Positions 1-64,000 of a stretch of DNA of 64,000 nucleotides are shown here, in pieces. Source of the stretch: Rhodoferax ferrireducens (GTDB taxonomy: Bacteria > Pseudomonadota > Gammaproteobacteria > Burkholderiales > Burkholderiaceae_C); assembly GCF_003347515.1 (NCBI RefSeq), contig NZ_QEII01000297.1, positions 62,001 through 126,000 of the forward strand. Reading direction: 5' to 3'. Position numbers and translations under genes: made by a program. The notes under the pieces are model-generated. The model was given only the letters and a program-made list of their open reading frames with translations, made no database searches and had not been told where the DNA came from. The first letter of the stretch is position 1. Every line of letters starts with the position of its first letter.

Positions 1-1253
1 GTCGCCACGTTGACCTGGCCATGCTCGGCCGGGTCATACAGCCGGGACACGTTGATCCAGTCGCGGCCCATCGATTGAAGACCCTCCTGGGCACGCTCGT
101 ACATCTCCAGGTCATCGTGGCCGACCACCGAGGTGGGGGCGTTGACCAGCCGGTTGTACATCAGCGTGCGTTCCAGCAGCATGTCGGGTGCGCCCACCAG
201 GCGGAAGGTCCAGCTCTCGACCAGGGTCTTGTTGGCCGCGATCGGCTTGAACAGGCGCAAGGTCTGGATCGGCCCCTTGACCATGATGTTCGGAAAGTAC
301 ACCGTGTTGTGCCGTACATCGCCGAGGATGGCCTTGGCGCGCTCCTCGCCATAAGCGGCGACCATTTGCTCGCGATAGCCGGGCACGGCCGAGTAGTCGG
401 CGTGAATCGAATCGGATACACCGGTGTGGCCGTGACCATTGTCCCAGACCCGAATGCCCATGTTCTCGAAAAATTCGTAGGGGTTCATGAAGGGCGCGAA
501 CAGTTCCACAGCCATCGGCTTGGGCGTGCCGGCCGGTGCCTGCTGCCACACCTTGACCGCGGTTCCGGCGGAAGACTCGTGGGCCACCATCGGGTGGCAG
601 GTGTCGGTCTGGTTGTCGACCAGCATCTTCCAGTTGCAGTTGTGCATGTAGCGCAGCACGCCGCCGGCCACTTCCAGCTTGCCTTCGGGCGAACGGTCGA
701 CCATGTTGTCGATCGTCGACAACGATTCGCCAAAGTAGTCCGCAAAGCCGATGCCCGTCGGGCTGAGCCGGCAAAACACGAAATCGCGATAGACCTGCAC
801 GGCCTCCACCGCCGCCATGCCCTGGCTTGCTTCGCAGCTGTCGAAGCCGGTGTTTTCGTAGCCCTTCTTCAGCGGCATGGCCAGCAGTTTGCCGTCGGTC
901 TTGAAGGTCCAGGCGTGGTACGGGCAGCGGAAGAACTTGCCGGTGTTGCCACAGGCTTCGCCGGCCACCTTGACACCCTTGTGCGGACACCGGTTGTGCA
1001 GCACCTTGATGCTGCCGTCGGCCTGGCGCACCATGACCACGGGTTGGGTGCCAACGGTCGTGGTGGTGAAGTCGCCCCCTTTGGGCACCTGGCTGGCGTG
1101 GCCCACATAGACCCAGGTGTTGGCGAACAGCTGGCTCATCTCCAGCTCGAACAGTTCCTGATCGATGTAGAGATCCTTGTGCGCTTCGGCCGCGCGCACG
1201 AGATTGGCAATTTTTGCGGCGACGGCTTCGGGCGGGCCTTGGTATTTGCTCAT
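1..1253 (-). CDS. Rieske non-heme iron aromatic-ring oxygenase, large subunit (partial)
   Basis: This is the alpha subunit of a Rieske-type oxygenase, which uses electrons from a partner reductase to hydroxylate or demethylate an organic substrate. The reading frame opens at an ATG at 1253 and runs off the left edge without a stop. The Rieske [2Fe-2S] site is C89-x-H91-x18-C110-x2-H113. The mononuclear iron site follows as D217-x2-H220-x4-H225. The reductase gene lies just upstream on the same strand, so the two form an operon. The substrate cannot be read from the sequence. Confidence 0.9.
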   Translation of the reverse strand, partial: MSKYQGPPEAVAAKIANLVRAAEAHKDLYIDQELFELEMSQLFANTWVYVGHASQVPKGGDFTTTTVGTQPVVMVRQADGSIKVLHNRCPHKGVKVAGEACGNTGKFFRCPYHAWTFKTDGKLLAMPLKKGYENTGFDSCEASQGMAAVEAVQVYRDFVFCRLSPTGIGFADYFGESLSTIDNMVDRSPEGKLEVAGGVLRYMHNCNWKMLVDNQTDTCHPMVAHESSAGTAVKVWQQAPAGTPKPMAVELFAPFMNPYEFFENMGIRVWDNGHGHTGVSDSIHADYSAVPGYREQMVAAYGEERAKAILGDVRHNTVYFPNIMVKGPIQTLRLFKPIAANKTLVESWTFRLVGAPDMLLERTLMYNRLVNAPTSVVGHDDLEMYERAQEGLQSMGRDWINVSRLYDPAEHGQVNVA

Positions 1254-1288
1254 GGACTGTGTGTCTCCTCTTGTTGGTTGTTCATCGT

Positions 1289-2296
1289 CTACAAGTCCAG
1301 CACCAGGCGTTGGCCCTTGCAGCGCGAGATGCAGGTCTGGATCACGTTGCCGGCTCGCTTCTCGCTCTCGGACAAGACATAGTCGCGGTGGTCGGGTTCT
1401 CCCGCCAACACGGCAACCGCGCAAACGCCGCATTCACCGCGCTTGCAGTCGAACATCGGATCACAGCCGGCCTCGATCAGCACGTCAAGAATGCTTTTGT
1501 CGGCCGGCACGGTAAAGGTCTGTCCGCTGGTTTCCAACACCAGCTCGAAGGCATGGTCACCGGCTACGGGCGTTGGCGCGGTAAAGAGCTCGAAGTGCAC
1601 GCGTTCGGGCGGCCAGCCGCACGCATGCGCTTGCGCCAGCACCGCATCCAGCATCACCTTGGGGCCGCACACATGCAGCCGGTCAGCCGGCGCGCAGGCG
1701 TCGAACAGCGCGGCGATGTCCAGCGGCGCACCGCTTTCGTCATCGGCGTGCACCCGCAGGTCGTCCCCGAGCAGCGCCTGCAACTCGGGCAGGAAGGCCA
1801 TCAGCGCGCGGCTGCGACCGGCATAGTGCAGCCGCACCGGCGCGTCTTCGGCGCGGCGCTGTGTCGCCATGCTGACCAAGGGCGTAACGCCAATGCCCCC
1901 CGCCACCAACACGGTGCGGCCGTCGATGGGGCTGAGCGCGAAGTCGTTGCGCGGTGGCTCGACGGTGAGGGTTGCACCGACACTCACCTGCGTGTGCATC
2001 CAGCGCGAGCCGCCGCGCCCGTCATCCTCACGCCGCACGGCGATCAGGTACTCGGTCGGCGCGGCCGTAGCACCGGCGTGGGTGTCGAGATTGATCAGCG
2101 AGTATTGGCGCCAGTCCACCTGGCCATCGGGCAGCATGACTTGCACCTTGATGTGGGCGCCGGCCTGGTAGGCCGGCAGGGCCGAGCCGTCAAGCGCGCC
2201 GAGGCGCAACAGGCGGATCAGCGGGTTCAACAAGCGCGTTTCCTTGACGTGCAGCACCAGTGGGTGGGAAGCGTGGGGGGCGTGGGATGAAGTCAT
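1289..2296 (-). CDS. Phthalate dioxygenase reductase-type (PDR/VanB) oxidoreductase
   Basis: A 335-residue electron-transfer flavoprotein that passes electrons from NAD(P)H through flavin to a C-terminal [2Fe-2S] cluster and on to the oxygenase. The flavin-binding RQYS motif is near residue 63, the nucleotide-binding GGIGVTP motif near 133, and the plant-type ferredoxin cysteines are C284-x4-C289-x2-C292-x29-C322. The order FNR domain then ferredoxin is that of the VanB/PDR family. It lies about 35 bases upstream of the Rieske oxygenase gene, supporting a two-component enzyme. Confidence 0.92.
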   Translation of the reverse strand: MTSSHAPHASHPLVLHVKETRLLNPLIRLLRLGALDGSALPAYQAGAHIKVQVMLPDGQVDWRQYSLINLDTHAGATAAPTEYLIAVRREDDGRGGSRWMHTQVSVGATLTVEPPRNDFALSPIDGRTVLVAGGIGVTPLVSMATQRRAEDAPVRLHYAGRSRALMAFLPELQALLGDDLRVHADDESGAPLDIAALFDACAPADRLHVCGPKVMLDAVLAQAHACGWPPERVHFELFTAPTPVAGDHAFELVLETSGQTFTVPADKSILDVLIEAGCDPMFDCKRGECGVCAVAVLAGEPDHRDYVLSESEKRAGNVIQTCISRCKGQRLVLDL

Positions 2297-2311
2297 GGGA
2301 CGTCCTTCTTG

Positions 2312-3814
2312 TCAGACCAGGGCGTGACGCCGTAGCGCGGCATGCAGCTGCTTACCGTGCTCGTCGGCCAGCGCCAGATCCCGCAATTCGCGCAATGTGG
2401 CGGGCGCCAGGGTGGGGCCGGCGCGCTTGACCGCGGCCATCAGGGTCTGGTAGTTCGCGAGTCCGCGTGCATGGGTGTCGCCATAGCCTTTGACCAGGCG
2501 CTGGCACTGCGCCAACTCGACCGCCAGGGCAGGATTGTGCGCAGCGGCGGTGGCGATGTGCGCCAGCCATTGCTCGATGCGCTGCGTCTCCCATTGAAAA
2601 CGCAGACTGGAACGGCGCCAGACACGCAGCCGCGCGAGACCGTAGAGCATCAGATAGCCGCCCAGTGAACTCGTGGTGACGATGCGGCCTTCACGGGTGA
2701 AGCGCGCCAGCAGCTTGTGCGCCCAGTGCGGTTGCAGCAGCCAGCGGCCCAGGCCGGCGGGCAGGGTTTCGCAGATTTCCTCCATCCGCGGGTGCATGAA
2801 TTCGTTGATGGCCAGTTGCTGTCCCGCTTTGATATGGACTTCACTGCGCACCCGCTCGAAGCGCGTCTTGCGGGTCTTGAGGTCGGCCACGCGGATCGTG
2901 TCTTCATACGACATCCACAGCGCCAGATGGCGCGCGGTCTCGCGCAGCAATTTGCCATCGGTGTCGCAAGGCAGCGCCCGCACGGTGGCCAGACGGTCCA
3001 GGTAGAGCGTGGCGTAGGCGGGATCCTGGTAGTCCATCAGGCGGCGCACGCCTTCGATCAACAGGGGCTGTGCGTCGGCGGGAAACTGGCTGCGGACCCG
3101 CTCCAGCAGGGCCGCCACCTCGGGGTGGCGCGGCCGGGGCGCAGGCGCCGGCAGTTGTTGGCTGCTCGCAGGCTCGCTCGTCTGTGCGACAGGAGGCTGG
3201 GCGTAGGCCGCGCCGAAGGCGAGCAGGCTGGACTTGACACCGACACCGCCGCGCGCGATCGTGGCTTCGAATTGCGTGCGACTAAAGGGCAATACGCCTG
3301 AGGCCGACAGCGCCCCGAACAGGACGGCGCTGACCATGCTGCCTGTCTGCTCGGCGGCCTGGGCCATGTCGAAACGCACGAACTGCTTGGCCGCCCGCGT
3401 GGCGTGGGCGATGAGCTCGGCGCTGTCGGCGCGGCCGTCGCCCATGGCGGATTTTTCGACAATCGAATACACCCGGTGGGTTGACGCAATCAGGGTCGTG
3501 CGCTGCGGCGTGACCAGCCCGCGCTGCACCGCGCGGCCGGCCTCCATGAGCTCGGAGGCCAGCACCACATCCACGTCGCCCGGCAGCGGCATCAAGGCCA
3601 GCACCGGCTGGCCGCCATCCTGCGCCGCCTGGGCCTGGGGATAGAGTTCAACGTAGTAAATGGTGGCGCCGGTGCGCTGGGCGACACCAGGCACCGAGGT
3701 GGTTTGCGCGATGTAGCCGCAGTGCTCGCCGAGATCGACGAGCCAGTCGGCCAGCACGCCGCCGCCCTCACCGCCCATGGCGAGGATAGCGATCTTGATG
3801 GGTTGAACAGTCAT
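2312..3814 (-). CDS. Indolepyruvate ferredoxin oxidoreductase, beta-type subunit with C-terminal extension
   Basis: A 500-residue protein with an N-terminal 2-oxoacid:ferredoxin oxidoreductase gamma/beta domain (AILAMGGEGGGVLADW near residue 9) and a long helical C-terminal region like that of the large IorB-type proteins of beta-proteobacteria. I place the start at 3814, 13 bases past the stop of the alpha subunit and preceded by GAGGA; a start at 3847 would overlap the upstream gene. With the next gene it should oxidatively decarboxylate arylpyruvates to acyl-CoA. The exact substrate is inferred from the family only. Confidence 0.85.
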   Translation of the reverse strand: MTVQPIKIAILAMGGEGGGVLADWLVDLGEHCGYIAQTTSVPGVAQRTGATIYYVELYPQAQAAQDGGQPVLALMPLPGDVDVVLASELMEAGRAVQRGLVTPQRTTLIASTHRVYSIVEKSAMGDGRADSAELIAHATRAAKQFVRFDMAQAAEQTGSMVSAVLFGALSASGVLPFSRTQFEATIARGGVGVKSSLLAFGAAYAQPPVAQTSEPASSQQLPAPAPRPRHPEVAALLERVRSQFPADAQPLLIEGVRRLMDYQDPAYATLYLDRLATVRALPCDTDGKLLRETARHLALWMSYEDTIRVADLKTRKTRFERVRSEVHIKAGQQLAINEFMHPRMEEICETLPAGLGRWLLQPHWAHKLLARFTREGRIVTTSSLGGYLMLYGLARLRVWRRSSLRFQWETQRIEQWLAHIATAAAHNPALAVELAQCQRLVKGYGDTHARGLANYQTLMAAVKRAGPTLAPATLRELRDLALADEHGKQLHAALRRHALV

Positions 3815-3827
3815 GGCAATGGAATCC

Positions 3828-6023
3828 TCAGAAGGCATAGCGCTCAAGGCGGCGCTGTGCGCGCGCCTGCAGCAGTCCGATGACGGCGCCGCGCACGCGC
3901 TCGCTCACACGGTCCCAGCGGGTCGGGTTGCTCACGATCTCCGCGCGGTAGAAGGAGGGACAGAGCACGGCCGCGTGCGCGACCTCGCCGCACAGGCCGC
4001 AGCCGACGCAGCTGTCGAGCACGGTGGCCACCGGGTCGGTGCGCAGGGGATCGGGGTTGGTCTTGATCGACAGCGAGGGGCAGCCCGACAGGCGGATGCA
4101 GGAATGGTCGCCGGTGCAGGTGTCCGGATCGACACCGAAGCGCTCGCGCACCACGCGCTTGCCGTCCGCGATGGCCTTGCGCACTTTGGGCTTGTCGCGC
4201 CGCTGCTTGTTGAGCATGCATTCGCTCTGGGCGATCAGGACCTTGGGCCCCTTCTCGGCGGTCGTGAGCGCCTCGCGCAGGGTGCCCATCATGGTCTTGA
4301 GGTCGTAGGTACGGCGCACCACCTTGACCCAGTTGGCACCCACACCGCGCGCCGCCTTCTCGATGGCGTGGTTGGTGCTGCGCGTCGGGTTCTGCGCGGT
4401 GGACGAAAGGATGTCCTGACCGCCGGTGGCGGCGGTGTAGCTGTTGTCCACCACGATGGTCAGGTTGTCGCTGCGGTTGAACACCGCGTTGGCGATACCG
4501 CTGGTCAGTCCGTTGTGCCAGAAGCCGCCATCGCCCATGACCGAGATCGCGCGCTTGCCCGCCGGCACATTCAGGGCCGCAGCGCCGGCCGTTCCCAAGC
4601 CATAGCCCATGGTGGTGTTGCCGAGGTTGAACGGCGGCAGGATCGAGAACAGGTGGCAGCCGATGTCGGCGCTGATGTGGTGCTCGCCCAGCTCTCGCTC
4701 CACCAGTTTCACGGCGGTGAAGATCGGGCGCTCCGGGCAGCCGGTGCAAAAACTCGGCGGGCGCGACTGCAAGCTGGCGTCCAGTGGCAGGCGCGGGCTT
4801 GGCGCGTCCGCCAGCACGGTGATGGGCGCGAACGAGGCGTCGGCGACCAGCGGGATGATCTTGCGCACGACGGGCGCGGCCGGCACCGGTTCGAGCCGGC
4901 CATAGGTCTCCAGAAAAGCGCGTGCGCCCTGGAGGACGGCGGCCGTGGTGTATTCGCCCGCGACCGGCAGCACGTCCTTGCCATGCAGCGCGGTGAGCGA
5001 GCCCGCCTGGCGCAGGATGGCCGCGACGTTCTGTTCGACGAAGTTGGGCTGCCCTTCCTCCACCAGCAGGATGGCGCGCTTGCCCTCGCAGAAGCGCAGC
5101 AGCTCCGAGTCGATCAACGGGTAGGCGACGTTCATCACGTACAGCGGCACCTGGGAGTTGCCATACACATCGGCCATGCCGAGCTGCCCGAGCGAGCGGA
5201 TCAGCGTGTTGTAGCAGCCGCCTTGCACCACGATGCCGATGTCATCGGCATCGGCGGCGAAGAATTCGTTGAGCCCACGCTCTTCAATGAAACGCACCGC
5301 GGCCGGCCAGCGCTGCGTGATCTTTTCCTGCTCATGCACAAAGCTCGCCGGCGGCAGCACGATGCGGCTGACGTCTCGCTGGGGGTTCTCCATTGCTTCC
5401 TGGATGGTGAATTGCGGCCGTACATTGTCGGCAGCCACGAACTGACCATGCACATGGCAAGAGCGAATGCGCAACTGCAGCATGACCGGGGTATGGCTGG
5501 CTTCGGACAACTCAAAGCCAACCTTGACCGCCTGCACGATGCTGGGCAGGTTGGGCCGCGGGTCCAGCAACCACATCTGCGATTTCATCGCAAAGGCGTG
5601 GCTGCGTTCCTGCATGATGGAGGAGCCCTCGCCATAGTCCTCCCCCACGATGATCAGGGCGCCGCCGGTGACGCCGCCGGAGGCGAGATTGGCCAGTGCA
5701 TCGGACGCCACGTTGGTGCCGACGGTGGCTTTGAACGTGACCGCGCCGCGCAGTGGGTAGTTGACGGAAGCGGCCAGAGTGGCCGCGGCGGTCGCCTCGC
5801 TCGCGCTGTTTTCGAAACGGATGCCATGCTCGGACAGGATGTCCTGCGCATCGGCCAGCACATCCATCAAGTGAGAAATAGGCGAGCCCTGATAGCCGGC
5901 GATGTAGGCCACACCCGACTCCAGCAGTGCCTTGGTAACGGCGAGAATGCCCTCGCCGCTGAACACCTCGCCGGCGCCAAGACGGAGCCTCTTTACTTCT
6001 TCAACGAATGAACGTTCAGCCAT
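3828..6023 (-). CDS. iorA: Indolepyruvate ferredoxin oxidoreductase, alpha subunit
   Basis: A 731-residue thiamine diphosphate enzyme subunit. N-terminal pyrimidine-binding and central TPP-binding domains are visible (GDGGFWHNG, then VDN further on), and the C-terminus carries ferredoxin-like cysteine clusters (CTGDHSCIRLSGCP and CVGCGLC). In the family these carry electrons from arylpyruvate decarboxylation to ferredoxin. It is the first gene of a minus-strand operon with the beta-type subunit, reductase and Rieske oxygenase, and is divergent from a MarR regulator. Together this suggests an aromatic degradation route, for example of aromatic amino acid derivatives, which is inference. Confidence 0.88.
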   Translation of the reverse strand: MAERSFVEEVKRLRLGAGEVFSGEGILAVTKALLESGVAYIAGYQGSPISHLMDVLADAQDILSEHGIRFENSASEATAAATLAASVNYPLRGAVTFKATVGTNVASDALANLASGGVTGGALIIVGEDYGEGSSIMQERSHAFAMKSQMWLLDPRPNLPSIVQAVKVGFELSEASHTPVMLQLRIRSCHVHGQFVAADNVRPQFTIQEAMENPQRDVSRIVLPPASFVHEQEKITQRWPAAVRFIEERGLNEFFAADADDIGIVVQGGCYNTLIRSLGQLGMADVYGNSQVPLYVMNVAYPLIDSELLRFCEGKRAILLVEEGQPNFVEQNVAAILRQAGSLTALHGKDVLPVAGEYTTAAVLQGARAFLETYGRLEPVPAAPVVRKIIPLVADASFAPITVLADAPSPRLPLDASLQSRPPSFCTGCPERPIFTAVKLVERELGEHHISADIGCHLFSILPPFNLGNTTMGYGLGTAGAAALNVPAGKRAISVMGDGGFWHNGLTSGIANAVFNRSDNLTIVVDNSYTAATGGQDILSSTAQNPTRSTNHAIEKAARGVGANWVKVVRRTYDLKTMMGTLREALTTAEKGPKVLIAQSECMLNKQRRDKPKVRKAIADGKRVVRERFGVDPDTCTGDHSCIRLSGCPSLSIKTNPDPLRTDPVATVLDSCVGCGLCGEVAHAAVLCPSFYRAEIVSNPTRWDRVSERVRGAVIGLLQARAQRRLERYAF

Positions 6024-6061
6024 AAATTTCCTTCAACTGCGTGCGATCGACATGACAACGT

Positions 6062-6119
6062 ATGATTCTGGATGAAGTTTACTTCTGAATTGTTTTTATG
6101 TAAACATATCCAAAATCAT
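6062..6119. promoter_or_regulatory. Long inverted repeat, candidate MarR operator
   Basis: Two arms face each other between iorA and the marR-type gene: 6062-6082 (ATGATT, TGGAT, GTTTAC) and 6100-6119 (GTAAAC, ATCCA, AATCAT). They match except for one substitution and a short length difference in the middle. A further GTTTAC lies at 6121-6126. The position in the divergent promoter region fits autoregulation and control of the iorA operon. Binding itself is inferred. Confidence 0.55.
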
Positions 6120-6170
6120 CGTTTACCCTTACATGCAAGGCTTGTGCCAGAAAAATGGAGTAGCGCCGCT

Positions 6171-6635
6171 ATGATGCAAAACACTATGTCCCTCACCCCA
6201 GAACTACCTTTTGTAGACGACTACCTGGCGGCCTTGCTGGCCCAGGCCAGCGCACTGATTTCCACGGAATTTCATGCCGTGGTTCGAGCCAGCGGCTTCT
6301 CCGTCAGCGAGTGGCGAATCCTCGCGACGCTCACCGATGGCGACGGCATGAGCATCGGGGAGCTGGCCCAGATTTCGGTCACGAAGCAGCCGACGGTGAC
6401 GCGCCTGCTGGACCGCATGGAAGCCAAAGACTATGTGGAACGATTCGCGCACGAAACGGATCGGCGCATCACGATGGTGCGTATCACGCACCAAGGCCAG
6501 ACAATCCTGACCGATCTGATCCGTCAGGCCAAGGAACATGAACATCGGGTGCTGGAGCCTTTCGGCCACAAGCAGGCAGAGGATCTCAAGGCGACATTGC
6601 GCAAGATCATCGAGCTTCACCGGCCAGCTTCCTAA
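6171..6635 (+). CDS. MarR family transcriptional regulator
   Basis: A 154-residue winged-helix regulator. The recognition region reads SVTKQPTVTRLLDRMEAKDY and the wing contains ETDRR, both typical of MarR proteins that sense aromatic acids or acyl-CoAs. I chose the ATG at 6171, which has GGAG ten bases upstream; another ATG five codons later is possible, and a longer frame from 6072 has no good ribosome site. It is divergent from the iorA operon and probably represses it through the inverted repeat between them. Confidence 0.85.
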   Translation: MMQNTMSLTPELPFVDDYLAALLAQASALISTEFHAVVRASGFSVSEWRILATLTDGDGMSIGELAQISVTKQPTVTRLLDRMEAKDYVERFAHETDRRITMVRITHQGQTILTDLIRQAKEHEHRVLEPFGHKQAEDLKATLRKIIELHRPAS

Positions 6636-6728
6636 CCGGCCTCCTGGCCCGTCTCCTGACCGGAGACCCGGGTACTCCAGCGCTGCTCATCCAGGGCCAT
6701 CACCCCCCATCTCGAACCGCCGCATACC

Positions 6729-8795
6729 ATGAACACCACACTCTTTGAACTCCAGGGCGCCGTCGCCGTGATCACCCTCGACCAGCCGCCCGTCAACAGC
6801 CTGGGCCACGCGTTGCGCCAGCGCATCGTGGCGGCGCTGGACGCCGCCCTGGCCGACCCCGCCGTGCGCGCCATCGTGCTGACGGGTAAGGACAAGGCCT
6901 TTTCCGCCAGCGCCGACGTGAGTGAATTCGGCAGCCCGCTGCAACTGGCCGAGCCGCTGTTGGGCCAGGTACTGGCGCGCGTGGAGAGTTGCAGCAAACC
7001 CGTGATTGCCGCCCTCGGTGGCGTGGCGCTGGGCGGTGGGCTGGAACTGGCGCTGGCCTGCCACGGCCGCGTGGCGCTGGACACGGCCAGACTGGGCCTG
7101 CCGGAAATTCTGTTGGGACTGATCCCGGGCGCCGGCGGCACACAACGCCTGCCGCGCCTGACCGGCATGGACACCGCACTGGCCCTGATTCAGAGCGGCC
7201 AGCCGCAAAGCGGCCGACAGCTGGCCGAGTCGGGACTGCTGGACCAGGTCGTGACCGAAGGACTGATGGAAGCGGCCAAGGCCTTGGCCCTTGCGTTGGC
7301 CGATCAATTGGCGAAGCACGGCACGCCCTTGCCCCGCGCGCGCGACCAGCAGCTCGATCCCGCCAGCACGCAAGCCCTGCTGACCCGCCAGCGCGAGAAA
7401 TTGAGCCCGCGCCAGCAACTGCAACCGGCCTACACCGCCTTGCTCGACGCGCTGGCTGCCGCGACAACGCCGTTTGAAGAGGGACTGAAACGCGAGCGCG
7501 AACTGTTCCTGCGACTGCTGAACAGCACGCCGGCGAAGGCGCTACGCAATCAGTTCTTCGCCGAGCGCGAGGCGGCCAAACTGGCGGCTGCGCTGCAAAC
7601 CAACCCGCGTTTTGTGCAGACTGTGGCCGTGATTGGCGCCGGCACCATGGGCGCCGGCATTGCCATTTGCGCGCTGGACGCCGGGCTGAACGTGATCCTG
7701 CTGGAGCAGGACGAGGCCGCCCTGCAGCGCGGCTGCCAGCGCGTCGCCGAGCACTACCGAAGCCGCGTGAGTGCTGGCAAGCTCAAGGCCAGTGTTGCCG
7801 CCGCCAGCGAAGCCCGTCTGAACCCCAGCACCGACTGGGCGCAACTGTGTCAGGCCGACCTGGTGATCGAAGCCGTGTTCGAGGACCTGGCTGTCAAGCA
7901 GGCAGTATTCCGGCAGATCGACTTGCATGCCCGCATGGGTGCCGTGCTGGCGACCAACACCTCCTACCTGGACGTGGACGCCATTGCAAATGTCACGGCC
8001 CGCCCGCAGGAGGTGCTGGGCCTGCATTTCTTCAGCCCGGCCAACGTCATGAAGTTGCTCGAAGTGGTGCGCGGCACCCACACCGCCCCCGACGTATTGG
8101 CCACCGGTATGGCCCTGGGCAGAACGCTGAAGAAGCTGCCGGTGCTCACCGGCAATGCCTTTGGCTTCATCGGCAACCGCATCTACAACGCCTACCGCAA
8201 GCAGTGTGAGTTCATGCTGGAAGACGGCGCCTGGCCCGAAGACGTGGACCGCGCGCTCACTGACTTTGGCTTTGCCATGGGCCCGTTTGCCGTGGCCGAT
8301 CTGTCGGGGCTGGACATTGCCTGGCGCATGCGCCAGGCGGCAGCCGCCAGCCGTGATCCGCGCGAGCGCTATGTGGCCATCCTCGACCGGCTGTGCGAGC
8401 AAGGCCGGCTGGGGCGCAAGAGCGGCGCCGGTTACTACAACTACGAAGGCGGCAAACAGGTCAAGAGCAGCGACGCCGTGGTGCGCAGCCTGATCGAGCA
8501 GGCCTCGCAGCAGCGCGGCCTGACGCGCCGCCCGCTGGGCACCAGCGAGATCCAGCGCCGCGCCCTGCTGGCCATGGTCAACGAAGCGGCGCTGCTGCTG
8601 GCCGAGGGCGTGGCCAGCCGTGCCAGCGACATCGACGTGGTGCTGGTGCAAGGCTATGGCTTTCCGCGCTGGGAAGGCGGCCCGGTGTTCTGGGCACGCC
8701 AGCAAGACCGGGCAGCGCTGGAACAGGATCTGGATGGGCTGGCCGAGATCAGCGGCCCCGGTTTTGTCCGGTGCGCTCAGGCGCTGACACCTTAG
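6729..8795 (+). CDS. Fused enoyl-CoA hydratase / 3-hydroxyacyl-CoA dehydrogenase
   Basis: A 688-residue two-function beta-oxidation enzyme of the FadB/FadJ type. The N-terminal crotonase domain has the oxyanion-hole segment GGVALGGGLE near residues 98-106. The NAD-binding Rossmann motif VIGAGTMGAG starts near residue 299, followed by two C-terminal dehydrogenase domains. It hydrates enoyl-CoA and oxidises the 3-hydroxyacyl-CoA product. Its last four bases overlap the end of the convergent sua5 gene. It could serve the aromatic pathway to its left, but this is only proximity. Confidence 0.92.
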   Translation: MNTTLFELQGAVAVITLDQPPVNSLGHALRQRIVAALDAALADPAVRAIVLTGKDKAFSASADVSEFGSPLQLAEPLLGQVLARVESCSKPVIAALGGVALGGGLELALACHGRVALDTARLGLPEILLGLIPGAGGTQRLPRLTGMDTALALIQSGQPQSGRQLAESGLLDQVVTEGLMEAAKALALALADQLAKHGTPLPRARDQQLDPASTQALLTRQREKLSPRQQLQPAYTALLDALAAATTPFEEGLKRERELFLRLLNSTPAKALRNQFFAEREAAKLAAALQTNPRFVQTVAVIGAGTMGAGIAICALDAGLNVILLEQDEAALQRGCQRVAEHYRSRVSAGKLKASVAAASEARLNPSTDWAQLCQADLVIEAVFEDLAVKQAVFRQIDLHARMGAVLATNTSYLDVDAIANVTARPQEVLGLHFFSPANVMKLLEVVRGTHTAPDVLATGMALGRTLKKLPVLTGNAFGFIGNRIYNAYRKQCEFMLEDGAWPEDVDRALTDFGFAMGPFAVADLSGLDIAWRMRQAAAASRDPRERYVAILDRLCEQGRLGRKSGAGYYNYEGGKQVKSSDAVVRSLIEQASQQRGLTRRPLGTSEIQRRALLAMVNEAALLLAEGVASRASDIDVVLVQGYGFPRWEGGPVFWARQQDRAALEQDLDGLAEISGPGFVRCAQALTP

Positions 8796-9895
8796 GCCGA
8801 CGCTCTTTGCAGCCGGTCGCGCACGCCATCCCACTCGGGAGTTTCGGGTGGCGTCTCGATCCAGATCAGTTTCACGCCCTGGTTGTCAAAATCGCGCAGC
8901 ACGGCGAACAGCTGCTGAGCGGTAGCGTCCGCGTCGTCGGGCATACGTCGGCGCAGTACCTTGCTGGAAGGGGTTTTGAGGATGGCGCGGGAATAGGTGG
9001 CGATGAGCGGGCTGGCCGCAGTCGTGTCGATATCGGCGCCCAACAGGTCCAGCGCCGTCTGCAGGGCGCGGGCATCCATCAGGCGCACCCTGGCATTCGG
9101 CGCGTAGTGGGATTCCAGGGTTCCAGAGGCCCGTGGCGCAGGTGCAGTGTGCGCTTTCAGCTCATCTTTCAATAGCACTTTCTGGCCGCACACGGCCTGT
9201 ACCTGCTCGCGGGTGATGGCGCCCGGTCGCAGCAGCACGGGCACGCCGCGCGTGCAGTCGATGATGGTGGACTCGATACCCACCGCGCAGGGGCCGCCGT
9301 CCAGAATCAGCAGGTCCGCGCCGAATTCGCCCTGCACGTGCGCGGCGGTGGTCGGGCTGACGCGGCCGAACTGGTTGGCGCTGGGCGCGGCAACACCCCA
9401 GACGGGGCGCATGGCTTGTTTCGCAGGCCATGCGGCTGGCGAAGCTTGCCGGTTTTGTTCTGCTACCGCGTTTTTTCCCGGCTCCAGGCAGGCCTTGAGC
9501 AGCGCCTGCGCCACCGGGTGCGAGGGACAGCGCAGGCCGATCGAGTCCTGGCCACCGGCCGCCGCCGCCGCCACGCCTTCGCGGCGCGGCAGGATCAGGG
9601 TGAGCGGGCCCGGCCAAAAGGCCTGGATGAGCAGGTGGGCAAAGTCCGGCACATGGTCGGCAAAGTGCGCCACGCCGGCCTCGTTGAGCACATGCACGAT
9701 CAGGGGATGGTCTGCCGGTCGGCCTTTGGCCGCAAAAATCTTGGCGACGGCGCTGTCGTTTTCGGCGTCGGCGGCCAAGCCGTAAACCGTCTCGGTTGGC
9801 AAGCCCAATAGCTCGCCAGCCCTGATTCGATCTGCACCAGCCGCTATGGATTCAGCAGCCAATCCATCCAGGATCATGATCGAGTCCGCACTCAA
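8792..9895 (-). CDS. L-threonylcarbamoyladenylate synthase (Sua5 type)
   Basis: A 367-residue Sua5 protein: an N-terminal YrdC domain (GLPTETVYGLAAD near residue 31) followed by the C-terminal Sua5 domain. It makes threonylcarbamoyl-AMP for the universal t6A tRNA modification. Between the segments SHPVAQALL and GVAAPSANQFGR there is an extra stretch of roughly 25 residues rich in Ala, Gln and Pro which I would not expect in the family, and its DNA resembles a dispersed mini-repeat found elsewhere in this window. The start overlaps the stop of purK. Confidence 0.92.
   Translation of the reverse strand: MSADSIMILDGLAAESIAAGADRIRAGELLGLPTETVYGLAADAENDSAVAKIFAAKGRPADHPLIVHVLNEAGVAHFADHVPDFAHLLIQAFWPGPLTLILPRREGVAAAAAGGQDSIGLRCPSHPVAQALLKACLEPGKNAVAEQNRQASPAAWPAKQAMRPVWGVAAPSANQFGRVSPTTAAHVQGEFGADLLILDGGPCAVGIESTIIDCTRGVPVLLRPGAITREQVQAVCGQKVLLKDELKAHTAPAPRASGTLESHYAPNARVRLMDARALQTALDLLGADIDTTAASPLIATYSRAILKTPSSKVLRRRMPDDADATAQQLFAVLRDFDNQGVKLIWIETPPETPEWDGVRDRLQRASA
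9451..9490 (-). repeat. Weak mini-repeat copy inside sua5
   Basis: Plus-strand text TTTTGTTCTGCTACCGCG, then CCGGCTCCAGGCAGGCC. It is diverged, but it coincides with the extra residues in the Sua5 protein. A second weak match lies at 9812-9855 near the start of the same gene. Confidence 0.35.
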
Positions 9896-11088
9896 AACGC
9901 CTCAATGCCGAGGATGGCCGCCGCCGCCAGGGCCGTGGCGCGCACCTCGGCCACCGTGGCACCGGTCAGGGTCAGGTGCCCCATCTTGCGGCCCTTGCTG
10001 GCCTTGAGCTTGCCGTACAGCTGCAAGTGGGCGCCGGGCAGCGCCAGCACCTGATCCCAAGGCGGCGTCTTGTTATCGACCCACAAATCGCCCAGCAGAT
10101 TGAGCATGATGGCCGGGCTGTGCTGGCGCGGCTGCACCAGCGGCAGGCCGGCCAGGGTGCGCACCTGCAGATCGAACTGCGAGAGATCGCAGGCGTCCAG
10201 GCTGTAGTGGCCACTGTTGTGCGGGCGCGGCGCCATCTCGTTGACGATCAGCTTGCCCAGCGCTTGGGCCTCGGCCGTGCCCTCGTGCAGGATGAAAAAC
10301 TCCACGCACAGCACGCCCACGTACTGCAACTCTTCCGCGATCGATTTAGTAGCTACTACCGCTTGTTCCGCGAGGGCTGGAGGCAGATTTCCTTCAAAAG
10401 CCTCGGTCACCGCCAGAATTCCCTCGCGGTGCAGGTTCAACTGCACCGGCAGATTGACACAGGTACCGTCCCAGCCGCGCGCCACGATCACCGAGCACTC
10501 GGCTTTCAGCGGCAGCATCTTTTCCAGCACGCAAGTCACGTTCTTGAGTTCGTCCCAGCCGCTGGCGAGCTCGGCCCGGTTGCTCACGCGCACCTGGCCC
10601 TTGCCGTCGTAGCCCATGCGCGCGGTCTTCAGGATGCCGGGCAGCAAGTCTTCGGTCACGGCGGCCAGTTGGGCCGCGCTTTCGATCACCGCGTAAGGCG
10701 CGCACGGCACGCCACAGCGCACAAAATGCGCCTTCTCCTTGACCCTGTCTTGCGCAATACCCACGGCCTCGGCACTGGGCGCCACCGGCCGGGCGGAGCC
10801 CAAGGTCATCAGGGCGGGCGCCGGCACGTTTTCAAATTCGGTGGTGATGGCGGCGCAGCGCTGCATCAGCTGCGCCAGGCCCTGCTCGTCCAGGTAATCG
10901 GTCTGGATGTGGTAGTGGCTCACCAGGCCCGCTGGGCTGATCACGTCGGGGTCCAGCACCACGGTGAAATAACCCATGGCCTGGGCCGCCTGCACGAACA
11001 TGCGACCGAGCTGCCCGCCACCCATCACGCCCAGCGTCGCCTGTTGACCGCTGGCCGCGCTACCCGGCAAAACCGTCTGGCGGCTCAT
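9892..11088 (-). CDS. purK: 5-(carboxyamino)imidazole ribonucleotide synthase
   Basis: A 398-residue ATP-grasp enzyme that carboxylates aminoimidazole ribonucleotide with bicarbonate in purine biosynthesis. The N-terminal [16 protein letters not shown] motif, the central DGKGQ loop and the C-terminal [14 protein letters not shown] signature are clear. It overlaps purE by four bases and sua5 by four, so the three are co-transcribed. A segment near 10339-10398 ([16 protein letters not shown]) coincides with a copy of the dispersed mini-repeat. Confidence 0.96.
10339..10398 (-). repeat. Dispersed mini-repeat copy C inside purK
   Basis: Plus-strand text TTTAGTAGCTACTACCGCTT, then GAGGGCTGGAGGCAGATTT. 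The order of blocks and spacing match the intergenic copies, but this one is translated in frame within PurK. Confidence 0.5.
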
Positions 11089-11579
11089 AGCACCGGCGGC
11101 AGCGTCATGCCACGGGCGATTTCGGTTTGTTCGGCGCGAAAGGCGTCGAGTTTGGCGCGCAGGGCCGGGTCGTCATTGGCCAGCATGGCCACGGCAAACA
11201 AGGCGGCGTTGGCGGCGCCGGCGGCGCCAATCGCAAAGGTGGCCACCGGTATGCCCTTGGGCATTTGCACAATGCTGTGCAGCGAATCCACGCCCGACAG
11301 ATGCTTGCTGGCCACCGGCACCCCCAGCACCGGCACCGTGGTTTTGGCCGCCAGCATGCCCGGCAGATGCGCCGCGCCGCCAGCCCCGGCGATGATGGCC
11401 TTGAGGCCCCGGCCCACGGCGGCTTCCGCGTAGGCAAACATATCGTCCGGCATGCGGTGCGCCGACACCACGCGGGCGTCATGAGGGATACCAAACTGTT
11501 GGAGAATGTGGACTGCGTGTTGCATGGTGTCCCAGTCGGAACTGGAACCCATGACGACGCCGATTTGAATATGTTTCAT
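11085..11579 (-). CDS. purE: N5-carboxyaminoimidazole ribonucleotide mutase
   Basis: A 164-residue mutase that shifts the carboxyl group made by PurK to give CAIR. The family signatures GSSSDWDTM near residue 12, SAHRMPD near residue 40 and [12 protein letters not shown] are present, with the active-site Ser, Asp and His. It is the first gene of the purE-purK-sua5 operon and is divergent from the thioredoxin-like gene 38 bases away. Confidence 0.97.
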
Positions 11580-11617
11580 AGTGCCGAATTTTACTTACTC
11601 ACCCCGAGCTACCCAAA

Positions 11618-12526
11618 ATGATGAACGTAACTGCTGATAACTTCAATGCCGAACTGCTGGACGTCTCGATGCACACCCCGGTGCTGGTTGACTTCTGGGC
11701 GCCCTGGTGCGGCCCCTGCAAAGTGATCGGCCCGATTCTGGAAAAGCTGGAAACCGACTACGCTGGCCGCTTCAAGCTGGTGAAGATTGACTCGGATCAG
11801 GAGCAGGAACTGAGTCAGGCTTTTGGCGTTCGCAGCATTCCGACCTGCGTGCTGATGTACCAGGGCAAACCGGTGGACGGCTTCATGGGCGCCTTGCCCG
11901 AAGGCAAGATCAAGGAGTTTCTGGACAAGCATCTGCCCGAAGGCGACGTGCTGGAGGCCGAAGTCACCAGCGTTGAAGTTGGCGACGCACCCGACGCCAA
12001 CGACCCGGAGGCGATCCACGAGGCGCTGCACCAGGCCGTGCTGAAGAACCCGGACGATGAAAACGCCCGTTTTGAATACATCAAGCACCTGCTGCTGCTG
12101 GACCGCGATGACGACGCCAAGGTGGCTTTCGCGCCCGTGATTGCGAAAACCGGGCTGGTGCGGCGCTTTGATTCCCTGCAACGCTGGATGAACGCTATTG
12201 ATTTCGCAGCTGATCGCGCTGATTTGACGGGGGCTAGCGTCGGATTTGATGCAAAAATTGCGCTGAACAAGCGCGACTTCGATAGCCGCTTCGCCAAGGC
12301 GCAAGTCCTGATGGCAACGCAAGACTGGACCGGCGCCATGGACGAACTGCTGGAAATCCTGATGCGCGACAAAGCCTGGGCCGACGATCTGGCGCGCAAG
12401 ACCTATATCGCCATTCTGGACATCATCGAGCCCGCGCCGATCAAGGTCGCCGACGGCCAGATCCCCCCGGTGGACCCCACGGTCGCCACCTACCGCCGCC
12501 GCTTGAGCAGCGTGGTGCTGAGCTAA
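11618..12526 (+). CDS. Thioredoxin-like co-chaperone (CnoX/YbbN type)
   Basis: A 302-residue protein with an N-terminal thioredoxin domain carrying a complete CGPC active site (C31-C34 in FWAPWCGPC) and a C-terminal helical TPR-like region. This is the architecture of CnoX/YbbN, which protects substrates for GroEL during oxidative stress. The family varies in whether the CxxC is redox active; here both cysteines are kept. Residues encoded near 12193-12250 (AIDFAADRADLTGASVGF) coincide with another copy of the dispersed mini-repeat, in frame. Confidence 0.9.
   Translation: MMNVTADNFNAELLDVSMHTPVLVDFWAPWCGPCKVIGPILEKLETDYAGRFKLVKIDSDQEQELSQAFGVRSIPTCVLMYQGKPVDGFMGALPEGKIKEFLDKHLPEGDVLEAEVTSVEVGDAPDANDPEAIHEALHQAVLKNPDDENARFEYIKHLLLLDRDDDAKVAFAPVIAKTGLVRRFDSLQRWMNAIDFAADRADLTGASVGFDAKIALNKRDFDSRFAKAQVLMATQDWTGAMDELLEILMRDKAWADDLARKTYIAILDIIEPAPIKVADGQIPPVDPTVATYRRRLSSVVLS
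12193..12250 (-). repeat. Dispersed mini-repeat copy D inside the cnoX-like gene
   Basis: GCTATTGATTTCGCAGCTGA, then GGGGCTAGCGTCGGATTTGA. It follows the same pattern and is translated in frame in the C-terminal region of the co-chaperone. Confidence 0.5.
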
Positions 12527-12613
12527 ATAGCCAGGCGGCTTCTGGAGAGCCGCTTCACAAATATTGTGGGCGGCTCGGTAGTTACCCTCGCTACGGCTTC
12601 TTCCTATCGCAGC

Positions 12614-12638
12614 TACTATTTTCAACTTAAAAATAGTA
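12614..12638. repeat. AT-rich inverted repeat between cnoX-like and lipase-like genes
   Basis: TACTATTTT and AAAAATAGTA face each other across a six-base loop in the 157-base gap after the co-chaperone gene. The stem has almost no G or C, so it is a weak terminator candidate at best. The surrounding gap holds no other clear feature. Confidence 0.4.
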
Positions 12639-12683
12639 CGAGCGTGCTATTTTTAAACTCAACAACAACAAAGGAAACATCGA

Positions 12684-14219
12684 ATGAGCTATTTCAAGGC
12701 TTTATGGGCCGCCCTGGGCGCGACGCTGCTGGTCGCAGCATGTGGTGGTGGCGGGGATGGGGGCACCAACACCAACCCGGCGCGCGGCGAGCTCATGCAG
12801 AATCCGCCGCCGCGCATCGCCTCGATGAGCGCCGCCGACTTCAGCGCCAAACTGCAGGCCAGCACCAGCGGGCAAGGCCTGCAGCAGTTGGCGGGCACGC
12901 CGGTGTGCGGCGTCGATGTGCAGTACATCCGCTACGGCACCGTCGGCGGCACAGGTGAGGCCACCCATGCCTCGGGCGCCTTGCTGGTGCCCACCGGCAG
13001 CGCGCCCCAATGCACGGGTGCGCGCCCGATCGTGCTGTATGCCCACGGCACCAACATCACCAAACGCTACAACCTGGCGGACTTCACCGACAGCACCAAC
13101 CCGGCCTATTCGGAGGGCCAGTTCCTCGCCGCCCTGTATGCAGCCCAGGGCTACATCGTGGTGGCGCCCAACTATGCCGGCTACGACAGCTCTTCCCTGG
13201 GCTACCACCCCTACCTGAATGCCGACCAGCAGTCCAAGGACATGATGGACGCGCTGACCGCCGCCAGGAAGGCGCTGCCGGGCCTGCCCTCGCCCACCAG
13301 CGCCAGTGCCAAGCTGTTCATCACCGGCTACTCGCAGGGCGGCCACGTCGCCATGGCCACGCACCGCGCCATGCAGGCCGCCGGCATCCCGGTCACCGCC
13401 TCGGCCCCCATGTCCGGGCCTTATGCGCTGGCTGCCCAGTCTGACGCGACTTTCTATGGCAACGTGAACGCTGGCGGCACCGTCTTTACGCCCTTGATTT
13501 TCACGAGCTTTCAAAAGGCCTACGGCAATTTGTACAGCAGCCCGTCCGACATTTATGAAAGCGCTTATGCCACCGGCATCGAGTCGCTGCTGCCGGGAAT
13601 TTACGACTCCACCACCGTGTTCAGCAGTGGCAAGCTACCCCAGTTGGCGCTCTTCAGCAACACCGCGCCGCTACCCGCTTATGCAGCAATCACGCCGCCG
13701 ACCGGCACCGGCGCCACCGATGCCTTGTTCGCCGCTGGCTTTGGCCCCGCCAACCTGATCAAGAACAGCGCACGCTTGAGCTACCTGACGGACGCAGCGA
13801 CCAGTCCCGATGGCGTGGTGCCGGCGTTCACGACCGGCGCGCCCGCGGCCAACCCGCAAAACCCGATCCGCGCGGCGGTCAAGCGCAACGATCTGCGGGG
13901 CTGGACGCCGACGACACCGGTGCTGCTGTGCGGCGGCAATGGCGATCCGACCGTGTTCTATAGCCTGAACACTGGCGTGATGGGTGCTTTGTGGGCACCT
14001 CAAGTGGCGGCGCGCCTGGTCACGGTGCTCGACATTGACTCAGCCGTTGGCACGAGCGATCCGTTCGCTGCGGCCAAGGTGGGGTTTGCCAACGCCAAGG
14101 CCGCAACCATCGCCGCCGCAGGCGCCAATGCAGCCGCCGTCGTGACCGCTTCCTACCATGGCGGTTTGGTGCCGCCGTACTGCAACGCGGCAGCGCGTGG
14201 CTTCTTCTCGCAGTTTTAA
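12684..14219 (+). CDS. Predicted lipoprotein alpha/beta hydrolase (secreted lipase-like)
   Basis: A 511-residue exported protein. The N-terminus has a hydrophobic segment ending in the lipobox LVAAC (C20) followed by a Gly-rich linker, so it should be lipid-anchored. The nucleophile elbow GYSQGG and the upstream VLYAHGT oxyanion region mark an alpha/beta hydrolase, similar to secretory lipases and feruloyl esterase-like enzymes. A ribosome site (AAAGGAAAC) precedes the ATG. It stands alone, followed by a hairpin terminator. Its substrate is unknown. Confidence 0.8.
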   Translation: MSYFKALWAALGATLLVAACGGGGDGGTNTNPARGELMQNPPPRIASMSAADFSAKLQASTSGQGLQQLAGTPVCGVDVQYIRYGTVGGTGEATHASGALLVPTGSAPQCTGARPIVLYAHGTNITKRYNLADFTDSTNPAYSEGQFLAALYAAQGYIVVAPNYAGYDSSSLGYHPYLNADQQSKDMMDALTAARKALPGLPSPTSASAKLFITGYSQGGHVAMATHRAMQAAGIPVTASAPMSGPYALAAQSDATFYGNVNAGGTVFTPLIFTSFQKAYGNLYSSPSDIYESAYATGIESLLPGIYDSTTVFSSGKLPQLALFSNTAPLPAYAAITPPTGTGATDALFAAGFGPANLIKNSARLSYLTDAATSPDGVVPAFTTGAPAANPQNPIRAAVKRNDLRGWTPTTPVLLCGGNGDPTVFYSLNTGVMGALWAPQVAARLVTVLDIDSAVGTSDPFAAAKVGFANAKAATIAAAGANAAAVVTASYHGGLVPPYCNAAARGFFSQF

Positions 14220-14228
14220 CCGACCGTG

Positions 14229-14276
14229 CTGGCTGTCACCGGTACAGGGGTACGGGTGACAGTCAGTCTTGTATTT
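14229..14276 (+). terminator. Hairpin terminator between convergent genes
   Basis: CTGGCTGTCACC at 14229 pairs with GGTGACAGTCAG at 14255 with one unpaired difference, followed by a T-rich run. It lies between the lipoprotein gene and the convergent LysR gene and could stop transcription of the former. Confidence 0.6.
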
Positions 14277-14287
14277 CGGTATTCGCC

Positions 14288-15304
14288 TCACACCGCGTCG
14301 GCGGTCTCCGCTTTTTCAGCTTTTTCCGCTGCATCCACAACCGGCTCTTTGACCGCCGCCCAGCCGCGACACATCTCGGCGGGCAAGGAGCTTTTGCGGT
14401 TGATCAAATCATGTTTGGCAAACAGCTCGGCGATCCAGTCGACGAAGACGCGCACCTTGTTGCTCAGGTGCCGATTCGGTGGGTAGACCACATAGATCGG
14501 TTTGGCCTCGGTGCACCAGCCGGTGAACAGCGGCTCCAGCGCGCCGCTGCTGATGTGGTTCTGCACCAGGAAGCTCAAGGTAAACAGGACGCCCAGACCC
14601 GACAGCCCCGCCACAACGCCGGCGTTGGAGTCATTGACCGCGAGCTGGTGACGCCCTTCGACTTCCACCACTTCGCCATCCTTGTGCATCTTGAGGACAT
14701 ACAGCTTGTTATTGCTCGTCGACACATAGCGAATCGTGTGATGCCCGTTCTCGAGTTCGCCCGGATGCTGCGGTACGCCGTGGCGCTGGAGGTAGGCTGG
14801 GGACGCACAGGCCATCACGTAAAACTCGCCAATCCGCCGCGCCACCAGTGACTGGTCCGTGATCTCGCCGGCACGCACCACGCAGTCCACATTTTCGGCA
14901 ATGATGTCGACCGGCCGGTCGCTGACGCCCAACTGCAGCTGGATGTCCGGATAGCGCGCATAAAAGTCCGGCAGCGCCGGAATAATGACGGCCAGGCCCA
15001 GGGACGAAGGAACATCCACCTTCACTTTGCCGCGCGGGCTGGCCTTGGCACGCGACATGCTCGACTCCAGCTCATGCACCTCGCCCAGCAAGCGGCTGGC
15101 CTGCTCGTAATAGGCCGCGCCGTCGACGGTGACGGTGACCTTGCGCGTGGTGCGGTTGAGCAATTTGGTGTCCAGCTCTTTTTCCAGGTCCTGGATCAGG
15201 CGGGTGACCGTGGCTTTGGGCAGGTGCATCGAGTCGGCGGCCTTGGTAAAGGTGCCGGCTTCGACGACACGCACAAAAGCCTGCATGGCGGAAAATTTGT
15301 CCAT
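14288..15304 (-). CDS. LysR family transcriptional regulator
   Basis: A 338-residue regulator with the N-terminal LysR helix-turn-helix (FVRVVEAGTFTKAADSMHLP) and a C-terminal substrate-binding domain. It belongs to the group often found beside drug-efflux operons. It is divergent from the hydrolase and RND efflux operon, which it probably controls. The last 30 residues are Ala/Glu-rich and look like a disordered tail. Confidence 0.9.
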   Translation of the reverse strand: MDKFSAMQAFVRVVEAGTFTKAADSMHLPKATVTRLIQDLEKELDTKLLNRTTRKVTVTVDGAAYYEQASRLLGEVHELESSMSRAKASPRGKVKVDVPSSLGLAVIIPALPDFYARYPDIQLQLGVSDRPVDIIAENVDCVVRAGEITDQSLVARRIGEFYVMACASPAYLQRHGVPQHPGELENGHHTIRYVSTSNNKLYVLKMHKDGEVVEVEGRHQLAVNDSNAGVVAGLSGLGVLFTLSFLVQNHISSGALEPLFTGWCTEAKPIYVVYPPNRHLSNKVRVFVDWIAELFAKHDLINRKSSLPAEMCRGWAAVKEPVVDAAEKAEKAETADAV

Positions 15305-15484
15305 GAAAATCCTGTCGGGTTAAGGGCTGGCCTCAAGGGTTTATCAGACGAGAAGCGTCGATTGCGGGTCGATTGTTTCTCTGGTGAAACAAAGTATAAG
15401 CAAAACGGCTATTTATTGTCCGGCCGATCCACCCTACATTCTGCTGCATCGCAACAAACTGGCGCCGCCTGGCGGCTTGACAAG

Positions 15485-16393
15485 ATGCACGGCCTTCACA
15501 CCTCCCCTTCCAGCACGCCTGCGGCGCGGCCGCAAGAGGTGGACAAACAGATCACTATTTCGCTGAACCGGCCCTTGGGCGTGCGCTTTTACGGCGGTCG
15601 CAGCGCGCTGGCCGCCTCTGCGCCTGTCCCCCTGGTGCTTCATTTTCATGCGGGTGCTTTTGTCGGCGGCTCGCTGGATAGCGGCTCGTGCATCCCGCGC
15701 CTGCTGGCCCAGGCCGGGGCGGTGGTCATGTCGATTGACTATCCGCTGGCACCGGCCCAGCCTTTTCCACAAGCGGTGGAAACCGGTTACGCGGCGCTGG
15801 TGTGGGCCTGGAAAGCCCGCCACAAGCTGGCCGGCAAGGGTGCGCCTATTTTCGTCGCGGGCGAGGAAGCCGGCGGCAACCTAGCAGCCGCCGTCACCCT
15901 GATGGCGCGCGACCAGCAGCAAACTGCGCTGGCCGGGCAAATTTTGTTGTCCCCGATGCTGGACCCCTGCATGGCCACCGCGTCCTTGCGCTGTGCCGAT
16001 GCCGGCCCGGTCGGTTGCCTCTGGGCCGATGGCTGGCACCAGTACCTGTCGCGCCTGGAGCAGGCCAGCCATCCCTATGCCGCGCCAGGCCATGCGCTGC
16101 GCCTGTCCGCGCTGCCGCCGACCCTGCTGCTGACCGCGCAGGACGATCCCCTGCGGGACGAATCGCTGGCTTATGCCGAGCGCTTGCGCAACGCCGGGCG
16201 CCTGGTGCATGCCACCGTGCTGCCCGGCCCGACCGGTTGGCCCAGCAGCTACCTGCAGCCCGCCAGCCACGAGGCGGCCTGGGCGCCCGCCGTGCGGCAG
16301 CAGTTCAGCGCCTTCTTCGACGGCTTTTCGGACCGTGCGGCAGCGGAATTCACGGCTAAGCTTTTTTCTTCACCCCCTGTTTCAGTTTCGTAA
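15485..16393 (+). CDS. Alpha/beta hydrolase (hormone-sensitive lipase-like)
   Basis: A 302-residue protein with a degenerate HSL-type oxyanion motif (HFHAGAFVGGS, normally HGGG) and GEEAGG in place of the usual GxSxG elbow, so the nucleophile serine appears to be replaced by Glu or Ala. Later YPLAP and DPLRDESLAYAERL motifs match the family. I take the ATG at 15485; the frame is open further upstream but shows no homologous start. It lies 24 bases before the RND adaptor gene. With the altered elbow it may not be a working esterase. Confidence 0.7.
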   Translation: MHGLHTSPSSTPAARPQEVDKQITISLNRPLGVRFYGGRSALAASAPVPLVLHFHAGAFVGGSLDSGSCIPRLLAQAGAVVMSIDYPLAPAQPFPQAVETGYAALVWAWKARHKLAGKGAPIFVAGEEAGGNLAAAVTLMARDQQQTALAGQILLSPMLDPCMATASLRCADAGPVGCLWADGWHQYLSRLEQASHPYAAPGHALRLSALPPTLLLTAQDDPLRDESLAYAERLRNAGRLVHATVLPGPTGWPSSYLQPASHEAAWAPAVRQQFSAFFDGFSDRAAAEFTAKLFSSPPVSVS

Positions 16394-16417
16394 TTCCATT
16401 TTTCGAGGACCTTCATC

Positions 16418-17638
16418 ATGCAGAAAATTCAACTCCACACCCCTCGACACCGCCTGCTGGCCGTGGTGCTGGCCGTCCTGGCCGTGGCGGGCATCGCCGG
16501 CGCCGTGCTGGGTGTCTCCCGTTCCGAGGCTCAACCCGGTGCAGCGGCCGAGGCGCCGGCGACACCGGTGTCCGTGGCCACCGTCGTGCAAAGCGAGGTG
16601 GCAGCCTGGGACGAGTTTTCCGGCCGGCTCGAAGCCGTGGAGCGGGTCGATATCCGCTCGCGGGTGGCCGGCACGATCCAGGCCGTGCACTTTCGGGAGG
16701 GCGCGCTGGTCAGCAAAGGCGAGCTGCTGCTGACCATCGACCCGGCGCCTTATGCCGCCGAGGTGGAGCGTGCCGATGCCCAGGTGGCGGCGGCCCAGGC
16801 CCGGGTGACGCAGGCCAAGGGCGAGCAGGAACGGTCGCAGCGCCTCTGGACCGAGCAGGCCATCTCCAAGCGCGAATTGGATGAGCGCGTCAACGGCCAG
16901 CGTGAAGCCGATGCCAATTTGCGCGCCGCCCAGGCGGCCTTGCAAACGGCGCAACTCAGCCTGGGCTACACGCAGTTGCGGGCGCCGGTGTCCGGTCGCG
17001 TCGGCAAGCTGGAAGTGACCATCGGCAACCTGATTGCAGCCGGCCCGGGCGCACCGGTGTTGACCACGCTGGTGTCGGTCAGCCCGATTTATGCGAGCTT
17101 CGACGCCGACGAGCAGGTGGTCGCCAAGGCCCTGAAGGATGTTGGCGTGAAGGGCGAGCGCAAGCTGGAGCGCATCCCCGTGCAAATGGGCACCGCCGCC
17201 AGCACCGACACGCCGTTTGCGGGCCGCCTGCAACTGGTCGACAACCAGGTCGACCCGAAGAGCGGCACCGTGCGCGCCCGTGCCGTGTTCGACAACAAGG
17301 ATGGCCAGCTGATACCCGGCCAGTTTGCGCGCATCCGCATGGGCCAGGCCACCCAGGGCACGGCGCTGTTGATCAACGAGCGCGCCGTCGGCACCGATCA
17401 GAACAAGAAATTCGTGCTGGTGGTCGGCGCCGACAACAAGGCGATGTACCGCGAAGTCACGCTGGGTGCGTCGGTCAACGGCCTGCGCATCGTGAAGGAC
17501 GGACTGGCGGCCAATGAACGCATCGTCGTCAATGGCCTGCAGCGCGTTCGCCCGGGCGCCCTGGTGGCGCCGCAGGTGGTGGAGATGTCGGCCAAGGCCG
17601 AACTGGCCAAGCCGGTCCTGCTGGCCGCGAAATCATGA
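16418..17638 (+). CDS. RND efflux periplasmic adaptor subunit (MexE/AcrA type)
   Basis: A 406-residue membrane fusion protein. It has an N-terminal signal or anchor segment (LLAVVLAVLAVAGIAGAVLG), a lipoyl/barrel-sandwich domain split by a coiled coil (residues about 60-180) and a C-terminal beta-barrel domain ending in the GLQRVRPGALV region. It bridges the inner-membrane pump and outer-membrane channel encoded next. Similarity in style is to MexE. Confidence 0.93.
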   Translation: MQKIQLHTPRHRLLAVVLAVLAVAGIAGAVLGVSRSEAQPGAAAEAPATPVSVATVVQSEVAAWDEFSGRLEAVERVDIRSRVAGTIQAVHFREGALVSKGELLLTIDPAPYAAEVERADAQVAAAQARVTQAKGEQERSQRLWTEQAISKRELDERVNGQREADANLRAAQAALQTAQLSLGYTQLRAPVSGRVGKLEVTIGNLIAAGPGAPVLTTLVSVSPIYASFDADEQVVAKALKDVGVKGERKLERIPVQMGTAASTDTPFAGRLQLVDNQVDPKSGTVRARAVFDNKDGQLIPGQFARIRMGQATQGTALLINERAVGTDQNKKFVLVVGADNKAMYREVTLGASVNGLRIVKDGLAANERIVVNGLQRVRPGALVAPQVVEMSAKAELAKPVLLAAKS

Positions 17639-17688
17639 GCCGGCGCCTGAACCCGAGCCCGCCATTGACCTGAACCAGAAGAATTGCC

Positions 17689-20600
17689 ATGAATCTTTCC
17701 AAATTTTTTATCGACCGGCCGATTTTTGCCGGCGTGCTGTCCTTGCTGATGCTGATTGCCGGCCTGGTCGCGCTGCGCGGCCTGCCGATTTCGGAGTATC
17801 CGGAAGTGGCGCCGCCGACGGTGGTGGTGCGCGCCCAGTACCCGGGCGCCAACCCGAAAGTGATTGCCGAGACGGTGGCCACACCGCTGGAGGAATCCAT
17901 CAACGGGGTGGAAGGCATGCTCTACATGAACAGCCAGGCCACCACCGACGGTGTGATGACGCTGGCCGTCACCTTCAAGCTGGGCACCGACCCCGACAAG
18001 GCGCAGCAGATGGTGCAAAACCGCGTCTCGCAGGCCGAGCCGCGCCTGCCTGAAGAGGTGCGCCGGCTGGGCGTGAGCACGGTCAAGAGCTCGCCCAACA
18101 TCACGATGGTGGTGCACCTGGTGTCGCCCAATGACCGTTACGACATCAACTACCTGCGCAATTACGCGGTGCTGAATGTCAAGGACCGGCTCGCGCGCAT
18201 CCAGGGCGTGGGACAGGTGCAGGTTTTTGGCGGCGGCGATTATTCCATGCGCGTCTGGCTGGACCCGCAAAAAGTCGCGCAACGCGGCCTCTCGGCCAGC
18301 GATGTGGTCAGCGCCATTCGCGGCCAGAACGTCCAGGCCGCGGCCGGTGTGGTCGGTGCCTCGCCCGGGCTGGAGGGGGTGGACATGCAACTGTCGATCA
18401 ACGCCCAGGGGCGCTTGCAAAATGAAGAAGAGTTCGGCGACATCATCGTCAAGACCGGTGCCGACGGCGCGGTCACGCGGCTGCGCGACATTGCGCGCCT
18501 GGAGCTGGGCGCCGCCGACTACGCGCTGCGTTCGCTGCTGAACAACAAGCCGGCCGTGGGCATGGGCGTGTTCCAGGCGCCGGGTTCCAACTCGCTGGAT
18601 ATCTCAGCCGAGGTGCGCAAGACCATGGACGAGCTTGCCAGGAACATGCCCGAGGGCGTGGAGTACCGCATCGCCTACGACCCGACGCAGTTCGTGCGCG
18701 CGTCCATCAAATCGGTGATCACGACCCTGCTCGAAGCCATCGCGCTGGTGGTGCTGGTGGTGATCTTGTTTTTGCAAACCTGGCGTGCCTCCATCATTCC
18801 GCTGCTGGCGGTGCCGGTGTCGGTGGTCGGCACCTTTGCCGTGCTGCACTTGCTGGGCTTTTCCATCAACGCGCTCAGCCTGTTCGGGCTGGTGCTGGCC
18901 ATCGGCATTGTGGTGGACGATGCCATCGTGGTGGTCGAAAACGTGGAGCGCAATATCGAGAGCGGTTTGACGCCGCGCGAGGCGACCTACCGCGCCATGC
19001 GCGAGGTGTCGGGCCCGATCATTGCAATTGCGCTGGTGCTGGTGGCGGTGTTTGTCCCGCTGGCGTTCATCAGCGGCTTGACCGGCCAGTTCTACCGCCA
19101 GTTTGCGGTGACGATTGCGATATCGACCGTGATTTCGGCGATCAATTCGCTGACCTTGTCGCCGGCCCTGGCCGCCTTGCTGCTGAAGAGTCACGATGCG
19201 CCCAAGGATGCGCTGACGCGCGGCATGGACAAGGTCTTTGGCCGCTTCTTCGCCGGCTTCAACCGCCTGTTCAGCCGCGGTGCCACGGGCTACAGCACGG
19301 GTGTGACAAGCGCGATCTCGCGCAAGACGCTGATGCTGGTCTTGTACCTGGTGCTGGTCGGCGCGACGGTCGGCATCTTCAAGCTGGTGCCCGGCGGTTT
19401 TGTGCCGGCGCAGGACAAGCAGTACCTGATTGGTTTTGCGCAGTTGCCGGACGGCGCCACGCTGGATCGGACCGAAGACGTGATCAAACGCATGGGCGAG
19501 CTCATGAAGAAGAACCCGAACGTGGAGGATGCGATTGCCTTCCCGGGCCTGTCGATCAACGGCTTTACCAACAGCTCCAACTCGGGCATTGTGTTTGCCA
19601 CGCTCAAGCCGTTTGCCGAACGTAACCGCAAGGACCAGAGCGGCGGCGCGGTGGCCGGACAACTCAACCAGGCTTTCGGCAGCATTCAGGACGCCTTCAT
19701 CGTGATGTTCCCGCCACCGCCGGTGGAGGGCCTGGGCACGACGGGGGGTTTCAAGCTGCAACTGGAAGATCGCGCCTCGCTCGGTTATGAGGCCATGGAC
19801 ACGGCGGTCAAGGCCTTCATGGGCAAGGTCGCGCAGGCGCCCGAGCTGGCCGGGATTTTTACCAGCTGGCAGGTCAACGTGCCGCAGCTGTATGCCGACA
19901 TCGACCGCACCAAGGCGCGCCAGCTCCATGTGCCGGTGACGGATATTTTCGACACCATGCAGATCTACCTCGGCAGCCTGTACGCCAACGACTTCAACAA
20001 GTTTGGCCGCACCTACAGCGTGCGCGTGCAGGCCGACGCCGCCTACCGTGCGCGGGCTGAAGACGTGGGCCTGCTCAAGGTGCGCTCCACCACCGGCGAG
20101 ATGGTGCCGCTGTCGGCGCTGATGAAGGTGCAGTCCAGCTTTGGCCCCGAGCGCGCCATGCGCTACAACGGCTACCTCTCGGCCGACGTGAGCGGCGGCC
20201 CGGCACCGGGTTACTCGTCCGGCCAGGCGCAAGCTGCGGTGGAACGCATTGCGGCCGAGACCTTGCCCAAAGGCATCAGCTTTGAGTGGACCGAGCTGAC
20301 CTACCAGGAAATCCTGGCCGGCAACTCCGCCGTGCTGGTGTTCCCGCTGGCGATTCTGCTGGTCTTCCTGGTGCTGGCGGCGCAGTATGAAAGCCTGACC
20401 TTGCCGGTCGCGATTATTCTGATCGTGCCCATGGGGCTGCTGGCCGCGATGACGGGCGTGTGGCTGTCGGGTGGGGAGAACAATGTCTTCACCCAGATCG
20501 GGCTGATGGTGCTGGTGGGCCTGTCGGCGAAGAACGCCATCCTGATCGTGGAGTTCGCGCGGGAACTGGAGTTTGCCGGGCGCACACCGGTGCAGGCCGC

Positions 20601-20931
20601 CATCGAGGCCAGCCGCCTGCGTTTGCGCCCCATCCTGATGACCTCGCTGGCCTTCGTGATGGGTGTATTGCCGCTGGTGCTGTCAACCGGCGCCGGTGCG
20701 GAGATGCGTTCGGCCATGGGGGTGGCGGTGTTCTCCGGGATGATTGGCGTGACGGCGTTTGGACTGTTTCTCACGCCGGTGTTTTACGTGGCACTTCGCC
20801 GCCTGGCGGGCAACCGCCCGCTCAAACTGCATGGCGAAGTGCCGCACCTGGATGGCTTTGCCACCAGCCACGCGGCGGGCGGTGCGCCTGGCCATGCCCA
20901 GCCCGCTGCGGCCATCGGACACCACGAATAA
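17689..20931 (+). CDS. RND multidrug efflux permease (MexF type)
   Basis: A 1080-residue inner-membrane proton-drug antiporter of the HAE1 family. It starts with the typical SKFFIDRPIFAGVLSLLM segment, has two large periplasmic loops and twelve predicted membrane spans, with the charged GIVVDDAIVVVENVERN helix in the middle. Length matches the family. It is the second gene of the efflux operon, 50 bases after the adaptor. Confidence 0.95.
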   Translation: MNLSKFFIDRPIFAGVLSLLMLIAGLVALRGLPISEYPEVAPPTVVVRAQYPGANPKVIAETVATPLEESINGVEGMLYMNSQATTDGVMTLAVTFKLGTDPDKAQQMVQNRVSQAEPRLPEEVRRLGVSTVKSSPNITMVVHLVSPNDRYDINYLRNYAVLNVKDRLARIQGVGQVQVFGGGDYSMRVWLDPQKVAQRGLSASDVVSAIRGQNVQAAAGVVGASPGLEGVDMQLSINAQGRLQNEEEFGDIIVKTGADGAVTRLRDIARLELGAADYALRSLLNNKPAVGMGVFQAPGSNSLDISAEVRKTMDELARNMPEGVEYRIAYDPTQFVRASIKSVITTLLEAIALVVLVVILFLQTWRASIIPLLAVPVSVVGTFAVLHLLGFSINALSLFGLVLAIGIVVDDAIVVVENVERNIESGLTPREATYRAMREVSGPIIAIALVLVAVFVPLAFISGLTGQFYRQFAVTIAISTVISAINSLTLSPALAALLLKSHDAPKDALTRGMDKVFGRFFAGFNRLFSRGATGYSTGVTSAISRKTLMLVLYLVLVGATVGIFKLVPGGFVPAQDKQYLIGFAQLPDGATLDRTEDVIKRMGELMKKNPNVEDAIAFPGLSINGFTNSSNSGIVFATLKPFAERNRKDQSGGAVAGQLNQAFGSIQDAFIVMFPPPPVEGLGTTGGFKLQLEDRASLGYEAMDTAVKAFMGKVAQAPELAGIFTSWQVNVPQLYADIDRTKARQLHVPVTDIFDTMQIYLGSLYANDFNKFGRTYSVRVQADAAYRARAEDVGLLKVRSTTGEMVPLSALMKVQSSFGPERAMRYNGYLSADVSGGPAPGYSSGQAQAAVERIAAETLPKGISFEWTELTYQEILAGNSAVLVFPLAILLVFLVLAAQYESLTLPVAIILIVPMGLLAAMTGVWLSGGENNVFTQIGLMVLVGLSAKNAILIVEFARELEFAGRTPVQAAIEASRLRLRPILMTSLAFVMGVLPLVLSTGAGAEMRSAMGVAVFSGMIGVTAFGLFLTPVFYVALRRLAGNRPLKLHGEVPHLDGFATSHAAGGAPGHAQPAAAIGHHE

Positions 20932-20958
20932 CAAACCATGAAAACCCAGGAGTTCCTC

Positions 20959-22380
20959 ATGAACCAGACCTCTTCCAAGCGGCGCCTGGCGCTGCTGCCG
21001 CTGCTCGCCGCGCTGGTGCTGGCCGGCTGCGCGACCAGCGCGTCTATCGATGCGTCCAGCCTGCCGGCGGCACCCACGACCTTCAAGGAAAACACCGCTC
21101 CTACCGCATCGAGCATCACGTCAATCAACCCGGCGAGCACACCAGCCCAGGCGCAAGGCCTGTGGTGGAAAGTGTTCTCCGATCCGGTGCTGGACCAGCT
21201 GGTCGACCAGGCCGGCCGCAACAACAACAGCGTGCAAGTGGCAGCCGGTCGCCTGGCACAGGCCCGCGCGATTGCCGGCCTGACCGACGCCAACCGTTCC
21301 CTGCAGGTGGGCCTGGGCGCCGGTGCCACGCGCCAGAATAATTCAACGACCGGCAATGTGGCTCAAACCGTGGTCAGTGCCGGCGCCAACCTGTCGTATG
21401 AAGTGGACCTGTTCGGCAAGCTTTCTGCCGCGTCGAACGCCGCCGCACTGGATGCCCAGTCCCGCGAAGCCCTGCTGCGCAGCACGCAACTGCTGGTGCA
21501 GGCCGATGTGGCCCAGACCTACCTGAGCCTGCGCGCCATCGACAGCGAACGCACCCTGGTGCGCGAGACGCTGCAGGCCTACCGCAATACTTTGCGCCTG
21601 ACGGAAGTGCGCTTCAAGGAAGGCGATGTAGCCGAGCTGGATGTGGCGCGCGTGCGCTCTGAAGTGGCGTCCACCGAATCCGAAGCCTTCGCACTCGACC
21701 AGCGCCGCGCCCAGCTCGAACATGCGCTGGCCGTGCTGGTGGGCGAAGTCGCCTCCCGCTTTCAGGTCACGCCCACCGAATGGGCGACGGCCTTGCCCGC
21801 CATACCGGCCGGCGTGCCCAGCACCGTGTTGACGCGCCGGCCCGATATCGCGGCGGCCCAAAGCAGCATGCAGTCCGCCCAGGCGCGCGTCGGTGTCGCC
21901 CAAGCGGCCTGGTTCCCCAGCTTTTCGCTGACAGCCAACGGCGGCTATGCGGCGCCCGAGCTCAAGGACTTGTTCACGATGTCCGCCCAGGCCTGGGGCG
22001 TGGGCGCACTGCTCTCCTTGCCGCTGTTTGACGGCGGCCGGCGCGAAGCCGGTGTGCAAAATGCGCGTGCCGAACTCGACATCGCTTTGGCCAATTACCG
22101 CGAGCAGGTGCTGGTCGCCTTCCGGGATGTGGAAGACCAGCTGGCTTCGCTGCGGCTGCTGGCCGAGCAGTCCGAAGCGCAGTCGCGTTCGGTTGCGTCG
22201 AGCAGCCGCGCCACCGTGCTGTCGGACTCGCGCTACCGCAATGGCTTCGTCAGCCAGCTCGAACTGCTGGATGCGCAGCGAAGTGAGTTGCGCAACCGCA
22301 GGCAGGCGCTGCAGGTGCGAGCGGCGCAGTACTTGGCCACGGTCGGGCTGATCCGTGCGCTGGGGGGTGGCTGGGCTTGA
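20959..22380 (+). CDS. Outer membrane efflux lipoprotein (OprN/NodT type)
   Basis: A 473-residue TolC-like outer-membrane channel of the RND pump. The lipobox LVLAGC puts the lipidated cysteine at residue 24. Two repeated helical outer-membrane-factor domains follow. I choose the ATG at 20959, preceded by AGGAG seven bases upstream; an ATG at 20938 would also be in frame. It completes the adaptor-pump-channel operon. Confidence 0.93.
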   Translation: MNQTSSKRRLALLPLLAALVLAGCATSASIDASSLPAAPTTFKENTAPTASSITSINPASTPAQAQGLWWKVFSDPVLDQLVDQAGRNNNSVQVAAGRLAQARAIAGLTDANRSLQVGLGAGATRQNNSTTGNVAQTVVSAGANLSYEVDLFGKLSAASNAAALDAQSREALLRSTQLLVQADVAQTYLSLRAIDSERTLVRETLQAYRNTLRLTEVRFKEGDVAELDVARVRSEVASTESEAFALDQRRAQLEHALAVLVGEVASRFQVTPTEWATALPAIPAGVPSTVLTRRPDIAAAQSSMQSAQARVGVAQAAWFPSFSLTANGGYAAPELKDLFTMSAQAWGVGALLSLPLFDGGRREAGVQNARAELDIALANYREQVLVAFRDVEDQLASLRLLAEQSEAQSRSVASSSRATVLSDSRYRNGFVSQLELLDAQRSELRNRRQALQVRAAQYLATVGLIRALGGGWA

Positions 22381-22441
22381 ATTACCAGGTCATCGGATGC
22401 TCGAGATAACTGTTTCTCGGGCGGGTACGCAGGCTATAGCG

Positions 22442-22921
22442 TCAGGTGGATTCGCTCAACAGTGCTTCAATAACGCTGGCGCCCAGGTGGTCATCCGGGT
22501 CCAGCAGGCGCAAGCGTGCCACCAGGGCGGTGGCGCTGTCGCGCTCACCGCGGCGCAGCTGAATAAAAGCCAGCGCCTTGAGCGTAAAGAGCCAGAAGCG
22601 CGCCGGTCCGGGAACCGAAAAATCCGTGGCCCCCGGCAACACCGTTTGCCAGTCAAGCGACAGCTGCGCCGCTTGCGCCGCCGCAGCCAGCCCCTTGCTG
22701 GCCGCCTGCAACGCCAGGTCCAGCTCGCCGCGCCCGGCATGCATCTTGTAAAGCATGTAATACACCGGCAACTGATCCGGCGCGGTGGCCACCGCGGTCC
22801 ACAGCGCGGCTTGCACCTGCGCGGGCAGCGCATTGCGCGCCACATCGATCAGGTGCTGCACGGCGGGTGACACCGTCCCGCCAAACAATTCGACCGATTC
22901 GATCCCGGTACCCAGATTCAC
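22442..22921 (-). CDS. Nif-associated TPR-like protein (paralogue 1)
   Basis: A 159-residue helical protein with TPR-like repeats; the core is RFWLFTLKALAFIQLRRGE followed by LRLLDPDDHLG. The protein encoded at 45186-45755 has a matching core (RFYLFTLKGLAYLNLRLGD, LRRLDPQDRVG), so the two are paralogues placed in two separate nif operons. It overlaps the upstream ferredoxin gene by four bases and is the last gene of the nifV operon. Its function is unknown; an assembly or partner-binding role is a guess. Confidence 0.75.
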   Translation of the reverse strand: MNLGTGIESVELFGGTVSPAVQHLIDVARNALPAQVQAALWTAVATAPDQLPVYYMLYKMHAGRGELDLALQAASKGLAAAAQAAQLSLDWQTVLPGATDFSVPGPARFWLFTLKALAFIQLRRGERDSATALVARLRLLDPDDHLGASVIEALLSEST

Positions 22922-23241
22922 CAGACTGTCGCCGGTGCCAGCAGGCGCGCGACCGGCGTGCCGCCTTCGAGGTGGCTGTTGAAAATTTCTTCAACATCGC
23001 TGGGCGCCACACCGCTATAGAGAACCGCCTCGGGATAGACCAGCACATTAGGCCCTTTTTCGCACGGCCCCAGGCAACCCGAATAGGTGACGGCGATCTT
23101 CTCGTAAGCCTGGCGCTTTTGCAGTTCGGCCCAGAAGGCCTGCAACACGGCACTGGAACCTTTGGCAGCGCAGGAGCCGCGCGGATGCTCGGCCGGCCGG
23201 TTCTGGTTGCAGACGAAGACGTGGCGTTGGGGTTTGCTCAT
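22918..23241 (-). CDS. Thioredoxin-like [2Fe-2S] ferredoxin
   Basis: A 107-residue ferredoxin of the thioredoxin-like class. Cysteines are arranged as C-x8-12-C early (VCNQNRPAEHPRGSC) and C-x3-C later (SGCLGPCEKGP), the pattern of Shethna-type [2Fe-2S] ferredoxins. Such proteins are common in nif clusters of free-living diazotrophs. It sits 10 bases after fixX and may accept or deliver electrons around the Fix complex. Confidence 0.85.
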   Translation of the reverse strand: MSKPQRHVFVCNQNRPAEHPRGSCAAKGSSAVLQAFWAELQKRQAYEKIAVTYSGCLGPCEKGPNVLVYPEAVLYSGVAPSDVEEIFNSHLEGGTPVARLLAPATVW

Positions 23242-23251
23242 GGTGTTCCCT

Positions 23252-23551
23252 TTAACCGAACTTGAACAAAATGCCGTGGCCGCCGCGCGGATATTCCCAA
23301 TCCACGTTGAGGTGCTCGCTGCAAATGATGCGGCAGCTGCCGCATTCCAGACAGCCGTCGGTGATCAGGGTCACGCTGCCATTACCTTCGGTCTTGTAGC
23401 ACGAGGCCGGGCAGACAAAGGTGCAGCTCTTGACGACGCAGACGTTGGTGCAGATGTCGGCGTCCTTGATTTTGATGTGCGGCCGGCCCGCGTCGACGCG
23501 GTAGCGGTTCTGGAAGAGTTTCTCTTCGACATTGACGGCAATGGCATTCAT
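23252..23551 (-). CDS. fixX: Ferredoxin-like protein FixX
   Basis: A 99-residue ferredoxin partner of FixC. The two cysteine groups are CTNVCVVKSCTFVCPASC and CLECGSCRIIC. The C-terminal WEYPRGGHGILFKFG is the usual FixX ending. It overlaps fixC by four bases. Within the FixABCX complex it passes low-potential electrons from bifurcation toward nitrogenase. Confidence 0.96.
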   Translation of the reverse strand: MNAIAVNVEEKLFQNRYRVDAGRPHIKIKDADICTNVCVVKSCTFVCPASCYKTEGNGSVTLITDGCLECGSCRIICSEHLNVDWEYPRGGHGILFKFG

Positions 23552-24858
23552 CGGATGGCCTTCCAGAGTTTGTACGCGTCACCCACCAGGCCGGTGAGCT
23601 TGCGGGTCTTGCGGAAGCTCGCGAATATTTCGCGCTCTTTGGTCTTCTTGTCCACACCGTCCACTGTGATCATGGTGCGGGCGGCTTGCGCCACCATGTC
23701 GGGATAGCTGGTGAAGAACTGAGGGTTCTTGTGCAGCACGGCGGGCATGTCGCGGTATTTGTAGAGGTCCTTCATCACAAAGCTGGCATCGAGCGCGGTC
23801 TTGTAGGGCTTGAGCGCGCCGGTGCGGAAGCCCTTGCCGGCGGCCTTGGCCGCAATCACCGTCTCGGCGGCGAGTCGCCCGGTGGTCATCGCCAGGTTCG
23901 AGCCTTCGCGGTGCACGGCATTCACAAAACCGCCCGAATCCCCGACGATCATCCAGCCGTTGCCGTAGATCTGCGGTATGGCGTGAAAGCCGCCCTCGGG
24001 GATCAGGTGCGCGCAGTATTCCTTCATCTCGCCGCCTTCGATCAGCGGGGCGATGGCGGGGTGGCGCTTCATCTGCTCCAGCAAGGTGTAAGGGCTGGTG
24101 CGGTTCGGGTTGTTCTTGAAATCGCCCAGCATGCAGCCGACACCGATGGTGATCGATTCCTTGTTGGTGTAGAGAAAACCGGTGCCCATCATGCCGTCGG
24201 TGATGCGCCCCACCATCTCGATCACCACGCCGGATTCCTCGCCGATGTTGAAGCGCTGGCGGATGGTTTCTTCCGGCATGAAGAGAATCTCTTTCACGGC
24301 CAGGGCCACGTTGCCGGCCGGAATCTCGGGATGAAAACCGGCCTTGCGCGCCAGCGTGGAGTTCACGCCATCGGCCAGGATCACGACGTCGGCAAAGACC
24401 TCGCCCTGCAGGCGGTCGCAACTCACGCCGACCACCTGGTCGCCGTCCATGATCAGGTGGTTCACCGTGGTTTCGCAGATCAGCAAGGCGCCGGCTTCGC
24501 GCACTTTGGCGCTGAACCATTTGTCGAACTGCGCGCGCAGGATGGTGTAACGGTTGTAGGGCGGCTTGTTGTAGTCCTCGCTGCGGATGTGCGTGCCGAC
24601 GAAGGAGGTCTCATCCAGCAGCCACATGCGCTGCTCGATGATGTGGCGCTCCAGCGGCGCGTCGTCGCGGAAGTCGGGAATGATCTCTTCCAGCGCCTTG
24701 GCGTAGAGGATGGCGCCCTGCACGTTTTTGCTGCCGGGGTATTCGCCGCGCTCGATCTGCAGCACCTTGAGCCCGGCCTTGGCCAGGGTGTAGGCGGCGG
24801 CGTTGCCGGAGGGGCCGGCGCCGACGACGATGGCGTCAAATTGGGATGGTTTTTTCAT
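23548..24858 (-). CDS. fixC: Electron-transfer flavoprotein-quinone oxidoreductase FixC
   Basis: A 436-residue FAD protein with the N-terminal dinucleotide-binding motif VVGAGPSGNAAAYTLAKAG. It receives electrons from the FixAB flavoprotein and shares them between quinone and FixX. The length and the sequence around GSKNVQGAILY match FixC/ETF-QO proteins. It lies 20 bases downstream of fixB. Confidence 0.96.
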   Translation of the reverse strand: MKKPSQFDAIVVGAGPSGNAAAYTLAKAGLKVLQIERGEYPGSKNVQGAILYAKALEEIIPDFRDDAPLERHIIEQRMWLLDETSFVGTHIRSEDYNKPPYNRYTILRAQFDKWFSAKVREAGALLICETTVNHLIMDGDQVVGVSCDRLQGEVFADVVILADGVNSTLARKAGFHPEIPAGNVALAVKEILFMPEETIRQRFNIGEESGVVIEMVGRITDGMMGTGFLYTNKESITIGVGCMLGDFKNNPNRTSPYTLLEQMKRHPAIAPLIEGGEMKEYCAHLIPEGGFHAIPQIYGNGWMIVGDSGGFVNAVHREGSNLAMTTGRLAAETVIAAKAAGKGFRTGALKPYKTALDASFVMKDLYKYRDMPAVLHKNPQFFTSYPDMVAQAARTMITVDGVDKKTKEREIFASFRKTRKLTGLVGDAYKLWKAIR

Positions 24859-24878
24859 CTCGTTCTCCTGTAAGCGGA

Positions 24879-25988
24879 TCAGGCGACCTGGCGGCTGCGC
24901 AGCGCCAGATGGGCGGCGAAGGCTTGCGTCAGCGCGGGCAGCACCTGCATCGCGTTGCCGACAATGCCGTAGTGCGCGAAGTCGAAGATCGGTGCGTTGA
25001 CGTCGGTGTTGATCGCCACGATCACATCCGAACTCTCGCAGCCCACGCGGTGCTGGACCGCGCCGGAAATGCCGGCAGCGATGTAGAGCTTGGGTCGCAC
25101 GGTCTTGCCGGTCTGGCCCACTTGCCGATCGGCCTCGACCCAGCCGGCCTGCACACAGGGCCGTGTGGCTCCGACCTCGCCGCCGAGCACGCGGGCCAGC
25201 TCGAACACCATCTTGAAGTTTTCCGGATTCTTCAAGCCCTTGCCGCCGCTGACGATGACGTCGGCATACGGCAGGTTGATCTTGTTGCTGTGGGCGTCGG
25301 CGATGAAATCGAGCAGCTTGGTGACGATCTGCGTCTCCACCATGCCGAGCGTGTCATAGGTGATCTCGCCGGTGCGGCTGGCGTCGGCCGGCGGCATCAG
25401 CATGACGCGCGGCCGCACGGTGGCCATCTGCGGGCGGTAGGCCAGCGTCATGATGGTGCAATAGAGCGAACCGCCAAAGGTGGGGCGCGTCGCGGCCAAT
25501 GCCTTGGAGGTCGGGTCAATGTTGAGTTCGGTGCAGTCGGCGGTCAGGCCGGTGAGCAGCGTGGTGGCGACCGAGCCGGCCAGGTCACGACCCATCGAGG
25601 TGGCGCCGAGCAGCATGATTTCCGGCTGGTATTTATTGACCAGGTCGGTCAGGCCCTTGGTGAAGGGCTCGTTGCGGTAGCCCTTGAGCACCGGGTCCTG
25701 CATGATGTAGGCCTTGTCGGCGCCAAAGGTGAAGGCCTCGGCGGCGAACTTCTCCAGCGACTCGTCAAAGCCGCCGAGCAGGATCGCGCTGACCGGGCAA
25801 CCCAGCTTGTCGGCCAGCTTGCGCGCTTCGCCCACCAGCTCCCACGAGACGCTGTGGACATGGCCGCGGTCGTGTTCGATGAAGACCCAAACGCCTTTGT
25901 AGGCCTTCAGTTCGTCGGACAACTCCACATTGCGGCGGCCGGCCGGGCGCTTGGCCGGGGCTGCGGCGGGGGTAGGTGCTTGGCTCAT
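24879..25988 (-). CDS. fixB: Electron transfer flavoprotein alpha subunit FixB
   Basis: A 369-residue ETF alpha subunit. The C-terminal FAD-binding region (SGGKGLKNPENF and AAGISGAVQH) is clear. The ATG at 25988 overlaps the fixA stop as ATGA; the frame is open further upstream but that part is the shadow of fixA. The first 20 residues are an Ala/Pro-rich extension. With FixA it forms the electron-bifurcating flavoprotein. Confidence 0.96.
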   Translation of the reverse strand: MSQAPTPAAAPAKRPAGRRNVELSDELKAYKGVWVFIEHDRGHVHSVSWELVGEARKLADKLGCPVSAILLGGFDESLEKFAAEAFTFGADKAYIMQDPVLKGYRNEPFTKGLTDLVNKYQPEIMLLGATSMGRDLAGSVATTLLTGLTADCTELNIDPTSKALAATRPTFGGSLYCTIMTLAYRPQMATVRPRVMLMPPADASRTGEITYDTLGMVETQIVTKLLDFIADAHSNKINLPYADVIVSGGKGLKNPENFKMVFELARVLGGEVGATRPCVQAGWVEADRQVGQTGKTVRPKLYIAAGISGAVQHRVGCESSDVIVAINTDVNAPIFDFAHYGIVGNAMQVLPALTQAFAAHLALRSRQVA

Positions 25989-26833
25989 GTCATCTCCTTC
26001 ATCAGCAAATCGGATTCCAGCGTCGGGTGGCGCGTGAAAATCTTCTGGATCAGATTGAGCGACAGGTCGCGCAGGCTGGAGGTCTCCAGGTCCAGCATCT
26101 CGGCCTTCTCGCTGCGTGGTGTCGGGCCGAAGACCTTGCTCACCACGGTGGGCGAGCCCTTCAGGCCGATCTTGTCGAAGTCCTCGATGCCGGCCTGCTC
26201 CTTGCTCCACTTGCGCACCGGGTAGGCGGCAGCGTGGATCATGGCGGGCAGGTTGGCAAAACGCATCTCGTTGGTGTTCTCCAGCATCGTGATCAGGCAC
26301 GGCAGCGAGGTTTTGAGCACCTGCACGCCCCCTTCGGCGCGCCGCTCCACCGTGATGGTGCGTTTTTCCTCATCGACCTCGACGATGCGTGAGACATAGG
26401 TCAGCAACTGCAACCCCATGCGTTTGGCGATGCCGGGGCCGACCTGGGCGGTGTCGCCGTCGATGGTCTGCTTGCCGGTGAACACAATGTCCACCGCCTG
26501 CTCCTTGGCGATCTGGCGCACGCCGGCGGCCAGCGCATAAGAGGTGGCCAGCGTGTCGGCACCGGCGAAAGCGCGGTCGGTCACCAGCACGGCGTCGTCG
26601 GCGCCAAAGCTGATGCACTTGCGCAAGGCTTCTTCGGCTTGCGGCGGGCCCATGCACAGCATGGTGACCTTGCCGCCGAACTTGTCCTTGAGACGCAGGG
26701 CCTCTTCCAGCGAGAACAGGTCATACGGGTTGACGATGGCCGGGACGCCCTGGCGCATGATGGTGTTGGTGACCGGGTGGACGCGAATCTGCGCCGAATC
26801 GGGAACCTGTTTGATACAAACGACGATGTGCAT
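25985..26833 (-). CDS. fixA: Electron transfer flavoprotein beta subunit FixA
   Basis: A 282-residue ETF beta subunit starting MHIVVCIKQVPDSAQIRV, with the nucleotide-binding segment GKQTIDGDTAQVGP in the middle. It oxidises NADH as part of FixABCX, an alternative route of low-potential electrons to nitrogenase in aerobic and phototrophic diazotrophs. It lies 22 bases after nifW. Confidence 0.96.
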   Translation of the reverse strand: MHIVVCIKQVPDSAQIRVHPVTNTIMRQGVPAIVNPYDLFSLEEALRLKDKFGGKVTMLCMGPPQAEEALRKCISFGADDAVLVTDRAFAGADTLATSYALAAGVRQIAKEQAVDIVFTGKQTIDGDTAQVGPGIAKRMGLQLLTYVSRIVEVDEEKRTITVERRAEGGVQVLKTSLPCLITMLENTNEMRFANLPAMIHAAAYPVRKWSKEQAGIEDFDKIGLKGSPTVVSKVFGPTPRSEKAEMLDLETSSLRDLSLNLIQKIFTRHPTLESDLLMKEMT

Positions 26834-26855
26834 GGCAATGCTCCTGGTAGTCCTT

Positions 26856-27194
26856 TTAGGCGACGGCGCGCTGTGGCATCGACGCCTTGAGGCTGTCGAG
26901 CGTCACATGCTGGCGGCCGTTGGTGTCCTGGAACACCTTGAACACTTTTTCCTGTGCTGGCGTCGAGGTGACGAAATCCGCGTAGGCCTTGACCAGCTGT
27001 TCGCGGTACAGGGTGTAGAGGCCCACCTCGTTGGTCTGCACCAACAGGTTCTCCTGGCGGATGTACTGGAAGAATCGCTTGAGGATGTGCAGCCGGCTGA
27101 CGTTGACCACATGCTGGTCGAAGGGCACGCCGAAGTACTGCAGAAAATCCTCGGCTGAGGACAGCGCCTTGAGTTGTTGAAGGAAGTTTTCCAT
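26856..27194 (-). CDS. nifW: Nitrogenase-protecting protein NifW
   Basis: A 112-residue NifW protein. The run AEDFLQYFGVPFDQHVVNVS and the later FQYIRQENLL are hallmarks of the family, which helps protect or mature the MoFe protein under oxygen. It lies five bases downstream of cysE in the nifV operon. Confidence 0.94.
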   Translation of the reverse strand: MENFLQQLKALSSAEDFLQYFGVPFDQHVVNVSRLHILKRFFQYIRQENLLVQTNEVGLYTLYREQLVKAYADFVTSTPAQEKVFKVFQDTNGRQHVTLDSLKASMPQRAVA

Positions 27195-27199
27195 CGGGC

Positions 27200-28000
27200 T
27201 TACTCCATGGTGGATGTTTGAAGAAAGGATTGCGCGAATCCCGGCTCGGTGCAGTGGTCGTCGCAGGCACCACAGGGCGCCTCAGCCGTGGCGAAGATGC
27301 GGCTTTGCGCCTGCTGCGTCCGCTCCAGTTGCGCCACGCGGTCCAGCAGGCAGGCAATCGCCTTGCCAACCGGATCGGGAATCAGGTGGTGATCGAGGTC
27401 AAAGCCGTGGGTGGTGCGGCGGCGCGGCGCCACCACGCGGCCCGGAATGCCGACCACGGTGGCGTCCGCCGGCACGGCGTCAATGACGACGGAGTTGGCC
27501 GCCACACGCGCCCGGTCACCGACCATGATCGGTCCCAAAATCTTGGCGCCGGCGCCCACCACCACATGGTTGCCCAGAGTGGGATGGCGCTTGCCGATGC
27601 GCCAGCTGGTGCCGCCCAGCGTCACGCCGTGGTACAGCGTGACATCGTTGCCGACCTCCGCCGTTTCACCAATCACGACGCCGGTGCCATGGTCGATGAA
27701 GAAGCGCGCACCGATGCTGGCGCCGGGGTGAATATCCACCTGGGTCAGCCCGCGCGCGATAAAGGAAATACAGCGCGGCAGGTAGCGCCAGCCGCGCCCC
27801 CACAAGGCATGCGCCATGCGGTGCAGCGCGATGGCTTGCACGCCCGGGTAAATGGTCCAGACCTCAAGCAGGTTACGCGCGGCCGGATCGCGCTCCAGCA
27901 CACAACGCGCATCCTCGCGCAGCAGCGACCACCAGGTGCGCTGAGACACGCCCGGTTCATTGGCCGGCTCGGCGCGCAGGGATTTTGGGTTGGGTTTCAT
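27200..28000 (-). CDS. Serine O-acetyltransferase (CysE/NifP type)
   Basis: A 266-residue left-handed beta-helix acetyltransferase that makes O-acetylserine for cysteine synthesis. The hexapeptide repeats ([20 protein letters not shown] onward) and the [12 protein letters not shown] active-site segment are present. In nif clusters this copy is often named nifP and raises cysteine supply for Fe-S cluster assembly. The C-terminus has an unusual CGACDDHC segment. It overlaps nifV by four bases. Confidence 0.92.
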
Positions 28001-29166
28001 GCCTGACCCAGGGCCACGGTATGGACCGTGAGCGGCGCAAATGACGTGTAGGAATCACGCAAGAAACCCCGCAACTCGTCCGGGGTCGCTTCCTGTTTCA
28101 CGCGCATGGCGTGGTCGCGGATGCGCGCCAGCACGCGGCCGGTCAGCGCATCGTCGTCCAGCACCACGCCCAGCAGTCCGTAGGCCTGGCGCACCGCCTG
28201 CGAACCGGAATGCTTGCCCAGGACAGTGCGCCGCTGGCGGCCGAGTTCCGACGGATCAAAACTCTCGTAGGTGGAGGCATTTTTCAGCAAGCCATCAATG
28301 TGGATGCCGGACTCGTGGGTGAACACGGCGTCACCCACAATGCTTTTATTGAAGGCCACTTGCCGACCCGAGGCCCGCGCCACCAGACGTGAGATAGGCA
28401 TCAGCGCCTGCGTGTCCACGCCGGTGTCGGCCTGGTGCAGGTGGCGCACACCCATCACCACTTCTTCCAAGGCGGCATTGCCGGCACGTTCGCCCAGGCC
28501 GTTCACCGTGGTGTTGGCATGCGTGGCGCCGGCGCGCAAGGCCGCCAGGGTGTTGGCGGTGGCCATGCCGAGGTCGTTGTGGGCGTGGATTTCGATCTCG
28601 AGATCCACCGCTTCACGCAGGCGCGCAATGGCGTCATAAGTGGTGAAGGGGTCGAGCACGCCGAGGGTATCGGCAAAGCGGATGCGACTGGCGCCGCAGG
28701 CCTGGGCACGCTGCGCCACCAGGGTCAGAAAGTCGGCGTCGGCGCGCGAAGCATCTTCGGCGCCGAGTGAAATCTTGCGGCCGCTGGCAACCGCTTGTTC
28801 GATCACCCGCGTAACCTGCGTCAACACCCATTCGCGCGACTGGCGCAGCTTGTGGCGCAAGTGAATGTCCGATACCGGGATCGAGAGGTGAATGATGTCG
28901 GCCTGGCAGCGCAGTGCACTGGCCAGGTCGCCCTCCGTCAGGCGGCCCCAGACCATCAGGCTTGAGGGCAGTTCAAGGGCCGCGATGGCGTTGATGCAGT
29001 CAATCTCTTCCTCGCCCATGGCGGGGATGCCGATCTCCATCTCCGGCACCCCGGCTGCGGCCAGCGCGCAGGCAATCGCGCATTTCTCATCGACCGTGAA
29101 CGCCACCCCGGCGGTCTGCTCGCCGTCGCGCAGCGTGGTGTCGTTGATGATGAGGTTGAGGGGCAT
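27997..29166 (-). CDS. nifV: Homocitrate synthase NifV
   Basis: A 389-residue enzyme that condenses acetyl-CoA and 2-oxoglutarate into homocitrate, the organic ligand of FeMo-cofactor. The DRE-TIM signature [14 protein letters not shown] is at the N-terminus and HAHNDLGMA in the centre. I choose the ATG at 29166, which has AAAGGA upstream; the ATG 13 codons earlier would lie at or upstream of the predicted sigma-54 transcript start. It is the first gene of a nine-gene minus-strand operon. Confidence 0.96.
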
Positions 29167-29194
29167 GGTGTGGCGTCCTTTGCATAGCTTCATC

Positions 29195-29209
29195 GCAAAG
29201 TTCATGCCA
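29195..29209 (-). promoter_or_regulatory. Sigma-54 promoter of the nifV operon
   Basis: Read on the minus strand the sequence is TGGCATGAACTTTGC, a match to the -24 TGGCAY and -12 TTGC elements with exact spacing. It predicts a transcript start near 29184, about 18 bases before the chosen nifV ATG. A NifA-type upstream site lies about 138 bases upstream. Confidence 0.85.
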
Positions 29210-29313
29210 CCAGTTTTTGGGCCTGTCAGCGTCGTGGGGGACAGACAGCGGGACGGGTTTGTCGGGTATCGGGCCGGCGGCCCGGTTTAGCCACTAACTA
29301 TGGTTGTCGGAAA

Positions 29314-29329
29314 TGTGTTGTTTCGGACA
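29314..29329. promoter_or_regulatory. NifA upstream activator sequence for nifV
   Basis: TGT at 29314 and ACA at 29327 are separated by exactly ten bases, the canonical TGT-N10-ACA NifA site. It is embedded in a larger imperfect dyad (TGTCGGAAA and TTTCGGACA). The distance to the sigma-54 promoter is typical of NifA-activated operons. Confidence 0.78.
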
Positions 29330-29380
29330 GAGTTCGGTGAGACTGGCATGAGAGCCGCACCTACAGCGGCCTGACAAAGC

Positions 29381-29416
29381 AAAAAAGGCCACAACCCTTC
29401 GGTTGTGGCCTTTTTT
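29381..29416. terminator. Bidirectional rho-independent terminator
   Basis: A perfect ten-base stem, GGCCACAACC and GGTTGTGGCC, encloses a four-base CTTC loop and is flanked by A6 on the left and T6 on the right. It ends the minus-strand gene at 29427-29759 and insulates the nifV control region. Confidence 0.92.
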
Positions 29417-29426
29417 AAAGCGAAAG

Positions 29427-29759
29427 CTACTTGACCCCAGCGACCTGCCTGTCGTGTTTTTGCCGGTAAACCGCTTTGCTGTCCCGACTGGCTTCGCGGT
29501 TGAGCTGCTTGCGCTCTTGCACGGTGACTATGCCGTCGGCCTTGACCGTTTGTTTGTCGGCCTCAAGCTTCGCTTCGCGTTTTTCGAGACGAAGCGCTTC
29601 TCTTTTGTTCAGCTGCCCCGAGGCAACGCCCTGCTCAATGCGCTTTTCCTGATTCGCCTGACGCTGATCCAGGCGCGGGGTAGCCGTCGTGGTTTGGGCG
29701 AAAGCGGCGCCGCTGGCAGCCAGAACCAGCGCGGTGATCAAAGTCTGAATTTTCATCAT
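29427..29759 (-). CDS. Small exported Lys/Glu-rich protein
   Basis: A 110-residue secreted protein. An N-terminal signal peptide (TLITALVLAASGAAFA, cleavage after AFA) is followed by charged helical sequence rich in Arg, Lys, Glu and Gln, as in small periplasmic proteins found in many beta-proteobacteria. A ribosome site AAGGA precedes tandem ATGs at 29759 and 29756. No enzymatic motif is visible. It is followed by a strong terminator. Confidence 0.75.
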   Translation of the reverse strand: MMKIQTLITALVLAASGAAFAQTTTATPRLDQRQANQEKRIEQGVASGQLNKREALRLEKREAKLEADKQTVKADGIVTVQERKQLNREASRDSKAVYRQKHDRQVAGVK

Positions 29760-29882
29760 GAATTCCTTGTTGATTGAAGCATGGAGACCATCCCCATGAG
29801 AACGTAACGCCAGACTCGACAGGGCGGACGACATGCACATTGCAAATGTCTTGTAAACGGCCCGCTCCTTTCGATGCATGTT

Positions 29883-30239
29883 TCATTCGGCAAAGGTGAT
29901 GAGATTTCCATCCGGATCGAGGACGGCGAACTCCTTGGCACCCCATGGCTTTTCATCAAGAAGTGCGTTTGGGTGCACGATGCCTGCGGTAGTGCATACC
30001 GCGTAAAGGGCATCCAGCCCCTGCACGCGAATCCTGCAACTGGTGTTCTCGGCGATGTGTCTTTCATCGCAGGCCCAGAAGTGAATATGCACTGTGTCAC
30101 GCGACACGATGCCGTAGACGCCCTGCTCCATGTGCACTCTGTTGAAACCGAGGTGAATGCGGAAGAACTCAACTGAGCGCTCGATATCGAGCGATGCAAG
30201 CACGGGCGTTGCGGCGACGAATTGCGTTTCGGTGGACAT
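29883..30239 (-). CDS. VOC (glyoxalase/bleomycin resistance) family protein
   Basis: A 118-residue vicinal-oxygen-chelate protein. It begins with the usual TPVLASLDIERSVEFFRIHLGF strand-helix unit and has the C-terminal KEFAVLDPDGNLITF strand with its metal-ligand glutamate region. Such proteins include bleomycin-binding and glyoxalase-like members; the substrate is unknown. Its 5' end shares a near-identical 36-base stretch with the chimeric gene at 30893-31549. Confidence 0.85.
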   Translation of the reverse strand: MSTETQFVAATPVLASLDIERSVEFFRIHLGFNRVHMEQGVYGIVSRDTVHIHFWACDERHIAENTSCRIRVQGLDALYAVCTTAGIVHPNALLDEKPWGAKEFAVLDPDGNLITFAE

Positions 30240-30273
30240 GATTCAAACCTTTTTTTTGCGCCTGAACATCGGC

Positions 30274-30705
30274 TCAGTCTTCACTGACCAGCCCTGACTC
30301 AAGGGCTTGGGCTGGATTCGCGAAGATGGCCATCGCAGTCGTCATGCGTTTGAAGCCAAACTTGCGGTAGAAGGGTTCCTTGCCGGGAACCGCGTACAGG
30401 ATGATCTTCTTGTGATTTTTGGAGAGAATCACCAGCGTCGACACAATCGCTTTGCCGACACCGGCGCCTTGATGGCCCGGGTGAACGGCGACGTCGCAGA
30501 GGTAAGCGCAATCCACACCATCGGCCAGTACCCGACCGGCGCCGATCAGCCTCCCCGCATCGTAGACAAAGCACTTGAACATGCTGGCGGCAAACACGGT
30601 CTTCAAGACTGCCGCATTCTTGTTGCCCAGCGGGGCGACGCGGTAGAGGTCGGAGAGCTCGTCCCAGTCGATGTTATCCAGGGCGTAGCGCCATTCGAGG
30701 GCCAT
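30274..30705 (-). CDS. GNAT family N-acetyltransferase
   Basis: A 143-residue acetyltransferase with the acetyl-CoA-binding motif VAVHPGHQGAGVGKAIV and the later FYRKFGFKR segment. GNAT proteins acetylate amines on small molecules or proteins; the target is unknown. Its start lies four bases after a small open frame that has a strong ribosome site, so translation may be coupled. Confidence 0.88.
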   Translation of the reverse strand: MALEWRYALDNIDWDELSDLYRVAPLGNKNAAVLKTVFAASMFKCFVYDAGRLIGAGRVLADGVDCAYLCDVAVHPGHQGAGVGKAIVSTLVILSKNHKKIILYAVPGKEPFYRKFGFKRMTTAMAIFANPAQALESGLVSED

Positions 30706-30709
30706 GGGA

Positions 30710-30826
30710 CTACCTCATGGCCTTGTCGAGAAGCGACAAGCCCTGCGCCTCCTGCCCCGTGCCACGAGCCGCACGCAACTGAAAACGCGTCTCGACATCG
30801 AACTCAGCCAACATCAGGGTGCTCAT
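30710..30826 (-). CDS. Possible 38-residue leader peptide or small protein
   Basis: An open frame of 38 codons starts at an ATG at 30826 preceded by GAAGGAGTTATGAA, one of the better ribosome sites in this stretch, and stops four bases before the GNAT gene. The peptide begins MSTLMLAEFDVETRFQLRAA and resembles nothing I recognise. It could be a real small protein, a coupling leader or a remnant. Confidence 0.4.
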   Translation of the reverse strand: MSTLMLAEFDVETRFQLRAARGTGQEAQGLSLLDKAMR

Positions 30827-30892
30827 TTCATAACTCCTTCAAAAAATCAAAAATCATCGGGCGAAATCGCTCGCAATTGGGCAAAACGCAAT

Positions 30893-31549
30893 TCATAGCC
30901 GCGCAGATTGCGCGCGCCGCCGCTCCATGGCAATGGAAGACTGCTCGAAGCCGAGCTTGGCGAAGAACTCAGAAGCCCCTTCGCGCCCGGCGCGCAATAC
31001 CCATGTAATTTTGGGATTGGAGCCCGTTGCCTGCCCGACCAAGCGACGACCAATGCCTTTTCCCCGATGCGCTGCGGTAACTACAACCATGGAGAGATAG
31101 CCGTTTGATTGGCTGTCCGTGATGCCGCGAGCGAAGCCGACGACGCGGTTTTCAATGACCGCGACTTCTGCGATCTGCGACGCTTCGACCAGTGCAGCGA
31201 ATTGATGGAGATCGCCGACGCGATCTTTCCAGCCGCTGGCCATGAGTAGCTCGTGAACGCTTTGGACTTCTTCAGGTCGCACTCGGCGGAGTTCCATAGC
31301 GCCTAACGAGGTGAACTCAACTGAGCGCGCAATATCGAGCGATGCAAGGATGGACGGCCATACGATGGCTTGCGCAACGATGACCCTTTCGCCGTTGAAG
31401 GTGGCAGAGGGCGAACCATAAAGCACATAGCCGATCGCTATGGCTTCACTGACCCTGCGACAAAACGCCGCGTCGTCTGGCCCGGTGAGTAAGCGGTAGG
31501 TCGGCAAATCGTCTGGTGGTTGCGCCGATGGAAGATGAGTACCGTTCAT
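30893..31549 (-). CDS. Chimeric protein: DUF1737-like, VOC fragment and GNAT domain
   Basis: A 218-residue protein in three parts. Residues about 17-64 (TYRLLTGPDDAAFCRRVSEA onward) match the short DUF1737 type. Residues 66-79 (SILASLDIARSVEF) equal the N-terminus of the VOC protein encoded nearby. Residues 85-218 are a complete GNAT acetyltransferase with the motif VVTAAHRGKGIGRRLV. The GNAT part has its own ATG at 31297, directly after GTTAGGCGCT on the coding strand, an integron-type core sequence. It looks like a fusion made by cassette recombination. Confidence 0.8.
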   Translation of the reverse strand: MNGTHLPSAQPPDDLPTYRLLTGPDDAAFCRRVSEAIAIGYVLYGSPSATFNGERVIVAQAIVWPSILASLDIARSVEFTSLGAMELRRVRPEEVQSVHELLMASGWKDRVGDLHQFAALVEASQIAEVAVIENRVVGFARGITDSQSNGYLSMVVVTAAHRGKGIGRRLVGQATGSNPKITWVLRAGREGASEFFAKLGFEQSSIAMERRRAQSARL

Positions 31550-31558
31550 GAGATTGCC

Positions 31559-31879
31559 CTAAACGACAGATGATGGGGAAGCAGAAAGCGCCTCGTAATG
31601 TGTCACAAACGGTTCACGCTCCAGCAAATAGTTGTCATCTTCCGGAAAGTAGCGCGCCCGCTCGTAGTCCGGCCCGGCGAACGCCCGGATAGCATCGAGC
31701 GAATCCCAATACGTGAGCAACAAGAAGTGCGCAACATCACCCTCAATGCGACGAAAAACGTGCACACCTTGGTTCCCTGGCGTGGAAGCGTATTCACTCA
31801 AGCCAGTGCGGAGTAGGTAGGCATGATAGGCATCAGCCTGCTTTGCGGGAACACGGCCATGCCAGGTTCTTGCAATCAT
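31559..31879 (-). CDS. Antibiotic biosynthesis monooxygenase-like protein
   Basis: A 106-residue ferredoxin-like-fold protein starting MIARTWHGRVPAKQADAYHA, with the paired VHVFRR and FLLLTYWDS strands. This family includes small monooxygenases and stress proteins of unknown substrate. The ATG at 31879 has GAGGAG upstream. It ends nine bases before the chimeric gene begins. Confidence 0.8.
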   Translation of the reverse strand: MIARTWHGRVPAKQADAYHAYLLRTGLSEYASTPGNQGVHVFRRIEGDVAHFLLLTYWDSLDAIRAFAGPDYERARYFPEDDNYLLEREPFVTHYEALSASPSSVV

Positions 31880-31989
31880 GATGGGTCTCCTCGGTTCTTT
31901 GGGTTGCACCATATTCAGAAGCCAGGCAAGTCACCAGACTGCCAACAGGGCGAGAGGCGGATTTTATGAAACTGCGCACGCCCTGCGCT

Positions 31990-32472
31990 TCAATAAGGCG
32001 TTCCATTCTTGTGTGCGTACTGCCATTTCCCGTCATTCCCCAATGCGGCTTGCAAGTCGTCGTCCGGGTAGGTCGCGGCATCGCCAGCGCTGCGGTCGCC
32101 GACTTCGAGATAAAGAACATCGGTGTTGGTCCGGTTCACGAGTTGATGCGCGTTCCCCGTACCGGCTTTGAAGCCCGCGCACATGCCCGGAGAAAGCGGT
32201 GTCTCGCCTTGGTCCGCGATGAGCACCGGGTGTCCCTCCAGGATGTACAAAAATTCGTCTTGCTTCGTGTGGGCGTGGAGAAGGGCAGAGCCTGCGCCCG
32301 GAACGAGGCGCGTCAGGTTCACGCCGAAGTTCGACAAACCGAAGATGTCACCCAGCGGTCGTTTCTCCCGGCCCGCCATGCGCGATGCAAACGGCTCTGG
32401 GTAGTTGGAGGGCTTGGTTCGGGGTGCTGCATCCAGGGCAAAGATGGCGGCGGGGAACTCGGTATTCGGCAT
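31990..32472 (-). CDS. Cupin domain protein
   Basis: A 160-residue single-domain cupin. The metal-binding motif is HAHTKQDEFLYILEGHPVL, followed by the second motif region HQLVNRTNTDVLYLEVGDR. Cupins of this size are often sugar isomerases or small regulators; no specific role can be given. It lies in the run of small accessory genes on the minus strand. Confidence 0.85.
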   Translation of the reverse strand: MPNTEFPAAIFALDAAPRTKPSNYPEPFASRMAGREKRPLGDIFGLSNFGVNLTRLVPGAGSALLHAHTKQDEFLYILEGHPVLIADQGETPLSPGMCAGFKAGTGNAHQLVNRTNTDVLYLEVGDRSAGDAATYPDDDLQAALGNDGKWQYAHKNGTPY

Positions 32473-32510
32473 GGAGACTCCGGGGTGTTGATGGCCGTTT
32501 TAACGCTGAG

Positions 32511-33230
32511 TCAGGCTTGGTTGTGTGCCTGCCGTGCATATATAAACTCGATGAGATTCAATGCCAAATGTGCGATGAAGGGTGCGAGAACACCGCCTCG
32601 CCAATAATACAAACCAACAAACGTACCGCCGGCTACAACGCCGGTTAGCAGCATGTACCAGAAGCCACCCGCCCAATGCAGAAGACCAAAGAATGCGCAG
32701 GTGAGCATCACTGCCCCAAGCGTGCCGAGGTGCGTGGCGAGGAGCGGGAGGGCAACGCCCCGGTACAGGGTTTCTTCGACCAGTGGCGCCAGCAGAACAT
32801 TTGCAATGAAAAATAGAACTATGCTGCTCGAAACGGCGGGTAGTACTGCCCCGGGAGGAACGAAGTCACCGACCGTGCGCTGCAAAGTTTCAAGTAATGG
32901 GGCCAACCAATACAGATACAAGATGGCCAATAGAGCCCCAGCAAGCAAACCGACAGCGACATCCAAAAATGCTTTGCTGAATTCAGGCAGCAGCCACGCG
33001 GCTTTGACTTGAGGTGCGAAGCGTGTCAAGAGAAGCGAAAGGCCCACCAGCATCCCAAGCAAGATATGTGGCACCAGCGCAGCGACACGTTCTGGTATTT
33101 GTGATTCTGGAACTCCTCGGACACTCATCCATATCGAGGCACTAACAATGCCCAACAGGAACAACGCTGGCCCCGCTGTAAGCAACAACCATGCTTTGCG
33201 GGGGATGGTCGTGAGCAATTGAATGGGCAT
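32511..33230 (-). CDS. CPBP family intramembrane metalloprotease
   Basis: A 239-residue membrane protein with about seven hydrophobic segments. The Abi/CPBP motifs are present: LVEETLYRGVAL (EExxxR), FGLLHWAGG and the later FIAHLALNLIEF. Family members cleave prenylated or membrane proteins and occur in immunity and bacteriocin self-protection. I take the ATG at 33230, which directly follows a GTTAGGT core-like sequence on the coding strand. Confidence 0.88.
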   Translation of the reverse strand: MPIQLLTTIPRKAWLLLTAGPALFLLGIVSASIWMSVRGVPESQIPERVAALVPHILLGMLVGLSLLLTRFAPQVKAAWLLPEFSKAFLDVAVGLLAGALLAILYLYWLAPLLETLQRTVGDFVPPGAVLPAVSSSIVLFFIANVLLAPLVEETLYRGVALPLLATHLGTLGAVMLTCAFFGLLHWAGGFWYMLLTGVVAGGTFVGLYYWRGGVLAPFIAHLALNLIEFIYARQAHNQA

Positions 33231-33239
33231 GGAATGAAA

Positions 33240-33246
33240 ACCTAAC
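33240..33246 (-). repeat. Core-site-like sequence upstream of the CPBP gene
   Basis: On the minus strand GTTAGGT sits ten bases before the CPBP start, matching the GTTRRRY core that begins integron cassettes. No clean partner inverse core is seen after the CPBP gene; the closest is CCTGAC followed by CAGCGTTAAAA near 32500. This may be a decayed cassette boundary. Confidence 0.35.
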
Positions 33247-33354
33247 AAAAATTGGACTGAACCACTATAGCCCGGCCATCCCTGCCAATGTCTTGGTGGC
33301 AAAACCTACCGTATGACGGTTGAGGTCTTGCAGCGCTTGGGAGACGGATATGCT

Positions 33355-33409
33355 GCTATTTTTATAGCTGCTTGCGAACTATCCATAAGGGATAGAGGCC
33401 ACTTTGCTT
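33355..33409 (-). repeat. Dispersed mini-repeat copy A (intergenic)
   Basis: This copy reads, on the plus strand, GCTATTTTTATAGCTGCTTG, then ATAAGGGATAGAGGCC. It is the clearest match to a motif also seen at 60750-60800, 55254-55310 and inside three housekeeping genes. I recall similar elements from Comamonadaceae genomes. Confidence 0.6.
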
Positions 33410-33466
33410 CATGAAAATATGAAGAGGATCTGTTTGGACTGCAACGTGATGGACGCTGGCGGCAGG

Positions 33467-33546
33467 AGCGATCCGTGGCGCCTGGATTGCCGCGCTGCGC
33501 TCGCAATGACGGTCCAATGACAGGCCCATGACAGGCCCATGACGGG
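33467..33546. repeat. REP-like element and 11-bp tandem repeat
   Basis: The stretch at 33467-33512 contains the widespread element whose complement begins CGTCATTGCGAGCGCAGCGC. It is followed at 33517-33546 by the unit ATGACAGGCCC, twice complete and once partial. Together with the mini-repeat it fills the 345-base gap between the CPBP gene and fdx. Confidence 0.55.
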
Positions 33547-33575
33547 TTTGTGCAGCGGGAACGCGGAATGAGCCC

Positions 33576-33911
33576 TCAATGCTCCCGCGCATGGTTGCGC
33601 GTGTGGCGCGGAAACTCCACCGTGATGTCGGTATCTTTGAGCTTGACGCAACAGGCCAGCCGCGACTGCGCTTCCAGGCCCCAGGCGTGGTCGAGCTGGT
33701 CGTTCTCTTCGTCGTCCGGTTCTTTCAGCGAGGCGCCGCCTTCTCGCACGTACACATGGCAGGTGGCACACGCCGCCACCATCTCACAGGCATGCTCAAT
33801 CGCCACACCAGCGGTAAGCAGACTCTCGCACAGCGAGGCACCGCGCTTGACTTCGAAGTCGCGGCCTTCGGGGCACAAGTCGGGGTGAGGCAGTAGGTGA
33901 ATGTGCGGCAT
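33576..33911 (-). CDS. fdx: [2Fe-2S] ferredoxin of the ISC system
   Basis: A 111-residue adrenodoxin-like ferredoxin. The cluster ligands are C-x5-C-x2-C in HACEMVAACATCHVYV and a later cysteine in SRLACCVK. In the ISC pathway it delivers electrons for cluster building on IscU. It lies 48 bases downstream of hscA and is the last gene of the isc operon. Confidence 0.93.
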   Translation of the reverse strand: MPHIHLLPHPDLCPEGRDFEVKRGASLCESLLTAGVAIEHACEMVAACATCHVYVREGGASLKEPDDEENDQLDHAWGLEAQSRLACCVKLKDTDITVEFPRHTRNHAREH

Positions 33912-33959
33912 GTGAGAGCTTGGTAGGTTTGGGACGAGGAACCGGCGCGAGGAATAGAC

Positions 33960-35834
<1,875 letters not shown>

Positions 35835-35871
35835 GTTGGGACCTTAGGTGAGGAGCGTGGGGGTCATGTCT

Positions 35872-36195
35872 TTAGACGGCGAAGCTCTCGCCACAGCCGC
35901 AGTTGGCTTTGGCGTTCGGGTTGTTGAACTTGAAGCCTTCGTTCAGGCCTTCGCGCACGAAGTCGAGTTCGGTGCCGGCCAGCATGCCCAGGCTGCGCGG
36001 GTCGACGATGACTTTCACGCCGTGAGTCTCGAAGCATTCGTCATCGGCGTTGGCCGCATCGACGAATTCGAGTGCGTAGGCAAAGCCGTTACAGCCGCTG
36101 GTCTTGACCGCCAGGCGCAGGCCGATGCCGCTGCCGCGTTTGGCCAGGGATTTCTCGACGTGGCGCGCCGCCGCAGGAGTCAAGGACACACTCAT
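35872..36195 (-). CDS. iscA: A-type Fe-S carrier IscA
   Basis: A 107-residue A-type carrier with the three ligand cysteines in [12 protein letters not shown] and CGCGESF. It transfers clusters to apoproteins. Its sequence is that of true IscA and differs from the second carrier gene 11 bases upstream. Confidence 0.95.
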
Positions 36196-36206
36196 GACAT
36201 CACCTC

Positions 36207-36584
36207 CTAAACAGAGAAAGAACTGCCGCAGCCACAGGTGGTCTGGGCATTGGGGTTTTGAATGACAAAGCGCGAGCCTTCCAGGCCATCCTCAAAGTCA
36301 ACCCGGGCACCCAACACGTACTGCAGGCTCATGGCATCCACCACCAGGGCAACCCCTTCGGTGACGATTTGCGTATCGTCTTCGGCGACCTGATCGTCAA
36401 AGGCAAAACCGTAAGAGAAACCCGAGCAGCCGCCACCGGTGACGTACAAGCGCAGCTTGAGGTTGGGGTTGCCCTCCTCCACGATCAAGTCGGCCACTTT
36501 GGCGGCGGCCGAGGGGGTGAATTCCAGCTGGCTGGGCATGACGCCGGGCAGGGTGGGACTGGCAATGGTCAGAGCTGCTTCCAT
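36207..36584 (-). CDS. A-type Fe-S carrier, ErpA-like
   Basis: A 125-residue second A-type carrier with cysteines in [14 protein letters not shown] and [10 protein letters not shown]. The sequence is closer to ErpA/NifIscA-type carriers than to the neighbouring IscA. The ATG at 36584 follows AAGGAATTC; the upstream open frame is the shadow of iscU. Together with the gene at 44761 the window holds three A-type carriers. Confidence 0.93.
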
Positions 36585-36633
36585 TTTGAATTCCTTGGTT
36601 GGGTATGCGGTGTGGCGGTGGATGGGGGGAGAC

Positions 36634-37068
36634 TCAACGCGTGCTGGAGGCGCAGGCGGGCTGTTCGGAGACCAGGGTGCCGCCGCCGGCGGGGTGGCGC
36701 GAACGGAAGTCGGCGACCGCGGCCTTGATGGCGTCTTCGGCCAGGATCGAGCAATGAATCTTGACGGGCGGCAGGGCCAGCTCTTCAGCGATGTCGGCGT
36801 TCTTGATGGCCAGCGCCTCGTCCAGCGTGCGCCCACGCACCCATTCCGTGACCAGCGAACTCGACGCGATGGCCGAGCCGCAGCCGTAGGTCTTGAACTT
36901 GGCGTCCTCGATCACGCCTTGGGCATTAACGCGGATCTGCAGCCGCATCACATCACCGCAGGCAGGCGCGCCCACCATGCCGGTGCCGATGCTGTCGTCG
37001 CCGGCCTCGAAGGCGCCGACGTTGCGTGGGTTTTCGTAGTGGTCAACGACCTTGTCACTGTATGCCAT
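36634..37068 (-). CDS. iscU: Fe-S cluster scaffold IscU
   Basis: A 144-residue scaffold protein with the three cluster cysteines in [19 protein letters not shown] and [11 protein letters not shown]. The HscA recognition motif LPPVK is intact. The start at 37068 ([16 protein letters not shown]) is the conserved one. No NifU is seen in this window, so IscU probably serves as the nitrogenase scaffold, which is inference. Confidence 0.96.
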
Positions 37069-37118
37069 GGAGTTCTCCGTATCGGGTGTGGGGGTGGACG
37101 GGCTGGTTGAGCCGGGAC

Positions 37119-38363
37119 TCAGTGTTCTGACCACTGGATGGAGTTGAGATCGACGCCGGCCTGCACCATGTCCCACAGCGGGCTCATGGCGCGCAGTTTG
37201 GTGACAACCTGGGTGACTTGTTCGATCGTGAAATCAATGTCTTCAACCGTCGTGAAGCGGCCGATGGAGAAGCGCACCGAGCTGTGGGCCAGCTCGTCGC
37301 TGCGGCCCATGGCGCGCAGCACATAGCTGGGCTCCAGACTGGCCGAGGTGCAGGCCGAACCCGAGGACACGGCCACGCCCTTGATCCCCATCAAAAGCGA
37401 CTCGCCCTCGACGTAGTTGAAGCTGGCATTCAGGTAGTGCACGGCCCGGTGTTGTTCGTCGCCGTTGACCACGACCGCGTCCATCTTCTGGAAGCCGGCC
37501 CAGAGCCGGTCGCGCAGCGCGCTGATGCGGGCATTGTCAGCCACCATGTTTTCGCGCGCCAGCCAGAAGGCCTCGCCCATGCCGACGATCTGGTGCGTGG
37601 GCAAGGTGCCCGAGCGCATGCCACGCTCGTGGCCACCACCATGCATCTGCGCTTCGATGCGCACGCGGGGTTTGCGCCGCACGTAGAGTGCGCCAACGCC
37701 TTTGGGACCGTAGATTTTGTGCGCCGACAGCGACATCATGTCGATCGGCAATTGATCCAGATCAATGGCGACCTTGCCCGCTGCCTGCGCGGCATCGACA
37801 TGAAACAGCACGCCCTTGGCGCGGCAAATGGCACCGATGGCAGCCACGTCCTGAATGACGCCGGTTTCGTTGTTGACGAACATCACCGAGGCCAGGATGG
37901 TGTCGGGGCGCAACGCGGCTTCAAACACCGCCAGATCGAGCAGCCCGCTGGGCAGCACCGACAACACGGTGACCTCAAAGCCCTCGCGCTCCAGCTCACG
38001 CATGCTGTCCAGCACCGCCTTGTGCTCGGTCGCCAGCGTGATCAGGTGCTTGCCCTTGCCTTTGTAGAAATGGGCGGCGCCTTTGATGGCCAGGTTGTTC
38101 GACTCGGTGGCGCCCGAGGTCCAGGCGATCTCGCGCGGGTCGGCGTTGATCAGTGAACAAACCTGCTCACGGGCCAGCTCCACGGCCTCGTCGGCGGCCC
38201 AGCCGTAGGCATGGGAGCGGCTGGCGGGGTTGCCATAGATTTCCGTCAAATAGGGAATCATCTTGCTCGCCACGCGCCGATCTACCGGTGTGGTCGCCGC
38301 GTAGTCGAGGTACACAGGGGGGGCGGCGCGGAAATGGGCTTTGTCGAGGCTAGGGTCCGTCAT
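37119..38363 (-). CDS. iscS: Cysteine desulfurase IscS
   Basis: A 414-residue PLP enzyme giving sulfur for cluster assembly. The PLP lysine is in [14 protein letters not shown] and the active-site cysteine loop is [14 protein letters not shown]. The start at 38363 is downstream of the predicted sigma-54 transcript start near 38393; a longer frame would begin at the transcript start itself. A second desulfurase, nifS, lies at 47595. This copy leads the isc operon. Confidence 0.95.
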
Positions 38364-38403
38364 GGCTGGCTCCTGAGAAAAGAGGTAGGTCACCCTTCCT
38401 ACC

Positions 38404-38418
38404 GCAATTTCGGTGCCA
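38404..38418 (-). promoter_or_regulatory. Sigma-54 promoter of the isc operon
   Basis: The minus strand reads TGGCACCGAAATTGC, a perfect -24/-12 promoter. It predicts a start near 38393, 30 bases before the iscS ATG. I could not find a canonical TGT-N10-ACA site in the shared region to 38562; the nearest is TGT and ACA with fourteen bases between at 38502-38521. Confidence 0.83.
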
Positions 38419-38562
38419 TGCGTTTTGTCGCATCAATCAAGGCTCTCGTCGCAACGATTGTTGCTTTTGTGAGCGAGCGGCATCGCATGTCCCAACGACC
38501 TTGTCTCGTTTGTCGGTAACAGCATGTTTCAGTCGCGTCCGTTGTGTCGCTTTGGGTATTTT

Positions 38563-38578
38563 TGGTACGTTTCTTGCA
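38563..38578 (+). promoter_or_regulatory. Sigma-54 promoter candidate of nifA
   Basis: TGGTACGTTTCTTGCA matches the sigma-54 consensus apart from T in place of C at the fourth base. It points toward nifA, about 110 bases before the ATG. It would make nifA subject to NtrC or to its own product. The 334-base gap between iscS and nifA thus carries two divergent sigma-54 promoters. An inverted repeat (GCACAG, CTGTGT) lies near 38601. Confidence 0.68.
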
Positions 38579-38697
38579 CGAATTACGCCCAGAGGCCGTT
38601 GCACAGTCGCTGTGTCCCATTCCTGGTGCGTACCAGTGTCCGGGCGCGGTGTAATTTGATGTAGCAGGCCCGATGTTGCACACAACTGGGGCTCTAC

Positions 38698-40404
38698 ATG
38701 GTGAACACACAAATGACGGAAGCTCGCCGCGAGCTCAACGCGATTTATGAAGTCAGCAAGACGCTGGCCACTTCGCTGGACGTTGACAAGACCTTTCGCG
38801 AAGCCTTGAACTACCTGTTGCACGCCTTCGACTGGCGGCGCGCCTTTGTGGTGCTGGGCGAACCCGAGGGCCGGCTGCGCGGCATGTGCGCCGTCGGCCT
38901 CACACGCGAGGAACAGCAACGCCTGCAGTTCCAGTCCGGCGAAGGCATCGTCGGGCGCGTCTACGCCAACGGCATCCAGGTCATTGTGCCCGACGTGCAC
39001 GCCGAGCCGCTGTTCCTCAATCGCACCGGTGGCGCCGACCAGACCCCGGGCGTGCCCGTGGCCATGCTGGTCACCCCCATTCGCGCCGACCGCCGAACCA
39101 TCGGTGTGTTGGCCATTGATTGCCTCAACCCCGGCGAGCGCCGCGGCTTCTCGGACGACCTGCAGTTACTGAAAATGGTGGCCACGCTGATGGGGCAGGC
39201 GCTGCTCTTGCACCGCAGCGTCAGCGCCGCGCACAACACCATGCAGGATGAGGTGCGCCGCAAGGACAAGATGCTCAAGCCCAGCCAGCAGATTGATCAG
39301 GTGGTGGGCGTCTCCGCACCGATGCAGGAAGTTTTCGACCAGGTCCATCAGGTCGCACCGGCCCGCACCACCGTGCTGCTGCGCGGCGAGAGCGGCACCG
39401 GCAAGGAAGTGATTGCGCGCGCCATTCATAACCTTTCGCCGCGCAAGCGCGAGGCCTTCGTGCGGGTCAATTGCGCCGCGCTGACCGAGTCGCTGCTGGA
39501 GAGCGAATTGTTCGGCCACGAAAAAGGCGCCTACACCGGCGCACTGGGGCAACGCAAGGGCCGCTTCGAGCTGTCGCACGGCGGCACCTTGTTCCTCGAC
39601 GAAATCGGCGACATCTCGGCCTCCTTCCAGGCCAAGCTGCTGCGCGTGCTGCAGGAGCGTGAGTTCGAGCGCGTTGGCGGCACGGCCGTGGTGAAGGTGG
39701 ACGTGCGCCTGATTCTTGCCACCAATCGCAACCTGGAACGCATGGTGCAGGCCGGCGAGTTCCGCGCCGATCTCTACTACCGTATCAACGTGGTCAGCAT
39801 CCAGCTGCCGCCGTTGCGCGAACGGCGCGAGGACATCCCGGCCATGGCGCAGCATTTTCTGGAGCGTTTCAACCAGGAAAATGTGCGCACCACGCAATTC
39901 AGCCCGGCCGCCATGCGCGTGCTCGCCAGCTGCTACTGGCCCGGCAATGTGCGGGAGCTGGAAAACTGCGTGGAGCGCACCGCCACCATGGCGCATGACG
40001 ACGTCATCACCGACCTGGCCTTTCCGTGCCAGGGCAACCGCTGCCTGACCCAGGTGCTGCACCACATCGACCGCGAAGATGCGGTGCGCCCTGCCCGTCT
40101 GGCCGATATTCCCATCACCGAAGTGCCAATGGCACCGGCGCACCCTCATCATGAGGCCGCACCGCCATTCCCGGCCGATGTCACACCAGCCTCGGTTGCG
40201 GTCGCCGATGACGCCGCTACGGTCGACCATGATGACGCCGTGGTGCCCGACGACGGCAAGCCCGACGGCGAACGTGATCGCCTGGTCTGGGCCATGGAGC
40301 GCTGCGGCTGGGTTCAGGCCAAGGCCGCGCGCCTGCTGAAAATATCGCCACGCCAGATGGGCTACGCGCTGCAAAAGAACGGGATTGAAGTCAGAAAGTT
40401 TTGA
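38698..40404 (+). CDS. nifA: Nitrogen fixation transcriptional activator NifA
   Basis: A 568-residue sigma-54 activator: N-terminal GAF domain (about 20-170), AAA+ domain with Walker A GESGTGKE at 230-237, the sigma-54 contact loop GAYTGA at 277-282 (GAFTGA in most), Walker B at 297-302, and a C-terminal Fis-type helix-turn-helix (AKAARLLKISPRQMGYALQ). Between AAA+ and DNA-binding domains C412-x11-C424-x19-C444-x4-C449 matches the motif of oxygen-sensitive NifA proteins. It should activate the nifV, isc and nifB operons when oxygen is low. Confidence 0.96.
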   Translation: MVNTQMTEARRELNAIYEVSKTLATSLDVDKTFREALNYLLHAFDWRRAFVVLGEPEGRLRGMCAVGLTREEQQRLQFQSGEGIVGRVYANGIQVIVPDVHAEPLFLNRTGGADQTPGVPVAMLVTPIRADRRTIGVLAIDCLNPGERRGFSDDLQLLKMVATLMGQALLLHRSVSAAHNTMQDEVRRKDKMLKPSQQIDQVVGVSAPMQEVFDQVHQVAPARTTVLLRGESGTGKEVIARAIHNLSPRKREAFVRVNCAALTESLLESELFGHEKGAYTGALGQRKGRFELSHGGTLFLDEIGDISASFQAKLLRVLQEREFERVGGTAVVKVDVRLILATNRNLERMVQAGEFRADLYYRINVVSIQLPPLRERREDIPAMAQHFLERFNQENVRTTQFSPAAMRVLASCYWPGNVRELENCVERTATMAHDDVITDLAFPCQGNRCLTQVLHHIDREDAVRPARLADIPITEVPMAPAHPHHEAAPPFPADVTPASVAVADDAATVDHDDAVVPDDGKPDGERDRLVWAMERCGWVQAKAARLLKISPRQMGYALQKNGIEVRKF

Positions 40405-40736
40405 AACCGCGTGACACCCCGAACTCGATGCCCATATTCAGCGGGTCGGGGTCGTGTTCTACGAGCGGAAAGCCTGGGGTTCATAGTTTCATCGCCGGCA
40501 TTGGTGGGTGGCAGGATCAAGGTAGCTTCGCAGTGGGAGTGGTCTTTCGGCAACCTCGCCCAATTCCGGATTCAGGCTGTTTGACGCCTAGAATCGACTG
40601 AAAACAATCAGCGGTGTTTGTCGAATTCTTTATACCTGTATGAAAGTTTGAAAAAACCGCCAAAACCAAGGCTGCCAGCCGTTCTCAGGAGGAATTCATG
40701 ACCAGTTTATCCCGCAGGTTTTGCGGTATACATTAC
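40405..40736. other. Gap between nifA and the cassette array
   Basis: No gene is supported here. Near the right end a 27-codon frame at 40698-40781 has an excellent AGGAGG ribosome site but runs across the first cassette junction, so it may be the remnant of an original gene or attachment region. I see no integrase gene and cannot identify an attI site with confidence. Confidence 0.4.
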
Positions 40737-40770
40737 GTTATGCAACACAAACCTGATTCGGAGAGTTCAT

Positions 40771-41256
40771 ATGTCTTTTGAAGATTCCCAGCAGACTGAA
40801 CGCGTGACCCATGCAACATTGGTGTTCGAGCGCGAGGTTCCCACGACCGTCGAGAAGGTATTTGCAGCTTTCGAAAACGCAAAAATTCGGTCGGAGTGGA
40901 GTGCGCCATCAGACACCGCCACCATCATCTATGACCAAGAAGATTTTCGAGAAGGAGGCGAGGATCGTTACCGTTGCGGCTCTAAATCTAACCCCAACAT
41001 TCACGGTACTACCCGCTACCTTGAAATCATCCCAGATCGTAGAATTGTCTCCAGCGAGACGATCTCGATGGATGGAAAGCGCCTCTGCGCTTCACTTATT
41101 ACTCTTGAACTTGCGCAATCTGGCAGCAGAACAAAGCTACGAAGCACCAGCCAAGTTGCGTCATTCATTGGTCAGGACATGATCAAGGGAACTGAGACCG
41201 GAAACAATGGTTCACTGGATAGCCTGGTCAACTACTTTTCCAGAGATCAAGCGTGA
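40771..41256 (+). CDS. SRPBCC/AHSA1-family protein (cassette 1)
   Basis: A 161-residue protein with the START-like hydrophobic-cavity fold of the AHSA1 group (FEREVPTTVEKVFAAFENAK, then YDQEDFREGGEDRYRCGS). Such proteins bind small hydrophobic ligands and are common in integron cassettes. It starts 34 bases after the GTTATGC core with GGAGAG upstream. Its base composition is visibly less GC-rich than the nif genes around it. Function unknown. Confidence 0.82.
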   Translation: MSFEDSQQTERVTHATLVFEREVPTTVEKVFAAFENAKIRSEWSAPSDTATIIYDQEDFREGGEDRYRCGSKSNPNIHGTTRYLEIIPDRRIVSSETISMDGKRLCASLITLELAQSGSRTKLRSTSQVASFIGQDMIKGTETGNNGSLDSLVNYFSRDQA

Positions 41257-41281
41257 ATCGTGTGCTTTGGGCGCGAGTGCT

Positions 41282-41368
41282 GCATAACCTGTTGCTCGTC
41301 ACGGACACGCAGCAGCAGGTTGCCGCTTCACGGCGCATGCTGCGTGCCCGACAGCGCCGACGTTAGGT
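41282..41368 (+). repeat. attC site of cassette 1
   Basis: 87 bases from inverse core GCATAAC to core GTTAGGT. The interior holds a strong stem, CACGCAGCA with TGCTGCGTG, around an inner GCCGCTTCACGGC. The layout of paired outer boxes with an imperfect inner stem is that of integron attC sites. Confidence 0.8.
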
Positions 41369-41383
41369 CGCTCAATTACCCAC

Positions 41384-41857
41384 ATGCACTCCACCGATTC
41401 CAAAGACAACGCAGGTGTGATTGCACCCGCTCCTGTCCTGTACGGCGCAGCCCTCGCCATCGGGCTTGCAGCGGAGCAAATTGCACCAACCCAATTGCTG
41501 TCGTTTCCGATCAGTGCTTGGCTAGGGGCTGCCTTCATCGCAGTCGCCGTAGCCATAGTGGCCTCAGCATTCAAGGCCCTCGCTCAAGCGCACACAGCTT
41601 TCGATGCACGGAAGTCCACCACCAGGATTGTCACAACCGGAGCGTTCCGCCTCAGTCGCAATCCAACGTACTTGTCCCTCACGCTCCTGCTCATCGGCGT
41701 CGCGTTCGCAACCTCGTCGCTCTGGGTGTTGGTGTCGGTCATTCCGGCCGTCGCGGCAACTCAGTGGGGCGTAATCCTACGAGAAGAGCGTTACCTCAAA
41801 GCAAAGTTCGGTGAAGGCTACAGTAGCTATGCCTCGAAGGTTCGTCGTTGGCTGTGA
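41384..41857 (+). CDS. Isoprenylcysteine carboxyl methyltransferase-like membrane protein (cassette 2)
   Basis: A 157-residue protein with about four membrane segments. The C-terminal half carries the ICMT/PEMT pattern: TGAFRLSRNPTYLSLTLL, then LREERYLKAKFGEGYSSYAS. Family members methylate prenylcysteine, phospholipids or isoprenoids. The gene starts 22 bases after the GTTAGGT core and stops eight bases before its inverse core. Confidence 0.85.
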   Translation: MHSTDSKDNAGVIAPAPVLYGAALAIGLAAEQIAPTQLLSFPISAWLGAAFIAVAVAIVASAFKALAQAHTAFDARKSTTRIVTTGAFRLSRNPTYLSLTLLLIGVAFATSSLWVLVSVIPAVAATQWGVILREERYLKAKFGEGYSSYASKVRRWL

Positions 41858-41864
41858 CGCAGCG

Positions 41865-41884
41865 ACCTAACTCAAACGTTAACT
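41865..41884 (+). repeat. Collapsed attC site of cassette 2
   Basis: Only twenty bases separate the start of the inverse core ACCTAAC and the end of the next core GTTAACT, with TCAAAC between. Outer boxes are kept and the usual hairpin interior is missing, as if deleted. Such a site may no longer recombine, which would lock cassettes 2 and 3 together. Confidence 0.65.
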
Positions 41885-41887
41885 GGC

Positions 41888-42187
41888 ATGAAAAAGGTCC
41901 TTTGGCCAACAATCTGGTTAGCGGCAATCGCTTTACTCGCAGCGGGCCTTGCTGCGATTTCAGAAATAGGTTTCTGGTGGTCATTCTTGATCGTTGCCGG
42001 TGCAATCCTCATCAACGGATGGGTGGCAACTTTTGAAGATGATCTACCGGGCAGCTTTAACAATCCCGATGGCACATCTACACCCCGTTACGCGATTGTT
42101 GCGGGTTGGGGTTTTCGGGTTCTAGGCGCTGTGCTTGCGCTCTTGTGCATTGGTGTGCTGTCCCTTCACTTCTTCGGTTCACCATGA
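41888..42187 (+). CDS. Small membrane protein of unknown function (cassette 3)
   Basis: A 99-residue protein with three likely membrane segments (residues about 4-24, 27-45 and 75-95) and a polar loop containing EDDLPGSFNNPDGT. I do not recognise a family, though similar short membrane proteins are typical cassette cargo. The ATG lies three bases after the GTTAACT core, so the leader is very short. Confidence 0.72.
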   Translation: MKKVLWPTIWLAAIALLAAGLAAISEIGFWWSFLIVAGAILINGWVATFEDDLPGSFNNPDGTSTPRYAIVAGWGFRVLGAVLALLCIGVLSLHFFGSP

Positions 42188-42197
42188 CGCCACGACC

Positions 42198-42299
42198 AGT
42201 TAACCTGTTGATCGAATGGACCACCAACGGCGACCTACACTGCCGCCATTCTTCAACAGTGAGTGCGCCGTTGTCTTCCACTCATCGCCAACGTTGGGC
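42198..42299 (+). repeat. attC site of cassette 3
   Basis: 102 bases from inverse core AGTTAAC to core GTTGGGC. The interior pairs CAACGGCG with CGCCGTTG and, within it, CACTG with CAGTG, with outer GTTG and CAAC boxes. The first base pairs outside the core also match the start of cassette 3. Confidence 0.78.
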
Positions 42300-42320
42300 A
42301 CTATAGAGCATTACGTCCAG

Positions 42321-42776
42321 ATGCCACTCAAATACTTTGCCTCCTTGGGAACCGCCAAGATTGTGCTCTGGTGCTATCTCATCTGGTATCTCGTCACGGT
42401 GGTCAACCACTTTGATCCGTCGCCAGCAATTTGGCTCAACTCTCTCGGTATCAGTGCCGTCATCGGCATCGCGCTCGTCCTGAGCGTTGGTGGTCAAGCC
42501 CTTCGCGTCGCCGATCGTTGGCAAACCATTCGCCTATTTCTCATGCCATTCTGCGTATCCAGCTTTTCATCCCTGATCAAGGGGCATGGCTTCGTTCTCA
42601 TCGTGCCGCCCAATCGCTCGGAACAACTCGTCTCATTCGGGGCTTGCGCCGCGTTCCTGCTTGTCGTCTTGGTTCTCAAGAGAATCAATCGCGTGGTGCA
42701 CGCCCAGCCAGGCGCTTCAGCTGCCCGACCACCTTTGTCATCTTTGTCGCATCACGGACAGCAGACCCTGAAATAG
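42321..42776 (+). CDS. Membrane protein of unknown function (cassette 4)
   Basis: A 151-residue protein with three or four hydrophobic segments. It starts 21 bases after the GTTGGGC core. A near-match to the expected inverse core, GCCCAGC at 42702, lies inside the frame, and the last 25 residues (about [14 protein letters not shown] onward) have a different composition. The original gene may have ended earlier, with its tail now read from DNA that belonged to the nifB upstream region. Confidence 0.6.
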
Positions 42777-42798
42777 CGCGGCATCCCGGCAACGCCTG

Positions 42799-42814
42799 TG
42801 TGCCACATGCTACA
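42799..42814. promoter_or_regulatory. NifA upstream activator sequence for nifB
   Basis: TGT at 42799 and ACA at 42812 with exactly ten bases between, the canonical NifA site. It is about 60 bases upstream of the predicted nifB transcript start, closer than usual but in the accepted orientation-independent form. Confidence 0.7.
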
Positions 42815-42843
42815 AAGCCAAGGCAAAACCACCGGTTTTCGGG

Positions 42844-42859
42844 TGGCATGAATATAGCT
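42844..42859 (+). promoter_or_regulatory. Sigma-54 promoter of the nifB operon
   Basis: TGGCATGAATATAGCT keeps the -24 TGGCAT and the -12 GC dinucleotide at the correct spacing, with A for T once in TTGC. It predicts a start near 42870, about 34 bases before the nifB ATG. Confidence 0.72.
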
Positions 42860-42903
42860 ATAGAACCCTTATGCGGCCATGGTCGGTCGCGAAAAGGGTT
42901 TCC

Positions 42904-44499
42904 ATGCACGCAAGCGCAAACACCGGTTCATTGCCAGCTACGACTTATGTCAGTATCGGCCAGATCAAATCACTTGGGGCCGCACTCGAACTGCCGAAAA
43001 GCAGTGGTGGCTGCGATACGCTCGATGACGAAAGCAAGGCCACTTGCGGAACGTCAGCCGGCCCGGACGACATGCCGCAAGAGATCTGGGACAAGGTCAA
43101 GAACCACCCTTGCTACTCCGAAGAAGCCCACCACCACTACGCCCGCATGCACGTTGCCGTCGCGCCGGCCTGCAACATCCAGTGCAACTACTGCAATCGC
43201 AAGTACGACTGCAGCAACGAGTCGCGCCCCGGCGTGGTCTCGCAGAAACTCACGCCCGAGCAGGCCGTCAAGAAGGTCGTGGCCGTAGCCAGCGAGATTC
43301 CGCAGATGACGGTGCTAGGCATCGCCGGCCCCGGTGATGCACTGGCCAACCCGAAAAAGACTTTCGACACCTTCCGCATGTTGCAGGAGCAGGCGCCTGA
43401 CATCAAGCTGTGCATGTCCACCAACGGCTTGGCATTGCCGGAGCTGGTCGATGAAATCTGCCAGTACAACATCGACCACGTGACTATCACCATCAACATG
43501 GTGGACCCGGCGGTGGGCGAAAAGATCTATCCCTGGATCTTCTGGAACCACAAGCGTGTCACCGGCTACGAAGCCTCCAAGATCCTGCACGAGCAGCAGA
43601 TGAAGGGCTTGGAGATGCTCACCGCGCGCGGCGTGCTGACCAAGATCAACTCGGTGCTGATCCCCGGCATCAACGACGAACACCTGATCGAAGTGAACCG
43701 CGAGGTGAAGAAGCGCGGCGCCTTCCTGCACAACATCATGCCCCTGATCTCCGAAGCGGAGCACGGCACCGTGTTCGGCCTGACCGGCCAGCGCGGCCCG
43801 TCGGCTTCCGAGCTCAAGGCGGTGCAGGACGCCTGCATGGGCGGCGCCAACCTGATGCGCCACTGCCGCCAGTGCCGTGCCGATGCCGTTGGCCTGCTGG
43901 GTGAAGACCGCAGCGAAGAGTTCACCATGGACAAGCTGGAGCAGATGGAAGTCGTCTATGACCTCGACAAGCGCAAGACCTACCAGGACAAGGTCGAAGT
44001 CGAACGCCAGGCCCAGCATGCCGCCAAGCAGGAAGCATTGGCCACAGCCAGCGCAATGACGGTCGGCGACGACCTCCAGGTCCTGGTCGCTGTGGCCACC
44101 AAGGGTGGCGGTCGTGTCAACGAGCACTTTGGTCATGTCACCGAATTTCAGGTGTTCCAGGTCTCCTCTACGGAGGCGCTGTTTGTGGGCCACCGCCGGG
44201 TCGACCAGTATTGCCAGGGCGGCGAGGGTGACGACGAACAACTGCCCTCGGTCGTGCGCGCCATCAACGACTGTCACGCGGTACTGGTGGCCAAGATTGG
44301 CGCCTGCCCGAAAGACGACCTCACCGCAGCTGGCATCGAAGCCGTCGATCAGTATGTGGGCGAGTTCATTGAAAAAGCCGCGTTGAGCTGGTTCAACGAC
44401 TACCGCAGTCGTGTCGCCAGCGGCGCGGTAACGCACCAGAACCGCGGTGACGCCCAGATTCGTCAGGGCGCTTTTACCAGCGTTGCCGAAGCAGCCTGA
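42904..44499 (+). CDS. nifB: FeMo-cofactor biosynthesis protein NifB
   Basis: A 531-residue radical SAM enzyme that builds NifB-co, the 8Fe-9S-C precursor of FeMo-cofactor. The SAM cluster motif is C90-x3-C94-x2-C97 in [17 protein letters not shown] NifX-like domain occupies the C-terminal third (from about residue 395). The ATG at 42904 has AAAAGGG upstream; an earlier in-frame ATG at 42871 lies at the predicted transcript start. First gene of the long plus-strand operon. Confidence 0.97.
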
Positions 44500-44537
44500 A
44501 GTTACACATCTATTACCCACCATAAAGGAGAGCCACC

Positions 44538-44732
44538 ATGCCACTCAAAATCATCGCGTCCACCTGCACCGCTTGTTCCGCCTGCGAGCCGGAATGCCCT
44601 AACGTCGCCATCCGCGAAAAAAATGGCACCTACGTCATTGACGTCAAAAAGTGCACCGACTGCGAGGGTCACTTTGACGAACCCCAGTGCATCGCCGTGT
44701 GCCCCGTCGACGGCTGCATCGTCAAAGCCTGA
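44538..44732 (+). CDS. 2[4Fe-4S] ferredoxin, NifB-associated (FdxN type)
   Basis: A 64-residue ferredoxin with two cysteine groups, [12 protein letters not shown] and [18 protein letters not shown]. The insertion between the second and third cysteines of the second group is typical of nif/fdxN ferredoxins. In other diazotrophs this protein donates electrons to NifB. It follows nifB by 38 bases with AAAGGAG upstream. Confidence 0.93.
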
Positions 44733-44760
44733 CCCTTCATCACCAGAGACCTTCAACATC

Positions 44761-45168
44761 ATGTTGCCCAACGTCACCATCACCCCCGCCGCGGCGAAGT
44801 TCATCAACCGCATCGTGCGTTTCTCCGGTCTGCCCGCCGGCGCGGGCTTGCGCCTGGCCGTGACCCCGGGCGGCTGCTCCGGCTACTCGTCCGAGTTCAG
44901 CGCCGAAGCCGCGCCGGCGGCGGGCGAGCAATTGCTGGAGGTCGGTGGCGTACGCCTGTTTCTGGGTGCCGAGAGCCGCTTGATGCTACAAGGCATCACG
45001 ATTGACTTCACCGAGACCGCCACCCAGTCGGGCCTGTCCTTCATCGACCCGAACAAGGAAGCCTGTGCTTGCAGCACTGCCGAGACGGCGCCCAAGGTCG
45101 GCGTGACCAAGATCGAAATCAGCGCCATTGGTCGCGGCCGTCCGGCTGCGCCCATTCTGGCCTCCTGA
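44761..45168 (+). CDS. Nif-linked IscA/HesB-like protein
   Basis: A 135-residue A-type carrier relative. The first cysteine is in PGGCSGYSSEF and the C-terminal pair in EACACSTAE, a C-A-C arrangement where most carriers have C-G-C. About 25 residues follow the pair, unlike IscA where the pair is near the end. It lies between the ferredoxin and TPR genes of the nifB operon and probably carries clusters for nitrogenase proteins. Confidence 0.85.
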   Translation: MLPNVTITPAAAKFINRIVRFSGLPAGAGLRLAVTPGGCSGYSSEFSAEAAPAAGEQLLEVGGVRLFLGAESRLMLQGITIDFTETATQSGLSFIDPNKEACACSTAETAPKVGVTKIEISAIGRGRPAAPILAS

Positions 45169-45185
45169 GCAAAGCAGGCATCACC

Positions 45186-45755
45186 ATGGATGCGATCAAC
45201 CCTGGCTTTGATGACGACTGGTCGGCCTTTGCCGCCAGCGCCCTCGGCGGGGGCTTGAGCCCGCAAGTGGAGGCGCTGATTCAGCAAGCCGGGCTGCTGC
45301 GCCATCGTCCGCTGGAGGCGCTGCCCTTGCTGCAGCAGGCTCGCGCCGCTGCGCCAAGCCACCCGTCGCCTTTGATCGCGCTCTATCGCTTTTACTTCTA
45401 TGGCCACCAATTGACCCAGGCCCGCGCCGTGGCCGAAGATGCGCTGGCCATTGCGCGCACTGCCTTGGGCTCCAATTTTGGCGATGAGGCGCCCTGCGAC
45501 GACGCGGCACGCCACGACGCTGCCGTGCGCTTTTATCTGTTCACACTGAAAGGCCTGGCTTATCTGAACCTGCGCCTGGGCGACCTGGACGAGGCACGCC
45601 TGATGCTGGGTGAATTGCGCCGGCTTGACCCGCAAGACCGTGTTGGCGGCGCCTTGCTGTCGCACGTCCTCGTTCGCCACGAAAAGGGGGATGACACTGA
45701 AACCGGAACGGCCTACCCGGTACGCGGCTGGAGCGGCACCGGGCCGCGCGCATGA
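45186..45755 (+). CDS. Nif-associated TPR-like protein (paralogue 2)
   Basis: A 189-residue helical repeat protein paralogous to the one at 22442-22921: RFYLFTLKGLAYLNLRLGD and LRRLDPQDRVGG align with that protein's core. The C-terminal 25 residues differ in composition. It overlaps the LRV protein gene as ATGA. Its placement behind nifB and the A-type carrier suggests a helper role in cofactor or cluster assembly; nothing more can be claimed. Confidence 0.78.
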   Translation: MDAINPGFDDDWSAFAASALGGGLSPQVEALIQQAGLLRHRPLEALPLLQQARAAAPSHPSPLIALYRFYFYGHQLTQARAVAEDALAIARTALGSNFGDEAPCDDAARHDAAVRFYLFTLKGLAYLNLRLGDLDEARLMLGELRRLDPQDRVGGALLSHVLVRHEKGDDTETGTAYPVRGWSGTGPRA

Positions 45756-46585
45756 TGAACGCCGCCGTCATCACCCCCACCCCGCGCGTTGGCAATCTGC
45801 GCGCGCCGGCGGGCGACATCCCGTCGCAGCACTGGCAGGGCGGGCCGGTCAACTGCGGCAATTGCTGCTACATCGATCTGCGTGCACTGCCCGGCGAGCA
45901 GGGTTGCGAACCCGGCCATGCCTGTATGCAGGATGTTTATGCGCTACGCATTGACCGCTTTTTCCGCTGGCATCCGGCACGGGGCGATGAACAACTGACC
46001 CATGCCTATTTTGAGGTGCGGGCCATCGCCGCGCGCCACGCCAGCGTGTTTCGCCTGCCCACCTTGATTGACGACCCGGATGAAACGGTGCGCCTGCAGA
46101 TCGCGCTGCGCCTGCCACTGGCGCAACTGATACGGCTGGCCAAGGACCCCCACCGCGAGGTGCGCATCCGTGTCGCGCAGCGCCTCGCACCCATCGCACT
46201 GGCAGCGCTACGGGATGACCCGGATTACGGCGTGCGTGAGCTGGTCGCGCTGCGTCTGCCGCTCGCCATATTGCCGACCATGGCGACGGACGCTGACCGC
46301 GCCGTGCGCATGCGCGTCGCACAGCGCCTGGAGATGCCTGCGCTCTTGCGCATGGCGGACGACAGCGCGCCGGAGGTGCGCCGCATTGTGGCCGAGCGCC
46401 TGCCCGCGCCGCTGCTGTCGCGCCTGGCCAGTGATGCCGACTGGCGCGTGCGCTGGGAAGTGGCGCAACGCGCCGATGCCGCCACGCTGGACACGCTGCG
46501 TAATGACGAAGATGAGGAAGTGCGCCAGACCGTACGAGAACGGCAGGCGCGTGAAATAACCCGGATTGGAGGTGCCCATGGCTGA
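45752..46585 (+). CDS. 4Fe-4S-binding leucine-rich repeat variant (LRV) protein
   Basis: A 277-residue protein with an N-terminal cysteine cluster (NCGNCCYIDL and CEPGHAC) followed by about eight helical repeats of the VRIRVAQRLAP type. This is the architecture of the Azotobacter LRV protein, which lies near nifB there and binds a [4Fe-4S] cluster; its role is unknown. The end overlaps the nifZ start by eight bases. Confidence 0.9.
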   Translation: MMNAAVITPTPRVGNLRAPAGDIPSQHWQGGPVNCGNCCYIDLRALPGEQGCEPGHACMQDVYALRIDRFFRWHPARGDEQLTHAYFEVRAIAARHASVFRLPTLIDDPDETVRLQIALRLPLAQLIRLAKDPHREVRIRVAQRLAPIALAALRDDPDYGVRELVALRLPLAILPTMATDADRAVRMRVAQRLEMPALLRMADDSAPEVRRIVAERLPAPLLSRLASDADWRVRWEVAQRADAATLDTLRNDEDEEVRQTVRERQAREITRIGGAHG

Positions 46586-46940
46586 TATCAACCGCGACGA
46601 TGATGTGATCGAACTGGCCTCCCCGCCCCGCTTCAGCTACGGCGAGCGGGTGGTGGCGCGTTCGGTGGTGCGTAACGACGGCACCTACAACGGCAAAGAC
46701 ATCGGCGAGGTGCTGGTGAACAAGGGTGAGATCGGTTACGTCATCAACATCAATACCTTTCTGCAGCAGTTCTACATCTACGCGGTGGACTTCGTCGATT
46801 CCGGCCACCGCGTCGGCATGCGCGCCAAGGAGCTTTGCACGCTGGACAACCTGCCCGACGACGTGCTGGAGCAGCTGGGGGGTAAATCCGCCGCGCTGCA
46901 AGGACTCGGAAACGCCACGCCACTTGAGGAGAAGCCATGA
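46578..46940 (+). CDS. nifZ: Nitrogen fixation protein NifZ
   Basis: A 120-residue NifZ with the domain core RFSYGERVVARSVVRNDGTY and GEIGYVININTFLQQFYIYAV. NifZ helps form the second P-cluster of the MoFe protein. The ATG at 46578 is preceded by GGAGG. It overlaps the next gene as ATGA, and that gene encodes a second NifZ-domain protein. Confidence 0.93.
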   Translation: MADINRDDDVIELASPPRFSYGERVVARSVVRNDGTYNGKDIGEVLVNKGEIGYVININTFLQQFYIYAVDFVDSGHRVGMRAKELCTLDNLPDDVLEQLGGKSAALQGLGNATPLEEKP

Positions 46941-47224
46941 ATGCAATGACCGGTATCGAACCCCGTGAACCTGCTTATGCCTGGGGCCAGCGCGTCATTG
47001 CGCTGGACGACCTGGTGAACGACGGCAGCTACCCCGAGCGCCCGGTGGACGCGATGCTGGCCGCACGCGGCTCGATCGGCGAAATCGTCAACATCGGCCA
47101 TGCGCAAGACTTGAACGAACCGGTGTACCTGGTGCAGTTCGAGGGCTGCGTGGTCGGCTGCCTGGAAATTGAACTGGTTCCCGCGCCGCATGGCCTGCTG
47201 CCCGAGACTGGGGAGCTGATGTGA
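46937..47224 (+). CDS. Second NifZ-domain protein
   Basis: A 95-residue protein aligned with NifZ: WGQRVIALDDLVNDGSYPE, then GSIGEIVNIGHAQDLNEPVY and VGCLEIELVP. It is shorter than nifZ and may have arisen by tandem duplication, since the genes overlap by four bases. A division of labour in P-cluster maturation is possible but not shown. Confidence 0.85.
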   Translation: MNAMTGIEPREPAYAWGQRVIALDDLVNDGSYPERPVDAMLAARGSIGEIVNIGHAQDLNEPVYLVQFEGCVVGCLEIELVPAPHGLLPETGELM

Positions 47225-47574
47225 ACATGACGGCTGCTGCTGTGACTGCACCAGCCAGCGGCCAGGTGCGGGACCTGATGCAGCACCGCCTGGAGCGGGC
47301 GCTGCGGGAGCGCGTGCGCTACCGCTATGTGCAGCCGCTCGTGTTGCGTGAGGGTGAGAACTTTCGCATCCAAAGCCCGTGCTGCTCGCGCAATGTGGAC
47401 CCCAGTGGCGGCCTGATCGATATCGCGTTGCTGATCCCACATACAGGAGGCAACTGGTGCCTGTGTGCGCGTGACCATGTCAACAACACGTGGGTCTCGC
47501 GCTTTCAGGATGAGCCGCTGGACGTCTTGCTGGACCTGCTGTGTGTCGACGACGAACGCCAGTTCTGGCCCTGA
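47221..47574 (+). CDS. Nif-operon protein of unknown function
   Basis: A 117-residue protein I cannot assign. It has an Arg-rich N-terminal helix (LMQHRLERALRERVRYRYVQ), then FRIQSPCCSRNVD with paired cysteines and a GGNWCLCARDH segment with two more, which might bind metal. A GTG at 47221 overlaps the preceding stop and has GGGGAG upstream; an ATG at 47227 is the alternative start. It sits between the NifZ-domain genes and nifS. Confidence 0.68.
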   Translation: MNMTAAAVTAPASGQVRDLMQHRLERALRERVRYRYVQPLVLREGENFRIQSPCCSRNVDPSGGLIDIALLIPHTGGNWCLCARDHVNNTWVSRFQDEPLDVLLDLLCVDDERQFWP

Positions 47575-47594
47575 ACTGCATCGCGGCCATCACC

Positions 47595-48743
47595 ATGATT
47601 TACCTCGACCACAACGCCACCACGCCGCCCGCACCTGCGGTCATCGCGGCCATGCTGCCGGTGCTGTCCAACCTGTGGGCCAACAGCTCGTCGCAGCACG
47701 GGCCGGGGCAGGAGGCCAAGCGCGCGTTAGGCACTGCGCGCGCCACCGTGGCACGCGTATTGGGCTGCAAACCGGTCGAAGTCATCTTTACCAGCGGCGC
47801 CACCGAATCCAACCACATGGCGGTGCGCGGGCTGCTCGCCATGGCCGCTCCCGGCCGTCGTCGCGTCGTGTTCAGCAGTGTTGAGCATGCGGGCCACTTG
47901 CGCCTGGCGCGTGCGCTTGCCGACAGCGGTGTTCAAGTGGACTTCATGCCCGTGCTGGCGAACGGCACGCTCGATCTGCCGGCGGCAAAAGCGCTGATTG
48001 GCCCGGACGTGGCCCTGGTCTCGCTCATGGCGGCCAATAACGAGACCGGCGTGCTGATGCCGGTGAATGAGGTCGCGGCACTCACGCAGGCCGCCGGGGC
48101 GCTGTTGCATGTGGACGCCACCCAGTTCATCGGCAAGCTGCCGTTTAATTTTTCCAGCTTGGGTGCGGACGCGGTGTCGCTGTCGGCCCACAAGCTGCAG
48201 GGCCCCAAGGGCGTGGGCGCGCTGTTGTTGCGCCAAGGCATCCCTTTTGCACCGCAAACGCTGGGCAGCCAGGAACGCGGTCGGCGCGGCGGTACCGAGA
48301 ACCTGGCCGGGATCGTCGGATTGGCGGCGGCGCTGGAGCTGTTGGGTGATATCGGCCTGGAGGCCGCGCGTTTAACCATGCTGCGCGACACGCTTGAAAG
48401 CGGACTAGCCCGCGCACTGCCAGACACCCACATCTGGTGCCAAAACGTGGCCCGCCTGCCCGGCACCAGTTATCTGCGCTTTGGCCAACTGTCGGTTGAT
48501 GTGGTGTTGCAGCGCCTGGAGCGCCTGGGCGTGGCGGCATCCAGCGGCGCGGCCTGCTCCTCCGGCGGCAGTGAACCCTCGCATGTGCTGACGGCCATGG
48601 GTGTGCCGGCCGAAGAAGCGCTGGCCGCCGTACGCCTGTCGCTGGGCCGCACCAGCACCCTTGAAGACGTGAGCTACCTGTTGAATGCGCTGCCGCCCTT
48701 GTTGGCGCCGCTGCTGCATGAAGAAATATTGACTGCTCCTTAA
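47595..48743 (+). CDS. nifS: Cysteine desulfurase NifS
   Basis: A 382-residue PLP enzyme. The N-terminus MIYLDHNATTPPAPAV, the lysine loop SLSAHKLQGPKGVG and the cysteine loop SSGAACSSGGSEPSHVL identify a class I desulfurase. It is clearly distinct from iscS in this window (for example HVDATQFIGK where IscS has [10 protein letters not shown]). It should feed sulfur to nitrogenase cluster assembly. Confidence 0.92.
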   Translation: MIYLDHNATTPPAPAVIAAMLPVLSNLWANSSSQHGPGQEAKRALGTARATVARVLGCKPVEVIFTSGATESNHMAVRGLLAMAAPGRRRVVFSSVEHAGHLRLARALADSGVQVDFMPVLANGTLDLPAAKALIGPDVALVSLMAANNETGVLMPVNEVAALTQAAGALLHVDATQFIGKLPFNFSSLGADAVSLSAHKLQGPKGVGALLLRQGIPFAPQTLGSQERGRRGGTENLAGIVGLAAALELLGDIGLEAARLTMLRDTLESGLARALPDTHIWCQNVARLPGTSYLRFGQLSVDVVLQRLERLGVAASSGAACSSGGSEPSHVLTAMGVPAEEALAAVRLSLGRTSTLEDVSYLLNALPPLLAPLLHEEILTAP

Positions 48744-48782
48744 AGCGAACCTTGAACCCATGTTTACACCCCACAGGAGCCG

Positions 48783-49013
48783 ATGATGAAACTGATGATC
48801 CGCAAAGACAGCAAGGGCACCTTGACTGGTTATGTGCCCAAAAAAGATCTGGAGGAACCCATTGTTTCCATGGTCAACCCCGGCATGTGGGGCGGTCTTG
48901 TGACACTGGGCAACGGCTGGCAGTTCGATCTGCCGGCCATGCCCGCCGACACGCCACTGCCCATCACGGTAGAAGCGCGTCGCATGCCGCTGACTGAGGA
49001 CGCTGGAGATTAA
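48783..49013 (+). CDS. nifT: Nitrogen fixation protein NifT/FixU
   Basis: A 76-residue NifT with the family sequence MKLMIRKDSKGTLTGYVPKK and the WGGLVTLGNGWQ core. Its biochemical role is unsettled. It follows nifS by 39 bases with AGGAG upstream. Two ATGs one codon apart are possible starts. Confidence 0.92.
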   Translation: MMKLMIRKDSKGTLTGYVPKKDLEEPIVSMVNPGMWGGLVTLGNGWQFDLPAMPADTPLPITVEARRMPLTEDAGD

Positions 49014-49015
49014 TC

Positions 49016-49276
49016 ATGGCACTCACCCCTGACTATCTGCGCAGCGCTTGTGAAGTGATCGGTGCCGCGTCCACCTTGTGCGACGCGGCGTCGATTCTGC
49101 GGGCGCGCGACCCGGCCCTGCGCGTTGTGCTGGTGGACGCGATGGACATGCGCGATGAAACCCCGGCCCAGTGGCTGGGCTCGCGCCGGGTCTACCTGGC
49201 CACCTCCAACGGCCATTGCTGGTCCATCACCGAACAACCTGAAGAAGCGACGGCGCTGATTCTCACGCAGGACTGA
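49016..49276 (+). CDS. Small nif-operon protein of unknown function
   Basis: An 86-residue protein beginning MALTPDYLRSACEVIGAAST. No motif is recognised; two cysteines near residues 12 and 22 and a compact alpha/beta pattern are all that can be said. It lies two bases after nifT and two before the DegT-like gene, so it is translated with them. Confidence 0.65.
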   Translation: MALTPDYLRSACEVIGAASTLCDAASILRARDPALRVVLVDAMDMRDETPAQWLGSRRVYLATSNGHCWSITEQPEEATALILTQD

Positions 49277-49278
49277 CC

Positions 49279-50445
49279 ATGGAAATCGATGCCATCTCCC
49301 TGTTTGAACCCGAGTGCGGTGGCCGCGAGATTGAGCTCGTCTGTGCCGTGCTGCAGTCGACGCGCTGGGGCGACGGCCCCATGCTTGAATCGTTTGAACA
49401 AGCCTTTGCCGGCTGGGTCGGACGCAAGCACGCGGTGGCCGTCGGCAGTGGCACGCTCGGTGTCTGGATTGCACTGCGCGCCATGGGCATTGGCCCCGGC
49501 GACGAGGTCATCTGCACCTCACACGCCTGGCACCAGGTGGCACAAGCCATCACCTTGACCGGCGCCACGCCGGTGTTCGCCGACATCAACTACTGGACCG
49601 GCAGCCTGAGCCCCGAAAAAGCCGCACTCAAGATCAGCCCCCGTACCCGCGCCATCCTGGCCGGCAACACCAACGGCCACCCGGCCGACTGGGAGCCGTT
49701 GCGCGCCTTGGCCGATGCGCATGAATTGGCGCTCATTGAAGACAGCAGCGAGGCCCTGGGCTCGCGCTACAAGGGCCAAACCGTGGGCACTTTCGGCGAC
49801 GTTTCGGTGTTCGATTTCTCGGCGCCCTCGGCCCTGTGCACCGGCGAAGGCGGCATGCTGGTCACCGATGACGATGAACTGGTGCATGAGCTGCGTTACC
49901 TGCGCCAGCGTCGCATTGCTGACCGCAACTCGGTCTCGGTCGGCTCCCGGGTGCCCCTGCAGGCCGGCATGAGCGAGCTCACCGCCGCACTGGGCCTGGC
50001 CCAGCTGGCCGGTCTGGATGAACGTCTGGCCCAGCGTCTGGAGGTGGTGGCCTGGTACCAGGAGCACATGCAGAGTTTTGAAGGCGTCAAGCCGCCCTAC
50101 ATCAGCGAGGACGTGGACGAAGTGCACTGGATGCTTTATGTGGTGCACCTGGGCAAACGTTTTTCGGGCAGTTCCCGGGCCCAGATGATCGACGACCTGC
50201 ACTCGTCTGGCATCGAAACCGTCGCCTACAGCCATCCGCTGCACCAGCAGTTTTTCTACATGAACACAGGCGATGGCATCGGCCGCCAACGCGGCCAACT
50301 GCTGCGCGACACCGACCGCATCGCTGACCGCGCGTTGGCGCTGCCGCTGCACACCCAGCTTGATGAAATCCAGGTCAAGTACATCGTCACAACGCTCAAG
50401 GACACCGCGACCAACGTGGGTGCCGGGGCGGCTATTTACCTTTAA
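49279..50445 (+). CDS. DegT/DnrJ/EryC1-like protein lacking the catalytic lysine
   Basis: A 388-residue fold-type I PLP-family protein. The framework matches sugar aminotransferases (VAVGSGTLGVWIALRAMGIG, LALIEDSSEALGSRYKGQ, CTGEGGMLVTDD), but the Schiff-base segment reads FDFSAPSALCTGEGG, so the lysine expected at position 184 is a serine. It cannot be a standard aminotransferase. ColD, where His replaces this Lys, shows the fold can do other PLP chemistry. Its position in a nif operon hints at a role near nitrogenase that I cannot name. Confidence 0.82.
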   Translation: MEIDAISLFEPECGGREIELVCAVLQSTRWGDGPMLESFEQAFAGWVGRKHAVAVGSGTLGVWIALRAMGIGPGDEVICTSHAWHQVAQAITLTGATPVFADINYWTGSLSPEKAALKISPRTRAILAGNTNGHPADWEPLRALADAHELALIEDSSEALGSRYKGQTVGTFGDVSVFDFSAPSALCTGEGGMLVTDDDELVHELRYLRQRRIADRNSVSVGSRVPLQAGMSELTAALGLAQLAGLDERLAQRLEVVAWYQEHMQSFEGVKPPYISEDVDEVHWMLYVVHLGKRFSGSSRAQMIDDLHSSGIETVAYSHPLHQQFFYMNTGDGIGRQRGQLLRDTDRIADRALALPLHTQLDEIQVKYIVTTLKDTATNVGAGAAIYL

Positions 50446-50455
50446 GGACCAGACC

Positions 50456-51313
50456 ATGACTGCTTCGAACCACGACTTGATCAACGAGATCGCCCGCAGC
50501 CTCGACACGGGTGCCATCATTCCCTATCTCGGCCCCGATATGCTGTCGCTGTGCAACGACCTCCAGGTACCCGCCACGCCCCAGGCGCTGGCCGAGAGCA
50601 TGACCGGCAAGGTCAGCGTACCGCACAAGATCCGCAAGCGCCTGACCCAGGCCGCGCAGTTCATCGAGAACTTCAAACACCGCAAGTCGGTGGTGCATCT
50701 CATGAACGAAGCTTTTGCCAGCACGCCCGCGCCCTCGCCTCTGCATCTGGCCCTGGCCGGCAGCGGCGCCGGACTGTGGGTCGACACCTGGTATGACGAC
50801 ACCTTTGCCGCCGCGCTGGCGCAGCTGCCGGCCAAGGGCAGTTGGGCGCAGGTGCAGGGCCTGTCGCAGTCCGAGCACTTCGGCCAGTGGACCGGCGTCT
50901 ACGACGAAGATGGCGCTTTGCTGGCAGAGCTGCCAAACGATGTCGCACGCCTTCTCTACAAGCCCATCGGCAGCCACGGCCCGGTCGGCAACTACCTGGT
51001 GTCGGACAGCGATTACGTCGAGGTACTGACCGAGATTGACATCCAGACGCCGATTCCGGCAGCGGTGCAGGCCTGGCGCAGTGGCCGCAACTTCCTGTTC
51101 CTGGGCTGTCGTTTTGACGACCAGCTGACGCGCTGCTTTGCGCGCCAGATCATGAAGCGTTCCTCCGACCGCCATTGGGCCGTGCTGCCTGACGAACCCA
51201 CACGCATGGAGGCACGCTTTTTGCAAGAGCAGAACATCACCCGCATCGACATGCCGCTGGCGCAGTTTGCCGATGCCTTGATGGACGCCATGCAACCGGC
51301 CCTCGCCGCCTGA
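50456..51313 (+). CDS. SIR2-like domain protein
   Basis: A 285-residue protein with a divergent SIR2 fold. The N-terminal loop is AIIPYLGPDML where sirtuins have GAGxS; DTWYDDTF resembles the TxNYD strand; GSHGPVGNYLVSDSDY resembles the catalytic KxHG segment; and NFLFLGCRFDD the late GxSxxD strand. It may bind NAD or a nucleotide. SIR2-like proteins are found in some nif clusters. It follows the DegT-like gene by ten bases. Confidence 0.72.
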   Translation: MTASNHDLINEIARSLDTGAIIPYLGPDMLSLCNDLQVPATPQALAESMTGKVSVPHKIRKRLTQAAQFIENFKHRKSVVHLMNEAFASTPAPSPLHLALAGSGAGLWVDTWYDDTFAAALAQLPAKGSWAQVQGLSQSEHFGQWTGVYDEDGALLAELPNDVARLLYKPIGSHGPVGNYLVSDSDYVEVLTEIDIQTPIPAAVQAWRSGRNFLFLGCRFDDQLTRCFARQIMKRSSDRHWAVLPDEPTRMEARFLQEQNITRIDMPLAQFADALMDAMQPALAA

Positions 51314-51361
51314 CACTTTTCCCTTGTTTCCCTTCCTTTCCCAACTCACTCAAAAATCATC

Positions 51362-51691
51362 ATGACAACACTCTCTACCCCTGACGCGACACAAACCACC
51401 ATGGTTACCATGACCGTCATGCCTTCCGGCAAGTCCTATGAAGTTGCCACCGGCACCACCTTGCTGAAGGCCCTGCAAGCCGCCGGCGAGCCGATCAAGA
51501 GCAAATGCGGTGGCGAAGCCAAGTGCGAAACCTGCCACGTCTTCGTGTCTTCGGGCCGCAAGACCCTGTCCAAGATCAAGCCCGCAGAAAACGAAAAACT
51601 CGACGGCATGGTCGGCATCAGCTCCAACTCCCGGCTGGCTTGCCAGGCAGTGATCGGTACCGAGCCGATCACCGTGGAATTGATTGCCTGA
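51362..51691 (+). CDS. Plant-type [2Fe-2S] ferredoxin
   Basis: A 109-residue ferredoxin with the ligands in SKCGGEAKCETCHVFV (C-x5-C-x2-C) and a fourth in SRLACQAV. The spacing is that of adrenodoxin/ISC-type and nif-type [2Fe-2S] ferredoxins. It lies directly before an FAD oxidoreductase gene, which may be its redox partner. Confidence 0.92.
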   Translation: MTTLSTPDATQTTMVTMTVMPSGKSYEVATGTTLLKALQAAGEPIKSKCGGEAKCETCHVFVSSGRKTLSKIKPAENEKLDGMVGISSNSRLACQAVIGTEPITVELIA

Positions 51692-51699
51692 CGCCGACC

Positions 51700-53361
51700 A
51701 TGGCCGAGCCGATACCCTTCCCCGTGAGCCGGGTGTTTGATGTCGCCATCGTCGGCGCCGGCCTGTGCGGCTTGGCGCTGGCGCGCCAACTGATCGCGCG
51801 CGGCCTGGATGTGCAAGTGATCGAGGCACGCGAACGTTTAGGCGGGCGCGTGTACACCGAGCACTGCCAAGCCACCGGTCAGGCGCTGGACCTCGGCCCC
51901 ACCTGGTTCTGGCTTGACACCGAGCCGCGCATCACCGCGCTGCTGACCGAACTGGGCCTGGCCAGCCAGCCCCAGCATGACCCGGGCGATGCGCTTTGGC
52001 TCACCGACCCCAACCGCGAACCCGAACGCCGCGTCGAGCCCGGCGGCGTGCATGTCGGCGCCCACCGCATCGAAGGCGGTTCGGCCCGTCTGGTCGAAGC
52101 CCTGGCGGCCGCACTGCCGGACGGCTGCGTGCGTATCGGTGTGGCGCTGCAAGCGCTACGCGACCGGGGCGCATTCATCGAGTTGCTGCCAACCATCGGA
52201 CACCCCTTGCGGGCACGCCAGGTGGTGCTGGCACTTCCACCGCGCCTGGTGCACGAGCGACTTCAATTTGATCCACCGCTGCCCGCCGCCGTGTCGGAGG
52301 CGCTGGCCGCCACACCGACCTGGATGGCGGCGCAAGCCAAGTCGCTGACGACGTTTGCGCAGCCGTTTTGGCGCACGGCAGGTCACTCCGGCAACGCCTT
52401 TGTGCGCCATGCCCAGGCCGTGCTGGGCGAGGTGTTTGATGCCAGTGAAGGTAAAGCCGGCAAAGATCACGCAGGCACCGGCCACGCCGGCGCCCTGGGC
52501 GGCTTTGTCGCCTTGAACGCGGCGCAGCGCGACAACTTCAAACGCGGCCTGCCGCTGCTGATCGACAGCCAGCTGGCGCAACTTTTTGGCCCCGAGGCGC
52601 AGGGCGGCCACCCCTTCCTGCAAGACTGGGCCGAAGAACCCTGGACCTGCAGCGCCACCGACCGCGCCAACCCGCCCGAGCCCCCGCAGGCCGACCCCGT
52701 GTTGCGCCAGCCGCTGTGGGCCGGCCGTGTGTTTCTGGGCGGCAGCGAAACAGCGGCGCATGGTGCCGGCCACATGGAAGGCGCACTCGAAGCGGCCGAC
52801 CGCATCGCCCATGCCTTGGCCCGACCCCAGGTGAGCGCCAGCAGCGCACCGATGAGAAGAACCCTGCATCTGACGCGGCCTGCTGACAGCACACGGGCCG
52901 AGGCCATTGGGACGTTTGCGGCCAGCGTGCTGGCGCTACGGGGACGGGCGCCGGAACGCTATCGCCTGCACCTCACCCGGCTGTTGTCGAGCCAGCAGTC
53001 CGAGCTGCTCACGCAGCGCGCCTTGCTGGCTGCGGCCGACCAGGTCTATAGCGAAACGCTGGCACGCCTGGACCAGCTGCTACCGGCGCTGGATGCGGCC
53101 AGCGCCGAGGTGGCCAGCGGCCGCCATGCACTGACCACCACGCTGCTGGCGCCTTTTGAGGGCTGGAACAAGGGCTTGCTGGACGCTGCACTGAGTTTTA
53201 ACGGCACCTCCTGTGCGCTGTCCAACTTCCCGCAGGAACACCAGCCTGACGCCGAGACGCTGCGCGCCATCACGCTCGACCTGGCGGCGGCCTGGCGCGA
53301 GTTCGCACTTGAACTCAACACCCGGCTGCTGGTGGCCGCCAGCAGTGCGGCCATTATTTAA
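51700..53361 (+). CDS. FAD-dependent amine-oxidase-like oxidoreductase with extra C-terminal domain
   Basis: A 553-residue flavoprotein. The N-terminal Rossmann motif VAIVGAGLCGLALARQLIARG and ERLGGRVYT are typical of the monoamine oxidase/phytoene desaturase group; the FAD-closing segment is VFLGGSETAAHGAGHMEGAL. From about residue 390 a helical region of some 160 residues follows that I do not recognise. It starts eight bases after the ferredoxin gene. The substrate is unknown. Confidence 0.82.
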   Translation: MAEPIPFPVSRVFDVAIVGAGLCGLALARQLIARGLDVQVIEARERLGGRVYTEHCQATGQALDLGPTWFWLDTEPRITALLTELGLASQPQHDPGDALWLTDPNREPERRVEPGGVHVGAHRIEGGSARLVEALAAALPDGCVRIGVALQALRDRGAFIELLPTIGHPLRARQVVLALPPRLVHERLQFDPPLPAAVSEALAATPTWMAAQAKSLTTFAQPFWRTAGHSGNAFVRHAQAVLGEVFDASEGKAGKDHAGTGHAGALGGFVALNAAQRDNFKRGLPLLIDSQLAQLFGPEAQGGHPFLQDWAEEPWTCSATDRANPPEPPQADPVLRQPLWAGRVFLGGSETAAHGAGHMEGALEAADRIAHALARPQVSASSAPMRRTLHLTRPADSTRAEAIGTFAASVLALRGRAPERYRLHLTRLLSSQQSELLTQRALLAAADQVYSETLARLDQLLPALDAASAEVASGRHALTTTLLAPFEGWNKGLLDAALSFNGTSCALSNFPQEHQPDAETLRAITLDLAAAWREFALELNTRLLVAASSAAII

Positions 53362-53367
53362 AGACCC

Positions 53368-53733
53368 ATGACGCACATCATCAACACGGCCCTGCTGGGC
53401 CTCATCGAACAGGCCGGCACGGCAGTCGCCACGCTGGTCGAAGGGCTGGAACGGGACGAACTGCTGCGCTCGCGCCTCACCCGCGTCGAGGTGCTGCGCC
53501 AATTGAAAACCTTGGCCGACAGCGTTGGCCAGCTTGAACCCGCGGCGCGCTCCGAGATGCCGGAGCTGGACTGGACCGGCTGGGACGCCATGCGCCCACG
53601 CTTTTCCGGGCCGGCGGGTCAATCGCTGGACGAGGCGCTGTGGTTCGCCTGCGCATCGCTGGTGCCCGCCACCCTGCTGTGGCTGCGCGTTTACCAACAG
53701 AGCCAGCCGACCCAGTTTCGAATGGCACCGTGA
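53368..53733 (+). CDS. Protein of unknown function at the end of the nifB operon
   Basis: A 121-residue largely helical protein (LIEQAGTAVATLVEGLERDE onward, and LWFACASLVPATLLWLRVYQ near the end). It starts six bases after the FAD oxidoreductase. It may be a partner of that enzyme's helical C-terminal domain. No known family is recognised. Confidence 0.65.
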   Translation: MTHIINTALLGLIEQAGTAVATLVEGLERDELLRSRLTRVEVLRQLKTLADSVGQLEPAARSEMPELDWTGWDAMRPRFSGPAGQSLDEALWFACASLVPATLLWLRVYQQSQPTQFRMAP

Positions 53734-53735
53734 GC

Positions 53736-55238
53736 ATGGTGCTGGCAGACCGCTGCGTCATGCCCGAGGCGATGCGGGCTTTGGCGGCACCGCGATTCGG
53801 CGCGCTCAGCGCACCTTTTATGCAGCCGGTGATCGCGCGGCCGCTGCCCAACCCACAGTTGTTGTACCTGAATACCGGCTTGGCGCAAGACCTCGGCCTG
53901 GACCGGTCATGGGGTGACAGCCCGGCCGCGCTGCCCTTGCTCGCCGGCAATGCGCCGTGGCCAGGACAGACCGCCTTCGCCAGCGCCTATGCCGGTCATC
54001 AATTTGGCGCCTGGGTGCCCCGGCTCGGTGATGGCCGCGTGCTGACCCTGGCCGAATGGCAGGCGCCCGATGGCGGGCCGGTCGAGCTGCAACTCAAGGG
54101 CGCCGGCCCCACGCCTTACGCGCGCGGCAGCGACGGTCGCGCCACGCTGCGCTCCTCGATACGCGAACTGCTGGCGTGCGAAGCGCTGCATGCGCTGGGC
54201 GTGCCGACCACGCGCGCCCTGGCGCTGGTCGGCTCCAGCCTGGCGGTGATGCGCGACGAGCCGGAAGCCGCCGCCGTGCTGAGCCGCACCGCCCCCTGTT
54301 TTGTGCGTTTTGGCCACTTTGAATTTCACGCCCGCCATGGCTCGCCGCAACAGCTGGCCGCCCTGGCCGATCACGTCATCGAACATCACTTTCCCTATCT
54401 GGTGCAGCAGCCGCAACGCCATGCCGCCTGGCTGGCCGAGGTGATTGAACTCACGGCCGCGCTGTTCGCCCACTGGCAGACGCTGGGCTTTTGCCACGGC
54501 GTGCTCAACACCGACAACCTGTCGGTGCTGGGCCTGACGCTGGACTACGGCCCCTATGGTTTCATGGAACGTTTTCGGCCGCACCATGTGTGCAACGCGT
54601 CCGATCATGAGGGGCGTTATGCCTACACCGCGCAACCGACCATCGGGCGCTGGAACTGCGCGCGCCTGCTGGAGGCCTGCCTGGGCCTGCTCGACAAGCA
54701 GCCCGAAATGGCCCGCGAACAGGCTGCGGCGCTGCTGCTGTACTACGACGAGATCTACCGGAGTGAAGTGATGCGCCGCTGGCGCGCCAAGCTCGGACTG
54801 CGCGAGGTCCGTGCCGGGGATGCCGGCCTGCTGAACCGCTGGCTCACACTGCTGCAGCGCGGCAAGGCCGATTTCACGCTGGCCTTTCGCAACCTCGCCG
54901 GCGCCATTCAAATAGACCCGGCCGAGACTCTGATCCTGCTGCCGCCCGGACAGGATGCCGCGTTGGGCGACTGGCTGAATGACTGGCGCGCCCGCCTGGC
55001 GAGCGAAGGCGCTGTGCCGACTGAGCGGGCGGCTGCGATGCGCCGCGTCAATCCCCGTTACGTGCTGCGCAACCACCTGGCCCAGGCGGCGATTGAGGAC
55101 GCGCAGCGCGGCTCAAGCACGAAACTTCAGCGCCTGCTGGCCGTGCTGGCCCGGCCATTTGACGAGCAGAAAGGCGCAGAACACTATGCAGCGCCGCAGC
55201 GGGAGGGAACAGAGCTGGAAGTGGGGTGTTCGGCTTAG
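53736..55238 (+). CDS. selO: Protein adenylyltransferase SelO (YdiU)
   Basis: A 500-residue SelO pseudokinase that transfers AMP from ATP to proteins. The signatures YAGHQFGAWVPRLGDGRV, ELQLKGAGPTPYARGSDGRA and NTDNLSVLGLTLDYGPYGFM are all present. The ATG at 53736 is used here; a GTG at 53730 overlapping the preceding stop is the alternative. It follows the nifB operon closely but is a general stress gene. Confidence 0.95.
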   Translation: MVLADRCVMPEAMRALAAPRFGALSAPFMQPVIARPLPNPQLLYLNTGLAQDLGLDRSWGDSPAALPLLAGNAPWPGQTAFASAYAGHQFGAWVPRLGDGRVLTLAEWQAPDGGPVELQLKGAGPTPYARGSDGRATLRSSIRELLACEALHALGVPTTRALALVGSSLAVMRDEPEAAAVLSRTAPCFVRFGHFEFHARHGSPQQLAALADHVIEHHFPYLVQQPQRHAAWLAEVIELTAALFAHWQTLGFCHGVLNTDNLSVLGLTLDYGPYGFMERFRPHHVCNASDHEGRYAYTAQPTIGRWNCARLLEACLGLLDKQPEMAREQAAALLLYYDEIYRSEVMRRWRAKLGLREVRAGDAGLLNRWLTLLQRGKADFTLAFRNLAGAIQIDPAETLILLPPGQDAALGDWLNDWRARLASEGAVPTERAAAMRRVNPRYVLRNHLAQAAIEDAQRGSSTKLQRLLAVLARPFDEQKGAEHYAAPQREGTELEVGCSA

Positions 55239-55253
55239 AGGCGCGCGAACAGT

Positions 55254-55310
55254 GCTACATATTACATAGCTACTTACGCATACTGCATGCGGGCTAGAGT
55301 CTGGTTTTGT
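55254..55310 (-). repeat. Dispersed mini-repeat copy B (intergenic)
   Basis: On the plus strand GCTACAT, then TAGCTACTTACGCATACT, then GGGCTAGAGTCTGGTTTTGT. It matches the copies at 33355 and 60750 in order and spacing. It lies just after selO in the 364-base gap before the amidase remnant. Confidence 0.55.
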
Positions 55311-55550
55311 ATAAATCAGGACCAACACATGCCAGCAACCGAACTCATCGTCACATCGGTTGGCAAAGTTGATGACAAAGAATTGCCGGTTCAAAAACCA
55401 ATCCACTGTCCTCAAGATCACGTAGCCTGTGTCTACCATCCAATCGGTTGCGTCATGGCTTCCAACCATGACCCCAACAGGCCCGCCTCCGGGTCTGCTG
55501 CCTGCCCCCTCAATGCGTCTCTTGTGAGTACATGACACGACAGCAAGAAT

Positions 55551-55566
55551 TGGCACAGTTAATGCA
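55551..55566 (+). promoter_or_regulatory. Sigma-54 promoter candidate upstream of amidase remnant
   Basis: TGGCACAGTTAATGCA has a perfect -24 element and the -12 GC at the right distance, with A for the first T of TTGC. Urea and allophanate genes are often under NtrC and sigma-54. It overlaps the left arm of the palindrome that follows, so a repressor there would block it. Confidence 0.5.
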
Positions 55567-55598
55567 TCCAATCTTGGATACAAGATTGGATGCATTAA
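55559..55598. repeat. Perfect 18-bp palindrome, probable GntR operator
   Basis: TTAATGCATCCAATCTTG at 55559 is exactly mirrored by CAAGATTGGATGCATTAA at 55581 across a GATA spacer. The inner part CTTGGATACAAG resembles GntR/FadR-type operators. The gntR gene lies downstream. It is the longest perfect inverted repeat I noticed in the window. Confidence 0.7.
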
Positions 55599-55602
55599 AA
55601 GG

Positions 55603-56166
55603 ATGCCACCCACAACTTCCCCTCATAACTGCCAGGTGCAGGCCTGGATTTCCCGCTGTGACAAGCCGCTTCTTCAGAGTGCCAGCGGTCCGCTGGCGGG
55701 CCTGCGTTTTGCGGTCAAAGACAACATGGATGTGGCGGGTTTGCCCACCACCGCCGCCTGCCCGGCGTTCAGCCACACCGCTGCAACGCATGCCGTCGTG
55801 GTGCAAAAACTGCTCGATGCCGGTGCATCGCTGCTGGGGAAAACCAACCTGGACCAGTTTGCCTGCGGCCTCAACGGCACGCGCTCGCCAGCGCAAAGCG
55901 TGGACTGCGCCTCGATTTTTGCCCGCACCGTGGCGGTGGCCGCCAGCGTGTTGCAGGCCAGCATGGGCTATGACCCGCTCGACCCCTACTCGCGCAAGTT
56001 GTCTTTGGCCACACAGGCCTGGGCTGGCAATTTCCGCTTTGGCGTGCCGTCGGCGCTGGAATTTTTTGGCGACACCGCGGCACAAGCTGCGTTTGCGCAG
56101 GCCGTGCAGCGCCTGGTGGCCATGGGCGGCACGCCCGTGTCCATTGACTCGAACCGACGTGCTTGA
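55603..56166 (+). pseudogene. Allophanate hydrolase (AtzF-like amidase) remnant
   Basis: A 187-codon frame with the amidase N-terminus, including the catalytic lysine region [18 protein letters not shown] and [16 protein letters not shown]. Directly after GTRSP it jumps to [15 protein letters not shown], which in complete allophanate hydrolases comes about 70 residues later. The lost segment contains the catalytic GGSSSGSA serines. The frame also stops far short of the usual 450-600 residues. It is an in-frame internal deletion plus a truncation, so no amidase activity is expected. Confidence 0.85.
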
Positions 56167-56190
56167 GCAACACTGATAGAGTTCTTCCCG

Positions 56191-56925
56191 ATGCATACGC
56201 CGACCCGACCACCTGCCCCTGGCCCCGAAAAAACGGCGCACCGCTCGCGTGCTGATGACGTGTATGAACAGCTCAAGCGTGACATTGGCGAGTTCAAGCT
56301 GGTACCGGGTGACCGCTTCACGGAAAACGAGATCAGCGAACGCCTGGGCGTGTCCCGCACGCCGGTTCGCCAGGCGCTGTTCCGCTTGCAGCAGGAAGGC
56401 TATGTCGAGGGGCTGTTTCGCAGCGGCTGGCGCGTGCTGCTTTTTGATTTCGACCAATTCGAGCAACTCTACGACCTGCGCATGGTGCTGGAGACCACGG
56501 CGGCGCACCGCCTGTGCGAGGACGGCCTGCACCCCAGCGCACCTGTGAACCATGCCTTGCGCGATGAACTGATGGCGATCTGGCTGGTGCCGGAGGCGCA
56601 GCGCAACACGGACGCCGTGCAGGTGAGCCAGTGGGACGAGGCCTTTCATGGCGCGTTGGTGGCGGCGGCGGGCAACGCCGAGATGGCGCGTGTGCACCGG
56701 GACGTGACCGATCGCATCCGCATCATCCGCCGGCTTGACTTCACCAAACAGGCCCGCATTGAAGCCACTTACGACGAGCACGCCAAGATCCTCAAGGCCA
56801 TCCAGCACAAGCGCGGCGACCAGGCGGCCATGCTGTTGCGCGCGCACATCGAGACCAGCCAGGCCGAGGTGCGCAAGATCACCCTGCATCAGGTGCATCT
56901 GGCGCGGCAGGGCGGCATGCGCTGA
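56191..56925 (+). CDS. GntR family regulator (FCD domain)
   Basis: A 244-residue regulator. The winged helix (TENEISERLGVSRTPVRQAL) is at residues about 50-70, and an all-helical FCD ligand-binding domain with the H/D/E metal residues follows. GntR regulators are common beside allophanate hydrolase genes. With its target gene degraded it may now be orphaned or serve distant targets, perhaps through the 18-bp palindrome upstream. Confidence 0.9.
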   Translation: MHTPTRPPAPGPEKTAHRSRADDVYEQLKRDIGEFKLVPGDRFTENEISERLGVSRTPVRQALFRLQQEGYVEGLFRSGWRVLLFDFDQFEQLYDLRMVLETTAAHRLCEDGLHPSAPVNHALRDELMAIWLVPEAQRNTDAVQVSQWDEAFHGALVAAAGNAEMARVHRDVTDRIRIIRRLDFTKQARIEATYDEHAKILKAIQHKRGDQAAMLLRAHIETSQAEVRKITLHQVHLARQGGMR

Positions 56926-56932
56926 GCGACAA

Positions 56933-58594
56933 ATGAAACCGGGCTTCACTCTTGCCGCCCGTTTGACGGGTGTCACCTTGTTGTATGCCGCCGCGGCGAT
57001 AGGAGGGCTGATGTATGCCGTTGTCGGCAGCACGGTCACGCTGGTCTGGGCGCCGAGCGGGATCGCGCTGGCTGCGCTCCTGGCCTATGGCTACCGCCTG
57101 TCTTTCGGAATTGCTCTGGGTGCCTTTCTGGCGAATGCATGGACCGGCATACCGCTTGCCGCCGCCGCAGTCATCGCCATGGGGAACACCCTGGAGGCCT
57201 TGGTCGGCGCATTTCTCCTGGTTCGCCTGGCCCGCTTTCGCAATGCCCTGGACCGACGTCGGGACGTATTCGCATTAATCGTGCTGGCCGCCATTTTCAG
57301 CACGATGTTGAGCGCTTCTATCGGCGTGGCCACCCTGGCCCTGGGTGGCATCGTGTCCCTGGGAAACTACGCCACGGTGTGGATGAAATGGTGGTTGGGG
57401 GACATGATGGGGGTGCTGGTGGTGGCACCGCCCCTGCTGGTCTGGCTCAGCCGGACGCGTCCGGCCCTGTCGACCCCGAAAGCGGTCGAGGCCTTGTGCC
57501 TGGTGGCGGCACTGGTGCTGGTTTGCCACAAGATTTTTGGCGCGCCGGAATTGGCCGTTCATGGCTACTACCCTGCGTCGCTCGCCGTCTTTCCGTTCAT
57601 CATTTGGGGCGCGCTGCGCTTTGGCCCGTGGGGCGCCAGCCTGGTCACGCTGGTTGTCTCGATACTGGCGATTTGGGGCACGACCCGGGGAACCGGACCG
57701 TTCGTGGTCGACCAGCCCGTGGACAGCCTGATGCGCTGGTGCGCCTTCGCCATCGTCGTGGCGGTGACCGGCCTCCTGCTGGCCGCCTCCGTGGCCGAGC
57801 AGCGGCGCGCGCAGGCGGAGCTCAAAAGCTCGCATGACGGCCTGGAACAACGGGTGAAGGAACGCACGCAAGATATTGCCGAGATCAATACCGACCTGCG
57901 GCGGGAAATGGCGGCGCGCCGGAGCCTGGAAAACGCGCTGATCCGCGTCAGCGAAGAACAGCAGCAAGCCATCGGCCGGGAATTGCATGATGGGCTGGGC
58001 CAGCACCTGACCGGCCTCGCCCTCTTCAGCGCGACCTTGCAGCACCAGTTGCACGAGCGGGCGCAGCCGGAGGCCGAAGCAGCAGGCCGGATCGTCGACC
58101 TGATCAACCAGGCGACGGCCATGACCCGCGCCGTGGCCCGGGGCCTCTACCCGGCGGCACTGGAGGTTGGCGGCCTGCCCGCCGCGCTGGAGCAGTTGGC
58201 GGAGCACACCCGCTCGCTGCAAGGCATGACCTGCGTATTTCGCTGCGATGCGGACCTGCAGGTGCGCGACCCGTTGGTCGCCATCAACCTGTACCGCGTC
58301 GCCCAGGAAGCCGTCAATAACGCGCTGAAATACAGCCAGGCCAGCCATCTGCGGATTGACCTGACCCGCGTCGAGGACCGGCACCGGCTGTGCATCAGCG
58401 ATGACGGCATCGGCGCCGACCCCGAGCGCATCTGGCGGGGCCAGGGCTTGGGCATGCACAACATGCGTTACCGGGCCAGCCTGCTCGGCGGCACCTTCGC
58501 GATCGAGAAAAATGCCCACAGAGGCACCACCGTTGCCGTCATTTATCCGCACCAGGGGGAGCACCATGAGCAACAACGACAACACGGCGCGTAA
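56933..58594 (+). CDS. MASE1-domain sensor histidine kinase
   Basis: A 553-residue membrane sensor. The N-terminal half is an eight-span MASE1 domain (LVWAPSGIALAALLAYGYRL onward); a coiled coil follows, then a HisKA_3 domain with the phosphorylated His352 in GRELHDGLGQHLTGLALF and an HATPase (AQEAVNNALKYSQASHL, DDGIGAD, GLGMHNMRYRA). It overlaps the response regulator gene by 29 bases. The signal is unknown. Confidence 0.92.
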   Translation: MKPGFTLAARLTGVTLLYAAAAIGGLMYAVVGSTVTLVWAPSGIALAALLAYGYRLSFGIALGAFLANAWTGIPLAAAAVIAMGNTLEALVGAFLLVRLARFRNALDRRRDVFALIVLAAIFSTMLSASIGVATLALGGIVSLGNYATVWMKWWLGDMMGVLVVAPPLLVWLSRTRPALSTPKAVEALCLVAALVLVCHKIFGAPELAVHGYYPASLAVFPFIIWGALRFGPWGASLVTLVVSILAIWGTTRGTGPFVVDQPVDSLMRWCAFAIVVAVTGLLLAASVAEQRRAQAELKSSHDGLEQRVKERTQDIAEINTDLRREMAARRSLENALIRVSEEQQQAIGRELHDGLGQHLTGLALFSATLQHQLHERAQPEAEAAGRIVDLINQATAMTRAVARGLYPAALEVGGLPAALEQLAEHTRSLQGMTCVFRCDADLQVRDPLVAINLYRVAQEAVNNALKYSQASHLRIDLTRVEDRHRLCISDDGIGADPERIWRGQGLGMHNMRYRASLLGGTFAIEKNAHRGTTVAVIYPHQGEHHEQQRQHGA

Positions 58595-59240
58595 GCCGGA
58601 AAAAACCCGCATCATGATGGTGGACGACCATCCCCTCATGCGCGAGGGCATGGCCCGGTTTCTCAATCTGCAGGAAGATCTCGACCTGTGCTGCGACGCG
58701 GGCAGCGTCGAGGAGGCACTGGTTGCGGTGGCCGAGTGCAATCCGGCCCTGGCGATCATCGACATCTCGCTCCATGACGAGTCGGGGCTGGATCTGATCA
58801 AGACCCTGCGACGCCGTTACCCCGCACTGGCGCTGCTGGCCATGAGCATGCACGATGAATCCGTTTTCGCGGAACGCGCCTTGCGTGCCGGCGCCAATGG
58901 CTACCTCATGAAAAAGGAGGCCACCGGGAACATCCTGCTGGCCGTGCGCCGGGTGCTGGCCGGTGATATCTACCTCAGCGCCGCGATGCACAGCCAACTC
59001 TCGCAGCGCTTACTGGCGCCCCAGGCCGGCGCCCCCGGCCCGATCGCCGGCCTGAGCGAACGCGAGTTCGAAATTCTGCACCTGCTCGGGCTCGGCTTCG
59101 GCACCCGCCAGATCGCCGACAAGCTCAGCCGCAGCATCAAGACCGTCGAAGCCCACCGCGCCAGCCTCAAGGACAAACTGCAGCTGAAAAGCGGCGCGGA
59201 CCTGGTCCGGTTTGCGATTCAGTGGCTGGAAGACCGCTAA
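58566..59240 (+). CDS. NarL/FixJ family response regulator
   Basis: A 224-residue regulator. The receiver domain has phosphoacceptor D66 in LAIIDISLHDES and the KK switch region MKKEA; the C-terminal LuxR-type helix-turn-helix is LSEREFEILHLLGLGFGTRQ onward. It is the partner of the MASE1 kinase. Two copies of a 104-bp element downstream probably contain its binding sites. Confidence 0.93.
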   Translation: MSNNDNTARKPEKTRIMMVDDHPLMREGMARFLNLQEDLDLCCDAGSVEEALVAVAECNPALAIIDISLHDESGLDLIKTLRRRYPALALLAMSMHDESVFAERALRAGANGYLMKKEATGNILLAVRRVLAGDIYLSAAMHSQLSQRLLAPQAGAPGPIAGLSEREFEILHLLGLGFGTRQIADKLSRSIKTVEAHRASLKDKLQLKSGADLVRFAIQWLEDR

Positions 59241-59248
59241 GGCGACAC

Positions 59249-59352
59249 GGCCCCGCCCTAGGGGAAGCCCCTATCCCAAAATAAGGGTTTCCCCAAGCCC
59301 GAAACGGGACCCTCCCCGATGGTCCGCCCCGCGCGCGGGCGATACAGTGGGC
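59249..59352. repeat. 104-bp direct repeat, copy 1 (promoter-like)
   Basis: This element recurs at 59667-59771 with only two substitutions and one inserted G. It contains the inverted repeat TAGGGG-AAG-CCCCTA and, at its right end, CGATACAGTGGG. It lies nine bases after the response regulator gene and about 85 bases before a short frame with a ribosome site. Confidence 0.82.
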
Positions 59353-59435
59353 TTCGGGCTATGGCGGCGGCGAGAACTCATCCTCCATGAGGTCATGGCC
59401 TGGGATGCCCAAGCCAAAATATTCAGGAGCTGAAT

Positions 59436-59679
59436 ATGAAAAAGAAACCCCATGCCGGAGACAGCGAACGGCAGCGCCGGCCTATCGCTTCCATCGCACT
59501 GGGGTCCAGATCCGTCAGGAGCACGCTTTGAAGTCGCCATCCGCATTGCCCGATACCGCGCCTCCGGCAGTGTGGAACTGCTTGTCTTTCATGAGGACGC
59601 CGGTCTGAGCGCCGTGGTGATGCCAGACCGCTTGCGAGTCGACAGCCACATCAGCCCCCCTAGGCCGGCCCCGCCCTAG
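59436..59679 (+). pseudogene. Remnant of a small gene between the two 104-bp repeats
   Basis: An ATG at 59436 with AGGAG upstream opens a 31-codon frame (MKKKPHAGDSERQRRPIAS) that stops at 59531. A second frame, shifted by one base and open to 59679, reads FEVAIRIARYRASGSVELLV and FHEDAGLSAVVMPDRL. Together they look like one frameshifted small gene, but no family is recognised, so this is tentative. Confidence 0.35.
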
Positions 59680-59771
59680 GGGAAGTCCCTATCCCAAAAC
59701 AAGGGTTTCCCCAAGCCCGAAACGGGGACCCTCCCCGATGGTCCGCCCCGCGCGCGGGCGATACAGTGGGC
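59667..59771. repeat. 104-bp direct repeat, copy 2 (promoter-like)
   Basis: The second copy of the element at 59249-59352. Here the inverted repeat is slightly weakened (TAGGGG, TCCCTA). It lies about 90 bases before the exported protein gene, giving the same layout as copy 1. Confidence 0.82.
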
Positions 59772-59860
59772 CTCAGGTCATGACAACGGCGGCCATCCCT
59801 CCGTGATGCCGTCATGACCCAAGCGAGGTCACCCGGTTCGATACAGAAAGGAAAAATATC

Positions 59861-60247
59861 ATGATCAAGCCAAAATACTATCTTGTTGCAACAACGCTCA
59901 TTCTTTTGTCATGGGCACCCCACGCGGGCGCCGGGCGCCCGGGGAGTACGCCCGCGCCCGTGATCGAAAGCGCGGAGATCGATCCCGTGCAGCATCGTGT
60001 CACGCTCACCGGCAACTTCTTCGGCGGCCGCACGCCGGTGCTCACACTCGGCAAGCACCGGCTTGAGGTCAGCGAATCGACCCCGACCCAGGTGGTGGCG
60101 AAGCTGCCGCTGCACCTGCGTCCCGCGACCTATCGGCTGTTGATCAACAACGCGAAGTCGTCCACCGATGCGGCATCGCTTTATCTGCAAATCCCCTGGG
60201 GTTCCTCGGCGCAGGTTGCGTCGTCAATCGACTCACCCTTAAAGTGA
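59861..60247 (+). CDS. Small exported IPT/TIG-domain-like protein
   Basis: A 128-residue secreted protein. A signal peptide (YYLVATTLILLSWAPHAGA) is followed by one immunoglobulin-like beta-sandwich: SAEIDPVQHRVTLTGNFFGG, then LHLRPATYRLLINNAKSS. This pattern is that of IPT/TIG domains. AAAGGAAAA precedes the ATG. It stands behind the second 104-bp repeat and is a likely target of the two-component system. Function unknown. Confidence 0.72.
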   Translation: MIKPKYYLVATTLILLSWAPHAGAGRPGSTPAPVIESAEIDPVQHRVTLTGNFFGGRTPVLTLGKHRLEVSESTPTQVVAKLPLHLRPATYRLLINNAKSSTDAASLYLQIPWGSSAQVASSIDSPLK

Positions 60248-60285
60248 AGGAGAGGGGCCGTGTTGCCACAAGGGTGGCATCAGCC

Positions 60286-60732
60286 TCAACCCCCGCCTGC
60301 GCCGACGATGAGATTGAACACCTCGCGCAACAGGAGCAGCTCGCTCATCGCGCTCCCGCGCAATTCGCTGATCGGCTTGAACACGCCGCCGAGCGCTTCA
60401 ATCGCTTCTTTCGGCGCTTCGAAGGTGGTGAAGCGCAGCAGGTGGATGCGCACCGGGCCGGTCTCGGTTTGCGCCCAATGGTTGAACGCGCTGACCTGCA
60501 CCAGTTCATCGGGATTCAGGCCGCAGCGCTCGATCACGGCCAGTCTGACGGCGTCGCCTGAGTACGCAGGGCCGATATCGGCCGGCGCCGCCATCGGGGC
60601 TGCGGATGCCGGCAGGGCTTCGGGCCAGAGCAGGCTCTTGTTGTCCCAGCGCGGGAACAGCAGCGCCGTGCTGTAGCTGTCGAAGTGCGTGAGGATCACG
60701 CGGTTGTGGGCAAAGATGTCTTGTGTCGTCAT
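60286..60732 (-). CDS. Conserved-looking protein of unknown function
   Basis: A 148-residue cytoplasmic protein beginning MTTQDIFAHNRVILTHFDSY. It has a mixed alpha/beta pattern, no signal peptide or membrane segment and no motif I recognise. Codon use matches the genome. It converges on the exported protein gene. Confidence 0.65.
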   Translation of the reverse strand: MTTQDIFAHNRVILTHFDSYSTALLFPRWDNKSLLWPEALPASAAPMAAPADIGPAYSGDAVRLAVIERCGLNPDELVQVSAFNHWAQTETGPVRIHLLRFTTFEAPKEAIEALGGVFKPISELRGSAMSELLLLREVFNLIVGAGGG

Positions 60733-60749
60733 GGTTCAATTCCTTGGTC

Positions 60750-60800
60750 AAATCACCCTCTAGCCACCGCGCAGCAAGCGCAAGCAGCTATCAAAAATGT
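60750..60800 (+). repeat. Dispersed mini-repeat copy E (intergenic)
   Basis: Reads CCTCTAGCC, then AAGCGCAAGCAGCTATCAAA. It is the reverse complement of the intergenic copies at 33355 and 55254 and gives the cleanest half of the motif. It lies between two minus-strand genes. Confidence 0.6.
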
Positions 60801-60806
60801 AGTTTG

Positions 60807-61109
60807 CTACAGCACCACCTCAAAACCCTCAAACTGCGGCGGCCCCAGGTAGAGGCCGCGCTGCTGGCCGGCGTTGGCATGGGCGGCGCGGAAGGACTCG
60901 GAGCGGGTCCAGGCTTCAAATGCGGCGGCGCTGTCCCAGGTGGAGTGCGAGACGAACACGGTCGCTTCCGCATTGCCCGGCCCTTGCAGCAGATTGAAGG
61001 TCTGGAAACCCGGCACCTCGGCCAGACGGCTGTCGCGCTGGCGCCAGACCTCGATAAATTCAGCCTCGCGGCCGGGTGCGATACGAAAGCGATTCATGGC
61101 GATAAACAT
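60807..61109 (-). CDS. Antibiotic biosynthesis monooxygenase family protein
   Basis: A 100-residue protein starting MFIAMNRFRIAPGREAEFIE, with FLTFNL-type and FVSHSTWDSAAAFEAW strands of the dimeric ferredoxin-like fold; members include heme-degrading IsdG-type and quinol monooxygenases. The ATG at 61109 has AAAGGA upstream. It lies 20 bases downstream of the GST gene and is probably co-transcribed with it. Confidence 0.85.
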   Translation of the reverse strand: MFIAMNRFRIAPGREAEFIEVWRQRDSRLAEVPGFQTFNLLQGPGNAEATVFVSHSTWDSAAAFEAWTRSESFRAAHANAGQQRGLYLGPPQFEGFEVVL

Positions 61110-61129
61110 GGGGGTGGTCCTTTCAAAAA

Positions 61130-61774
61130 TTAGCGATAACCTTCTTCGCGCAACACACGCTGCACCACCGGCCGGGCGCGCACCAGCTGGTAATGCGCGG
61201 CGCAACGCGGCGGCAGGGTCAGGCCGGTTTTGTCGGCCCAGAACTCGACATAAAACAGCGCCGCATCGGCGATCGAGAAGTCGGCACCGATGGCATAACC
61301 GGTCTCGGGCAAGCGCGCTTCAATGACGGCAAAGGCCTCGGCAATGATCTCGCGTCCGCGCGCCTGAATGCCTGGTTGCCACGCCGCGCGGTCCGAGTCG
61401 GCCAGCCCCGCCGGCAGATAACGCTCGGTGGTGAAGATGCGCGTGTAGCCCTGGCCATGCACCGTGCCCACCACATAGTCCATCAACTCAAGCGCCAGCG
61501 CGGCCAACAGCGGGTCTTCGGGCAGCAGGCGTTTGCGCGGATAGCTGCGCGCCAGCCAGTAGGCAATCGCCTGAAACTCGGTGAGCGCGCGGCCCTCGTC
61601 CAGCACCAGGGTCGGGATCGTGCCTTTGGGGTTGAGCGCCAGGTAGTCGGGCCGGCGGTGGTCGCCGGCCGGCATGTTCACAATGGTGACCTCAAACGGC
61701 AACTCCAGCTCTTCGAGCAGGATATGGATGCCGGTCGAGCAGGAGCCGGGTGTCATGTAGAACTTGAGTGTCAT
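61130..61774 (-). CDS. Glutathione S-transferase family protein
   Basis: A 214-residue GST. The N-terminal thioredoxin-like domain has the YMTPGSCSTGIHI active-site start and the NPKGTIPTLVLDEGRALTEF glutathione site; an all-helical C-terminal domain follows. It resembles bacterial beta-class GSTs. The ATG at 61774 is the conserved start. Confidence 0.92.
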   Translation of the reverse strand: MTLKFYMTPGSCSTGIHILLEELELPFEVTIVNMPAGDHRRPDYLALNPKGTIPTLVLDEGRALTEFQAIAYWLARSYPRKRLLPEDPLLAALALELMDYVVGTVHGQGYTRIFTTERYLPAGLADSDRAAWQPGIQARGREIIAEAFAVIEARLPETGYAIGADFSIADAALFYVEFWADKTGLTLPPRCAAHYQLVRARPVVQRVLREEGYR

Positions 61775-61914
61775 GTCCTTTACCAAGCAAGATGCGTGAC
61801 AGCACGGTCGACCTTGCACGTTGCTTGCTAACACACAGTTGGCGCGGGCTGTGCCCGCATCCGGGTCGTTCGCGTGTACTCTTTGTCGTATTCTTGTGTC
61901 ACCTTTGTCTGCTT

Positions 61915-63471
61915 ATGCCCATCGTTTCTACACCCATGCTGAACCACGATGACCTGCGCCGCTGGCGGGCCTGCACGCGCCGCTTCTGGCTCCACCGTCG
62001 GGGCGAGCACGCTGCTGCAGTGCCATGCGCCACGGGCAAGGTCCACGCGGTGGCCACGGATGCGAGCGCCGAAGCGGCGGTGATCCACGGTCCGGGCATC
62101 GACGCGGCCTTGCGCGCCTCGTTTCCCGGCGCCCAGGTCATTGCCGCGCCCAACACCCCCGCCGAGTGGAACGCCGCCATGCAGCACACCCTGGACTGTC
62201 TGGGCTCGGACCGCGTGGCGCCCGAAGGCTGGGCAATTCTGGGCGCCTGCCTGACCAGCGAGGACCGGGCCCAGGTGCGCATCGACGTGCTGAGTTGTGG
62301 CGAGCGCGGCCTGCGTCTGTTCAAGGTGCGTTATGCCACGGTCGGCGACGAGGCCGATGTGGATGCGGTGGCGTTGTGGACGCATGTGGCGGCGCGCTGC
62401 GGTTTGCGGGTGCAGCATGTCGGCTTGCTGCTGGTGGACACCGACTTCATCTACCCCGGCCACGGTTGTTACGCCGGCCTGTTCCGCGAGGTGGACCTGG
62501 CACCGGTGCTGGGCTCGCGCCCGGTGGCGGCCTGGCTGACGGCCATGCGGGACTGCGCACGCGGGCCGCAACCACCGGCCTCGCCGGGGCTGCACTGCAC
62601 CCAAAGCGGCGGCTGTGAATTCATCCACGACTGCCAGGCCTGCACACAAACCGCAAGCGCCTTGCCGCCTGCTCCGCTGGCAAGCCTGGAAGTGGTGGGC
62701 CGCGCGTTGGCGGCCGAGTTACGTGAAGAGGGCCATGTGGATCTGCACAGCGTCGCGCTGCCACGTTTCAGCAATACACGCCACCGCCGCGCCGTGCGCG
62801 CCATCCAGCAAGGCAGACCGGTGCTGGACCCAGAGGTCGCCGCCCTGATGCAGGCCCTGCCCTACCCGCGCCACAGCCTGCGCCTGGACACCATCGGTTT
62901 TGCCGTGCCCGTGTGGGCCGGCACCCGGCCCTACCAGGTGCTGCCGTTTCAATGGACGTGCGATGTGCAAAGCGCTGCCGGCGACTGTGCGCGCCATGCT
63001 TTTCTGGCCGATGGCGTGGGCGATCCGCGCCGCGTGTTTGCGCTGACGCTGTTGCAGGCCTTGGGCAGCACCGGCCCCGTGTTCGCCTACAACGCGGGCT
63101 TTGAGCGCAACCGCCTGCGCGAACTGGCGCAGCACTTTGACGATCTGGCGCCCGCACTCGAAGCCGTGTTGCCGCGCATCGTCGATCTGTTTCAACTGGC
63201 CCGGGCGCACTATTACCACCCGGTCATGGCTGGCTCGTGGTCGTTTAAATCGATCAGCCGCGCCGTGGCGCCTGAGCTGCTGCTGGACAGTCTGGACGAG
63301 ATCCAGGCGCCATCGGCTCAAGCGGCTTTTGCGTGCTCGCTGCAGCCGGGCCTGGATACGCTGACCCGGCAGCAGTTGCGTACCGCCCTGCTGACCCATG
63401 GCCAGCGCCAGACTGAAGTCTTGCGCCGCATGCTGGCCGTGTTCGATGGCGCCCCCCATTTTCTGGATTGA
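61915..63471 (+). CDS. DUF2779-domain protein (predicted nuclease-like)
   Basis: A 518-residue protein. The N-terminal part starts LRRWRACTRRFWLHRRGEH, a pattern seen where PD-(D/E)xK-type nucleases begin; cysteines near C225-C260 (CTQSGGCEFIHDCQAC) could bind an iron-sulfur cluster. The C-terminal half, with VFAYNAGFERNRLRELAQHF, resembles an exonuclease-like DUF2779 domain. Function is unproven. I use the ATG at 61915; one at 61936 is also possible. Confidence 0.72.
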   Translation: MPIVSTPMLNHDDLRRWRACTRRFWLHRRGEHAAAVPCATGKVHAVATDASAEAAVIHGPGIDAALRASFPGAQVIAAPNTPAEWNAAMQHTLDCLGSDRVAPEGWAILGACLTSEDRAQVRIDVLSCGERGLRLFKVRYATVGDEADVDAVALWTHVAARCGLRVQHVGLLLVDTDFIYPGHGCYAGLFREVDLAPVLGSRPVAAWLTAMRDCARGPQPPASPGLHCTQSGGCEFIHDCQACTQTASALPPAPLASLEVVGRALAAELREEGHVDLHSVALPRFSNTRHRRAVRAIQQGRPVLDPEVAALMQALPYPRHSLRLDTIGFAVPVWAGTRPYQVLPFQWTCDVQSAAGDCARHAFLADGVGDPRRVFALTLLQALGSTGPVFAYNAGFERNRLRELAQHFDDLAPALEAVLPRIVDLFQLARAHYYHPVMAGSWSFKSISRAVAPELLLDSLDEIQAPSAQAAFACSLQPGLDTLTRQQLRTALLTHGQRQTEVLRRMLAVFDGAPHFLD

Positions 63472-63477
63472 TTCACC

Positions 63478-64000
63478 ATGACAAATCGCCTGGCCACCCA
63501 ACAGTCGACCTATCTGCTGCAGCACGCTGAGCAGCCCGTGGACTGGTACCCCTGGGGCGACGAAGCGCTGGCGCTGGCCAAACGCCTGGACAAACCGATC
63601 CTGCTGTCGATCGGCTACGCGGCCTGCCACTGGTGCCATGTGATGGCGCACGAATCGTTTGCCGATGCGAGCACCGCCGCCGTGATGAACGAGGGCTTTG
63701 TCAACATCAAGGTGGACCGTGAAGAGCGCCCTGACATTGATGCGGTCTACCAGATGGCGCATCAGCTGTTGCGCCGCAGCGGTGGCGGCTGGCCGCTGAC
63801 CATCTTCCTCTCCCCGCAAGGCGTACCGTTTTACAGTGGCACCTATTTTCCGGGCGCCGCACCCGAGGGGCAGGCCACTTTTCGCAGTGTGCTGAGCTCG
63901 GTCAGTACCGTCTGGAGCGAGCAGCGCGAAGCGCTGACGCGGCAGGACCAGGCCTTGCGTCTGGCGTTGGCCGCCACCGTGCCACAGTTCGATGCCAACG
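63478..64000 (+). CDS. Thioredoxin-domain protein YyaL/SSP411-like (partial)
   Basis: The first 174 residues of a long DUF255 protein that runs off the right edge. The signatures [38 protein letters not shown] and [14 protein letters not shown] are diagnostic. The family has an N-terminal thioredoxin domain and a C-terminal glycosidase-like domain (about 680 residues in total); its role is unknown. It begins six bases after the DUF2779 gene. Confidence 0.92.

Follow-up and report, generated by a model that had tools for sequence, protein, structure and literature searches.

Integrons are usually described as one platform, in which the integrase gene intI, the attachment site attI and an array of gene cassettes lie together. 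Cassettes outside a complete integron occur at attG insertion sites, and the attI region of class 1 integrons, attI1, contains ORF-11, a short open reading frame with a strong ribosome-binding site. Clusters of attC sites lacking an integrase are known as CALIN, and according to PMC9024848 they have two or more attC sites, with small ORFs as the cassettes and no integrase within reach. The same source states that attI is poorly described outside class 1 and hence is not detected by IntegronFinder 2.0, so that attI heads of CALIN-like arrays would be overlooked. Another departure from the usual arrangement is given by the DeltaattI-type cassettes of class 1 and class 2 integrons, in which attI lies away from its usual place beside intI; as they are presented in PMC12901181, a partial attI there replaces attC downstream of the ORF.

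The array considered here lies between nifA and nifB in Rhodoferax ferrireducens. The source genome is denoted G000, other G labels denote the genomes compared and L labels their loci; the window, that is, the whole analysed stretch of 64,000 nucleotides, is G000:C297:62001-126000. The array shares with sedentary chromosomal integrons an attI leader and unidirectional cassettes, and sister copies of its leader keep LexA-type palindromes; it differs from them in that the window is without intI and that several attI loci per genome are present in the genus. Of the features of a complete integron, attI at the head and attC between cassettes were found, and intI beside attI was not. The array also resembles cassettes at attG sites in lying outside a complete integron, but an attI-family leader precedes it. 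By the description of CALIN in PMC9024848, the window agrees in having two attC sites at close spacing, about 0.8 kb (one of them, attC1, with filters off only), small ORFs as cassettes and no integrase nearby, and it differs in being headed by an attI-type site. The family to which this site belongs is likewise distinct from DeltaattI-type cassettes as the latter are characterised in PMC12901181, having a long upstream attI leader and dispersed chromosomal loci. The locus is probably an integrase-less integron, which would have been loaded by IntI acting in trans or since lost, and which would now be largely frozen.

The array is flanked on the left by nifA (38698-40404, forward strand, 568 aa; NCBIfam TIGR01817, 662.6 bits with a cut-off of 528.85) and on the right by nifB (42871-44499, forward strand, 542 aa; NCBIfam TIGR01290, 672.1 bits with a cut-off of 343.65). 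Upstream of nifB on the same strand stand the NifA upstream activator site TGT-N10-ACA at 42745-42760, also seen in G214, G260, G328 and G354, and the sigma-54 -24/-12 promoter of nifB, GG-N10-GC, at 42845-42860, likewise seen in relatives; both are intact. Comparison of the nifA-nifB interval in relatives, which the earlier note had proposed, showed a short gap in G214, G260 and G338 and other genes in G328. In G328 the gap (L266 1671-3957) is occupied by a nucleotidyltransferase/substrate-binding pair and by a PIN-domain gene, upstream of which lies a small partner. The nucleotidyltransferase gene, which is intact in G328 and matches Pfam Polbeta and NTP_transf_2, is represented in the window by a remnant of its 3' end at 40414-40496 (forward strand, 90% identical to G328 over 83 bp), and this remnant is an older insertion into the gap. 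An extension of the integron to the left was considered and ruled out, since the sequence left of 40405 is nifA and 40414-40496 is the nucleotidyltransferase remnant.

Sites of attC type were found in the nifB regions of two of 19 relatives. Those of G270 lie inside the nifA-nifB gap on the reverse strand (L071 5381-6248), that of G346 upstream of nifB (L273 1605-1674), and both are accompanied by other cassettes than those of the window. An enrichment of cassettes upstream of nifB (two of 19 relatives, G270 on the other strand) is suggestive only. Together with the G328 genes and the remnant, the attC sites in G270 and G346 indicate that the nifA-nifB gap accepts insertions. As a negative control, 24 of the 80 named nifB loci (423 kb) were scanned with default filters, and neither attC nor attI came up among matches with E up to 0.5. 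The attI unit is absent from the nif relatives examined and would therefore have reached the nif gap as a dispersed unit.

The analysis confirmed that 40737-42299 carries three integron cassettes, after which a fourth begins. The three units that the earlier note had placed there were located, with GTT cores at 40737, 41362 and 41878 and complementary AAC ends at 41288, 41871 and 42204. The complementarity of each unit with its own end amounts to 8, 11 and 9 bases in cassettes 1, 2 and 3 (sum 28); of the values of 7, 10 and 9 given previously, only the third was reproduced. These complementarities had been called very unlikely by chance, which is borne out for their summed length but not for the mere succession of three: three chained units, each having at least 7 bases, arose in 18 of 400 dinucleotide-shuffled versions of the window (both strands), whereas a sum of at least 27 arose in none of 400, the maximum being 25. 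The 18 shuffles are what can be said for ordinary small genes with accidental boundary complementarity, an explanation made extremely improbable by the summed complementarity, by the matches to the attC and attI models (R1 and R2, described below) and by the homologous cassettes found elsewhere with the same boundary. With looser spacing, own-end complementarity alone was not significant, and chains of at least three appeared in 36 of 200 shuffles.

Cassette 1 (40737-41361, forward strand, as are all the cassettes) carries an ORF at 40771-41256 for an AHSA1-family protein (Pfam AHSA1, 48.9 bits, cut-off 22.1), as had been proposed. Cassette 2 (41362-41877) carries an ORF at 41384-41857 for a PEMT/ICMT-like methyltransferase; it had earlier been assigned as ICMT-like, and its match exceeds the cut-off of Pfam PEMT (61.5 bits against 25) but not that of Pfam ICMT. 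Cassette 3 (41878-42292) has an ORF at 41888-42187 encoding a 99-aa membrane protein. A homolog of cassette 2 in G335 has 85% DNA identity, with homology from the same GTT, and stands behind a different attC; a homolog of cassette 3 in G349 (83% identity in DNA, 86% in amino acids) is the first cassette directly behind attI, again with homology from GTT. Both cassettes are found in other contexts with the boundary at the core, as mobile cassettes are. Pairwise dN/dS is 0.27 in cassette 2 and 0.12 in cassette 3, so that both retained genes bear a sign of purifying selection. The attC sites and these recurring cassettes bear out the proposal of integron cassettes in nifA orientation within the nifA-nifB gap.

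The attC sites were searched for with a covariance model, R1, trained on attC sites from arrays beside the intI genes of the family; 28 distinct candidates were cut to 25, three odd ones being removed by eye. In the 25 training sites both stems are paired in 96.5% of cells, and the covariation score is 0.450 as against 0.154 in shuffles. The search, which the earlier note had suggested as a check, returned attC3 (42198-42299, forward strand, 102 bases) at 32.0 bits (match 42199-42299, E 3.2e-5 over the whole window) and, without filters, attC1 (41282-41368, forward strand, 87 bases) at 20.0 bits (E 0.0018 over 7 kb), so the hairpin lengths of 87 and 102 bases reported previously were correct. 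The next-best match, with filters off over the 7 kb, scored 6.3 bits. R1 did not report attC1 across the window under default filters, and as such filters overlook weak sites of this kind, absences of attC are soft. Stretches like attC1, 75-90% identical, are present elsewhere in the genus. Folding as single-strand DNA gave z-scores of -1.8 (forward strand) and -2.2 (reverse strand) for attC1 and of -3.3 and -2.8 for attC3; the lowest-energy folds of both are without the full attC stem with paired cores. A strict scan for RYYYAAC...GTTRRRY passed none of the window's sites, the cores of which deviate from this pattern, and against Rfam the interval 39.5-44 kb had just two matches, both irrelevant and below threshold. 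The genome-wide search for an integrase and matching attC sites, also recommended earlier, yielded no integrase above the cut-off and three further attC matches, at C241:767-834 (52.2 bits), C303:900-998 (38.8 bits) and C269:48483-48554 (26.1 bits).

Between cassettes 2 and 3 only a remnant, attC2, is present (41865-41884, forward strand, ACCTAAC-TCAAAC-GTTAACT), with no hairpin on folding. In it the R'' core is fused to the last bases ahead of the R' core, ACCTAAC being followed directly by TCAAACGTTAACT. Since the attC sites of the family often have a stretch similar to TCAAACGTTAACT before GTT at their right end, the interior of attC2 seems to have been lost, and a short TAAC repeat could have mediated the deletion. 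Cassette 4 (42293-42735, forward strand, right limit approximate) was recognised by a homolog in G307 and lacks its 3' end and attC; its ORF (42321-42776) reads into the NifA upstream activator site of nifB. In the G307 homolog (53% amino acid identity) an attC of 25.2 bits overlaps the 3' end, and no attC was found after cassette 4 in the window by R1 with filters off over 7 kb. Comparison with relatives places the return to native sequence after cassette 4 at 42725-42738. The last attC would have been removed by a deletion halting just before the nifB activator site, and with attC2 collapsed and the last attC deleted the array would now be largely frozen.

A DNA search of the gap against 89 genomes of the genus revealed that about 200 bp directly before the first GTT are a dispersed repeat. 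The corresponding leader in the window (40530-40736, forward strand) begins with GCAGTGGGAGTGGTC and leads to the core G/TT at 40737; its left end and repeats were placed by eye from the alignment, and the search for the left end tolerated 8 mismatches in 19. A model of this leader, R2, trained on 24 copies that include neither the window nor L241-L244 or L246-L250, matches the window at 40627-40741 with 88.6 bits (E 7.8e-26), a score that is not independent because the training copies had been found through the window's own sequence. The independent test is given by sites adjacent to intI. The leader adjoins intact intI in G331, G280, G272 and G269, the intI-adjacent sites of which were absent from the training, and R2 detects all four. 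R2 also marks sites at a distance of 38-60 bp from nine intI genes, whole or partial, and always on their 5' side, which validates R2 as an attI model.

Judged by this model, 40530-40736 is an attI-type site heading the array and a member of a dispersed family. The earlier note described an attC cluster lacking an integrase, correctly as regards the integrase, but the locus has more than attC sites, the attI-type head having been missed; its observation is confirmed and its interpretation partly supported. The head also bears on whether cassette circles were inserted between nifA and nifB at a secondary site of attG type, with no attI involved. IntI1 is reported to use attG sites, as mentioned in PMC12901181, but an attG is a core without a preceding attI, and the 207 bp ahead of the first cassette belong to the attI family, which leaves such insertion very improbable.

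The final part of most aligned copies of the leader comprises a ribosome-binding site of AGGAGG type, a pair of direct repeats and ACATTAC/GTT. The window copy is one 19-base direct-repeat unit short of most others, and this attI may be non-functional. Its short leader ORF with the AGGAGG ribosome-binding site (40698-40781, forward strand) extends into the beginning of cassette 1, where it shares 11 bases with the first part of the cassette gene. By the rule of the script, 50 of the 65 sequences tested possess both a ribosome-binding site and a start codon, and in 38 of these 50 the start is at -58. The leader ORF is similar to ORF-11 of attI1, but in its commonest form, seen in 23 of the 65 sequences and all among the 38, it stops at +2 of the core and is 20 aa long. 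A scan for sigma-70 promoters gave three weak matches with 1.4 expected and was not informative. The genes of cassettes 2 and 3 are possibly translated with the help of this leader ORF, and their transcription might start from the leader or occur by putative read-through from nifA.

In the genus, R2 detected 96 sites in 49 of 89 genomes, with up to seven per genome and six in G000; the total of 96, like that of the 76 matches examined for intI and attC, holds at least one double, because L279 and L300 in G269, one attI at the ends of two contigs, are very probably an assembly split. L300, an apparent orphan, very probably belongs on this arrangement to the same site as L279, the half that bears intI; it is outside the 60 well-flanked copies. 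At these 60, intI was absent in 46, an N-terminal stub in nine, a fragment in three and full in two, when L312 (an IntI-like segment of 34%) and L295 (an IS91-associated recombinase) are counted as having none. An attC was present on the same strand within 2.5 kb in 38 of the 76 copies (36 of 68 where 700 bp or more were available) at a median distance of 528 bp, on the opposite strand in none of the 76, and no downstream attC was found within 2.5 kb in the other 38. These attC results include matches with E up to 0.5; L276-L284 were outside those scans, L276, L277 and L280 being scanned separately. The five other attI-like sites of G000 had no attC nearby with filters off. Across the family, 47 of 200 genomes, from 41 of 141 genera, yielded 102 R2 sites, of which nine belong to G000 and G121, two genomes of one genus. 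Nine of the 102 adjoin intI, which is partial in two of them (G095 and G110); 26 are in genomes with intI elsewhere and 67 in genomes without intI at the search threshold. No description of a dispersed or orphan attI family was found in the literature searched, in which one poorly targeted query is weak evidence of absence.

Many window-like copies share the left end GCAGCGGGAGCGGTC, beyond which nothing is conserved as judged by eye; beyond the last attC the units have only short similarities and no common right end. On the single contig of G152, an orphan attI with a cassette and attC lies about 0.97 Mb from a complete integron. Its leader region has 83.5% identity over 261 bp with that of the integron, and a 28-aa intI stub is retained at the orphan. 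The LexA-type palindromes are kept in leaders in which intI is a stub only (L250 1506-1640 and L292). At two G121 loci, an IS91-family element with zinc-binding and Y2 transposase domains and a tyrosine recombinase starts exactly at the attI core, and the first bases of this element follow the core in G321 and G349 as well; the loci concerned are L291 1658-4012, L295 (reverse strand), L220 from 1672 and L221.

No integron integrase exceeded the TIGR02249 cut-off in the whole G000 assembly (best score 80.5 against 265 bits), and the only traces of intI in positions 30001-50000 of the window were two IntI-like segments at chance level (E 0.32 and 0.48), in agreement with the earlier remark that no integrase was in view. 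The assembly (6.87 Mb, 4.3% contamination) consists of 324 contigs and is 98.6% complete, so an intI on a missing contig or a plasmid is possible; at other loci intI may be hidden by contig breaks, as many assemblies are fragmented. A complete sedentary integron could instead have decayed in place between nifA and nifB, its intI being deleted and the remainder left as a fossil CALIN. Loading in trans would then be unnecessary, and this scenario overlaps with that branch of the preferred reading in which the integrase has since been lost. It accords with the decay of attC2 and the last attC, and with intI stubs or fragments of varied length beside 12 of the 60 well-flanked attI copies, which indicate that loss of intI is common in the genus. 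The nif locus is nevertheless without any trace of intI, the 24 named nifB loci are without attI or attC, and elsewhere intI-less loci common to several species hold different first cassettes, so that decay in place is unlikely, if still to be reckoned with. On the reading of an integrase-less integron, cassettes would have been loaded at the attI core by an IntI supplied in trans, encoded either on another replicon or by a gene since lost.

Evidence on the exchange of cassettes came from 17 pairs of loci with similar upstream flanks, picked by eye from a longer list, many of the other entries of which are due to intI itself. None of the 17 pairs has the same first cassette at both loci. Such exchange at sister loci is indirect evidence on whether attI serves as a target of IntI. 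In eight pairs (G000/G279, G349/G310, G310/G308, G321/G308, G321/G346, G121/G253, G350/G280 and G252/G280) homology runs through the flank and attI and ends at 0 to +13 of the core, although it spans only 0.3-0.4 kb in G321/G308 and G321/G346; seven pairs lose it 20-70 bp before the core is reached, and in two it covers only 72-79 bp of flank. Neither G000 nor G279 contains an IntI match at E 1e-30. G327 and G319 have left and right flanks in common with different sequence between them. The homology between G349, G310 and G308 extends without a break across the intI stub and the gene next to it, which suggests that the cassettes changed after the truncation. This change would be explained most simply by IntI acting in trans; a different cassette behind a core could also result from homologous recombination between segments that carry attI.

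Sharing of sequence from the core onwards was seen in 10 pairs among the 64 copies with downstream sequence: six through the IS91-family element or its first bases, a duplicate in G307, and the trio L226, L281 and L293. The first cassette of L226 (G308, intI-less) is, from the core, that of L281 (G272, full intI; 85% over 112 bp) and of L293 (G321, broken intI; 82% over 268 bp), a pattern that transfer between intI-bearing and intI-less sites would leave. In G307, the attI-cassette-attC units L233 and L234, 200 kb apart on one contig, are 99.4% identical over 716 bp, and no IntI match was found in this genome at E 1e-30. Such duplicates, together with the IS91-family element exactly at the core of two attI copies of G121 and a duplicated stub-attI-IS block there (98% identical over 2650 bp), suggest another route, by which the unit would have arrived through homologous recombination or one-ended IS91-family transposition with no role of IntI at the locus. 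However, no IS91-type gene was among the ORFs read in the nif gap, and identity of the G307 duplicates ends exactly at the attC core, as expected from IntI exchange; this route is considered distinctly unlikely.

A wider proposal is a distributed integron, in which chromosomes of Rhodoferax and other genera of the family would each carry several intI-less attI sites, with cassette uptake and exchange continuing through one or an occasional integrase in trans. It is put forward tentatively, as a possibility of somewhat less than even standing; if true, a cassette could be delivered next to host operons such as nif.

The cassettes themselves are ordinary; the surprise lies in attI sites that are dispersed, have no integrase and show cassette turnover. 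If such scattered sites persist after their integrase has gone and go on changing cassettes, capture would be possible at many places on the chromosome, and some clusters filed as decayed attC clusters would be docking sites equipped with a leader and a ribosome-binding site. R2 provides a model for counting such attI sites, and the proposal offers a testable explanation for cassettes beside host operons, here those of nitrogen fixation.
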